The position numbers and the translations under genes were made by a program. A DNA stretch of 41,885 nt, from contig MAAL01000003.1 of the NCBI GenBank assembly GCA_002163245.1, positions 1 through 41,885 on the forward strand, given 5' to 3'. How positions within the stretch are numbered: the stretch's first letter is position 1; every line of letters starts with the position of its first letter. This document shows, piece by piece, positions 1-41,885 of this stretch. The notes under the pieces are model-generated. The model was not told the origin of the DNA and ran no database searches. It worked only from the letters and a program-made list of their open reading frames with translations. Source of the stretch: Gammaproteobacteria bacterium 42_54_T18 (lineage in GTDB: Bacteria; Pseudomonadota; Gammaproteobacteria; Pseudomonadales; Ketobacteraceae).

Positions 1-84
1 TTTGATCGAAGAAATTTGTACGATTTGTTCTCGCCACCAATTGATGACGAGCCAGATAAAAACAAACAGCTGTCGATGTTATGA
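1..84 (+). CDS. C-terminal tail of an upstream gene, probably pelE (partial)
   Basis: Frame 1 is open from the window edge to a TGA at 82-84 and encodes 27 residues ending in an acidic, proline-containing tail (FSPPIDDEPDKNKQLSML). That TGA overlaps an ATG at 81-83 in the ATGA arrangement typical of translationally coupled genes. I do not recognise the tail itself. Because pel operons run pelABCDEFG and pelF sequence follows directly, the most likely identity is the pelE C-terminus, but this rests on position only. The gene runs off the left edge. Confidence 0.35.
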   Translation, partial: FDRRNLYDLFSPPIDDEPDKNKQLSML

Positions 85-1035
85 AACTGTGGGACAGCAG
101 TGATTCCATATGTTCTTACTGAGCACGGGATTTATACCAAGGAACGAAAGATTGACCTTGCCCAAGCCAGTTGGATTTATGACCCCGTAGCTGAGATAGG
201 GGGGGCTCTTGATGAGGAAGTTGGTTATATTAGACAATTATGGATTCGTTTTTTTGAGATGACAGGAAGGCTTATTTATCAAAAATCAGATCCTATTATC
301 TCGCTGTATGAAGGTAATCGACAACGCCAAATTGACGATGGGGCAAATGCTGAAAAAACCGAAGTTATTCCAAATGGTATTGAGGTAGAAAAGTTTTGTG
401 AAATAAGAAATGCAAGAAAAGATGAAATTCCGTTGATCCTCGGGCTTATTGGTCGCGTTGTTCCGATCAAAGATATAAAAACTTTCATTCGTGCTATGCG
501 AGCAGTTTGCGATGATCTTCCTGAAGCTGAGGGTTGGATAGTTGGCCCAGAGGATGAAGACGAAGAATATGTTAAAGAATGTCAAGATCTAGTCCGAGGA
601 TTAGGTTTAGAAAATAAGGTGAAGTTTTTAGGGTTTCAGGATATTTCAAAAATCCTCCCGCAGCTGGGTTTGATGGTGCTAACGTCCATTAGCGAGGCTC
701 TTCCTTTAGTGATTCTAGAGGCATATGCTGCTGGACTACCTTGTTTGGCCACCGATGTAGGTTCCTGTCGCGAACTAATTGAGGGGGGGAGCAACGAAGA
801 TAAAAAACTCGGAAAGTCTGGTGAAGTTGTTCCTATCGCTGATCCCGATGCAGTCGCTCGGGCAGCAATCTCACTTTTGTCAGATGATGCGAGGTGGCAC
901 GAAGCACAGCGTGTAGGGCTAGAGCGTGTTAAACGTTTTTATACACACAAATTGATGTTTGATAAGTATAGAACCATCTATTCCAGCGCTATTGATACTT
1001 ATAACCATCAGGCCGCCAAAGAGGGAAAGGCTTAA
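81..1035 (+). pseudogene. pelF: pelF, Pel polysaccharide glycosyltransferase, N-terminal half missing
   Basis: PelF is the cytosolic GT4-family glycosyltransferase of Pel exopolysaccharide synthesis and is normally about 500 residues. From the GTG at 100 there are 311 residues matching only its C-terminal part: the TEHGIYTKERKIDLAQ block, VIPNGI, the GLVGRVVPIKD-type start of the second Rossmann domain (here GLIGRVVPIKD), EAEGWIVGPEDED, LTSISEALPLVILEAYAAG and DVGSCRELIEGG. The first Rossmann (acceptor) domain is absent. Upstream, an ATG at 81 overlaps the previous gene's stop and opens MKLWDSSD in another frame, which fits a true pelF start followed by an out-of-frame deletion of roughly 190 codons ending near 100-105. 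The stop overlaps the pelG ATG by one base. The product is probably non-functional; an assembly deletion is the alternative. Confidence 0.85.
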
Positions 1036-2402
1036 TGGCAGGCATTGGTTTTGAGATAAGAAAGATACTTGAGCGCAACACCTATGTTTCAATTTTGCAG
1101 GCTTATGGTTTAGCAGGAATAATTAGCTCTGGCCCTTGGGTACTTTCTGTTATCGGAGTGCTAATTATAGGTCTTTCAACTCAATCTTTAATTAAGGACC
1201 AGTTTTTAATAGTTCAATATCTTGTATCAGTGACATATCTGATGGCATCGTCGTTAATCTTAACCGGCTTTTTACAGTTGATTTTTACCCGGTTTATTGC
1301 GGATAGGTTATTTGAAGAACGCAAGAGCGTTATCCTCCCTAATCTTATGGGGGCAATATGGTTGGTAACATGCCTTTCATTTATTATCGGTGTTGTTGTA
1401 TTAGGAATTCTTTTTGAGGAGTCGTTACATTATGAAATGCTGATGTTAGCTAATTTTGTTGTGCTTTGCGACTTATGGATTGTCGTCATCTTTCTCTCAT
1501 CTATGAAAGCATACCTGAAGATTGTCGGTATGTTTTTTTTGGGTTATAGCATTGCTGTTCTTTCTTCTGTTGCTCTTTCTGGTTTCGGCATTAATGGCCT
1601 GTTGCTTGGCATTCTTTTGGGTCATAGTTATCTATTTTTTGGTTTCTTTTATATTATTATTAGAGAGTATCCAGGTTCTAAATTTCTAAGTTTTTAATTT
1701 CTAAAGAGAGATAAGGTTTATGTCAGTCTTATGTTTACGGGATTATTTTTTAATGTAGGCGTATGGATAGATAAATTTGTATTTTGGTTTACAGACAATA
1801 CATCCCAGTATGTCATTGGCCCATTGCGCGCTTCTGTTATCTATGATCTTCCAATATTTTTAGCATACCTATCGATTATCCCAGGTATGGCTGTTTTCTT
1901 GGTTAGAATGGAAGCCGATTTTGCTGAACAATATGACAATTTCTATAATTCCATTCGAAATGGTGACACACTAAAACATATCAAATATAACAAACGTCGA
2001 ATGATTTACACAATTAGGCAGGGGATATTCGAGATTTTCAAAGTACAAGGAATCACTGTCGTCGTATTATTACTTTGGGGTAGGGAGATCTTGGCGTTGG
2101 TTGGTATTTCCCCGCTTTATGCTAGGTTATTCTATGTTGATGTTGTGGCTGTCAGCATGCAGGTCTTATTGCTATCAATATTGAATGTTTTTTTCTACTT
2201 AGACTGTCGAAGGTTGGCATTCTTTATTTGCTGGTTATTTATGACAAGCAACTTCTTATTAGCACTACTTAGTTTAGAACTAGGCGTTTCGTTTTATGGC
2301 TATGGTTACGCAGTCGCCGCTGTATTGGCCAGTGTGGTTGGGCTTGTTCTACTGTCTAATAAGTTAAGGCGGCTTGAATATGAGACCTTTATGCTACAAT
2401 AA
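1035..2402 (+). pseudogene. pelG: pelG, Pel polysaccharide export membrane protein, interrupted by an in-frame TAA
   Basis: PelG is a polytopic inner-membrane protein of about 456 residues, MATE/Wzx-like, that acts with PelD/PelE/PelF in Pel polymerisation and transport. The N-terminal part starts with the family signature MAGIGFEIRKIL and SSGPWVLS. It ends at a TAA at 1695-1697 after REYPGSKFLSF. Reading through that codon in the same frame continues the family sequence without any gap (FLKRDKVYVSLMFTGLF, then GPLRASVIYDLPIFLAYLS) to a TAA at 2400-2402. The total is 455 codons besides the internal stop, matching the family length. A single nonsense change therefore splits the gene. An ATG at 1731 could start a 223-residue second half, but no clear ribosome-binding site precedes it. 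Many hydrophobic segments are visible in both halves. Confidence 0.9.
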
Positions 2403-2457
2403 CGTCCAGATATGCTTGGCACCCTTCATCGGCGTTACCATTAACGCAAGTATAATT
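2389..2457 (-). pseudogene. relic of a nucleoside hydrolase 3' end
   Basis: Read on the minus strand this stretch gives NADEGCQAYLDVIVA followed by TAA. The intact nucleoside hydrolase at 6189-7211 ends NAEEVYQAYLDVIAL followed by TAA, so the last 15 residues and the stop position align. By eye about 37 of the first 48 bases from the stop codon match the copy at 6189 onward. Nothing of the rest of the hydrolase follows; the DUF4136 gene begins instead. The relic overlaps the last codons of pelG on the opposite strand. It may be the scar of a lost tandem paralogue or one end of an ancient insertion. Confidence 0.5.
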
Positions 2458-2543
2458 AATATACATAATAAGGAACAAAACTCGAAAATCCTTTTCAAAA
2501 GATAAATATGCCCATTCCAATTTTCTTAGATTTGGAGAGAGCC

Positions 2544-3089
2544 ATGATGTCACGTTATATAGGCGTTATATTCTTATATCTTATTGTACTTACAGGGTGC
2601 TCAATCAAACCAGCTGTTATTGATTATCAACCGGGCATTTCTTTTTCAGAGTTCCAGTTGTATGCGTTAGGTCCTGCTCACACGAAAGTCGAAAAATCGT
2701 TAAATGATGTGCGTATCGAGAAAGCTCTAGAATGGACTATGTCACAAAAAAACTATCAAAAAATGACACACAAAAAAGCCGATATGTGGTTAATTTGGAA
2801 AGAAAAACCAGAAATTGAGACCAGACATCGGACGGGTTTTGGGTTTGGCTTTGGATATGGCATGGAATATGGCAGAACCGGTTTGGGCGTTAGTATGGTT
2901 AGTCATCCACCTGTTCAAAAGATTGTTCGAGAAGTACTGGTGTTAGAAATTGTGGATAGTAAAACTTCCAAAGTAATGTGGAGTGCTGAATCAAAAAAGC
3001 TTTTGCTAAAGGATGGAACACCAACAGCACGGGAGCGTCAAATTCGTCAGATAGTGCGAGATATGTTGTATTATTTCCCACCTCAATGA
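2544..3089 (+). CDS. DUF4136-family lipoprotein
   Basis: The start is placed at the ATG at 2544 because GGAGAG lies just upstream and it opens a clean lipoprotein signal: MMSRYIGVIFLYLIVLTGC, with lipobox LTGC and the acylated Cys at residue 19. An upstream ATG at 2508 would add 12 residues ahead of the signal. The mature part shows the DUF4136 pattern: an aromatic-rich strand after the Cys (FSEFQLYALG), a segment for a predicted helix and turn, ADMWLIWKEK, a glycine-rich FGFGFGYGMEYGRTGLG loop and a C-terminal VLVLEIVDSKTSKVMWSAES strand pair. The family is periplasmic or outer-membrane anchored with no defined activity. It follows pelG by about 140 nt and is probably independent of pel. Confidence 0.8.
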   Translation: MMSRYIGVIFLYLIVLTGCSIKPAVIDYQPGISFSEFQLYALGPAHTKVEKSLNDVRIEKALEWTMSQKNYQKMTHKKADMWLIWKEKPEIETRHRTGFGFGFGYGMEYGRTGLGVSMVSHPPVQKIVREVLVLEIVDSKTSKVMWSAESKKLLLKDGTPTARERQIRQIVRDMLYYFPPQ

Positions 3090-3256
3090 CACATAGTCAG
3101 CGTTTTGTTATTGTTTTATAGCATAATGTTATTCGCAATTTGCTACGAACGATATTAAACTGGATGCTAAAATAAAGCATGCTTAGCTATCAAGCGGTTG
3201 CATCTAATTCAGTTGGTTGAGTCCGGTTCCAAATGAGTTCTTAATTCTCGCGAAGA

Positions 3257-5227
3257 TTGGGTAGATATGTGGATATAATATCAAACGGAGATCAGGAAAT
3301 AGAGAATCGCCGATCGATTTCGTGGCGCAATTATGAGGTGGGAGAAGACCTTCTCGACGCGCTAGGTATAATAAGTGCTGAGCTTAATATTATACAACTA
3401 AGTCGACGAGGGTGGGCTTTGGTTGGGCGAGATCACTTGCAAGACAAACCTATCACTTTTTGTGAGGTAATCCACCCGAAGGATAGAAACGAAACAAAAG
3501 CGGCACTTGAGCATTGCATGTCTAGCAATAGTACGCTAGATACTGAGGTCAGATTAAATCCAGTGGATGATCATCAATGCTGGGCCCATCTACGCGCAGT
3601 ACCCATGCAAGAACGTCAGTTGATATTTGTGACTATTTACAATATTAGCTCGTACAAATCAGAAATAAATCAGCTAAGTCGTTTTTTCTCAATGTCCCCT
3701 GATTTATTTTGCGTGATGGATTTTGACTGTGAGTTTATTCGTATCAATAGCGCTTGGGAACAGTTGTTAGGCTGGCCCTTGAAAACGTTAATGGAGAAAG
3801 GGTTATCCTCCTTCATCCATCCCTCGGACAAGAAAAGAACTGAAGCACAGTTTGCGAACAACATCGAGGGGGCGGATACTGTTCTTTTTGAAAATCGCTA
3901 TAGAACCATTGATGGCACTTACAAATGTATCCAATGGAAATCTGTTTCTCTAGCAGAAGAAAAAATTATCTTTGCAAATGCTCGTGATATTACTGCTAAG
4001 AAGGATTTTGAAAATAAATTGCGCGACATGGAGGCTGCGCGAATTGCTGATCGTACAAAATCTACTTTCCTTTCTGCGATGAGCCACGAATTACGAACTC
4101 CGCTAAACGGAATAATGGGACTCGCCAGTATTGCGTACGATGAAGCAGAGACCGCTTCACAGAAGGATATATTAAAAACACTCAAGACAACTGCGGATTC
4201 GCTCGCAAAATTAGTTGATGATGTATTGGATTTTTCTAGAATAGACGCGGGTTTAATTGAATTAGATGCCCAGCCGTTTTCAATTCGGGCGTTAATAACG
4301 GAAATTGAAAGGCTTAACTCCTTTAGTGCAAAAGAGAAAGATATATTTCTAAATCTTCATGTAGGAGAAAATGTCCCTGATATTTTGAACAACGACTTAA
4401 ACAGACTGGGTCAAGTGTTAAGAAATTTAGTCGATAATGCAATTAGATTCACAGATGAGGGTAGCGTAACAGTATCGATAACCCCGGTTGATGTTTCTTA
4501 TAAGGAAAAAGGAATCGCAAAGCTAACAAACTCTACAGAGAATGCTCAATGTTGGTTACGTTTTATTGTAAAGGATACTGGGCTAGGAATTTCAGTAGAA
4601 GAAGAAAGTAGAATATTTGATGCATTTCATCAGGCACATGAGTTTATAAACAGAAAAACTGGCGGTATGGGTATTGGTCTCGCGGTATCAAAGCAACTGG
4701 TAGAATTAATGGGGGGCTCAATTAAACTAGTTACAACCCTGGGCGAGGGAAGTACATTCACGTTTGATATTCCTTTTAAAATTCCAACACAGGTATCTGC
4801 TCATGAACCTGAAGATATTTCCAAAGAGCAGCCTTTACATTCACTCCATATACTTGTTGTTGAGGATAATATCGTCAATCAAAAAGTGGTTATTCGTTTT
4901 CTTACAAATCAAGGGCATACTGTGATTGTCGCTGACAATGGCCACTTGGCAATTGAGGCGTTTGAGAGAGAAGTCTTTGACTTGATTCTAATGGATTTGC
5001 AAATGCCTGAAATGGATGGCATTACAGCAACTCGATGCATTCGGAATATCGAGATAGAAGGGAGAAGAAAAACCCCTATCGTGGCTATGACCGCTCATGC
5101 AGCCAAGAGTGATGAGTATGCATGTTATGACGCAGGGATGGATGATTTTATCGTTAAACCTTTTAAGCCTAAAACACTAACAAGTGTTCTTTCTCGATTT
5201 TCCGCGTCAGTTAACGATTCACGGTAG
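3257..5227 (+). CDS. PAS-containing hybrid sensor histidine kinase / response regulator
   Basis: A 656-residue cytosolic hybrid kinase without a convincing membrane segment. Order: a weak PAS-like region (about 25-130), a clear PAS domain (about 140-250, with ARDITAKKD closing it), HisKA with MSHELRTPLNG (phospho-acceptor His277), HATPase with LVDNAIRF, DTGLGIS and GGMGIGLAVSKQLVELMGG, then a receiver with VVEDN and MDLQMPEMDG (phospho-acceptor Asp580) and the conserved Lys in IVKPFKP. This is a multistep phosphorelay kinase that would need a separate Hpt partner, which is not in the window. The start is uncertain: TTG at 3257 with a weak GAAGA upstream, or GTG at 3269. It sits alone between intergenic regions of about 170 and 230 nt. 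Confidence 0.88.
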   Translation: MGRYVDIISNGDQEIENRRSISWRNYEVGEDLLDALGIISAELNIIQLSRRGWALVGRDHLQDKPITFCEVIHPKDRNETKAALEHCMSSNSTLDTEVRLNPVDDHQCWAHLRAVPMQERQLIFVTIYNISSYKSEINQLSRFFSMSPDLFCVMDFDCEFIRINSAWEQLLGWPLKTLMEKGLSSFIHPSDKKRTEAQFANNIEGADTVLFENRYRTIDGTYKCIQWKSVSLAEEKIIFANARDITAKKDFENKLRDMEAARIADRTKSTFLSAMSHELRTPLNGIMGLASIAYDEAETASQKDILKTLKTTADSLAKLVDDVLDFSRIDAGLIELDAQPFSIRALITEIERLNSFSAKEKDIFLNLHVGENVPDILNNDLNRLGQVLRNLVDNAIRFTDEGSVTVSITPVDVSYKEKGIAKLTNSTENAQCWLRFIVKDTGLGISVEEESRIFDAFHQAHEFINRKTGGMGIGLAVSKQLVELMGGSIKLVTTLGEGSTFTFDIPFKIPTQVSAHEPEDISKEQPLHSLHILVVEDNIVNQKVVIRFLTNQGHTVIVADNGHLAIEAFEREVFDLILMDLQMPEMDGITATRCIRNIEIEGRRKTPIVAMTAHAAKSDEYACYDAGMDDFIVKPFKPKTLTSVLSRFSASVNDSR

Positions 5228-5459
5228 TATTGTCGTTGCCTCGCACCATGCTGAGATCACCGTCAAATAAATACTCCGTATCCCAGAAGTAATCGTCAGA
5301 TACGCCTCTATTGTGACTGAATTGTAACGAAATCAAAGGTACGTACACATAACTTTTACCATTGTTAACACTCAATCTACGGACAGAAAGAAGAGACGAA
5401 GTTATAGTTTGGTCACTGAAATGCAGGGCCTAACGTAATAATAATAGGGAAGCAGCACA

Positions 5460-6074
5460 ATGATCAAACGAACTTTACTAGCACTCGTCGCGGGCTCAAT
5501 GTTATCTATAAGCGCGCAAGCAGGGGTGGTTTTCGAAGATAATTTTGATCTTGAAGCAGGAGCTGCTGGTTCTTCTGCGCTCAACTACAATAACTTTGAT
5601 CAATGGTCCGTTTCTAACGGCACTGTGGACGTTGTTTCTAATGGCGGCTGGGGGATTCATTGCGCTGGTAACACGGGAAAATGTGTTGATTTAGATGGTT
5701 CGACCCATAATGCAGGTATGTTCTCTAGCGACACATTTAACCTTGCGGCTGGTATATATTCGCTTAGTTTTGATATTTCAGGCAACCAACGCACCGGGAG
5801 TAACGATAATCTTCAGGTAACGCTTGATGGTTTCTTTAACCAGTCTTTTAACCTTGCATACAACTCGTTATGGCAGACTGTTACACACACTTTTACGGTG
5901 AATAGCGATACCAGTAACAACCTTACTTTTAATCATGCTGGTGGGGACAATATAGGTATTATGCTTGATAACGTATCCCTACACTCCGTTGAGGTGCCTG
6001 AGCCTGGTACATTTGCACTGTTTGCGTTAGGGCTTGCTGGTGTTGGGTTCCTTCGTAAAAATCAAAAAGTGTAA
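5460..6074 (+). CDS. PEP-CTERM sorting-domain exported protein
   Basis: A 204-residue secreted protein. It has an N-terminal Sec signal (MIKRTLLALVAGSMLSISAQA, cleavage expected after AQA), a beta-rich body of repeated Asn/Gly/Ser strands resembling carbohydrate-binding or DUF642-like jelly rolls, and a textbook PEP-CTERM tail: VPEPGTFALFALGLAGVGF followed by a short basic end (LRKNQKV). PEP-CTERM proteins are processed by exosortase and are typical of bacteria that make exopolysaccharide. No exosortase gene is in the window. AGGGAAG lies about 8 nt before the ATG. A strong terminator follows at 6131. Confidence 0.9.
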   Translation: MIKRTLLALVAGSMLSISAQAGVVFEDNFDLEAGAAGSSALNYNNFDQWSVSNGTVDVVSNGGWGIHCAGNTGKCVDLDGSTHNAGMFSSDTFNLAAGIYSLSFDISGNQRTGSNDNLQVTLDGFFNQSFNLAYNSLWQTVTHTFTVNSDTSNNLTFNHAGGDNIGIMLDNVSLHSVEVPEPGTFALFALGLAGVGFLRKNQKV

Positions 6075-6130
6075 GGTATTCTAATTTTGACTTGATCTAT
6101 ACGGTAACGTAACGTCAGACACATTGTTTT

Positions 6131-6155
6131 AAAACGGCTCCTTGGGAGCCGTTTT
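6131..6155 (+). terminator. intrinsic terminator after the PEP-CTERM gene
   Basis: A perfect 11-bp stem (AAAACGGCTCC / GGAGCCGTTTT) with a 3-nt loop lies between convergent genes. The A-run on one side and T-run on the other let it act in both directions, ending both the PEP-CTERM gene and the nucleoside hydrolase at 6189. Confidence 0.9.
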
Positions 6156-6188
6156 GCTTTCTACTTCTGTAAACTATCGAGGTTCAGT

Positions 6189-7211
6189 TTATAATGCAAT
6201 GACATCCAAATATGCTTGGTACACTTCCTCTGCATTGGCTTCAAGCGCTATATTAACAGTGTGTCCGTTTTTGTCATCCAGGATTAGCATGCCAGATTTA
6301 TCATTTTCTTCGTTAAGCTCTAGCTCAACTCTAATGCTAAACGTTTCAGTCGATACCAGGGTTGGATCAACCAAAACACATGCCGCGAGTGGGTCCCAAA
6401 AATCAAGATATTGTCCAATACCAGGTTTAATTGTTTGGCTTTCCAGTACTTGATAGAGAAACTGAGCAACAGGGTTGTTGATCTGTACTAGTCTTGCGAC
6501 GAATTCAGGAGTCAGAGGTACTTGAGCGGTAGCATTAAGTGCGACAAGTGTAATTGGCACATTGCTTGCGAAGATTTTTTGGGCTCCAACGGGATCGACA
6601 AAAATGTTCCATTCAGCGACTGTATTTGTGTAATAGGGATCTGGCTGCATTGTTGGTTGAAGGTTGCCTTCGGCGCCGGGGGTAACATAACAAGGCAATA
6701 GGTTGCCTCCCATCATGACGATACGCTCAATATTTTTTTCTAGTGCTATGCGAAGCTCTTCGTCTGTGTTCGACAAGGCAAATAAACGGCCCCAGTTAGA
6801 ACCGCCACCAATACATAAAACGGTAACAGGGGACTCACAGTTAATTAAGTACTCTCGTAAAAATCTCAACGCGTCATCAAGTGCTGGGTTTGGATTAGTG
6901 CTAGGGAAGGGAGCTTCATAGTGCTGATCGGCTGCTTTCCTATCAGCCCCTGGGTAGGTGTTGCTATAGATCATTGGTGCTTTAGCGCCACTAGCAACTG
7001 GGATTTTTAAGCTATTGGCATTGCCAAGTAAGGTGAGCATGTTACTAACATTGGCAACCCCTGGTGTTAAATGAACCGCTCCGGTGCCTGAGATGGTGAT
7101 ACCGTCGACATTTATATCAGGGTGTTTTAATAAGTAGAGCATCGCCATATAATCGTCAAAATCTGCATCGGTATCGATTAATACGTTACGTGCTTCTTCT
7201 AAGCGTCTCAT
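6189..7211 (-). CDS. inosine-uridine preferring nucleoside hydrolase family protein
   Basis: A 340-residue N-ribohydrolase-fold enzyme that would cleave the N-glycosidic bond of ribonucleosides in salvage. The calcium and ribose-binding signature DTDADFDD occupies residues 13-20 (the usual Gly of DTDxGxDD is Asp here). VASGA, VMMGGN and EWNIFVDPVGA follow the family order. The C-terminal site normally reads HDP; here it is FWDPLAAC, so the His that protonates the leaving base in many members is a Trp. Substrate range may therefore differ, and purine or pyrimidine specificity cannot be assigned. AAGGA lies about 8 nt before the ATG. It is a single gene, convergent with the PEP-CTERM gene. A relic of a paralogue's 3' end lies at 2389. 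Confidence 0.85.
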   Translation of the reverse strand: MRRLEEARNVLIDTDADFDDYMAMLYLLKHPDINVDGITISGTGAVHLTPGVANVSNMLTLLGNANSLKIPVASGAKAPMIYSNTYPGADRKAADQHYEAPFPSTNPNPALDDALRFLREYLINCESPVTVLCIGGGSNWGRLFALSNTDEELRIALEKNIERIVMMGGNLLPCYVTPGAEGNLQPTMQPDPYYTNTVAEWNIFVDPVGAQKIFASNVPITLVALNATAQVPLTPEFVARLVQINNPVAQFLYQVLESQTIKPGIGQYLDFWDPLAACVLVDPTLVSTETFSIRVELELNEENDKSGMLILDDKNGHTVNIALEANAEEVYQAYLDVIAL

Positions 7212-7464
7212 TTTGTATCCTTTTTGTGTATTATTGCCTCTCTACTTGATCAGTTATCGCCCTTCATCTACATGAGCGCCAATCGGTCAAGTTATTCTGA
7301 TTTCAATTAAAATATAGGATATAAAAACAGAACCTGCGCTTTTGTTTGGATGAAAAAAAGTTCGACTAAGTCATTGATATTGGGTTGTCATAGATAACTC
7401 AGGAGGCTCAGAAAGGCTAACAGGCGTTAACTTGACTGAGCACTTTATTTGAGAGTTTTACTAG

Positions 7465-8016
7465 ATGGTATTTGAAATATTCTTACTGATTATTATTGTA
7501 TTAGTTGCTTTGTCTATCGTATACAGCACAGCGAGGCTGGGGATATCACCAATGCCAAGCTCAACAAAAGCCTACCAGGCAATGGTAACGCTTATCGATG
7601 AAACTGGTTCAGGGACCATAGTTGATTTGGGTAGTGGCTGGGGGAACTTTGTCATACCAATAGCTAAGCGATACCCCGAGAGACAAATAGTAGGCTATGA
7701 GATGTCCTTGTTACCTTATCTTTTTTCTACGTTAATTAAACGTGTATCGGGTCTAAAAAATTTGACCTTATATCGACAAGATTTTCTAAAAGCAAATTTA
7801 TCCATGGCCTCAGTGCTGGTTTGCTATCTGTTTCCAGAAGCTATGGATAAGATAAAAAATAAACTGCTGTTAGAGAAACCTGGAGTTGAGTTTCTAATAA
7901 GCAATAATTTTGCACTACCTTCGTGGCAGTTCGACAAACTGATTCAGCTAAATGATTTTTATAAGTCTCCAGTCTATTTGTATAGGCTAGATTCAGGAAA
8001 AGGGCTTATCGATTAA
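7465..8016 (+). CDS. membrane-anchored class I SAM-dependent methyltransferase-like protein
   Basis: 183 residues: one N-terminal hydrophobic helix (about 2-22) followed by a short Rossmann methyltransferase core. Motif I is VDLGSGWGNFVIP, preceded by the usual helix; GYEMS fits the acidic-residue strand that binds the SAM ribose, and LYRQDFL the next strand. SVLVCYLFPEAMDKI resembles motif IV. Substrate unknown. At 183 residues it is near the minimum for the fold. Related small proteins with a leading transmembrane helix occur beside many unrelated genes, so context gives no clue. The nearest downstream gene is convergent. Confidence 0.7.
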   Translation: MVFEIFLLIIIVLVALSIVYSTARLGISPMPSSTKAYQAMVTLIDETGSGTIVDLGSGWGNFVIPIAKRYPERQIVGYEMSLLPYLFSTLIKRVSGLKNLTLYRQDFLKANLSMASVLVCYLFPEAMDKIKNKLLLEKPGVEFLISNNFALPSWQFDKLIQLNDFYKSPVYLYRLDSGKGLID

Positions 8017-8062
8017 ACGTAAAACCCTTCCATAACTACCGTCGGCCGTGATTTACAGAGGA

Positions 8063-9238
8063 TTAAAACTGATATTGACTGGCTGCAAGATCTCGCATTA
8101 TCTCTTCTGACCCCCCTCCAATAGCATTGACGCGAACTTCGCGATAAATACGCTCCACCTTACTCCCGCGTAAATAACTGGCACCCCCCAAAATCTGGCT
8201 TGCTTCTCGGGCGCAAAACTCCATTGTTTCGCTAGCCTGAACCTTAAGCATGGCTAGGTCGCCAGGGTGAATTCTATCTTCAATGTACGCTTGAGTGAGG
8301 TGTAAGAGGTAGGTTTGCGTTGCGTTAATACGTTGCTTCATCGTTGCTATTTTATGGCGAATTACTTGATGATCCGCAAGTCGTTCTCCAAAGGTTTCGC
8401 GATCTCGAGCCCAATTGACGGCCTCTTCTAGGCAGCATCGGGAAGAGGCCTCCATGGAGACCACCATTGCTAAACGCTCGCTATTAAAGTTATTCATGAT
8501 GACGCGAAAACCCTTACCTTCTTTACCAATTAGAAACTTTGCAGGTACTTTGACGTTATCAAAATATAGGGTCGCAGTGTCAGAACACAACCATCCCTGT
8601 TTTTTTGTTAATGGTGTGCGAGATACACCGTCAAGATCCATCGGGATAAGCAGCATCGACACTCCCGCTGCACCTTCACCACCGGTTCTTACGGCGGTAC
8701 TTACCCAATTGGCACCCATGCCGCCTGAGATAAACGTCTTACTACCATTCACAATGTAGTAATCACCTTCTTTTTTGGCAGTTGTTTTGATATTGGCGAC
8801 ATCGGAACCGCCAGAGGGTTCGGTGATGCCAAGCGAAATACGCTTTTCTCCTGAAAGAACCGCTGGTATTACCTGTTCCCTAATATCATCGCTACTAAAA
8901 TTAACGACTGGCGGTAAGCCTATGCCATGAATTAACAAAGTACTCGCTATTCCGCCAGCAGAACCGATACGACCTAATTCTTCGCCGGTAATATTAACGT
9001 AGTGTTGGTCAATCCCGTCAGATATGCCGCCGTAAGCTTCGGGATACCCAATTTGTAGTAAGCCGATTTCTGCTGCCTTAGGCCATAGTTCATCGGGTAT
9101 TTTTGCGTTTTCGTCCCACTCTTCTAAAAACGGGGCGACTTCTCGATCAAGGAATTTTCGAAGCTGGGTTCGCCAACTCTCATGGTCTGGTGTGAGGTGA
9201 GGGTTGTATAATCGTGCGCTATCGAAATCCAAAGACAT
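8063..9238 (-). CDS. acyl-CoA dehydrogenase
   Basis: A 391-residue FAD-dependent acyl-CoA dehydrogenase of the usual length, oxidising an acyl-CoA to the 2-enoyl-CoA with electrons passed to ETF. Domains run in order: N-terminal helical (YPEAYGG), middle beta barrel (LGITEPSGGSD, INGSKTFISGG-type sequence here VNGSKTFISGG) and C-terminal helical (NSERLAMV, ETFGERLADHQ, QILGGASYLRGS). It ends in GGGSEEIMRDLAAS. The position that holds Glu in MCAD-like YEGT motifs is Gly here, so the base may be the alternative Glu used by isovaleryl- and long-chain-type enzymes. This helps exclude a simple medium-chain call. It lies 142 nt downstream of the AraC gene on the same strand. Confidence 0.9.
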   Translation of the reverse strand: MSLDFDSARLYNPHLTPDHESWRTQLRKFLDREVAPFLEEWDENAKIPDELWPKAAEIGLLQIGYPEAYGGISDGIDQHYVNITGEELGRIGSAGGIASTLLIHGIGLPPVVNFSSDDIREQVIPAVLSGEKRISLGITEPSGGSDVANIKTTAKKEGDYYIVNGSKTFISGGMGANWVSTAVRTGGEGAAGVSMLLIPMDLDGVSRTPLTKKQGWLCSDTATLYFDNVKVPAKFLIGKEGKGFRVIMNNFNSERLAMVVSMEASSRCCLEEAVNWARDRETFGERLADHQVIRHKIATMKQRINATQTYLLHLTQAYIEDRIHPGDLAMLKVQASETMEFCAREASQILGGASYLRGSKVERIYREVRVNAIGGGSEEIMRDLAASQYQF

Positions 9239-9380
9239 TGGGTTATCCTTTTCTATATTTAGGAGATTAAGAGCTTAAGAGGCCAAGCGCTTGCTTGGCT
9301 AAGGCGTTGAGACGATGATAAAGCTCTCAATGTTAAGCTGCATTGGATTTAGCGCCAAAGATCTTGGTTTTGGTGCCAGG

Positions 9381-10457
9381 TTAGCGCCGGTATTCTGAAG
9401 GGGCACAACCATGCCACGCTTTGAAAGCAGACGAAAATGTAGAGGAATCCGCATAACCCAATAAGAAAGCGATGCTGGTAATTCCTAATTGTCGATCGGC
9501 CAGAAAACGTAGCGCCATCTGAGATCGTAGATCTTGTACCTCTTGTAAAAAATTGGTATTTCTTTCAGAGAGCCTACGTTGTAACGTTCTTCGGGATACC
9601 TTTAAATCTCCCGCTACTGTATCTATTGTCATATCACCAGTGGGTAACGCGCAGACGATGCTTTGGCGTAAAGCCTTGAGGAATCCGTCCCCGGCTACGG
9701 TATCTACGTATTTTTGCCACGGATTTTGAGCGACGGTGGATACTTCGCTGATAGGTGCTATCAATGGATAATCTAATGACGATAGATCAAAGTAGAGCGC
9801 GCTGAACGGCTGCTCGAAAACCAAGTTACCGCCAAAACACTGCGTTAATACGGTGATATCTTTCGGTTTAGGGTAGGTGAACTGGGCTTTGGTGATGGCT
9901 ATGGGTTGAAGGCAAATGGACGTTAATATCGAGTTAGCCGTACTTAATACCATGTCGATTGTGTAGCGGTCACTTACTGAGAAGGGCACTAGTGGGCGCC
10001 ATTCACTTCGCAGGGTACCTTTTTCTCGAACGATAACGGCTTTTCCTAAATCCCCATACATCTCTAATACATTGGGCATCATATTTAACCACTGCCGCAA
10101 AGAGCCACAGATACTTGATAGGTACAATAGCAAGTGACCTATGTTTAGATAGGCTGCTCTCCCAACAAGAACCCCCAAATCTGGATTGCCAGTAGCTTTA
10201 GCGATTTCCTTATTAAGCGCGTAGAAAGGCTCAACAGGAATTTGATAATCAGGAATTTCGAACCATGCTTTGTCAAGCTTGCACTTTTCGATGATCTTAT
10301 CTTCAGATACACCTAAACGTTCTCCGATCTGAAGTGTGTGCTTCGCTTGTTTTGCGGGCATAACCCAGCTTGGATCAATGGTTGATTTTTTTCTCATAGG
10401 GTTAGGGTTGGGTTCCGTCGCATCCCGTGAAGCTATCTCATCGAATGATAGTATCAT
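9381..10457 (-). CDS. AraC-family transcriptional regulator (arabinose-binding-domain type)
   Basis: A regulator of up to 358 residues. The N-terminal 200 or so residues follow the PF12625 type found in OruR/ArgR-like activators (EPFYALNKEIAKATGNPDLGVLVGR is the family's characteristic segment, split here into residues around 75-100). The C-terminal double helix-turn-helix has VSRRTLQRRLSE and the second-helix signature LGYADSSTFSSAFKAWHGCAPSEYRR in overlapping pieces. The start is uncertain: the ATG at 10457 has GAGG almost touching it; the ATG at 10394 removes 21 poorly conserved residues but has no clear Shine-Dalgarno. Probably controls the co-directional acyl-CoA dehydrogenase; a link to the apc-like operon is possible but unsupported. 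Confidence 0.85.
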   Translation of the reverse strand: MILSFDEIASRDATEPNPNPMRKKSTIDPSWVMPAKQAKHTLQIGERLGVSEDKIIEKCKLDKAWFEIPDYQIPVEPFYALNKEIAKATGNPDLGVLVGRAAYLNIGHLLLYLSSICGSLRQWLNMMPNVLEMYGDLGKAVIVREKGTLRSEWRPLVPFSVSDRYTIDMVLSTANSILTSICLQPIAITKAQFTYPKPKDITVLTQCFGGNLVFEQPFSALYFDLSSLDYPLIAPISEVSTVAQNPWQKYVDTVAGDGFLKALRQSIVCALPTGDMTIDTVAGDLKVSRRTLQRRLSERNTNFLQEVQDLRSQMALRFLADRQLGITSIAFLLGYADSSTFSSAFKAWHGCAPSEYRR

Positions 10458-10867
10458 ACCTCAAAACCCTATAAAACTGAGGAACCCATGATCACCGTCA
10501 AAGGCCGCCATACACCGAAATCCATTATACTCAATGCGTGCGTTGATACTGTTCTTATGCGTTTTTTGCGACAAAGCTGGAAAAGTTTCCAAAAGCGGCT
10601 TTCTGAGTGCAAGGCCTAACCTATTTCCCGGCCAACCCTCGGATGATTCATTACATTGGAAGCAAGTAAAAAGGGCCTTGTTTCTTGAACCTGTTCTACA
10701 CTTACTAACATAAGAGCTCTCTGAGTCACCTTGCTCAATCAATTAGGGCCATACTCAAAATCAAAGCGAATGGAACCCTGGATAAAATCTACAGAGAATA
10801 CGAAACCTACTTAAGGTTTTTTGGAGAAAAACCTATTGTGTGAACAAATAATCCAAGTATATAAACG
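10458..10867. other. 410-nt stretch without a convincing gene
   Basis: No confident gene on either strand. On the plus strand a 43-codon frame at 10488-10619 has a good GAGGA site and begins MITVKGRHTPKSIILNA, which resembles the N-terminus of IS6-type transposases, but the similarity stops after about 16 residues. A longer minus-strand frame through the same DNA has no recognisable sequence and is Cys/Arg-rich like an antisense shadow. The stretch must hold the promoters for the AraC gene (minus) and the c-heme kinase (plus). Confidence 0.4.
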
Positions 10868-12322
10868 ATGAATAAAACAACACTATTAAAAGAAAAACTC
10901 TTTGGCTATAGTTACTTCCCCGTAGTGATACTTTTCATGGGATCTTTGGCCTTTTTGATTTTTAGCAGCCAAAAAAACACACAAGACTTGCTGTCCTTCT
11001 CAGCCAAACAAAATGCTGAAGTACTTAGTATTTCTTTAAAAACATTTCGGAAGATATATACAGAAGAAGTTATCCTTAAACTGCAAGACAGTGAGTTTTC
11101 TATCGGTCACGAATTTTACAAAAATGACAAGGAAATCCCCCTGCCTGCCAGCATGACAATTTTGATAGGAGAGCAAATAAAGAAATCTGGTAGCGGTAGT
11201 TATACCAGTCTTTATAGCCCATTCCCTTTTCCCTGGCGAACAAATACAGGCGGATTAAACGACTCTTTTAAACAAGATGCCTGGCAATTTTTATCAGAAA
11301 AACCTACAGAAGAATTTTATCGTATTGAATCCATCGGCGATGAATCTTATTTACGTTACGCTAAGGCCGACATCATGCAATCCTCATGCTTGCATTGCCA
11401 CAACACACACCCAAAATCACCTAAAATTGATTGGAAGCAAGGTGATGTAAGAGGCATTCTTGAAATCACTTTACCGATTTTTGCTGTTTTCGAAAAAGGA
11501 AAACTAGCCATAGATAAACAGATTTATACTACCCTTATTTCTGGCATGCTCGGGTTATTGGCTATTGCTGTAGCCATTCTTTCCTTTCGACACCAATTAG
11601 CTGCAGAGAAGTCTCTACAAACCAATCTCAAAAATCGCAACAGTGAACTAGAACAATTCTCATATCGTACCTCCCATGATTTAAAGGCACCACTGACCTC
11701 TTCAAAACGACTAGCCAATTTTGTCCTCGAAGACATTGAAGCCGGCAATTTAGAGGAAGCAAAATTAAACACTACGATTATCCACCGGCAAATGGAAAAG
11801 CTGGAAGACCTTGTGATGGATATTTTAGACCTGGCAAAAGCAGATATACATCAAAGTAAAATCGAACCGATAGACTTTAAGTCTATTTTCAGAAACACTG
11901 AAAGTAAGCTATCTTATCTGGTTTTAGAGACCCACATTAATTTAAAACTGTCCCTCGAATTACTTCACACGCCTTATGGTGAAAGGGCTCGATTTACACA
12001 AATCATTGAAAATCTAACCTCAAATGCCATGAAATATAGCGATACTAACAAGCCAGAAAATCATGTCAGACTTACAATTCATGACGATATCCATTCGCTC
12101 TATATAGAAATAGCCGACAACGGCGTTGGTATTCCCATAGAGCACCAGCCCAAACTATTTGAAATGTTTCAGCGCTTTCATCCGGGCTTAAGCACCGGCT
12201 CTGGCCTTGGTCTGGCAATCGTCAAAAAGCATATTGACCATATGCAAGGAAGCATTATTTGCGACAGTTCTCCAGAGGGCACAACGTTTCGTATCACGCT
12301 GCCTAGACAACAACAACCCTAG
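10868..12322 (+). CDS. sensor histidine kinase with a c-heme (Tll0287/DUF3365-like) sensing domain
   Basis: 484 residues. A first membrane helix lies at about 16-33; a periplasmic Tll0287-like domain follows, ending in SSCLHCHNTHP with a CxxCH c-type heme motif (Cys174, Cys177, His178); a second helix is at about 218-240. The cytosolic part has HisKA with SHDLKAPL (His270) and HATPase with NLTSNAMKYS, DNGVGIP and GSGLGLAIVKKH. This architecture implies a heme-based redox or gas sensor feeding a phosphotransfer, with heme attached after export by the cytochrome c maturation system. It is followed 24 nt later by a single-domain receiver, its likely partner. The sensed ligand cannot be read from sequence. 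Confidence 0.88.
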   Translation: MNKTTLLKEKLFGYSYFPVVILFMGSLAFLIFSSQKNTQDLLSFSAKQNAEVLSISLKTFRKIYTEEVILKLQDSEFSIGHEFYKNDKEIPLPASMTILIGEQIKKSGSGSYTSLYSPFPFPWRTNTGGLNDSFKQDAWQFLSEKPTEEFYRIESIGDESYLRYAKADIMQSSCLHCHNTHPKSPKIDWKQGDVRGILEITLPIFAVFEKGKLAIDKQIYTTLISGMLGLLAIAVAILSFRHQLAAEKSLQTNLKNRNSELEQFSYRTSHDLKAPLTSSKRLANFVLEDIEAGNLEEAKLNTTIIHRQMEKLEDLVMDILDLAKADIHQSKIEPIDFKSIFRNTESKLSYLVLETHINLKLSLELLHTPYGERARFTQIIENLTSNAMKYSDTNKPENHVRLTIHDDIHSLYIEIADNGVGIPIEHQPKLFEMFQRFHPGLSTGSGLGLAIVKKHIDHMQGSIICDSSPEGTTFRITLPRQQQP

Positions 12323-12346
12323 AAAATAAACTTTAGTAGGTACAAC

Positions 12347-12772
12347 ATGAACCATATACCAGTACTAATTATTGATGACGATGAAATAGACCGCTATTCA
12401 TTAACACGTGATCTAAAATCTACCGGCTTACCATTTACCATATTTGAAAAAACGAACGGACAAGAAGCGCTCGAGTTTTTCAGAGACTATAAGAATCAGA
12501 AAGCCTTAGACCCAAAGAATTTCCCTCCTGCCATCAGTTTTCTCGATATTAATATGCCACTTCTTACTGGCCATGAATTTTTAAAAGAATTTTCCCAGTT
12601 GATAAAAGACAACGATATCAACAGTAATATAGTTATGATGTTTACTTCTTCTGAAAAAGAAGAAGATATCGACAAATCTCTTTCATATCCTTTTGTGAAG
12701 GATTACCTCATTAAAGGTAAATACAACAAAAGCGAACTCAAACAGAAAATTGAACAAGCATTAAATATTTAG
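12347..12772 (+). CDS. single-domain response regulator
   Basis: A 141-residue stand-alone receiver without an output domain, of the Rcp1/CheY-like type that accompanies HisKA kinases with a SHDLKAPL box. The acidic pocket is IIDDDEID (residues 8-15), the phospho-acceptor is Asp67 in FLDINMP, MFTSSE supplies the conserved Ser/Thr and LIKGKY the Lys. It starts 24 nt after the c-heme kinase and is almost certainly co-transcribed with it. It ends 54 nt before the convergent acyl-CoA ligase; no clear intrinsic terminator was seen in that gap. Confidence 0.88.
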   Translation: MNHIPVLIIDDDEIDRYSLTRDLKSTGLPFTIFEKTNGQEALEFFRDYKNQKALDPKNFPPAISFLDINMPLLTGHEFLKEFSQLIKDNDINSNIVMMFTSSEKEEDIDKSLSYPFVKDYLIKGKYNKSELKQKIEQALNI

Positions 12773-12826
12773 CCCCTGAGTCTTGCGCTGGCTTAATGCA
12801 TACACTGACCAAGTCGTCGTCGATAT

Positions 12827-14833
12827 CTAACCAATATCTAGCATGTTGTTCTTAGCGTATTCGACAAAAAATGTTAATGCCTCTGGATTCGCCATAGCAT
12901 CTCGATTCGCTGCTTTGTCTTCATCGACCCCTGATAGGATTTTTCGAACAGGTACCTCCATTTTTTTATTGGTGAGAGTGTAGGGGATTGCTGCTACCTG
13001 AATGATTTGATCAGGAACATGACGAGGTGAATATTCGTGACGCAATACCTGACAGATTTTATGTTTTAATGTCTGATCCAGCATGCGATGATTGTTCAGG
13101 GTGACGAACAACGGCATAAAAAACTCTCCTCTGTCTAAATTAACATTTACAATGATTGAGTCATCGATCTCTTCAATTTGTTCAACACTACGATAAATCT
13201 CCGCAGTACCAATTCTGACTCCATAACGATTTAGCGTAGAGTCGGAACGACCTTGTATGTAGCAACCACCTCTGTTGTTTATTTGAAAGTAATCACCATG
13301 GCACCAAAGGCCGGGGAACTTGTCAAAGTAGGATGAAATATAGCGAGAGTTATCGTTGTCATTCCAAAAATAGATAGGCATGGATGGCATTGGTTGGCAT
13401 ACTACTAACTCACCAACTTCGTTAATAATACTGAGACCATTGTCATCTAAGGCTTTAACATCAACAGCTAAACAGCGAGCTTGAATTTCACCAGCATACA
13501 CTGGCAGAGTCGGTGATGCCCCCACAAAAGCCGAAGCAACATCGGTGCCGCCACTTTGCGAGGTTACCCATAGTTCTTTGTTTATATTCTTATAACACCA
13601 AGCCATTGCTGCTGGTGTTGCAGGGGAACCGCCGAGTAAAACCCCTTCAATGCTGGATAAGTCATAATGTTTTGCTGGCTTGATATCTTGCTTTTCCATC
13701 ATTGAAATATAGGTAGGGCTTGCACCAAAAAAAGTTGTGCCACTTTCCGCAGCAAGTTTCCATAATATCTCGCCGTTTTCTGCCGCTGGACTGCCATCAT
13801 AAAGAACAGCTGAGCCACCGTTAATTAATGCGCCAGCGACGATGTTCCACATAATCCAGCCTGTTGTGGTATAAAAAAACATGGTCGATTCTGGACCTTG
13901 GTTCATATGAAAGCCAAGTAATTTAAGAAACTCTACAATAATACCGCCGTGACTATGGACAATCGGCTTTGGCAAACCCGTGGTGCCAGATGAATACACT
14001 ATCCATAATGGATGATTAAATGCCAAATGTTCAAAGTGAAAGCTGTCGGCAGAAACCGGTGGAATATCCATTACCGCATCCCAGCGTAATGCATTGGCTA
14101 CAATCAACGTATCTTCTGCAGCGTTATGATTAAATAAATAAGACAACTGGATAACATTTTCTACGCTAGGTAACGCTTCTACGATTGCACGTGCTTCCGC
14201 TCTGCGATCAAAATCTTTATCACCAAATCGATAACCATCACAGCAAAATAAGACCTTTGGGTTCGTTTGACGGAAGCGGTCGATGACACTCTTGACGCCA
14301 AAGTCCGGCGAGCAACTGGAGAATACTGCACCAATACTAGCAGATGCAAAAAATGCAATGACAGCCTCGGGGACGTTGGGTAAATAAGCGGCGACTCTAT
14401 CTCCCGGCTTGATACCCATGGCACGCAATTGCGTAGCCATTACACGCACTTGTGCCGATAATGTTTGCCAGGATATTTGCCTTGGCGGATCAATTTCAGA
14501 ATACGCATAAAGTGCAATTTTATCTGCACGTTCGTGACGAAGTATATGCTCGGTGAAATTAACTTCGCTGCCGGTAAACCACTGGGCGGTAGGCATCGTA
14601 GTGTAATCTAAGACTTTTTGGTATGGTTTGTGGGAAATCACCTCATAGTATTCCCATAAGGCTGCCCAAAAATGATCTATATGATCCACTGACCATTGCC
14701 ATAGCTGATCGTAATCACGCATGACTAGACCCTTTTCGGCGGCCAACCATTGCATAAATTTTCCTACATTTGATGATCGCTTAAATGCTTCACTGGGTGT
14801 CCACAGTAGGTCCCCCTCTTTAACAAGCGTCAT
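12827..14833 (-). CDS. acetoacetyl-CoA synthetase-like 3-oxoacid--CoA ligase (benzoylacetate--CoA ligase type)
   Basis: A 668-residue AMP-forming acyl-CoA ligase of the acetoacetyl-CoA synthetase family. It has the ACS N-terminal segment (QLWQWSVDHIDHFW), the phosphate-binding loop YSSGTTGLPKPIVHSHGG, the A5 region TTGWIMWN, GRSDSTLNRYGVRIGTAEIY and the C-terminal catalytic Lys region TNKKMEVPVRKIL. It is the last gene of the apc-like operon and its start overlaps the apcE-like gene by 14 nt. In Aromatoleum aromaticum the gene after apcABCDE encodes benzoylacetate--CoA ligase of this same family, so activation of the 3-oxoacid made by the carboxylase is the expected role here. By sequence alone acetoacetate would be an equally good substrate. 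Confidence 0.9.
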   Translation of the reverse strand: MTLVKEGDLLWTPSEAFKRSSNVGKFMQWLAAEKGLVMRDYDQLWQWSVDHIDHFWAALWEYYEVISHKPYQKVLDYTTMPTAQWFTGSEVNFTEHILRHERADKIALYAYSEIDPPRQISWQTLSAQVRVMATQLRAMGIKPGDRVAAYLPNVPEAVIAFFASASIGAVFSSCSPDFGVKSVIDRFRQTNPKVLFCCDGYRFGDKDFDRRAEARAIVEALPSVENVIQLSYLFNHNAAEDTLIVANALRWDAVMDIPPVSADSFHFEHLAFNHPLWIVYSSGTTGLPKPIVHSHGGIIVEFLKLLGFHMNQGPESTMFFYTTTGWIMWNIVAGALINGGSAVLYDGSPAAENGEILWKLAAESGTTFFGASPTYISMMEKQDIKPAKHYDLSSIEGVLLGGSPATPAAMAWCYKNINKELWVTSQSGGTDVASAFVGASPTLPVYAGEIQARCLAVDVKALDDNGLSIINEVGELVVCQPMPSMPIYFWNDNDNSRYISSYFDKFPGLWCHGDYFQINNRGGCYIQGRSDSTLNRYGVRIGTAEIYRSVEQIEEIDDSIIVNVNLDRGEFFMPLFVTLNNHRMLDQTLKHKICQVLRHEYSPRHVPDQIIQVAAIPYTLTNKKMEVPVRKILSGVDEDKAANRDAMANPEALTFFVEYAKNNMLDIG

Positions 14834-15743
14834 TGTGTATTGCCTCTTGCACTGTTCTTAATTGTGTTAATTTTTCTGATACTGTTTCTGGAATCGCATT
14901 TACAGGAACGCAAACGTAAAAACAGGCATTGCCTTGTTCCACTGACGATGGGCATTGAGACCAATCTTGAGCGGACAGTTTTAGTGCTGTGAGAGCGTTA
15001 ATTGATAGTTCAGATAGTCGACCTTCTCGCAAGCTAAAGCTTATACCGGTGTCAGAATTGGGTGCATAGTTTTGTGGGCAGCCGTCAAGGATACTTTGCC
15101 AGTGGTAGTGCTTTGCAATATTTAATATCGGTTGATAACGAGATACCTCAGCATCGGAGGCTGGTCCTTGATCGATCTTGTCGCGTATTAACAAACCACT
15201 TATTGCACATTCAGAAAAACTTCGCAAAAAATCAGCGACATACATTGATGCTGATTCTGCGTCATCCCAACTAATATCGACGGTACTCACACCTTTAGCT
15301 GCGCAATAAGCACTGGCTATCCATTGTTTGGGGGAGGGGATAGCTAGCACCACTGGTTTATCTCGATAACTTTCACACAGCGCGTCAATAATATCTTTTA
15401 GTTGTTCGCGAGCACCTTGTTCAGCAAGCATGGTTCGCAGGGCATATCCTAGTCGTCGTTTATCGCCCATAGCGCCCAATAATGTTGGGTGTGTGTGTAG
15501 CCATGCCGTATAAAAATCTCCTACCTCAAGGGTTACTACGTCTGAATTAACCAAACTTTGTAGCTGCTTAATATGCGAAATAATTGCCGCGATATCATGC
15601 CAAGGTAGAGGCTGAGCCTCGTTTAAGTCGCCTTTGTTTAATAGTCGATTACCGTAATCCCAAGCATCAACCCAAACTGCATGTTGTATAGGGTGTTCCT
15701 CAGAAGTTATAGTGTTTAGGTAGTGTGTTATATCAATAGCCAT
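14820..15743 (-). CDS. apcE: acetophenone carboxylase epsilon-subunit-like protein
   Basis: 307 residues (about 34 kDa) with no signal peptide or membrane segment and no domain I can name. The sequence is soluble, rich in alternating helix/strand, with VVLAIPSPKQWIASAYCAAKG and VDISWDDAESASMYVADFL as its most structured blocks, reminiscent of a TIM-barrel half. Its identity comes from position: it lies between the hydantoinase-B-like subunit (16-nt gap) and the CoA ligase (14-nt overlap), exactly where the 34-kDa ApcE lies in the apcABCDE-ligase operon of A. aromaticum. ApcE is the separate epsilon subunit that binds the core Apc complex and is needed for activity. Acetone carboxylase operons have no such gene. 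Confidence 0.65.
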   Translation of the reverse strand: MAIDITHYLNTITSEEHPIQHAVWVDAWDYGNRLLNKGDLNEAQPLPWHDIAAIISHIKQLQSLVNSDVVTLEVGDFYTAWLHTHPTLLGAMGDKRRLGYALRTMLAEQGAREQLKDIIDALCESYRDKPVVLAIPSPKQWIASAYCAAKGVSTVDISWDDAESASMYVADFLRSFSECAISGLLIRDKIDQGPASDAEVSRYQPILNIAKHYHWQSILDGCPQNYAPNSDTGISFSLREGRLSELSINALTALKLSAQDWSQCPSSVEQGNACFYVCVPVNAIPETVSEKLTQLRTVQEAIHNDAC

Positions 15744-15759
15744 GGTTTCGGTCCGATGG

Positions 15760-18027
15760 TTAACAACCTTGCGTTTTTTTCAATGTGTTGATTTCCGCTT
15801 GTAGTTCGGCAATAAGACGATCTTTGGGATTGCTGAACATAACACCGCTTGATCCGGCAGGTATTCGGTAGCGCTTTTCCCCTGGTGGTGAAACAACCAA
15901 GGTGCTGTGATCATTTCCCCAGCTACCCATATAGGGTAAATCTTCAGAAGGCTCGGGTTTGACCCAGGAGGCAACAAATTCATCGTAAGGAATGCCGCGT
16001 TTGATGCGCGCCATACGTTCTTCATCGCGCGCCTGTTGAGTGGCGTCTTCATCAATGACAAAATTATCGGGATTAAATATCACTTTATATATTTCTTGCG
16101 CTAAATTTGGACTGATCAGCTCTTCTTCAAGATCTTTAGCTACCATGCTAGGGTCTCGATCTAATACATCGCCATACCCGCCGCCAGCACCTTGACAAAT
16201 CATATAAATCTCACCTTCATTACAAAGCTCAAAATTCATCCCAGCGTCTTGTACATAATAATCTCCGCCGGTAATTTTACGTTCGTTCATTAAGGTGATC
16301 ATGTCGAAATCAAACTGCTCGGGATTATTTTTAAACGTCTCAAAAATATTGATATTTTTTATTCTTGCCATGGGGTAGGTGGGGCACGCATATCCGCCAA
16401 ATAAGCCATAAGCACTGGGATGTTTGCTACCACATTGGCCGGTCATAAAACCAAATTCGGTGCTGTTCTTTACCGTTGCGATTTGCTCATAACCCATACC
16501 ACCACGATATTTACCGAATCCAACACGGTCTTTTGCTAATTTTTGAGCGACTAATCGTACGTACGGAAGCTCTTCTTCTGCTAGCTCCATTTCACCCGTA
16601 TCAGCCATATACCCAAATACTGGTGATAAGGAATGTTCCCCGTCTTTATCTTCACGCCCGCCAGTGCCGTTACCATTAATATCGGCACAAAAATTTCCGG
16701 TGACTTCACCATGCTGTGTTAATCCTCCGTACACTAATGTTGCTGGTTGGCTGTAGGTATTGGCATTAATCGCGGTATACCGTTTAGGCATGCAATAATT
16801 CAGTTTCCCCATTGTCATTGGAGGCATGGAAAAACTGCGAAATATCGGCAATAAACTCATCGCATTCGGTGCTTCATTTGAGCAATTGACGAGACTATTT
16901 TCATCCATTTCTACTTCCACTGCACTAAACACTGCTTGATTCTTCGGTAGGTCGGGCCAAACGTATAAAATCAATGAGGTGAGTAAGCAGGTTTTCATTG
17001 ACCCCATGACCACATTGATCGATCGGTTGGTAAATTCTGGAGAGGTTCCCTTGAGATTCCAGATCATACGAGAGCCTTCAATCCGTATTTCCATAGGCAT
17101 CTTTGCTAAGACATCTTCACGTAAGTTTCCATCGATAAAAGTATTCACCCGTGATATGCCGTTGGGTATTTCTTCTATACGACGACGCACTTCGGTTTCA
17201 GTATCTTCTAAAGATTTACGCAAGGTACCTTGAAGATAATCAATGCCAAATTCCTCGATGACTGACAGTACGCGCTCACGTAAACGTATAATGGAATGTA
17301 GTTTCACTTTCATATCAGCTAATTGCAGTTTCGGGTCACGCACCGAATTTTGCAGGAATGTTACGATATCACGACGTAGCTGAAAGTTTTCCACAATTTT
17401 GAAGGGGCACATTTTCAACCCTTCATCGTATTTTGTTTCTGCAATGGAAGGCATGCCTCCAGGTTCAATGGCTCCGTTTTCTCCCTCATGAATAGTGGAG
17501 GAAACCCAGCAGACCAAATTACCTTGCCAAAAAACCGGCATCATCAAACTTTGGTCGGTATTATGTATATTGCCGTAGGCAGAATCATTGTGAATAAACG
17601 CATCGCCATCGCGCACACCAACGGTGGGTTCGTTTACCCAGTATTTTCGGATAAATTTCACTGGATACTGACATACCGATGCAAACACTACAATTCCGTG
17701 GGTGCCGGTTTGCGCCATGTCCCCGTTAGCGGTGAAAATTGCAGTCACTAAGTCCCCCCACTTAGCTCCAGGTGCAACCCCCATTTGCTCAACCATCGTA
17801 TGGGTTTCATCTAACGCCGCAGTGAGTCGACCTCGAACCATATTCACTTTTTGTGCATCCAGCCCCGCGGATAAAATGCGTTCTTCCGTATCGGAACGTG
17901 GATCAAGGCCATGGTTTCGCATAATCTCAGGGTCTGGTCCATAAAACAGTTGATTATCAACAAGAAATTGATCGATAAGAGCCTGCTCTTCTTTAGACAA
18001 ATCGGCTTTTGTAATGTTGTTTGTCAT
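15760..18027 (-). CDS. apcD: acetophenone/acetone carboxylase beta-type subunit (hydantoinase B family)
   Basis: 755 residues of the HyuB / acetone-carboxylase-alpha family. Visible family blocks: DETHTMVEQMGVAPGAKWGD (about 75-95), HGIVVFA, RDGDAFIHNDSAYGNIHNTD (metal-site region, about 140-160), GTGGREDKDGEHSLSP and GGMGYEQI. In ketone carboxylases this subunit hosts the site where the phosphorylated ketone enol and carboxy-phosphate are joined. The C-terminus ends in a short predicted coiled coil (AELQAEINTLKK). The start overlaps the preceding apcC-like gene by 4 nt (ATGA). A plain hydantoinase B would be shorter (about 500-600 residues); this length fits carboxylases. Confidence 0.8.
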   Translation of the reverse strand: MTNNITKADLSKEEQALIDQFLVDNQLFYGPDPEIMRNHGLDPRSDTEERILSAGLDAQKVNMVRGRLTAALDETHTMVEQMGVAPGAKWGDLVTAIFTANGDMAQTGTHGIVVFASVCQYPVKFIRKYWVNEPTVGVRDGDAFIHNDSAYGNIHNTDQSLMMPVFWQGNLVCWVSSTIHEGENGAIEPGGMPSIAETKYDEGLKMCPFKIVENFQLRRDIVTFLQNSVRDPKLQLADMKVKLHSIIRLRERVLSVIEEFGIDYLQGTLRKSLEDTETEVRRRIEEIPNGISRVNTFIDGNLREDVLAKMPMEIRIEGSRMIWNLKGTSPEFTNRSINVVMGSMKTCLLTSLILYVWPDLPKNQAVFSAVEVEMDENSLVNCSNEAPNAMSLLPIFRSFSMPPMTMGKLNYCMPKRYTAINANTYSQPATLVYGGLTQHGEVTGNFCADINGNGTGGREDKDGEHSLSPVFGYMADTGEMELAEEELPYVRLVAQKLAKDRVGFGKYRGGMGYEQIATVKNSTEFGFMTGQCGSKHPSAYGLFGGYACPTYPMARIKNINIFETFKNNPEQFDFDMITLMNERKITGGDYYVQDAGMNFELCNEGEIYMICQGAGGGYGDVLDRDPSMVAKDLEEELISPNLAQEIYKVIFNPDNFVIDEDATQQARDEERMARIKRGIPYDEFVASWVKPEPSEDLPYMGSWGNDHSTLVVSPPGEKRYRIPAGSSGVMFSNPKDRLIAELQAEINTLKKTQGC

Positions 18028-20162
18028 GCTGCACCTTTACGTTTAAAAAACCACACCGCGCCTTTGTGAGATGCATGGTAGGACCAATTAGGCTCAACTA
18101 AATATGTTGTATCTTTCGTTGTAACCACTGCTGGCCCGTTGATAAAACTTCCAGCCTTCGTCGCCGAATCATCATAAACGCGAGTCATTACCGGTTTGTC
18201 GTAACCCACAAAGTGGCAAAGTCGTTGACTGACTGGTTCGACAGAACGTTTTTCCGTAACGGGTTTAATGTGCTTAAAATCCACCTTATCAAGCTCAACA
18301 TAGGAACTCACCCGAATGGTATTAATACGTACACCAGATTCTGGCGCCTGACTGCCTTCACCGAAACGTTCACCATAACGGGTATGAAACCGTTGAATCA
18401 GATTCAATATGTTATGTACACTTTCGAACCGTGTAGTCTCGCTAGACACCGCAGTTTCAACGCGTTGGTTTCCATAGCGCATATCAAATTCGAGTCGAAA
18501 TTGAATGTCATTTGAATTCATCCCCTGACGTAATAAATCTTCTCGACCTCTTTTTTCAAGATCTTCGATAGCTCCGTTTAAACGGTGGTAATCCGACATT
18601 ATGGTGTTAGCTGTTGTATCAAAAAGCACGCTATAAGTTGATTGCTCGTGAATATGCATTTGATTTACATTGCCTGCACCGAGGGCTGAAAACATCGGGC
18701 TGAAGGGGGGGGCGAGTACGCGATTTACACCAAGCGAGTTGGCAATACCACAACAGTGTAATGGTCCATTTCCGCCATAAGCCAGCAAGGTAAATTCACT
18801 AGTGTCATAACCCCTAGAACCGAGCTCGGTTGAAATACCGTTGCCCATATTGGTATCTGCGGTTTGTTTGATGTGTTTGCAAATATCCAGTACATCAAGA
18901 TCCAAGTCGTCACACAGGGTCTCTTCTATGGCAAAACGGGAACGAGCTGCATTCAATTTAATACGACCATTGGCGTAATTTTCAGGGTCTAAATAACCCA
19001 AGAGCAAATCAGCATCTGTTACGGTAGGCAACATGCCACCACGATCATAACAAGCGGGACCTGGGTCAGACCCTGCACTCTCAGGGCCAATTTTAATGGT
19101 GTTATAGAGTTGATCAAAGGATGCAATTGAACCGCCACCGGCACCAAGTGTAACCAAATGCACCATGGGAATACTGACTAACCAACGATCGATGACGGGA
19201 TTAAAGTCATAATGTTTTTCGCCGCCTTCGACCACGATACCAATATCAAAGCTGGTGCCGCCCATGTCAGTAGCGACAATGTTGCCGAGATCACCGTTTT
19301 TTGCAAGATGTTCGGCTGCCGCGATACCCGCGACTGGACCTGAGTGAACAGTTTGTAATGCATCCGTAGAATTAAGCTGCGCCATACCACCGGAGTTATG
19401 GCTGATAAGCATGGGTTTTTCATAGCCGTTGGCACGTAAATTAAGCGCCAATGTACCTAAGCCGTGGTACATCACTTGATGTAAAAAACTATCGATAATT
19501 GTAGAAATAGCCCGACTATATTCGCCCTTGCGACCAGCAACCTGGTGCGATAATAATAAGGGGATAGCACCTAGTAGGTAGCTAGGGTACTCTTCTAAGA
19601 ATACATCTCTTACGCGTAATTCATGTGCTGCATTCACCACACTGTTGGTGAACATTACCACAATGGTTTCTGCACCTTGATCGACTAGCTGACGTAATTT
19701 TTCGCGTAAGTCATTTTCGTCCAAAGGTAAAAGCACTTCACCATTATAACTCAACCGTTCGCGTACCCCGCGTATCATTTGAATTGGCACTAGAGGGTCA
19801 GGGCGGACAGCGTTGGGTAAGTCTCGTTGTTTTTCGAAAGGTAAGCCTTCGCCATATCCGCGGCCTCGTGATAACGGTACGGTACTATTAAAACCCTCAG
19901 TTACAAGTAGGCCGATTCGAGGCCCTTTACGTTCGATGAGAGCATTGGTGCCAAGCGTTGTTGCGTAACGAACCGAGTCGATACCGGCCAAAATCGAACG
20001 TTTTTCGATACCGATACCTTGCACGGCAATATCAAGTGCATCATTAAACCCCTGCGCTAAATTGTGATGGGTTGTTAGGGCTTTCGCTCCGATATAATGT
20101 CCATCCCACGCCACGAAACAATCTGTAAAAGTGCCTCCTATATCTACCGAAATTCGTCTCAT
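18024..20162 (-). CDS. apcC: acetophenone/acetone carboxylase alpha'-type subunit (hydantoinase A family, ATP-binding)
   Basis: 712 residues of the HyuA / acetone-carboxylase-beta family, an ASKHA-fold ATPase subunit. The first phosphate loop is VDIGGTFTDCF near the N-terminus, followed by RYATTLGTNALIERKGPRIG; the second is ATDMGGTSFDIG; GPACYDRGG and LLAYGGNGPLHC mark the rest of the ASKHA core. In these complexes the subunit phosphorylates bicarbonate or the ketone enol at the expense of ATP. It lies 41 nt after the apcB-like gene and overlaps the apcD-like gene by 4 nt. Closest families by length are AcxA and ApcC; the presence of a second HyuA-type subunit in the same operon favours ApcC. 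Confidence 0.8.
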   Translation of the reverse strand: MRRISVDIGGTFTDCFVAWDGHYIGAKALTTHHNLAQGFNDALDIAVQGIGIEKRSILAGIDSVRYATTLGTNALIERKGPRIGLLVTEGFNSTVPLSRGRGYGEGLPFEKQRDLPNAVRPDPLVPIQMIRGVRERLSYNGEVLLPLDENDLREKLRQLVDQGAETIVVMFTNSVVNAAHELRVRDVFLEEYPSYLLGAIPLLLSHQVAGRKGEYSRAISTIIDSFLHQVMYHGLGTLALNLRANGYEKPMLISHNSGGMAQLNSTDALQTVHSGPVAGIAAAEHLAKNGDLGNIVATDMGGTSFDIGIVVEGGEKHYDFNPVIDRWLVSIPMVHLVTLGAGGGSIASFDQLYNTIKIGPESAGSDPGPACYDRGGMLPTVTDADLLLGYLDPENYANGRIKLNAARSRFAIEETLCDDLDLDVLDICKHIKQTADTNMGNGISTELGSRGYDTSEFTLLAYGGNGPLHCCGIANSLGVNRVLAPPFSPMFSALGAGNVNQMHIHEQSTYSVLFDTTANTIMSDYHRLNGAIEDLEKRGREDLLRQGMNSNDIQFRLEFDMRYGNQRVETAVSSETTRFESVHNILNLIQRFHTRYGERFGEGSQAPESGVRINTIRVSSYVELDKVDFKHIKPVTEKRSVEPVSQRLCHFVGYDKPVMTRVYDDSATKAGSFINGPAVVTTKDTTYLVEPNWSYHASHKGAVWFFKRKGAA

Positions 20163-20203
20163 TGTTGTCTGTCCTCTTAGGCGCCCTTAATGATGTGAAT
20201 CTA

Positions 20204-20614
20204 TTAGTGATTATGAACATGGCGTTCCAGTGGAATGTCTGGGATCTCCGGTTGTTCTGGTATCTCACCCCAGGATTCGACTTTGCGTCTTAGGTCATCA
20301 ATATCCAGCTCAATGTCATGAACAGGAGGGTGCCCTGGTACCGTGTACTCAGTTTCAACCATGGTGCCACACTGAGGGCAATAAAATTCTAATAAAGCGG
20401 TATACGCGGGGTCCGGTGAAAATGTATAACTGTACAAATTCGTGTCTACTAACGGTTTGTGGATTTCTCTCGGGTCTCGATCATAAACCAACAGGCCACG
20501 CTTATAGTTTTCACGGGCTGAACCTAGCGCCTTGTCACAACAACGGCACTCCCACTGCTCAGTATCTAGATTAATGCGTAGATATTCTGTGATATTTGCT
20601 TTTAGTGTTTTCAT
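20204..20614 (-). CDS. apcB: acetophenone carboxylase gamma-like small zinc subunit
   Basis: 136 residues (about 15 kDa). Two Cys pairs form a probable structural zinc site: CRCC (Cys23/Cys26) and CPQC (Cys79/Cys82). Acetone carboxylase gamma and ApcB carry comparable Cys pairs. The surrounding residues (RDPREIHKPL, YCPQCGTMVETEYTVPGHPP) match the family pattern. The C-terminus is His-rich (RHVHNH). The start overlaps the stop of the apcA-like gene as ATGA, implying coupled translation, and the next subunit gene follows after 41 nt. The size and second position in the operon match the 15-kDa ApcB. Confidence 0.75.
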   Translation of the reverse strand: MKTLKANITEYLRINLDTEQWECRCCDKALGSARENYKRGLLVYDRDPREIHKPLVDTNLYSYTFSPDPAYTALLEFYCPQCGTMVETEYTVPGHPPVHDIELDIDDLRRKVESWGEIPEQPEIPDIPLERHVHNH

Positions 20615-22557
20615 TCACCGCCTGCCTTTAATTTTTCTAATAATAAATCGTTATTTCCTGTCACGGTTACCTGCCATGATTCATCGATAAAACCAGTGAA
20701 AAAGGCTTCTTCAATAATCGCGGGCCCCACTGCGGAGGCACCGGCAGATTGTTCCTCAAGCCGATATACTGGCACGTTACGATAATCACCTTCTGCAACC
20801 AATAAGCCACGCTGTTCACTCACAATGGCGGTGTGTACAGATTCATTCCCGACGTCAGATAATTGAACGTTTTGTATTGATTTCGTTGTTTTGTATAGGA
20901 GCGTTGCCACATCGTCTTCCCGCAGCTCACAAGGTAAAGACTCTGATTGAGTTATCGTAAATCGTTCTTCTGTATTATCCCGGAGCCGTAATAAATATGT
21001 TTCGATGGTGCATTCTTTAATGTTGATTCCCTCAGCAAACACGTCTCGAGAAGCACGTAATCCGGACGTATCGATGATGCCATTTAACGTATCAATATCA
21101 TGATCGACAAGAGTCGTGCGATATTCTTGAGACAGCGGTGAAAAGCCAATGCCGAATGCACTGAATATTGCACCCAAGCCTGGAATAATAATGCGGTCTG
21201 CACCAAGGGCATCCGCCACTCGTGTTGCTGCCAGAGCACCAGCACCACCAAAGCCTGCAAGGGTGGTGTCTGGCGTGATCGTCGTAAAGTGACGAATGTT
21301 GGAAGCGATTTTTTGTACCCAGGCGTCTCGCATTTTCTCTAGCGCATCAAAGGTAGATAACGCTAAGGGGGTTGCAATAGTTGTTGTGATAACATCAAGG
21401 GCACGTTCGGCGTCTAGAGTTAACTTACCACCAAAATACCGTGCTGGATCGAAAACGCCCAGCAATAAAAAGACATCGGTTATGGTGGCATCTTTTCCCC
21501 CATAACCGAAGCAGGCTGGGCCTGGTGCGGCACCAACTGATTGTGGGCCAATACAAATTCCGTGTTCATCGGTAGTAATAATAGAGCTGCCACCAACCCC
21601 CGCGCTGTAAATATTCGGCATAGGAAAACTGATATCAATTCCTTCGATAATACCGCGTCGCCTTTCATTAATGGCACCGTCAGTAATTACACCAATGTCG
21701 GTCGTAGTGCCGCCGACATCGTAGGATATAAGGTGGTTAAAACCGTAATGAATTGCCAATGCTTTAGCCCCTTGCATACCACCGCAAGGGCCTGAACTGT
21801 AGGTTTTCACCGCCATTGTTTTAGCCACACGAGCAGAGCCACCGTCGTTTCGGAAGATAAGCAACGGATTTTTTGTTTTGTAGTCTTTTAGACGATGGTC
21901 TGCACTATACAAAAAACGTTCCATTGGCGGGTGTAAGAAAGCATTCAGTAGGGCAGTCCAAGTGCGACGTTCATAAACAGGGTCGTCGGCTAATTCGCTG
22001 GCTGAAATAACAGGCACAACCCCCAAAAGATGGGACGGAAATTTACGACCGATAGTTTGGCAAATATTTGTTTCAAGTGCTTTAGCGTCGACTTTATTAA
22101 GGGACAATACAATGCGGTTTGCGCCTGTTGAGGTAATATGGTTTACCGCCTGTACGATATTCATTTCGGCGGCTTCACCACGTAACGTTAAGTCGATTTC
22201 TGCAACCCGCGTGTCGAGCAAATCTTGAAATAACGTCGATTCATTCTCTTTTGCGCATAGCTTGTTGACGTCGCTACCACACTGGACAATCAAGCCCAGG
22301 CGCGGGCCTTTACGTTCGACGAGGGCGTTTGTACCTTGTGTTGTGGAATAACGAATGTAATCGGTAGACTGAATTAACTTATCAATGTCGGCTTCGTCGC
22401 CGTAGATTTCTTTAGCTAGCTTTTTCAAGCCCTCAAAAAAGCATTTGCTTAGATCAAAAGGTGTAGTCAGGGTTTTGGTATGGTAAATCTTGCCGTTATC
22501 AAGTGCGCAAAAATCCGTCAATGTACCGCCATTATCGATATTAACTAGCTTGCCCAT
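20611..22557 (-). CDS. apcA: acetophenone carboxylase alpha-type subunit (second hydantoinase A-family ATPase)
   Basis: 648 residues (about 70 kDa), the first gene of the operon. ASKHA-fold loops: VNIDNGGTLTDFCA at the N-terminus (Asn replaces the usual hydrophobic residue before GGT) and ISYDVGGTTTDIGV in the middle; RYSTTQGTNALVERKGPRLG parallels the same block of the apcC-like subunit, and GPACFGYGG and LAGFGGAGALAA follow in family order. Having two divergent HyuA-type subunits in one operon is the hallmark of acetophenone carboxylase, where they form the alpha/alpha' pair that spends two ATP per carboxylation. The start at 22557 is preceded by a weak GGGG. Promoter and operators lie about 80-120 nt upstream. 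Confidence 0.78.
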   Translation of the reverse strand: MGKLVNIDNGGTLTDFCALDNGKIYHTKTLTTPFDLSKCFFEGLKKLAKEIYGDEADIDKLIQSTDYIRYSTTQGTNALVERKGPRLGLIVQCGSDVNKLCAKENESTLFQDLLDTRVAEIDLTLRGEAAEMNIVQAVNHITSTGANRIVLSLNKVDAKALETNICQTIGRKFPSHLLGVVPVISASELADDPVYERRTWTALLNAFLHPPMERFLYSADHRLKDYKTKNPLLIFRNDGGSARVAKTMAVKTYSSGPCGGMQGAKALAIHYGFNHLISYDVGGTTTDIGVITDGAINERRRGIIEGIDISFPMPNIYSAGVGGSSIITTDEHGICIGPQSVGAAPGPACFGYGGKDATITDVFLLLGVFDPARYFGGKLTLDAERALDVITTTIATPLALSTFDALEKMRDAWVQKIASNIRHFTTITPDTTLAGFGGAGALAATRVADALGADRIIIPGLGAIFSAFGIGFSPLSQEYRTTLVDHDIDTLNGIIDTSGLRASRDVFAEGINIKECTIETYLLRLRDNTEERFTITQSESLPCELREDDVATLLYKTTKSIQNVQLSDVGNESVHTAIVSEQRGLLVAEGDYRNVPVYRLEEQSAGASAVGPAIIEEAFFTGFIDESWQVTVTGNNDLLLEKLKAGGE

Positions 22558-22635
22558 CGTGGCCCCGCATATTTACCGCTAGTGATTGTCAGGATGGTGT
22601 CATTATCCCGACGGTAGTTTTATGAAAGCAAATTA

Positions 22636-22681
22636 CTTTACATGAGTAAAGAGACTATAAAATAACTTGTCAAGTGTAAAG
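22636..22681 (-). promoter_or_regulatory. sigma70 promoter and overlapping operators of the apc-like operon
   Basis: On the minus strand TTGACA (plus 22668-22673) and TTTACT (plus 22645-22650) are 17 bp apart: a perfect -35 and a 4/6 -10. The -10 lies inside a perfect inverted repeat CTTTAC-ATGA-GTAAAG (22636-22651). The -35 lies inside a second one, ACTTG-T-CAAGT (22665-22675). GTAAAGA recurs in direct orientation at 22646 and 22676, 30 bp apart. Such overlap suggests repression by a dimeric regulator (TetR- or GntR-like). No gene of those families is in the window. The predicted leader is about 80 nt. Confidence 0.6.
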
Positions 22682-22682
22682 A

Positions 22683-23039
22683 TATTTGTTTGCACAAAAA
22701 TACAGGGCAGTTGCCGGAGAGTCGAAATCGGGCTGACCATACCCTATGTGATGTGCTAAAAAGTTAATAAAAGGTGAAAAGAGTTTCGTGATAATTTGGT
22801 TTACTGTATTACGTTGTGACTTTCGATTTCCATATTTGAAAACCAATAGACCTATAAGATTTGCTTGGTGATCGGGGCTAGCAGTCCGTTTATTTTTATA
22901 GTGTGATCAGTATTTTTTCGATACTGCTTGGTCAAAACATAAATTCTTTTATCAATTAAACTTATATGTTTAAATCGGCCAAGGTTGCCGGATGGCACCC
23001 TTTCAACTACGTAATTACAACAATAAGAAAGGAATCCCT
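22683..23039. other. non-coding stretch between the divergent apc-like and lipoprotein genes
   Basis: No open frame of note. It must contain the promoter of the plus-strand lipoprotein gene, but I could not pick a clear -35/-10 pair. A small inverted repeat CAGTAT/ATACTG lies at 22908-22926. Confidence 0.4.
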
Positions 23040-25096
23040 ATGCAGAAAAATTTGAGTCGAATGATAGTAGTCTTTCTTGTTTTACTTGTATCGGCATGTA
23101 AAACAAAAGATATCGACGGTCCCTCAGTTAACATTTTGAGCGCTAGTCGAGACACAGGAATTATTACTGGATATGTAGATGATGCTAGCAATATTCAGTC
23201 GTTTAGTATGGACGGTGTAGATGTAGCTCTAGATAACAAGAATCATTTTTCCACAACGTTTACTGATCAGCCCTTTAATACATTTGTTGCAGTAGACGAA
23301 TTACAGAATGAGACCAATGTTCAATACGCTCGTAGGGATCAAGAATTTGTTCCGGGTATGTCAGCGCGATTAAATAGCGGAGGAATCTCATTTTTAGGTG
23401 ATGCATTAGCAACGGTTCTAGGGACAATAGACTTTGACACTGCAACAGAAAGTTTAAACCCCGTAATAGGCTTTAACGTTTTTGGTTTATTCTCAGCAGA
23501 TTTATCGTTGCAGAACTTTGGTTTTGATGAGCCCGGTATCGTTCTTGAGGTACTTGAAAATGAACGATTAGATACTGATGTCGACATTCCAAACTTTTCC
23601 ATTGGAATGTCGGTGAGCGGTAACGCACTCTTTATTCCATTTAACATGGGCGGGACCGTATATATTGACAACGTGGAATTTGATTCTGAATTAGTAATGG
23701 ATATTGTCAACAAAGATTTAGACGTAGGCATGGAAAATACTGATATTTACCTGGATGGTTTTTCGATTGATTTTGATGGTATTCCCAATATTCTAGGTAT
23801 TGAAACGATCATTGGCCATATTCTGGTGGCGTTACAAATTTCTTGCTGCCGTTCTTTGGCGATATTCTAGAAGCAGCAATCTTACCTATTGCTTCTGACT
23901 TTATAGGTGAGATACCAATCAACCTTCAAATTACGACAGTTGAGAATGAAACACTAAGAGTAATAGCATTACCAACCTATCTGGATACCTTTGATGGCGG
24001 TTTGACTATCGATCTTGGTGCGACAGTGACTGCGCCATTTCCATCTGAAGTTGCTACGCCGACATTAGGTTCTCTCTATAGCGTTGGAGAAACTCCCACA
24101 ATTGGTAATAAAACACCTAAAGGTAAGAACTTTGACGTTGGTGCTGCAATATCGGCTAACATGATTAATCAAGCGTTGTTTGCTGCGCACGAGGCGGGGA
24201 TAACGACCATGCAGCTTCGCCCTGAAAACACCCCAGGAACAGACCCTGAAGGGCTAACTGTTATTCAAACCGCGGAAGATGATATTCAAAGTGCTGACCT
24301 TATTGGCATGAGCATACTTCCCGCTAGTCCGCCCTTTATTACGTTAAAAGATAGCGGTTCGGCCAACGGAAATCTTGGCTGGCATGATGTGACACTTGAG
24401 TTTGACATGAAACGAGCAGGGTGGTCACAATTCAACAATATCTTTAGTGTTACGTTTAACCTAGATGTCGCTTTTGAGCTAGGGGCTACAGACGACGGTT
24501 TTCTCCAAATAGGGATTGAAGAACTACCAGACATTGAAGTGCTTGCGATAAGCAATAGTGGATTAATTCAGATAGGCCCCTTCTTTGCAAATGCCATTCT
24601 TGATGTTTTCATGCCTATTGTTATGCCTACCATTGCATCGCGACTTAAATCGATTCCACTGCCTCGTATAGCTGGCTATAGCATTCATCCTCAAGACTTT
24701 TGGATTACTGGTAGTGGAAAAAATAACCTTGCGCTAGCAGGAAATCTAGTGAAAGTAACAACGATTGAGGCGGCAGAAGCCCCAACAACACTTTTGTCTT
24801 TTGCGGAAATGGCTAGTCGTTCTAGCATAGCCAATGTGACGACTACGGCTACGGAACTTAGTGTGCTTAATGGTGAGGTGAGTATCGGGATTTCTGGGAT
24901 TAATCCAGGGAACGAACCATTAGAATATCGATTTCGTGTTGATAGTGGCGAATGGTCTATCTGGAAGCCTCGTACAAATCTTCGCTTAAGTCGTCTTTTA
25001 GGCGGAGAGCACATCGTTGAAGTTTGTTCCCGGACCGTTATATTGAAACAAGAACAAGATTGCCCTACGGTATCCTTTAATACCGCAGTTCTTTAG
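23040..25096 (+). pseudogene. large lipoprotein of unknown family, frameshifted
   Basis: The start is the ATG at 23040, with AGGAA upstream and a lipoprotein signal (MIVVFLVLLVSAC; lipobox VSAC). The first frame runs to 23870 and ends in an out-of-character tail (LVALQISCCRSLAIF). From about 23825 the sense passes to another frame (GGVTNFLLPFFGDILEAAI) and stays open to 25096. Joining the frames gives one protein of about 685 residues, consistent with a missing base in CTGGTGG near 23822-23828. The second frame has no start with a ribosome-binding site. The body is beta-rich with repeated Asp/Gly strands; the end (YRFRVDSGEWSIW, LGGEHIVEVCSR) resembles a fibronectin/Y_Y_Y-like module. Probably an outer-membrane-anchored surface protein. 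Function unknown. Confidence 0.65.
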
Positions 25097-25120
25097 CTTC
25101 ACCATTAACGGCTAAACACT

Positions 25121-25156
25121 GATCCTGTCTATGTACCAACGTGTATAGATAGGATC
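25121..25156 (+). terminator. strong hairpin after the lipoprotein gene
   Basis: GATCCTGTCTAT (25121-25132) pairs with ATAGATAGGATC (25145-25156) over 12 bp with one G-U, around a 12-nt loop. Only TT follows, so it may be a Rho-assisted terminator, or a leader structure for the hydroxylase gene starting 27 nt later. Confidence 0.45.
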
Positions 25157-25182
25157 TTCATGAAAACAAAGGAGTAGGCGTA

Positions 25183-26202
25183 TTGAGTTTACCTATACAA
25201 GTTAGACTTGATGGTAGTTATGATATTAAGAAACTACAACTCGATTTGGCTAATGCCGAGCGGAAATACAGCTCCTTACCTCAATCAGGGCCTTATCACG
25301 ATGGAAGTTGGACAGGTATAGCGTTGCGCAATGCAAACGGAGATTATAAAACATCGGTAGTTTTTGGTGGTGGTACTTATAGTGATACAGAGGTGTTAAC
25401 GTCCTGCACATACTTTAAAGAAATCATAAATAATTTCTCTTTCACTATCGGATGTGCAAGGTTGCTATTCGTTCCTGCAGGTAAGAAAATCGGTGAACAT
25501 ACTGATACTGGCCTTAATTGGGGAAGCGGTGCAATTCGAATTCACATTCCCATAGTAACTAATGAAAATGTGAAATTTTATATTAAAAATGAGCGATTAA
25601 ACTGGAAAGAAGGGGAGCTTTGGTATGGTGACTTTTCTTTGCCTCATAGATTACACAATCAGAGCGACATCACTCGAGTACACTTGGTTTTGGATTGCCT
25701 TGTAGATGAAGCATTCTTGGCATTATTCCCAGCTGAAATAGTTACGAAAATCGAAAGCTATATTCCAATCACTCGGCGTAAACCCACTGTCGATTTTGAT
25801 GCAGATATACCAATAATATGTACTGGTTATTTTCGGCTGCCAAAACAAGTGTCTAAATTACCCATTTTTGGTAAGTTAAAGGCAAATGCACTAACGAATC
25901 AGCTAGTGTTTACCATTTTCGGTTTTCCTTTACCTATTGGATTTCATGCCGTAGAACCGCGTAGATTTGAGAATCTTGGTTATGAAATTACATTAAAAGT
26001 TCATGATGGAAAACGGACAACGTTATTGTTAGAGAATACTACTGAAAATAAAACATTCGACATTGAATTACATGATGAACTAGGATCGCTTGTGGTGAGG
26101 TATATTAAAATCCAAAAGCTATTAGTCGGCGTTTCCATCGGCTTGATCAATGCTGTCACTAAGACTCAGCAATATTTGAAGCGATTGTCTAACAAGGTAT
26201 AA
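25183..26202 (+). CDS. aspartyl/asparaginyl beta-hydroxylase-family protein with an extra C-terminal domain
   Basis: 339 residues. Residues about 60-175 are a cupin-like Fe(II)/2-oxoglutarate dioxygenase of the Asp/Asn hydroxylase family: the iron ligands His106 and Asp108 in GEHTD, the distal His158 in HRLHNQ and Arg165 (TRVHLVLDC), which would hold the 2-oxoglutarate carboxylate. IRIHIPI and WYGDFSLPH are typical strands. The remaining 150 residues have no recognised domain and include hydrophobic strands (LVFTIFGFPLPIGFH). Single-domain members are usually about 180-230 residues, so this one is extended. The TTG start at 25183 is chosen because GGAG lies 8 nt upstream and no better start exists. 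Substrate unknown. Confidence 0.75.
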   Translation: MSLPIQVRLDGSYDIKKLQLDLANAERKYSSLPQSGPYHDGSWTGIALRNANGDYKTSVVFGGGTYSDTEVLTSCTYFKEIINNFSFTIGCARLLFVPAGKKIGEHTDTGLNWGSGAIRIHIPIVTNENVKFYIKNERLNWKEGELWYGDFSLPHRLHNQSDITRVHLVLDCLVDEAFLALFPAEIVTKIESYIPITRRKPTVDFDADIPIICTGYFRLPKQVSKLPIFGKLKANALTNQLVFTIFGFPLPIGFHAVEPRRFENLGYEITLKVHDGKRTTLLLENTTENKTFDIELHDELGSLVVRYIKIQKLLVGVSIGLINAVTKTQQYLKRLSNKV

Positions 26203-26400
26203 GAGCCTAGGGCCTGGACGCTGTGGATACATTTTCTGCCAATATGGAATAACGTTAACATTAAACAATCTAATCAATGTCTTATAAAACCTCGTCGGAA
26301 CAAATCTAACCTTGCCTTTCATAGGTAACACAACTATTTTGCTAAATAGCCCCTTACTTTTTTCATGGCATTCAAAACGACATTTTTAATGGAGTTTGAT

Positions 26401-28851
26401 ATGGCAAACACACTAGTTGTTATTGGTAACGGTATGGCGGGTATGAGAACCGTCGAAGAGCTGCTCAAGATCGCTCCCAAAAAGTATAACATTACTGTTT
26501 TTGGCGCAGAGCCCTACGGTAACTACAATCGTATCATGCTGTCTCCTGTGCTGACCGGCGAAAAAACGATTGAACAAATTATGATTAACGATCGGCCTTG
26601 GTATGAAGAAAACAACATAATACTTCATGCTGGAGCGAACAAAGAAGTCGTTAACATAGATCGTCGAAAAAAAACCGTAACTGCAATGGACGGTACGAGC
26701 GTTAATTATGATCGCCTGCTGTTTGCCACGGGGTCCAACCCTTTCATTATTCCTTTCCCTGGACACGATTTACATGGTGTAATCGCATTTCGAGATATTG
26801 CAGATGTCGACACCATGATAGAGGTTGCAAAGACAAAAAGACACGCAATAGTGATTGGCGGTGGGTTACTCGGCCTTGAAGCGGCTAACGGTCTAATGAA
26901 ACAAGGTATGGACGTTACGGTTATCCATGATTTACAGGTGTTAATGAATCGACAATTAGACCCTCCTTCTGCAAAAATGTTAGAGGTATCTCTGGAAGAG
27001 CGCGGCTTAAGTTTTAAAATGGCAGCCAAGATAAAAGCCATCTTGGGTGATGAGAGTGGCAATGTAACCTCCATCTCTTTCGAAGAAGGAGAGGACCTTC
27101 CGGCTGATCTTATTGTTATGGCTGTGGGCGTTCGACCCAATATTGCCCTCGCCAAAAAAGTAGGCTTACAATGCAATAGAGGTATTTTTGTCAATGACAC
27201 GATGCAAACCTACGACCCCCGCATTTATGCAGTGGGAGAATGTGTGGAGCACCGCGGGGATACCTTTGGATTAGTAGCACCGTTATTTGAGCAAGCTAAA
27301 GTCTGTGCTAACCACCTTGCGGAATATGGCATTGCCAATTATCGCAGTTCAGCTGTCGCAACGAAACTAAAAGTCACCGGGGTCAACTTGTTTTCTGCAG
27401 GTGACTTTACCAGTAATGAAAATTCAGAAGACATTATCTTTCAAGATCCCAAACGCGGAGTTTACAAGAAAGTTGTGATCGAAGATGACAACATAAAAGG
27501 AGCTGTGCTGTACGGGGATACCATTGATGGCTCGTGGTATTTCCAAATGATGAAAGACGGAACCAACATATCAGAGATACGTGACCGGCTACTGTATGGT
27601 CAGGCCCACCTAGGTGATTCAGGTACGCAAGGTGCCAACGCTGTTTCAAACCTGCCTGACAATGCAGAGATATGCGGTTGTAATGGTGTTTGCAAAAGCG
27701 ACATAGTTAATGCAATTGCCTCGAAAAGCTTGTTCACGTTGGATGACGTTCGTGACGCAACGAAGGCATCTGCTTCTTGCGGCTCATGCACGGGGCTGGT
27801 AGAACAACTTATTGCTGATGCCCTGGGTAGCGACTTCAATGAAACGGAAACACGTAAATCTATTTGTCGCTGTACGGATTACAGTCATGATGAAATACGA
27901 ACGGCTATTTCTACCAATGCGTTAATGTCCTTCCAGGCAGTAAGCCAACACTTTTCCTTTTCTAGTCCAGACGGCTGTCATGTCTGTCGACCCGCGATTA
28001 ACTATTATTTGCTAGCCCATTGGCCTGGTGTATACGAAGATGATTCCCGGTCACGTTTCATTAACGAGCGTACCCATGCAAACATTCAAAAGGACAACAC
28101 CTACAGTGTAGTACCACGAATGTGGGGTGGTTTAACAACCCCTGCAGAATTACGCGCCATCGCCGATGCTGCAGAAAAATATAACGTACCCACCGTAAAA
28201 GTGACGGGAGGGCAACGTATTGATTTATTAGGTGTTAAGAAAGAAGACCTGCCTAATATTTGGAAAGACCTGAACGATGCTGGAATGGTGTCTGGTCATG
28301 CTTATGGTAAATCATTACGTACAGTTAAAACCTGCGTGGGTTCGACCCACTGTCGTTTTGGTACTCAGGATTCAATGGGAATGGGTATTGAAATCGAGAA
28401 AATGACCTGGGGTTCTTGGACTCCTGCAAAGGTTAAAATTGCTGTTTCCGGCTGCCCACGTAACTGTGCCGAAGCAACCATTAAAGATTTTGGTGTCGTC
28501 GCAGTGGATTCAGGTTGGGAACTTTATGTCGGAGGCAACGGCGGTATGAAGGTGCGAGTCAGCGACTTTTTAACCAAGGTTAGCACCGAAGCTGAGGTCA
28601 TTGAATACGCAGGGGCCTTTATGCAGATGTATCGTGAGCAAGGCCACCACAATGAGCGCTCCGCACCTTGGATTGAGCGTGTTGGGTTAAATTACATCAA
28701 AGAGGAGTTAATTGAAAACGATGAGAAACGTAAAGGATTTCATAGCCGATTCCTCGAATCACAAAAGTATGCTCAAGACGACCCGTGGGCAGAACGTGCT
28801 AGCAAAGGTGTCGATGTCATTGATTTTATACCGTTAAAAGTCATTAACTAA
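26401..28851 (+). CDS. nirB: nitrite reductase [NAD(P)H] large subunit
   Basis: 816 residues from the ATG at 26401, favoured over the ATG at 26365 because GGAG precedes it and MANTLVVIGNGMAG is the family start. Domains in order: FAD (VVIGNGMAG) and NAD(P)H (AIVIGGGLLGLEAA) binding, two BFD-type [2Fe-2S] domains (Cys425/427/460/463 and Cys489/491/526/529), then the ferredoxin-like and siroheme/4Fe-4S region with Cys645, Cys651, Cys685 and Cys689 (TCVGSTHCRFG, SGCPRNC). Reduces nitrite to ammonia with six electrons from NAD(P)H in the cytosol. nirD follows after 76 nt. No nitrate reductase, transporter or siroheme synthase gene is next to it. Confidence 0.95.
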   Translation: MANTLVVIGNGMAGMRTVEELLKIAPKKYNITVFGAEPYGNYNRIMLSPVLTGEKTIEQIMINDRPWYEENNIILHAGANKEVVNIDRRKKTVTAMDGTSVNYDRLLFATGSNPFIIPFPGHDLHGVIAFRDIADVDTMIEVAKTKRHAIVIGGGLLGLEAANGLMKQGMDVTVIHDLQVLMNRQLDPPSAKMLEVSLEERGLSFKMAAKIKAILGDESGNVTSISFEEGEDLPADLIVMAVGVRPNIALAKKVGLQCNRGIFVNDTMQTYDPRIYAVGECVEHRGDTFGLVAPLFEQAKVCANHLAEYGIANYRSSAVATKLKVTGVNLFSAGDFTSNENSEDIIFQDPKRGVYKKVVIEDDNIKGAVLYGDTIDGSWYFQMMKDGTNISEIRDRLLYGQAHLGDSGTQGANAVSNLPDNAEICGCNGVCKSDIVNAIASKSLFTLDDVRDATKASASCGSCTGLVEQLIADALGSDFNETETRKSICRCTDYSHDEIRTAISTNALMSFQAVSQHFSFSSPDGCHVCRPAINYYLLAHWPGVYEDDSRSRFINERTHANIQKDNTYSVVPRMWGGLTTPAELRAIADAAEKYNVPTVKVTGGQRIDLLGVKKEDLPNIWKDLNDAGMVSGHAYGKSLRTVKTCVGSTHCRFGTQDSMGMGIEIEKMTWGSWTPAKVKIAVSGCPRNCAEATIKDFGVVAVDSGWELYVGGNGGMKVRVSDFLTKVSTEAEVIEYAGAFMQMYREQGHHNERSAPWIERVGLNYIKEELIENDEKRKGFHSRFLESQKYAQDDPWAERASKGVDVIDFIPLKVIN

Positions 28852-28927
28852 GGTTCTACGGCGTTCAGGTAATGAATTGACTACTCATCTAGCGTAAAAC
28901 TTAGGAAACAATTTAGGGAGCGACATT

Positions 28928-29236
28928 ATGAGCAACTGGACTGAAATCGGTAACTTAAATGATATTCCGCGTCTGGGTTCACGTATCGTCACAACGAAGG
29001 AGGGCGACATTGCCATTTTTCGTACCGCAAATGATACCGTATTTGCGTTGCACGACCAGTGCCCTCATAAACAGGGGGCGCTCTCTCAAGGCATTGTGCA
29101 TGGAAGCCATGTTACATGTCCACTACACAGCTGGGTGATTAGTTTAGAAGATGGAGAAGCCCAAGGCCATGATACTGGCTGCACAAAAACCTTTAACGTA
29201 AAGTTGGATGGAGAAAGAATATTTTTAGCGGTATGA
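28928..29236 (+). CDS. nirD: nitrite reductase small subunit (Rieske)
   Basis: 102 residues with a complete Rieske [2Fe-2S] site: Cys45-x-His47 in CPHKQG and Cys64-x2-His67 in CPLHSW. Some enterobacterial NirD proteins lack these ligands, so here the cluster is probably present, as in assimilatory types. It pairs with NirB; the GGGAG site lies about 9 nt before the ATG. It is followed by a hairpin that separates it from the convergent kinase gene. Confidence 0.93.
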   Translation: MSNWTEIGNLNDIPRLGSRIVTTKEGDIAIFRTANDTVFALHDQCPHKQGALSQGIVHGSHVTCPLHSWVISLEDGEAQGHDTGCTKTFNVKLDGERIFLAV

Positions 29237-29248
29237 AAAACTGAATGC

Positions 29249-29284
29249 TAAGGGCCCGTAATAGAGGAGGGCGAACAGCCCTTA
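29249..29284. terminator. possible bidirectional hairpin between nirD and the 7TMR kinase gene
   Basis: TAAGGGC (29249-29255) and GCCCTTA (29278-29284) form a 7-bp stem with a 22-nt spacer between convergent genes. There is no long T-run, so it is only a plausible terminator. Confidence 0.4.
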
Positions 29285-29288
29285 ACAG

Positions 29289-31679
29289 TCACCGGTCAAA
29301 AATACTGGCCTTGATTTTGTTTAAATCATAGGGTTTTGGCAAATGCCCAGTAAATCCAGCAGATGAGAATTCATTGATACTTACTTCATCCAAACTACCT
29401 GTTAACGCATAAATTGGCAGATCTATTTTCTTTTCACGTAATAGCATAACAGCTGTCACACCATCCATAATTGGCATATTGATATCCATAAACACCAGAT
29501 CAAAATCATCATTCAAAAGATGCGCTATGGCTTCTAATCCGTCGCTAACACACACGGTGATAACACCCATTTTTTTCAAATGAAATTCGAGTAATTTTAT
29601 GTTGACCGTATTGTCATCAACAACTAAAACTCGCTTCTTATTGTTCCCATCTCCATCATTACGATTTAATTGGTGCTCAGGTTCAAATTTTGGACAGATT
29701 ATTGTATTCGTTGATTCAATGCAGGTGTCGCTATCTATCCTTTCACAGCCTTGCAAATCACCTGCTCCCACAACAATAGTGAACGTGCTGCCTTCACCGA
29801 GCTTACTTTTGACGGTGATATCACCGCCCAATCGGTTTGCAATGATTTTTGACAAATATAAGCCAAGCCCTGTACCACCATATTCACGTGTTGTGTTGCT
29901 ATCCGCTTGGGTAAATGCGGTAAACAACCCTTTCTGAACATCACGTTTAATACCAATGCCGGTGTCTATCACTGAGAACTCAATCATATTTTTTACATCG
30001 TTATAGCTAACGTTAAGTGATACCCCTCCCTGCTGGGTAAATTTAATTGCATTTGAACACAGATTGATAAGTGCCTGTTTTAAACGCGTGGGATCCGTTT
30101 GTATAAATTTTGGAATAGGGTAGTTACATTTTGTTCTGAAATAGATATTTTTGTTATCAGCCAACACCTGTGTAAAGCTTTGCACGTCATTTATTAACGC
30201 AAGAATATCGACTTGTAATGTTTCAATATCCAACCTTTGCGCTTCAATTTTAGACAAATCAAGAATGTCATTGATGAGTTGCAACATATACTGCGCGCTT
30301 TGATTTATGGTGTTTATGTTCTTATCTTTTTCTTGTTCAGGAATTTCTGTACCTTTAGATAATTCAGAATACCCCAATATTGCTGTTAAAGGGGTTCGGA
30401 ACTCGTGGCTCATACTCGCAAAGAACTGCGTTTTTGCTTGGTTGATTTCCTTTTCTTTTAACGTGTTTTGCCGTTCTTTTACAGCCTCGATACGAGCGCG
30501 TTCCCTTTCTTTCTTTAACAAGTTGATTCTAAATCCAAGCCCAAAAGACAATAGCATTACCTCAATCATATTGGATATTTGCAACAGATGTTCCGTTACA
30601 CTATTAAATGGGATAATACCGAAATTACCGAAAACGTGTGTAACCCCACCTATAATAATAACTAGCCATGCTAGCAAATAGAATTTAGCCAGTGCCTGCC
30701 CTTTTTTTAGCACATATAGCGCACTGACTATGACTAACGTTCCAGCCATCAACATAGTGATGGCAGTAACCATAATAAGCCCAATGGAAGGTGATGTTAG
30801 CGCCCATAAAGCCAACATCCAGGAAATAGCTTCCATCAGCTTTAGTGATAGGTCATAACGAGCGCTGTATGTTGATACCGATAGGTATACGCGGGCAAAA
30901 CCCGTTGCGAGGGCCACAGAAGCGGCTACAAATACAGCATACAATTTGAAATTCCAATCTCCACTGTTATTCCATAAGTACTCGTTTCCAAATCCACGAT
31001 CAATAATTGAAAAGAAAATCAACGAGGTGATAAAAAGGACATAATAGAGAAAGCTTTTATCCCGTGTACTGAAATAGATAAACATGTTGTATATTAGCAT
31101 TGCTAACATACAGCCAAAATACCCACCCTGTAGCAACATGTATGTCTTGTCATTTGCGTTAAAACTAGTGGGCTCCCATAGATATATTGGTACAGCCAAT
31201 GCAAATTTATTTTCTAATCTTAAGTAGCTTTTAAGCCGTTCTCCGGGTTCTAAAGTTATCGGGAATACCGGGTGTCGATGAGGCACCAATCGGCTTTGAA
31301 CAGAATCATTTGACGTTATCGATATCATGCTAACAAGCGAGGAGGGAGGTTTGTTTTCAGAAACAAGGTATAACTCTGCTAATGATACCTTTGGATAAGC
31401 GATATCAAGATAGAGTTCTTTAATCGAGGTTGAGTTATTAACGAGTTCCGTCTTTAACCAATATGTTGAACGAGTGAAACCAAAACTAATAGATGGACGT
31501 TCGATTGTAGCCCATCGGTAATCATCAACATTACTAATGATGTCCTGTGGCTTGATTGACCCTGAAGTATCTTCAAAATACATGAACTTAGAAGTAATCA
31601 ACGAATTCATATTCTTGGCATTAGAAACATCTACAGTTTCAGCACTTACAACCCATGTGTTCAGGAGGATTACTAGCAA
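29289..31679 (-). CDS. 7TMR-DISM hybrid sensor histidine kinase / response regulator
   Basis: 796 residues from the TTG at 31679. After a short hydrophobic signal comes a periplasmic 7TMR-DISMED2 domain (about 30-165; FTRSTYWLKTELVNN), seven transmembrane helices (about 175-385), a linker helix, HisKA (SMSHEFRTPL, His425), HATPase (NLCSNAIKFT, DTGIGI, GGTGLGLYLSK) and a receiver (VVDDN, MDINMPIMDG, Asp732; LPKPYD). Such kinases often sense carbohydrates or other small ligands. Start caution: the frame stays open upstream to 31767 and encodes TRIIKLSLL just before the TTG, a better basic n-region for the signal, but that extension has no ATG/GTG/TTG. Convergent with nirBD, so unrelated to it. 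Confidence 0.88.
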   Translation of the reverse strand: MLVILLNTWVVSAETVDVSNAKNMNSLITSKFMYFEDTSGSIKPQDIISNVDDYRWATIERPSISFGFTRSTYWLKTELVNNSTSIKELYLDIAYPKVSLAELYLVSENKPPSSLVSMISITSNDSVQSRLVPHRHPVFPITLEPGERLKSYLRLENKFALAVPIYLWEPTSFNANDKTYMLLQGGYFGCMLAMLIYNMFIYFSTRDKSFLYYVLFITSLIFFSIIDRGFGNEYLWNNSGDWNFKLYAVFVAASVALATGFARVYLSVSTYSARYDLSLKLMEAISWMLALWALTSPSIGLIMVTAITMLMAGTLVIVSALYVLKKGQALAKFYLLAWLVIIIGGVTHVFGNFGIIPFNSVTEHLLQISNMIEVMLLSFGLGFRINLLKKERERARIEAVKERQNTLKEKEINQAKTQFFASMSHEFRTPLTAILGYSELSKGTEIPEQEKDKNINTINQSAQYMLQLINDILDLSKIEAQRLDIETLQVDILALINDVQSFTQVLADNKNIYFRTKCNYPIPKFIQTDPTRLKQALINLCSNAIKFTQQGGVSLNVSYNDVKNMIEFSVIDTGIGIKRDVQKGLFTAFTQADSNTTREYGGTGLGLYLSKIIANRLGGDITVKSKLGEGSTFTIVVGAGDLQGCERIDSDTCIESTNTIICPKFEPEHQLNRNDGDGNNKKRVLVVDDNTVNIKLLEFHLKKMGVITVCVSDGLEAIAHLLNDDFDLVFMDINMPIMDGVTAVMLLREKKIDLPIYALTGSLDEVSINEFSSAGFTGHLPKPYDLNKIKASIFDR

Positions 31680-31887
31680 CAGGCTTAGTTTAATAATACG
31701 AGTGTTTTCCAGTCTGCATACGTTTTGGGAGGATTGCTTTTCGGTACGAGCGAGAAGTGTAGAGCTTTATTTGAACAATGATGTTAGCAGATACTCTCAC
31801 AATGCCAGCCTGACAATTTGAGTGGAATGTACATTGTCAGGTGAAAATTTTCTAATACGAGTAATAAGTGCCTTTCATACTCATGAC

Positions 31888-32115
31888 CTAAACGTAGGAT
31901 GGAATCATACCCTTCTCGATGTAATCACAAATTACTTTTCGTTGAGATTCGATAGGCAGGAGAGAAATACTTGCTTTGTTTTCTCTGTAAAATTCTAGAG
32001 CGCTTCCAATATCGCGGCTATTAATTGGGCGTTCTACGAGATCGAGCCCGCAACCTACAATTAAACCAACGTTTGGATCTAGGTTCTCTGCTAGGAAATC
32101 CTGATACTTGCTCAT
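31888..32115 (-). CDS. small protein of unknown family (75 aa)
   Basis: 75 residues, acidic, without membrane segment or signal. A strong GGGAG lies 8 nt before the ATG, so it is probably translated. I do not recognise it; NVGLIVGCGLDLVERPINSRDIG and the C-terminal ISLLPIESQRKVICDYIEKG are its most ordered parts, read here as two short blocks that could form helices. It lies 183 nt downstream of the orphan 218-residue gene on the same strand and may belong with it. Confidence 0.55.
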   Translation of the reverse strand: MSKYQDFLAENLDPNVGLIVGCGLDLVERPINSRDIGSALEFYRENKASISLLPIESQRKVICDYIEKGMIPSYV

Positions 32116-32298
32116 TATTTGCTCCCTTTAAGCGTCAATTACGACATCCGTGTGCATGCGATTAATGAGATTGTGATTATCAGTAATAGTTCCCTAAAGG
32201 GATGAATGTGGAGCCTGATTCCACAAATTTAAGGTTTCAGGTTGGAACTTAAAACTCGATGTACAAAATTGAAGGGTTTTTGCGATAAATCTCCGGAT

Positions 32299-32955
32299 TT
32301 AATGTACTCGGTCTCCTCTTAATATTTTGTAATACCGATCCTGTCGCTCCAGATAAGGTATGCTTGTTGCGGCGACTTCTTGAGCTGCATTCAAATAACG
32401 TAACCAATTGTTAATCCTATCATCTTCTAAGCTCTGATCGTTTAAAGGGTAACCAGATAGCGCAAAAATATGCATCAGCAACACTTCAAAATCTTCCTTA
32501 CGAAAATTGACCTTATCAACGCCAGATTCATGCGATAGATAAGTCACTTTCTCATAGCCGAACAATAAAATAGGCACTAATAGTGTGGTAACAATCTCAT
32601 CTGACCTCATTGATTTGTATGCGCACCAATGTGGACGAATATTAATGACACCTTCATCTAATATCAGCGTACATTCCAATGTACGCTTCACGTTTGAATC
32701 GACATCAGTGCGGTAAGAGATGATGATTTGACCTATATCTTCAGTATTAAACAGTTCAAGTAATGATAAAAGGTCAGGGTGTGATGTCCCACATGTCATA
32801 ATCAACGTATGGTTTGGGAGACCCCTTAAAACTCGATTAATCTGTTTTTTTAGAAAATAACGTGGAAATTCTTCGGTAAGATCCCTCAGCTCACTTAAGT
32901 GTAGGCTGCTTTGTTTTTCATTTACATTCAATGTCTTAAAGAAAAAATCGTTCAT
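32299..32955 (-). CDS. orphan protein of unknown family (218 aa)
   Basis: 218 residues, soluble, no signal peptide. GAGGGAG lies about 5 nt before the ATG. The start ATG overlaps the TGA of an upstream frame as ATGA (32952-32955), suggesting coupled translation with a small upstream gene. No motif identifies a function; HTLIMTCGTSHPDLLSLLE and a central basic strand IIISYRTDVDS are notable, and DIGQIIISYR could be a Rossmann-like strand. The codon pattern looks like a real gene. One of a run of minus-strand orphans beside a repeat-rich non-coding region. Confidence 0.6.
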   Translation of the reverse strand: MNDFFFKTLNVNEKQSSLHLSELRDLTEEFPRYFLKKQINRVLRGLPNHTLIMTCGTSHPDLLSLLELFNTEDIGQIIISYRTDVDSNVKRTLECTLILDEGVINIRPHWCAYKSMRSDEIVTTLLVPILLFGYEKVTYLSHESGVDKVNFRKEDFEVLLMHIFALSGYPLNDQSLEDDRINNWLRYLNAAQEVAATSIPYLERQDRYYKILRGDRVH

Positions 32956-33201
32956 TTGTCTCCCTCTTTACCGGCCTTGTACTCTTCAGTGTAGTACGCC
33001 TGGTCTTTCCGTCCAATAAGTTGATATCTAAACCGCACAGCTCCTTTTTTCGTCAGATGAATGGTTCACGACATGACTATCGTTCCCTTTAACCCGCTTT
33101 TTAAGCCAGAGTACTTCAACACGATTGTTTCTTTGCACCTTAGCGTTGTTGTTGCTCCTAATCTCAAATGAACATTCCTCCTTAATCTCAAAATCTCTCA
33201 T
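32952..33201 (-). pseudogene. possible small gene upstream of the 218-aa orphan, apparently frameshifted
   Basis: A frame from the ATG at 33201 encodes 57 residues (beginning MRDFEIKEECSFEIRS) and stops at a TAG at 33028-33030. Shifting by one base at an A6 run near the end of the frame (…SDEK) instead gives GAVRFRYQLIGRKDQAYY and a final EYKAGKEGDK that ends in a TGA overlapping the start of the next gene. Joined, it would be a basic protein of about 83 residues. Evidence is the protein-like character of both parts and the ATGA overlap only. The start has no clear Shine-Dalgarno. Confidence 0.3.
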
Positions 33202-33363
33202 ATGATGCTTAATTGTAGTGGCATACTAAATTTGGCTACCGAGTTAGAGGTGATATAAATGAGGCATTCAATGTCCGCTTTAACGAAAAACAAGGGGTTT
33301 CGCGAATACCCTATTTTGACTACTGTGGAAGAACTTACCTTAGGATAAGCTAACTTAGCAACA

Positions 33364-33446
33364 GTTTGAGTACATTTGGTCGCGAGTATACTCAAACAAA
33401 ATAGCGCTCTATGCCCTATGAGATAAGGGTTTCGAGGGTTTGAGTA
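33364..33446. repeat. GTTTGAGTA repeat cluster with a palindrome
   Basis: The 9-mer GTTTGAGTA occurs at 33364-33372 and 33438-33446 in direct orientation and at 33389-33397 inverted (TACTCAAAC). A perfect 10-bp palindrome GAGTATACTC (33384-33393) overlaps the inverted copy. The cluster lies upstream of the minus-strand orphan genes and could be their operator. Confidence 0.6.
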
Positions 33447-33727
33447 TGCTCTTTGCTATCTATACCTATATTCCCACATCCCTTCGTAAAATATTGCTTT
33501 AATTGAATATTATTTTGTGTTTTGCGTTCATGTTTCATTTCTGCACGCCGTGTACATATAGGGGTGTAACCTGACCTTTTTCAGTGTGTTTTTCATACAA
33601 CAAGCAGTACGCCGCTTTTTCCCAAGTCTCCTAACTAGCGAAGATCAGGCATAGTCTTAAGAGAAGTTTATTCGCTATACACTCTTTGGAGCGGTCTTTA
33701 CGAGTCGCGTTTCTTAATTGGCGCTCT

Positions 33728-33867
33728 AATGCCAAAGGGGACATGATGCCTCCCAGGTGCGCTAACCACGGCCCCTTCGGTTAGCTGACTTAGCGGATAT
33801 AGGTCCGTAATCCTGCTGTCACAGCAAAGGAGACTTTTGGCATTTCATAAGCTAAGCCTCTTAAGAG
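33728..33867. repeat. nested inverted-repeat block, possible structured RNA or element end
   Basis: AATGCCAAA (33728-33736) is repeated inverted as TTTGGCATT (33836-33844). Inside lies a perfect 7-bp hairpin GCTAACC / GGTTAGC (33761-33785) with an 11-nt loop. A perfect 10-bp palindrome CTCTTAAGAG (33858-33867) follows outside. A tRNA was considered and rejected. Confidence 0.5.
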
Positions 33868-34050
33868 CCTATAACAGACATGGCGTTTGAAATACTTATT
33901 CTCATGTGACTAAGCGCATAGAAAGACAGCGTTCACCGGCAGATCAAGCCGATGCCTGTCAGTTCGCTGATATTTTGATGCAGAAGAATGAGAGGCAGTA
34001 CTCGAGAATGGCAATCCTGTTGGGGTTTTCATAGGTCTGGCATTGAGATT

Positions 34051-34419
34051 CTATTTATGGCTATAAGTTTTCCTGAATAAAGAGGGGGTAGTACCAATCC
34101 ATCTTTTGAAGGTTCTCGAAAAATTCGAGGTATGCAGGTAACCCAGCGATTCAGACACCTCGCCGACGGTTATATCCGTTTTTGTCAGATACCAAATCGC
34201 GTATTCTTAGCGAACATCATCCAACAGATCCTGATAACTGGAGCCCTCTGCTTTTAACTTTCGTATCAAGGTTCTTGGCGACATGTTAAGTTGATCGGCA
34301 ATTTCTTCTTGGGAGGGGAAGGTGTCTTCGCCATCCAGCAGGCGGCTTCGAGCTTGTTGCAATATATCCTGGCCGCGATCCTGGGATACTTTGATGCGCT
34401 CCCATTCGGCCTTCGCCAT
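34051..34419 (-). pseudogene. AraC-family regulator remnant with an in-frame stop
   Basis: From the ATG at 34419 the frame encodes 70 residues with the first helix-turn-helix of an AraC domain (SQEEIADQLNMSPRTLIRKL) and stops at a TAA at 34207-34209 after DDVR. Reading on in the same frame gives the second half of the domain (EYAIWYLTKTDITVGEVSES, then LGYLHTSNFSRTFKRWIG) and ends at a TAG at 34051-34053. The ligand-binding N-terminal domain is missing altogether: an in-frame stop lies 8 codons upstream. So this is a decayed copy, clearly distinct from the intact AraC gene at 34704 on the same strand. Confidence 0.75.
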
Positions 34420-34467
34420 TTTTCTTTTCAGCGCCTGTTAAAAGAAAATGGGGCGCATCTAGACTGA

Positions 34468-34680
34468 CCTAGTCGTCTTACCATACTCAATGCGATACCT
34501 GCTGGTGATTGGACCATCTTAGAAACGGTGGGTGACGCTGCACTGAAGGATGGCAGCCCTTATAAAAATTGCTATTGCATGCTTTGGCATGTAAGTGGCA
34601 GTAAAATAAATTATTTCATTGAGTATAATGACTCTCAGTTAGCGATGGAGAAGTTATATGGATGGAAGGCGCTGAATTAA
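34468..34680 (+). pseudogene. NTF2-like (SnoaL-type) protein, C-terminal fragment
   Basis: The frame is open after a TGA at 34465-34467 and ends at TAA 34678-34680. It has no good start. AIPAGDWTILETVGDAALKD, GSPYKNCYCMLWHV and SGSKINYFIEYNDSQLA follow the last four strands of SnoaL/ketosteroid-isomerase-like proteins (typically DGxPYxNxYCxxxxVxDGKIxxxxEYxD). Only about half of the roughly 130-residue fold remains. Such proteins are common beside monooxygenase and SDR genes, so it may once have been part of the neighbouring cluster. Confidence 0.5.
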
Positions 34681-34703
34681 AATTATTTTCGATAACTCAA
34701 ATT

Positions 34704-35759
34704 TTAACTTTCGCCGCGAAACTCACTAGGCGCCACTCCCTCAAGTTTTTTAAAAGCACGTGCAAAATTAGCACCATCGGTATAGCCAATTTTATGCGCA
34801 ATGTCGTTAACACTGTCTTTCGTTTGCTCTAGCATTTCCTTTGCTCGATCTATTCTCACCCTGGCGGCGAGTTCACGGAATTTGGTATTTTCCTCTCTGA
34901 GTAAGCGATGGAGTTTGCGTGGGCTCATGTTGAGTTCTTCGGCAATGATTTCTTGGCTGAGTAAGTAACCATCGGTGGTATTGCTTATTCGCTGTATTAT
35001 CGCTTCGCTCAGAGAGTACTGAGGGCTGGGTAATTGTTGCAGTAACTCATCACATTTTTTAATGCTTTTTTGATAAGAATGGTTATCCGCTAAGGGATTG
35101 GGTGTCGCAAGAAGGTCGCTCGGAAATAAGATACGGTTTTGCTTGGAATTACCAAAAATCTTTACATCAGTACTCGCGCTATAAACTTCATGATAAGGAT
35201 GCAAGGGGTAATTCATCTCAAAAATCGTTAAATTGGGCGTTATGGTGCTGAACATGAAATTTGCCATAGCCTGCATGCTTGACATTGAGGCATCAATTGC
35301 GAAACGCCTTACATCCTCGTCTATGAATGCTGTGGAATAAATATCGATGCTTCCGTACTTAACCCCGTCTATGGTTGTGACACTGTTGGGTGGGCTAATT
35401 CTGAAAAGTGGTGAAATGATTGGAATGTATTTATAGGCAACCTCCATAGCATCTGCAGCGGTAGCGCTACTTAAGGCGGCAAACCCGGCTAAGCCATAGG
35501 CGCTGATATTAAATTTAGCCCCAATGATTAAACCTAAATTTGGTTCACCAGTTACATTCAACGCATTAATAACAAGTTGTTCGGTGTCTGCTTGAGTCAA
35601 TAAAAAATAATCGTCACTAAGGTGTTGAAGGTTTAGCTCAGTGCCCTCGAATAATCGTTCGGTATCAAGGCCACGTTTCCTGAAATGTTCCAACAACTCA
35701 AAATAAAAACGAGTGGGTAAACATGGCTCTAGCGGTCGGTAATTTAAATGAATAGTCAT
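34704..35759 (-). CDS. AraC-family regulator divergent from the monooxygenase cluster
   Basis: 351 residues. The N-terminal 230 residues are of the arabinose-binding-domain (PF12625) type (QADTEQLVINALNVTGEPNL in its usual place near 55-75). The C-terminal domain has both helix-turn-helix units: MSPRKLHRLLREENTKF and IGYTDGANFARAFKKLEGVA, ending PSEFRGES. It is transcribed away from the monooxygenase operon with a 132-nt gap that contains a matching direct repeat, so it is the likely activator of that operon, responding to a substrate or intermediate. Confidence 0.88.
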   Translation of the reverse strand: MTIHLNYRPLEPCLPTRFYFELLEHFRKRGLDTERLFEGTELNLQHLSDDYFLLTQADTEQLVINALNVTGEPNLGLIIGAKFNISAYGLAGFAALSSATAADAMEVAYKYIPIISPLFRISPPNSVTTIDGVKYGSIDIYSTAFIDEDVRRFAIDASMSSMQAMANFMFSTITPNLTIFEMNYPLHPYHEVYSASTDVKIFGNSKQNRILFPSDLLATPNPLADNHSYQKSIKKCDELLQQLPSPQYSLSEAIIQRISNTTDGYLLSQEIIAEELNMSPRKLHRLLREENTKFRELAARVRIDRAKEMLEQTKDSVNDIAHKIGYTDGANFARAFKKLEGVAPSEFRGES

Positions 35760-35783
35760 GAAGTCTATATAAACATAACTCGT

Positions 35784-35816
35784 CTGAAAATGACAAGGGA
35801 ATAGTCAGAAAATAAC
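35784..35816 (+). promoter_or_regulatory. candidate AraC-type operator (direct repeat)
   Basis: CTGAAAATGAC (35784-35794) and CAGAAAATAAC (35806-35816) match at 9 of 11 positions and are spaced 22 bp apart, two helix turns. This is the form expected for an AraC-family dimer site, and it lies in the intergenic region between the AraC gene and the monooxygenase gene. Confidence 0.4.
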
Positions 35817-35891
35817 CTGAGTGATGCTTTCAATTAGGGCATATTAATCACCATCAGTAATCATTGAGATAGGAAACGGAGGGGCTTACAT

Positions 35892-37384
35892 ATGACCAAA
35901 GAACATTTAGACGTAGTTGTGATCGGAGCAGGGCTTTCAGGTATCGGGGCCGCTTGTCATTTAAGTAAAAACTGTCAAGGAAAGACAGTCGCCATTTTAG
36001 AAGGGCAGGATGCTTTAGGCGGAACTTGGGACCTTTTTAAATACCCAGGCATACGTTCAGATTCTGATATGTTTACGCTCGGTTATAGCTTTAAGCCTTG
36101 GTCCGGTTCGAAATTTCTGGCAGACGGGCCCGACGTAAAAGAATACATCGCCGAGACTGCTCGAGAACACGGTATCGATCAAAAAATTCGTTACGGCGTA
36201 CAGGTAGAATCCGTCCATTGGGACACACCCTCTGCAACCTGGACAATCACCTACGTCAATAAAGCCAGCGGTGAAACGCAAGAGTTAACGTGCAACTTTA
36301 TCTTCTCATGTACTGGCTACTACAGTTACAAGGGTGGCTACCAGCCAGATTTTCCAGGTAGAGATAAATTCAATGGCGAACTTGTTCACCCTCAAAAATG
36401 GCCGGAAAATTTAGATTATGCCAATAAAAAAGTAGTGGTGATCGGTAGTGGTGCAACAGCGGTAAGTCTAGTCCCAGAACTGGCAAAAAAAGCCGCTCAA
36501 GTTACCATGTTACAACGCTCTCCCACTTACCTGGCTTCGGTCCCGGATGAAGATAAGTCAGTTAAACTTTTAAGAAAAGTTCTCCCGAACAAATGGGCTT
36601 ACCGAGTCACGCGAACACAAAAAGTTGCTGCACAGTATTCTATTTTTCATTTGAGTCGTAAATTCCCTAAACAAGCGAAGAACCTACTTATACGCGGTGT
36701 AAAAAAGCAGGTTGGAAATAGCTCGGATTTAGCAAACTTCAAACCTAAATATAACCCTTGGGAAGAACGCCTTTGTGCGGTTAAGGCTGGTGACTTATTT
36801 AAAGCAGTGCGTGAAGAAAAAGCGCAGGTTGTTACCGACACTATAGAGAAAATCACTGAAAACGGTATTCAGCTAAATTCGGGTGAATTTTTAGAAGCAG
36901 ACATCATCGTCTCCGCAACTGGACTTAACTTAGAGTTCTTTGGTGGCATTAACATCACTGTGGATGGAAAAGCATACGACCCAACGCAGCGAATGAGCTA
37001 CAAAAGTGTCATGTTAGAACAACTACCTAACATTGGCTTTATCTTTGGCTATACCAATGCCTCTTGGACATTGAAGTCTGATCTCACTTCTGAATATCTG
37101 TGCCGTGTAATCAATCATATGGATAATACCGGTACCCGTCAGTGTACGCCCGCGAAGAATGACCCAAGCGTAGCGAAAGAGGACTTTTTGACTTTCAATC
37201 AGGCTACATAAAAAGGGGAATACACAGGTTCCCTCTCACCGGCAATAAACTCCCTTGGAAACTTTTCCAAATCTACCCGGCAGATCTTATGTGGCTACGC
37301 TACGGCAAAATAGAAGATAGCGCCATTCGTTTCACTAATCCCTCTGGAGCAGGTGCAAGCAGTATGCAGGCAATTCCAGTGTAA
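35892..37384 (+). pseudogene. flavin-containing Baeyer-Villiger-type monooxygenase, frameshifted near the C-terminus
   Basis: A two-dinucleotide-binding flavoprotein: FAD site GAGLSG (12-17), GGTWDLFKYPGIRSDSD, the Baeyer-Villiger fingerprint FNGELVHPQKWP (160-171; FxGxxxHxxxW[P/D]), the NADPH site GSGATA (185-190) and SATGLNLEF. It would insert oxygen next to a ketone carbonyl to give an ester. The first frame stops at 37211 after 439 residues (DFLTFNQAT). Just before, the frame changes: AATCAGG around 37196-37202 lacks one base, and the other frame reads SGYIKRGIHRFPLTG, then WLRYGKIEDS, to a TAA at 37382-37384. Repaired length is about 497 residues, as for AlmA-like enzymes. GGAGGGG precedes the ATG. 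Whether the truncated form is active is unknown. Confidence 0.85.
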
Positions 37385-37421
37385 AGCCTTTATCAATGAA
37401 CCTGTATTTAGGAGAGAGTAA

Positions 37422-38333
37422 ATGCAAGAAATTATGGTAAAAAATAGAGATGTTGAGCTCTATACCAAAGTGCACGGCAACTCGAGCAAACCTATTTTAA
37501 TGTTTTTACATGGCTATCCAGATTGCTCTAAAACCTGGGATATACAAGTAGAGGCGCTAAAAGATGATTACTGCATACTGTGTTTTGATATGCGTGGTGT
37601 AGGTCATTCAACGAAGTCAGATAATCGAGGCGCTTATCGTATGGATAAACTGCTCTCGGATATCGAAGCTATTATCAACACTGTTGCGGGTCAGGATGGC
37701 AAAGTACATTTGATCGGTCACGATTGGGGATCTGTAATTGGCTGGTCTTTTATCACTGAACAGCATTATGCGCGAAGGATACTTTCTTACACCAGCTTAT
37801 CTGGCCCCCATTTAGGTTTGATGATGCATTTGGCACGCAAAGCTTTTTTCTCGGGCAACCTAACGAAAGTGAAAGATTTCTCTAGGCAGGTTGTACTTTC
37901 TTGGTACATTTATATGTTCAATCTCCCTGTGCTTCCCGAAGCAGTGCTAAAAGCATTCGGACTTCCTCTGTGGAAAAAACTACTACAAGAAAACGGCGTT
38001 AACCCAAGTTCCCCTTATCTAGATATTAGCCAAGAAGAGGTAAATGGCATTACCTTAAATCCTTTAGGGTTGTATCGGCAAAACCCTTGGAGCCCTCCGA
38101 AGGTACCAGCGCCTAATGGCATTAAAACCCCAGTACAATTAATTGTCGCCACTGAAGATAACTATATTTCGGACAAAATATTTTCAGATTATGATCGCTA
38201 TGTCCCGTCTTTAACACGTCAGACTTTACATGCTAAGCACTGGGCCCACCACTCCCGCGCAGATGAGTTTAACCGCCTTGTTTCTCAGTTTGTTCAGAAC
38301 ATTGAGCAAGAAAATAATAGTCGAGCAGCGTAA
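37422..38333 (+). CDS. alpha/beta hydrolase, epoxide hydrolase-like
   Basis: 303 residues. Oxyanion-hole motif HGYPD (30-34); nucleophile motif GHDWG with Asp101 as nucleophile, which is typical of epoxide hydrolases and haloalkane dehalogenases rather than Ser esterases; a late His in the segment HAKHWAHHSRADEF completes the triad. Lies 37 nt after the repaired monooxygenase stop and overlaps the SDR start by one base, so it is in the same operon. An Asp nucleophile makes it less obvious as the ester hydrolase after a Baeyer-Villiger step. GGAGAGA precedes the ATG. Confidence 0.85.
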   Translation: MQEIMVKNRDVELYTKVHGNSSKPILMFLHGYPDCSKTWDIQVEALKDDYCILCFDMRGVGHSTKSDNRGAYRMDKLLSDIEAIINTVAGQDGKVHLIGHDWGSVIGWSFITEQHYARRILSYTSLSGPHLGLMMHLARKAFFSGNLTKVKDFSRQVVLSWYIYMFNLPVLPEAVLKAFGLPLWKKLLQENGVNPSSPYLDISQEEVNGITLNPLGLYRQNPWSPPKVPAPNGIKTPVQLIVATEDNYISDKIFSDYDRYVPSLTRQTLHAKHWAHHSRADEFNRLVSQFVQNIEQENNSRAA

Positions 38334-39151
38334 TGAAAAAATTAAATAACAAAGTGGTCTTAGTTACTGGTGGTGGTAGTGGAATCGGGCGAGAAACGGC
38401 GATTGAGTTTTCAGCCCAAGGTGCGCACATCATTCTATCCGATGTCAATGCGGTAGGCATGGAAGAATCAGGACGACTCATTCGCAAAGCTGGCGGCACC
38501 TTTGAGCAACATGTCGCTGATGTTGCTAGCCGTCGAGATATGGAAGCCTTAGCTAAAGAAGTGAAAAATAAGCATGGTGCATTGGATGTTCTCATCAATA
38601 ACGCAGGCATTGGTTCTGCGGGGGCATTTTTGGAAACGACCTTAGACACTTGGGACAAAGTCATTGATATTAATGTTAAAGGTGTCGTGCATGGCTGTCA
38701 TTACTTTCTACCGGACATGGTAGCAGCAGGTAAGGGCGGCAGCGTGGTGAACCTTGCTTCAATGGCTGCCTTTATCGCCCCCCCTGATATGTCGATTTAC
38801 ACAACGAGTAAATTCGCTGTACTCGGCTTTTCCGAATCCTTACGAAATGAATTGGCCAAACATCATATTCATGTGGCGACCATATGTCCCGGAGTGATTA
38901 ATACTCCTATTGTGAAAAACACTGTGATGGAAGGTGCATCCGGGCAAGGTGAGCTACGTGAAAAAGCAATAGCGATGTACCAGCGTCGCAACTACCCACC
39001 ACAGAAAGTAGCTCTCGCAGTTTTGAGTGCGGTATTGAAACAAAAGTCTGTGGTGCCAGTGTCACCTGAGGCTTGGCTGGGATACTACGCCAAGCGCTGG
39101 GCACCGAATTTGGTTGAACGTTTCGGGCGCCTTGAACTGCCCTTTAATTAA
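38333..39151 (+). CDS. short-chain dehydrogenase/reductase
   Basis: 272 residues of the classical SDR type. Cofactor motif TGGGSGIG (12-19), NNAG (89-92), catalytic Ser143, Tyr156 and Lys160 (YTTSK), and PGVINTPI after the catalytic core. LSDVNA with Asp at the end of the second strand favours NAD(H) over NADP(H). Likely interconverts an alcohol and a ketone in the pathway fed by the monooxygenase. The ATG overlaps the hydrolase stop (TAATG) and the stop overlaps the next ATG, indicating tight coupling. Confidence 0.9.
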   Translation: MKKLNNKVVLVTGGGSGIGRETAIEFSAQGAHIILSDVNAVGMEESGRLIRKAGGTFEQHVADVASRRDMEALAKEVKNKHGALDVLINNAGIGSAGAFLETTLDTWDKVIDINVKGVVHGCHYFLPDMVAAGKGGSVVNLASMAAFIAPPDMSIYTTSKFAVLGFSESLRNELAKHHIHVATICPGVINTPIVKNTVMEGASGQGELREKAIAMYQRRNYPPQKVALAVLSAVLKQKSVVPVSPEAWLGYYAKRWAPNLVERFGRLELPFN

Positions 39152-40131
39152 TGCAAAGCGTAAAAAGCTTTCGTGATTGGAAATTTATTATGTTAAAAAA
39201 TGCTAATATTGGTAATGGCCGCCATGCGATAAAAGGACGTGATGTTCAATTCGATTTCAGCGATACGAATCCTCATTGGCTTAAAGACGATCCATTTTCC
39301 TCACACTTTGTGAATAGTTTTCATTTAGTCTTGCCTCCTGGAGAGCGTTATTTCTGCCGCGTATTCGCGCAAGCGCTACCTCTAATCACCGATAACGAAT
39401 TACGTGAGGACGTAAAGGGCTTTATTCACCAAGAGGCTATACATTCAAGACAGCACACAAGCGCGCAAATTTATTTGGAAAGTAACGGCTACAATTATGA
39501 ACACTTTAATTCAAAGCTTGACTGGGTTTTAGAGCAGGTATTCGGCGATTCCCCGTTTGGAATGAATTACCTAAAAAATCGCTATACTAAAGATATCTGG
39601 CTGACATGCAGAGTCGGTTTTATTGCTACAATGGAGCACTTTACCGGATTCCTGGGTCAGTGGGGGTTGGATAATGAAAGTTGGGATAAAAACGGTGATG
39701 CAACTATCGTTGATCTATTTAAATGGCATCTAGCAGAAGAGGTTGAGCACCGTACGGTCGCTTTTGATTTATTTGAGCATCTGTGTACGACAAAGTTAGG
39801 TTTCTATGTTAGCCGCCAAGCGCAAATGGTAGTTGTGGCTCCTCTATTCATTCATTTTATTTTTGATGCTTTTCGTGTTCTTGTAAAACAGGACGAAGAC
39901 AGATCTATGCAAAAGCTTGGAGCCAAACACATCCTTCATCTATTGGCTGAGTTAGAAAAGGTGGGAAAACGCACGCAGAACGTACCAACATTTAGCTTCT
40001 TTGTACGTGAGACTTTACGTTGGGTAAATCCTTTCTTTCATCCGTTACACGAAGGAGACACGCAACAAGCTTTGGATTATCTCGCCCAGTCACCAGCAGC
40101 GATAGCCGCAGCTGATTCATGCATGAAATAA
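39151..40131 (+). CDS. PF10118-family protein, predicted metal-dependent hydrolase / possible di-iron protein
   Basis: 326 residues from the ATG at 39151, which overlaps the SDR stop. A later ATG at 39190 would drop 13 residues but has no ribosome-binding site. The family is called a predicted metal-dependent hydrolase. The visible acidic and His residues are Glu66, Glu95-x-x-His98 (EAIH), Glu162 (MEHF) and Glu197-x-x-His200 (EVEH), in the order E, ExxH, E, ExxH of ferritin-like di-iron carboxylate proteins. The protein is helix-rich and has one hydrophobic segment (VVAPLFIHFIFDAF). It closes the monooxygenase operon and recurs in such clusters. Activity unproven. Confidence 0.75.
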   Translation: MQSVKSFRDWKFIMLKNANIGNGRHAIKGRDVQFDFSDTNPHWLKDDPFSSHFVNSFHLVLPPGERYFCRVFAQALPLITDNELREDVKGFIHQEAIHSRQHTSAQIYLESNGYNYEHFNSKLDWVLEQVFGDSPFGMNYLKNRYTKDIWLTCRVGFIATMEHFTGFLGQWGLDNESWDKNGDATIVDLFKWHLAEEVEHRTVAFDLFEHLCTTKLGFYVSRQAQMVVVAPLFIHFIFDAFRVLVKQDEDRSMQKLGAKHILHLLAELEKVGKRTQNVPTFSFFVRETLRWVNPFFHPLHEGDTQQALDYLAQSPAAIAAADSCMK

Positions 40132-40430
40132 ACTCATCGCATGAGCTGAACGAGCGAGTTTCACGCATTGTTGTTTATGACATATGGAGACCCTAAAACG
40201 GATTGTAAACTCCAACGCTAAAGCTCAAGTGAAGCGGTCTAGAGGCAAGATACTTACCCTTGGCCCATTATTGGGTATCCAATAATCATGATATGGTTTG
40301 GGCCGACTGTATTACAGAGAAAACAAAACACATAGTCACCCAACCCGCCACCATTTTTGGCTGAAGAAGAATATAACACAGCTCGTTAGACTTCGCTTTA
40401 AAATGTATATTAAACGAAAGGAGTATTCAT
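40132..40430. other. 299-nt intergenic region with a nested inverted repeat
   Basis: No gene seen. TTATTGG-GTAT-CCAATAA (40268-40285) is a perfect 7-bp hairpin enclosed by GGCCCA (40262-40267) and TGGGCC (40299-40304). It may be the end of the upstream transcript or an operator for the hotdog gene; no T-run follows. Confidence 0.45.
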
Positions 40431-40877
40431 ATGAAACAAGCTATTACCGAACTTAGCAAAATGCTTACCTCAATATCTAAGCTATATTCAGATATGGAAT
40501 ACAGCATCCTTAGTGTCGAAGATGAGAATTATACTGTTCTGATCAAACTGAACGAGGTAACGAAAAATCATGTTAACTCTATTCACGCGGCCTATCAATT
40601 TGCTGCCGCTGAGTCTATTGGCGGAGTAATCGGTTTTTTAAATCGACCCAGTATGGAGTACAATCCAGTCGTAAAATCGGTCAGCATTAATTATAAAAAG
40701 CCGGCCTTATCAGACATTACAGCATCGACCCGGTTCACTTCGCAAGATCGACAAAACATGCTCGACGATCTAAAAAATAATAACAGGCACAATTTCACAT
40801 CAAACATCATTATTTCTAATGAAAACGGCGAGACGGTCGCAGAAGTGCATGCAGAGTATGTAATAGGTGTTTTTTAA
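40431..40877 (+). CDS. DUF4442 hotdog-fold thioesterase-like protein
   Basis: 148 residues with the hotdog layout of DUF4442/YiiD-type proteins: NHVNSIHAAYQFAAAESIGG holds the central helix entry (His positions near the usual HAA/ASLG site), then YNPVVKSVSINYKKPA and the strands ending GETVAEVHAEYVIG. DUF4442 proteins resemble acyl-CoA thioesterases, but a catalytic assignment is not possible here. AAAGGAG lies 8 nt before the ATG. About 300 nt separate it from the monooxygenase operon, so it is probably its own unit. Confidence 0.75.
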   Translation: MKQAITELSKMLTSISKLYSDMEYSILSVEDENYTVLIKLNEVTKNHVNSIHAAYQFAAAESIGGVIGFLNRPSMEYNPVVKSVSINYKKPALSDITASTRFTSQDRQNMLDDLKNNNRHNFTSNIIISNENGETVAEVHAEYVIGVF

Positions 40878-41314
40878 GGTATTAACCTATATTGAATCCT
40901 GTCTTGAAAGGCGCGAATCTACGTCCCCTTCGCTCACGAAAGTTCAATGCATCGGAAGCCTGCTATCATTTAGTCAGACAGCTTCTGAGCAATGAGCGGT
41001 ACTGGCTAGAAGCAATTTCTAAACTGCTTGTGAAGGCGGCTTTGGAGCACTCCAGACATAAAATCTATCAAAATAGGTCTTCATTGAAGACTGCAATAGG
41101 CCCGGAGGAGAAGCTGTTTCGATTTTTCCCAAGGTCAGCTCTATCAGCAATTTAATTGAATAATAGTGTCGAATCTCAGATCACGGAATGGCAGCAATGG
41201 TGCAGCAGCGGGAATGGTATCTTCTGAACAAGCAGCATTTCTAGAGTCAGCAACTGCATTTGGCCTGAAACTAAAACTCAAATTTTAAAGTACAGCTAAG
41301 CGGCTAAGTGCAGA
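40878..41314. other. 437-nt stretch without a supportable gene
   Basis: A TTG-started frame at 40892-41155 (87 residues, Arg/Ser/Leu-rich) has no ribosome-binding site and no recognisable motif and is probably chance. The rest of the stretch is closed in all frames and lies beside an integrase fragment, so it may be the worn interior of a former mobile element. Confidence 0.4.
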
Positions 41315-41635
41315 CTATTCATCTTTAATTTGCTTCCCTTTGCCAGAAGCATGGCGTTCACGATCTTCTACATCAATGTAACGCTCGGTTGTTTGGGCGC
41401 TTGCATGACCGGCATCGCCCCTTACATGTTCACGAGGACGAAGCTGAACGTCATCAGAAATTCCTGTGTGACGAAGCCAGTGTACGGTGGCAGAGCGTAG
41501 TTCTGTAGCGTCTTCTTCGAGGCCATCTTTGACCATGCGATCATAAGCTTTGTCGAAGCATCCTTGGATAATCTCGCGAACATAACGCGTGCTATGCTTT
41601 ACTGGCTTGCTGTTCAAGCCCCAGAGCCGACATTA
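41315..41635 (-). pseudogene. tyrosine recombinase (integrase), C-terminal fragment
   Basis: About 100 residues of the catalytic C-terminus: HWLRHTG (HxxR box), RPREHVRGDAGHAS (with the GHxS box) and TTERYID (nucleophile Tyr). The upstream Arg of the active site and the whole N-terminal DNA-binding part are missing: an in-frame TAA at 41633-41635 closes the frame, and the next DNA is unrelated. The possible TTG start at 41617 has no ribosome-binding site. A relic of an integrated element; no attachment sites were identified. Confidence 0.75.
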
Positions 41636-41651
41636 AGTAATCTGTTGAATA

Positions 41652-41840
41652 GTGAACCCTTCGCTACTCGAATGGGCAGGATCGTTTATATTGCCGCCAT
41701 TTCAGGTGTTCGCTTTACCGGTGCTTTCTATCACGATAGCCGCCATTTGGGGTGTCGACGTAATCGGCTCTTTCTTCCACAATATAGTCATTCAGTCTTG
41801 TTTAGAACTATTCTTAGATGAGGGCATTGCGCCCTTTTAG
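41652..41840 (+). CDS. uncertain small hydrophobic protein (62 aa)
   Basis: A GTG-started frame encoding 62 hydrophobic residues (FILPPFQVFALPVLSITIAA is a plausible membrane segment). There is no clear ribosome-binding site. Its last codons form a small GC hairpin (AGGGC ATTGC GCCCT, 41821-41835) followed by TTT, which could be a terminator. It may be a fragment of a larger gene. Weak call. Confidence 0.2.
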   Translation: MNPSLLEWAGSFILPPFQVFALPVLSITIAAIWGVDVIGSFFHNIVIQSCLELFLDEGIAPF

Positions 41841-41885
41841 GCAAGACATGCACCTGCTTAGTACGAACATTTCCACATAACATTC

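Follow-up and report, generated by a model that had tools for sequence, protein, structure and literature searches.

Which reaction does a six-gene operon of Gammaproteobacteria bacterium 42_54_T18 serve, having been read from its letters as a complete acetophenone-carboxylase-like operon, and on which ketone would its product act? We analysed the window, a 41,885-nucleotide stretch of contig MAAL01000003.1, and consider it very likely that the operon encodes a ketone carboxylase with five subunits and acetophenone carboxylase (Apc) architecture, driven by ATP and probably needing no biotin, together with its own 3-oxoacid CoA ligase, and that the substrate is a non-aromatic ketone.

Gene layout and genomic context

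The operon spans positions 12827-22557 on the minus strand and comprises six intact genes in the order A-B-C-D-E-ligase (Table 1), with coordinates and sizes as originally predicted. Neighbouring genes overlap by 4 (A/B), 4 (C/D) and 14 (E/ligase) bases, or are separated by gaps of 41 (B-C) and 16 (D-E) bases. The families first proposed for the six genes agree with their Pfam matches: Hydant_A_N and Hydantoinase_A in A and C, Acetone_carb_G in B, Hydantoinase_B in D, and AMP-binding and ACAS_N in the ligase.

Table 1. Genes of the putative ketone carboxylase operon and the evidence for their assignment
Feature	Position	Strand	Basis
ApcA-type subunit (alpha-prime), HyuA-type ASKHA ATPase, 648 aa	20611..22557	-	PDB and NCBIfam scores, ATP motifs
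ApcB-type subunit (gamma), four-Cys zinc-type protein, 136 aa	20204..20614	-	PDB and NCBIfam scores
ApcC-type subunit (alpha), HyuA-type ATPase, presumed ketone kinase, 712 aa	18024..20162	-	PDB score, fingerprint, pocket
ApcD-type subunit (beta), HyuB-type, metal-site subunit, 755 aa	15760..18027	-	PDB score, metal ligands
ApcE-type subunit (epsilon), predicted URO-D/MetH-like barrel, 307 aa	14820..15743	-	Predicted fold
CoA ligase, acetoacetyl-CoA synthetase family, 668 aa; presumed 3-oxo acid activation	12827..14833	-	TIGR01217, PRK03584

When the window was compared with a 94-kb contig of a congener, the six operon genes were the sole contiguous block in common, the remaining matches being scattered, of 21-31% identity and in common families. 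As the order A-B-C-D-E is also kept in 43 of 58 adequately flanked relatives, the arrangement is more than chance. Synteny with the congener does not extend to the flanks, which were therefore not counted as parts of the operon, leading us to reject both an acyl-CoA dehydrogenase (8063-9238) and a monooxygenase cluster (35892-40131) as members. A scan for sigma-54 patterns, allowing up to two mismatches, found 29 where 21.35 were expected, and none lay upstream of A (22558-22991); sigma-70-like and terminator-like sites numbered 14 (22.6 expected) and 11 (10.0 expected), respectively.

Kinship of subunits A to D

By PDB sequence scores, the closest solved relative of A, B, C and D was the acetophenone carboxylase of Aromatoleum. 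Subunit A scored 257.7 bits against the Apc chain 5l9w_b and 170.4 against the top non-Apc chain, a 5-oxoprolinase; B scored 109.6 bits against 5l9w_C and 41.7 against acetone carboxylase gamma; C scored 514.1 bits against 5l9w_B, 278.7 against AcxB and 263.8 against 5-oxoprolinase; and D scored 313.9 bits against 5l9w_A and 156.2 against AcxA. This nearness, which NCBIfam rank also shows, is one of scores only, since the tree of C had the Aromatoleum protein as its root and therefore cannot place that protein outside the clade. Gene content and scores thus bear out the architecture of the original prediction, in which order, sizes and families matched apcABCDE plus a ligase, and its view that acetone carboxylase and hydantoinases do not fit. 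In length, B (136 aa) is Apc-like (Apc 129; Acx 168), whereas D is closer to AcxA (776 aa) than to Aromatoleum ApcD (684 aa), a point against our reading.

Membership of A, C and D in the hydantoinase superfamily raises the possibility that the operon encodes a 5-oxoprolinase- or hydantoinase-like amidohydrolase misread as a carboxylase. We regard this as extremely improbable: for all three subunits, hydantoinase and oxoprolinase chains score below those of Apc; the operon has a gamma subunit, a second HyuA and a subunit of ApcE fold; and hydantoinase clusters consist of two genes only (PMC5214803 section 7).

Phosphate and adenosine motifs are present in A and, on inspection by eye, in C, which also carries the fingerprint RERLSYNG ([RK]ER in 84/87 clade rows). 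The Cys residues of B align with those of Apc gamma, and the His/Asp/His metal ligands of D are kept in all 79 aligned rows, window included. Two residues of the bicarbonate site proposed for Aromatoleum ApcA are replaced, E248 by S in 59/64 rows and G in 5/64, and K281 by D in 64/64; with both lost, the role of A may differ from that of Aromatoleum ApcA.

Subunit E resembles ApcE in predicted fold

The original prediction also related the 307-aa protein to ApcE, and here fold and sequence parted ways. An AlphaFold2 model (pLDDT 91.2) returned ApcE chains of 9fou as its three best Foldseek matches (10-11% identity, TM 0.53-0.59, rmsd 6.3-7.4 Å), and a model of E from another branch of the clade likewise had 9fou ApcE as best match; identity between E and ApcE in structural alignments was 10-17%. 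By sequence, nothing was found in Pfam and NCBIfam at E 0.001, and a profile of 46 E proteins searched against PDB sequences did not match ApcE up to E 10. The window protein shares 19% identity with the presumed true ApcE of Panacagrimonas perspica, against which the 46-protein profile gave E 6e-4 and a probability of 28 in hhalign. The predicted fold suggests that E is an ApcE-type subunit, with a moderate match to solved ApcE. Kinship of this protein to ApcE had been set beforehand as a point on which the prediction could fail; it was found in the fold.

Acetophenone or another ketone

All four subunits A-D missed the curated cut-offs of the NCBIfam acetophenone carboxylase equivalogs (NF042960/974/975/976), with 309 bits for A (cut-off 1250), 137.6 for B (250), 531 for C (1500) and 346 for D (1500). 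The ketone pocket of C reads T/V/H/P/I/H/L against L/F/N/P/I/Q/T in Aromatoleum ApcC, a difference at 5/7 positions, and its signature is near-uniform within the clade. BoxB was detected in 2/2 comparison genomes and in searches of neither the window genome nor its congener; in P. perspica it lies ~13 kb from a true apcD, whose product passes the cut-off of 1500 and coexists with four copies of the window type. On these grounds the operon is probably not an acetophenone carboxylase: acetophenone as substrate was not borne out, and the guess of some other ketone was the better half of the first interpretation. A genuine acetophenone carboxylase with diverged sequence would account for the gene order and five subunit kinds shared with Aromatoleum apcABCDE (PMC5214803 section 7), yet the missed cut-offs, the altered pocket, the BoxB result and the coexistence in P. 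perspica make it very unlikely. Searches for BcrB (TIGR02260) also gave nothing in the window genome or congener, a weak test because even in the Aromatoleum genome the model scored no higher than 59.5 bits, against a cut-off of 486.55. Propane-type monooxygenase (PF02332) was likewise found in neither genome, nor in any control genome.

An aliphatic or alicyclic ketone is the probable substrate. Near some relatives' operons lie DUF1302, DUF1329 and MMPL genes, which would suit hydrophobic substrates, and a thiolase cluster occurs in 14/86 loci; these flanking genes and SDR genes were counted without background control and are hints only. Carboxylation of isoprenoid or alicyclic ketones has reportedly been found in marine denitrifiers, without genes assigned to it. 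Such a ketone, e.g. derived from phytol or a terpenoid, would suit the operons of Aromatoleum toluclasticum and a Sterolibacteriaceae genome, where an AMP ligase lies downstream together with a BadI/MenB-like hydrolase (239 and 227 bits against the BadI model, which has a cut-off of 468), a pair that opening the ring of a carboxylated cyclic ketone would call for. However, both loci fall on another branch of the C tree, the window operon has neither gene and no terpenoid genes tied to it, and the accessible portions of the literature, PMC7794910 included, gave no gene link for phytol-ketone or menthone carboxylation, leaving this reading unlikely. The available part of PMC8461187 deals with another, aromatic, ketone carboxylase.

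The CoA ligase and the case for acetone

The ligase passes the cut-offs of both the acetoacetate-CoA ligase equivalog TIGR01217 (782.6 bits, cut-off 520.9) and PRK03584 (909.6 bits, cut-off 639), and is the genome's only acetoacetyl-CoA synthetase (AACS)-like match at E<=1e-100. The Aromatoleum benzoylacetate ligase belongs to the same AACS family, membership of which does not fix the ligase substrate. In P. perspica, the 19 kb surrounding the true apc genes showed no recognisable AACS-like ORF. Downstream of relatives' operons, 27/58 have an AACS-like ligase, 12/58 another AMP ligase and 19/58 neither type within the DNA examined, the last a point against our reading; a two-subunit CoA transferase adjoins the operon of a Neorhizobium relative, and an acetyl-CoA acyltransferase with an alcohol dehydrogenase that of another.

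The ligase, the CoA transferase and the acyltransferase with its alcohol dehydrogenase would fit a narrower case of our reading, in which a five-subunit acetone (or butanone) carboxylase, not one for larger ketones, passes acetoacetate to the operon's acetoacetyl-CoA synthetase. No separate acetone carboxylase was seen in the genome, as there was no second D-like subunit at E<=1e-20 and none beside its one other strong HyuA. The acetone carboxylase of Rhodococcus rhodochrous B276 reportedly has subunits of ~85, 74 and 16 kDa, which we count for this case. Against it stand the other AMP ligases, the two BadI/MenB-like hydrolases, the neighbours suited to hydrophobic substrates and the latitude of the AACS family; restriction to acetone or butanone is a possibility to which we give rather little weight.

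A and E as a possible module

Among the adequately flanked relatives, eight lack E and seven lack both A and E, and E without A occurred in 0/58. One genome carries A-E-ligase ~35-40 kb away from B-C-D. Cultured relatives with an operon include Sinimarinibacterium flocculans and Solimonas, and Solimonas aquatica has a set of B-C-D only. A and E thus look like a detachable module, a phylogenetically underpowered lead: on the C tree each loss takes at least 3 changes, and with only 3 independent pairs no significance is attainable for their joint loss. Tentatively, and as an idea that may well prove wrong, the clade could represent a ketone carboxylase family of its own, acting on non-aromatic ketones that stem from hydrocarbons, with a self-sufficient, acetone-carboxylase-like B-C-D core and an exchangeable, bicarbonate-activating A+E module that a genome may lose or place in another operon. 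If so, natural variants would allow tests of what Apc alpha-prime and epsilon do, which is so far unexplained.

Proposed mechanism

With A-D nearest to Apc and E folded like ApcE, the encoded enzyme probably works as Apc does, phosphorylating ketone and bicarbonate at two ATP sites and joining them at the metal subunit. We infer the chemistry, its order and its independence of biotin as follows: C would enolise and phosphorylate the ketone, A would phosphorylate bicarbonate to carboxyphosphate, and the URO-D-like barrel of E would help to unite the two activated substrates. The carbon-carbon bond would form, and dephosphorylation occur, in or close to the His-Asp-His metal site of D. B would be a zinc carrier, probably non-catalytic. 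The ligase would then activate the 3-oxo acid, and a thiolase would split the product into acetyl-CoA and a shortened acyl-CoA.

Comparison with known systems

At the time of the 2017 structure paper, only a single enzyme of the Apc branch had been characterised, and close ApcE orthologues were known only from two other gene clusters (PMC5214803 section 7). In the clade described here, which is widespread, a subunit of ApcE fold occurs regularly (43/58 adequately flanked loci), and natural variants without E, or without A and E, offer a direct route to the functions of both subunits. The operon also offers a genetic entry point to the carboxylation of non-aromatic ketones; this CO2-fixing reaction may contribute to the breakdown of hydrocarbons and perhaps of terpenoids.

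The operon shares with ApcABCDE of Aromatoleum aromaticum EbN1 (5l9w core; 9fou ApcE) its gene order, five subunits, two HyuA-type proteins with ATP motifs, four-Cys gamma, His/Asp/His metal ligands and, in the predicted structure, the fold of E. It differs from that enzyme in missing the equivalog cut-offs, in its ketone pocket, in the replacement of E248 and K281, in a longer D (755 aa against 684) and in an E that is unrecognisable by sequence. With acetone carboxylase AcxABC (5m45, 5svb) it has HyuA, HyuB and gamma in common and keeps the metal ligands His150, Asp153 and His175, while Acx Glu89 is Asp in 79/79 rows, as in Aromatoleum ApcD; in contrast, Acx comprises three genes with one HyuA and no E, and scores far lower. 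The ligase resembles acetoacetyl-CoA synthetase (TIGR01217) but sits inside a carboxylase operon. ATP-dependent hydantoinase, 5-oxoprolinase and caprolactamase (HyuAB, 6yra, 7hk5, CapAB) share the HyuA/HyuB superfamily, but, unlike the window operon, are two-component systems without gamma, alpha-prime or E (PMC5214803 section 7).

Operon structure and kinship of the subunits

The six minus-strand open reading frames of the original prediction, encoding subunits of ApcA- to ApcE-type (A–E) and an acetoacetyl-CoA-synthetase-like (AACS-like) CoA ligase, were all intact in the window where they had been placed, with overlaps of 4 bases between A and B, 4 between C and D, and 14 between E and the ligase. 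The core complex of acetophenone carboxylase (Apc) from Aromatoleum aromaticum (5l9w) was the top solved relative of each of A, B, C and D in PDB sequence comparisons: A scored 257.7 bits against it, with 5-oxoprolinase reaching 170.4 and acetone carboxylase (Acx) 126.2; B scored 109.6 versus 41.7 for acetone carboxylase gamma, C 514.1 versus 278.7 for AcxB and 263.8 for 5-oxoprolinase, and D 313.9 versus 156.2 for AcxA and 96.4. For these four subunits, the scores thus bear out the earlier judgement that acetone carboxylase and hydantoinases fit poorly. Apc equivalogs also ranked first in NCBIfam, but far under their cut-offs (A 309 of 1,250 bits, B 138 of 250, C 531 of 1,500, D 346 of 1,500); as judged by sequence, A–D are Apc-like and yet not orthologous to Apc by this curated standard. 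The predicted match to apcABCDE consequently stands for their families and best solved relatives, and falls short at equivalog level.

Features of the window and of other loci
Feature	Coordinates	Strand	Content
Carboxylase operon	12827-22557	minus	A-B-C-D-E-ligase
A		minus	Hydant_A_N + Hydantoinase_A (Pfam)
B		minus	Acetone_carb_G (Pfam)
C		minus	Hydant_A_N + Hydantoinase_A (Pfam)
D		minus	Hydantoinase_B (Pfam)
E		minus	
Ligase		minus	AMP-binding + ACAS_N (Pfam)
Second gene group	34704-40131		AraC regulator, FMO-like monooxygenase, alpha/beta hydrolase, SDR, PF10118 hydrolase
pelG	1035-2402		Two adjoining ORFs matching PelG positions 1-221 and 234-452 of 452
Nitrite reductase	26365-28851		NirB-like large subunit
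Additional HyuA-type protein, window's genome	G000:C190:86260-87114		702-aa frame
More distant HyuA/HyuB pair	L051:974-5436		31 and 27% identity; ~4 kb from a B-C-D-ligase set

Subunit E (307 aa) had no Pfam or NCBIfam match at E 0.001, and nothing in the PDB fell below E 0.06 by sequence or 0.27 with a profile. When an AlphaFold2 model of it (pLDDT 91.2; 46 natural sequences as input) was run through Foldseek against 350,542 PDB chains, the top three were chains of 9fou, titled 'Acetophenone carboxylase subunit epsilon ApcE' (E 5e-8 to 3e-7, TM 0.53–0.59, rmsd 6.3–7.4 Å), followed by methionine synthase and uroporphyrinogen decarboxylase barrels (E 6e-5 to 2e-4). A second model, headed by E of Aromatoleum toluclasticum (pLDDT 96.9), again placed 9fou chains on top (E 3e-9 to 6e-9, TM 0.61–0.66, rmsd 5.1–5.3 Å, 16–17% identity), the following match reaching only 2e-4. 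In Panacagrimonas perspica, the protein presumed from its position to be the true ApcE has a weak Pfam URO-D match (E 0.0034, below cut-off). Together, these fold matches, barrel runners-up and weak URO-D match suggest that ApcE-type subunits look like URO-D-fold proteins. Kinship of the 307-aa protein with ApcE, on which the original prediction could have failed, is upheld by the predicted fold in both models, with no sequence match.

Elsewhere in the window, pelG, an exopolysaccharide exporter gene, appears split, since the two ORFs match its first and second halves. The second gene group, ~12 kb from the carboxylase operon and without synteny on the congener's contig, is a possible separate operon for a ketone or cyclic compound; its FMO-like monooxygenase is possibly of Baeyer-Villiger type. 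In the window's genome, outside the window, no D-like or B-like partner was found in the 18 kb around the additional HyuA-type gene.

Distribution and gene content of relatives

A search of genome contigs matched 561 stretches. Relatives are encoded in 524 of them, and the best 80 yielded 79 loci, nearest relatives only (C identity 62–84%). These came from Solimonas, Sinimarinibacterium, Hydrocarboniphaga, Nevskia, Panacagrimonas, Zavarzinia, Porticoccus, Denitromonas and A. toluclasticum, with many further loci from metagenome genomes. Several of these taxa degrade hydrocarbons. Cupriavidus necator N-1, Neorhizobium petrolearium and Rhodococcus carry plasmid-borne relatives; an E match occurred in eight of 72,556 plasmid records, the same eight that ranked highest for C (59–65% identity). 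In a quick C tree, rooted on the Aromatoleum protein (whose position relative to the clade is thereby fixed and is no outcome of the tree), the window grouped with two genomes, 45_16_T64 and one from Guaymas. Most near relatives are without the system: B was matched in only 3 of 57 near-relative genomes, the window's own counted. The six genes form one block common to the window and the congener, taken to be 45_16_T64 (94,405-base contig; identity D 91, C 84, B 82, ligase 70, A 62 and E 48%), and no flanking gene was syntenic between the two contigs, which fits a self-contained unit moved or rearranged whole, with A and E its fastest-changing genes. One groundwater gammaproteobacterium (G077, locus L020) encodes six D subunits (43–67% identity to window D) and four A copies (39–51%). 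Titles and abstract openings on acetophenone or ketone carboxylase, mostly outside subscription journals, included no paper on the clade.

Gene content was compared in 58 of the 79 loci (nearest relatives only), those with D present and flanks of 3.2 kb or more upstream of C and 3 kb or more downstream of D (21 dropped). The order was A-B-C-D-E in 43, A-B-C-D in 8 and B-C-D in 7, so E accompanied 43 of 51 A-bearing loci versus none of the 7 lacking A. In P. perspica, A, E and ligase stand together without B, C or D (L141), ~35–40 kb from a B-C-D-only copy (L048). Since an A with 38% identity or more was present in all 17 genomes checked, a B-C-D-only copy could make use of an A encoded elsewhere in the genome. 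Co-loss of A and E on the C tree required at fewest 3 changes each, giving only 3 independent pairs and hence low power; A plus E as a module is a lead.

Within the DNA examined, the downstream ligase of these 58 loci was AACS-like in 27, another AMP ligase in 12 and neither in 19; other partners are a two-subunit CoA transferase, in Neorhizobium, and a family III CoA transferase at L017. As raw counts without background comparison, thiolases lay near 14 and SDRs near 42 of 86 loci listed. DUF1329 (15), DUF1302 (11) and MMPL (9) genes, likewise raw counts near the loci listed, are read, without proof, as hydrophobic-compound uptake. A BadI/MenB-like hydrolase downstream in A. toluclasticum and Sterolibacteriaceae loci fits a step that opens the ring of a cyclic ketone after its carboxylation. 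A common route would run from secondary alcohol to ketone, 3-oxo acid, 3-oxoacyl-CoA and thiolysis, the ketone perhaps differing from branch to branch.

Substrate, mechanism and active sites

The response of the Aromatoleum Apc operon is specific for acetophenone and its close analogues, according to excerpts of PMC4729919. The following observations speak against this substrate for the window operon. P. perspica has one ApcD above cut-off (1561.7 bits; 32% identity to window D) coexisting with four window-type copies (323–333 bits; 50–57%), two of them on short contigs with the start cut off. BoxB lies ~13 kb from true apcD in P. perspica and is present in A. toluclasticum, and no match was found in the window genome, which is 96.4% complete, or in the congener; fixed controls matched in one genome only, below cut-off, the P. 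perspica and A. toluclasticum matches being the working positive controls. In the true apc gene set of P. perspica (L107; G063, contig C2), D and E are separated by a gene for a zinc-type oxidoreductase, and further on lie genes for a GTPase that by eye is CobW-like and for a beta-keto acid cleavage enzyme (BKACE); the surroundings showed no recognisable AACS-like ligase. A non-aromatic ketone is the best reading, acetone being possible.

Carboxylase activity is predicted by analogy. Following the Apc scheme (excerpts of PMC5214803), C would form a phosphoenol ketone, A would form carboxyphosphate and E would aid their joining; following the acetone carboxylase model (excerpts of PMC5543143), the bond would form at the metal site of D. 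The metal ligands described there, His150, Asp153 and His175, are kept in 79/79 D rows (those above 500 bits, window included; nearest relatives only), and Glu89 is Asp in all 79, as in Aromatoleum ApcD. Of the proposed bicarbonate-site residues of ApcA, Asp274 is kept in 64/64 A rows listed, Glu248 is replaced by Ser (59 rows) or Gly (5 rows), and Lys281 by Asp throughout (64/64).

The ketone pocket of ApcC comprises Leu81, Phe281, Asn282, Pro285, Ile333, Gln344 and Thr345 (excerpts of PMC5214803). Among clade C rows listed, Thr81, His282, Pro285, Ile333 and Leu345 occur in 87/87 and His344 in 86/87, with Val (68/87) or Ile (17/87) at position 281; this count leaves out two rows, the distant acetone-carboxylase-like one of L051 and that of Halorientalis, whose residues are Thr, Met, His, Pro, Ile, Tyr, Met. 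Against the Aromatoleum pocket, window C keeps Pro285 and Ile333 and replaces Leu81 by Thr, Phe281 by Val, Asn282 by His, Gln344 by His and Thr345 by Leu.
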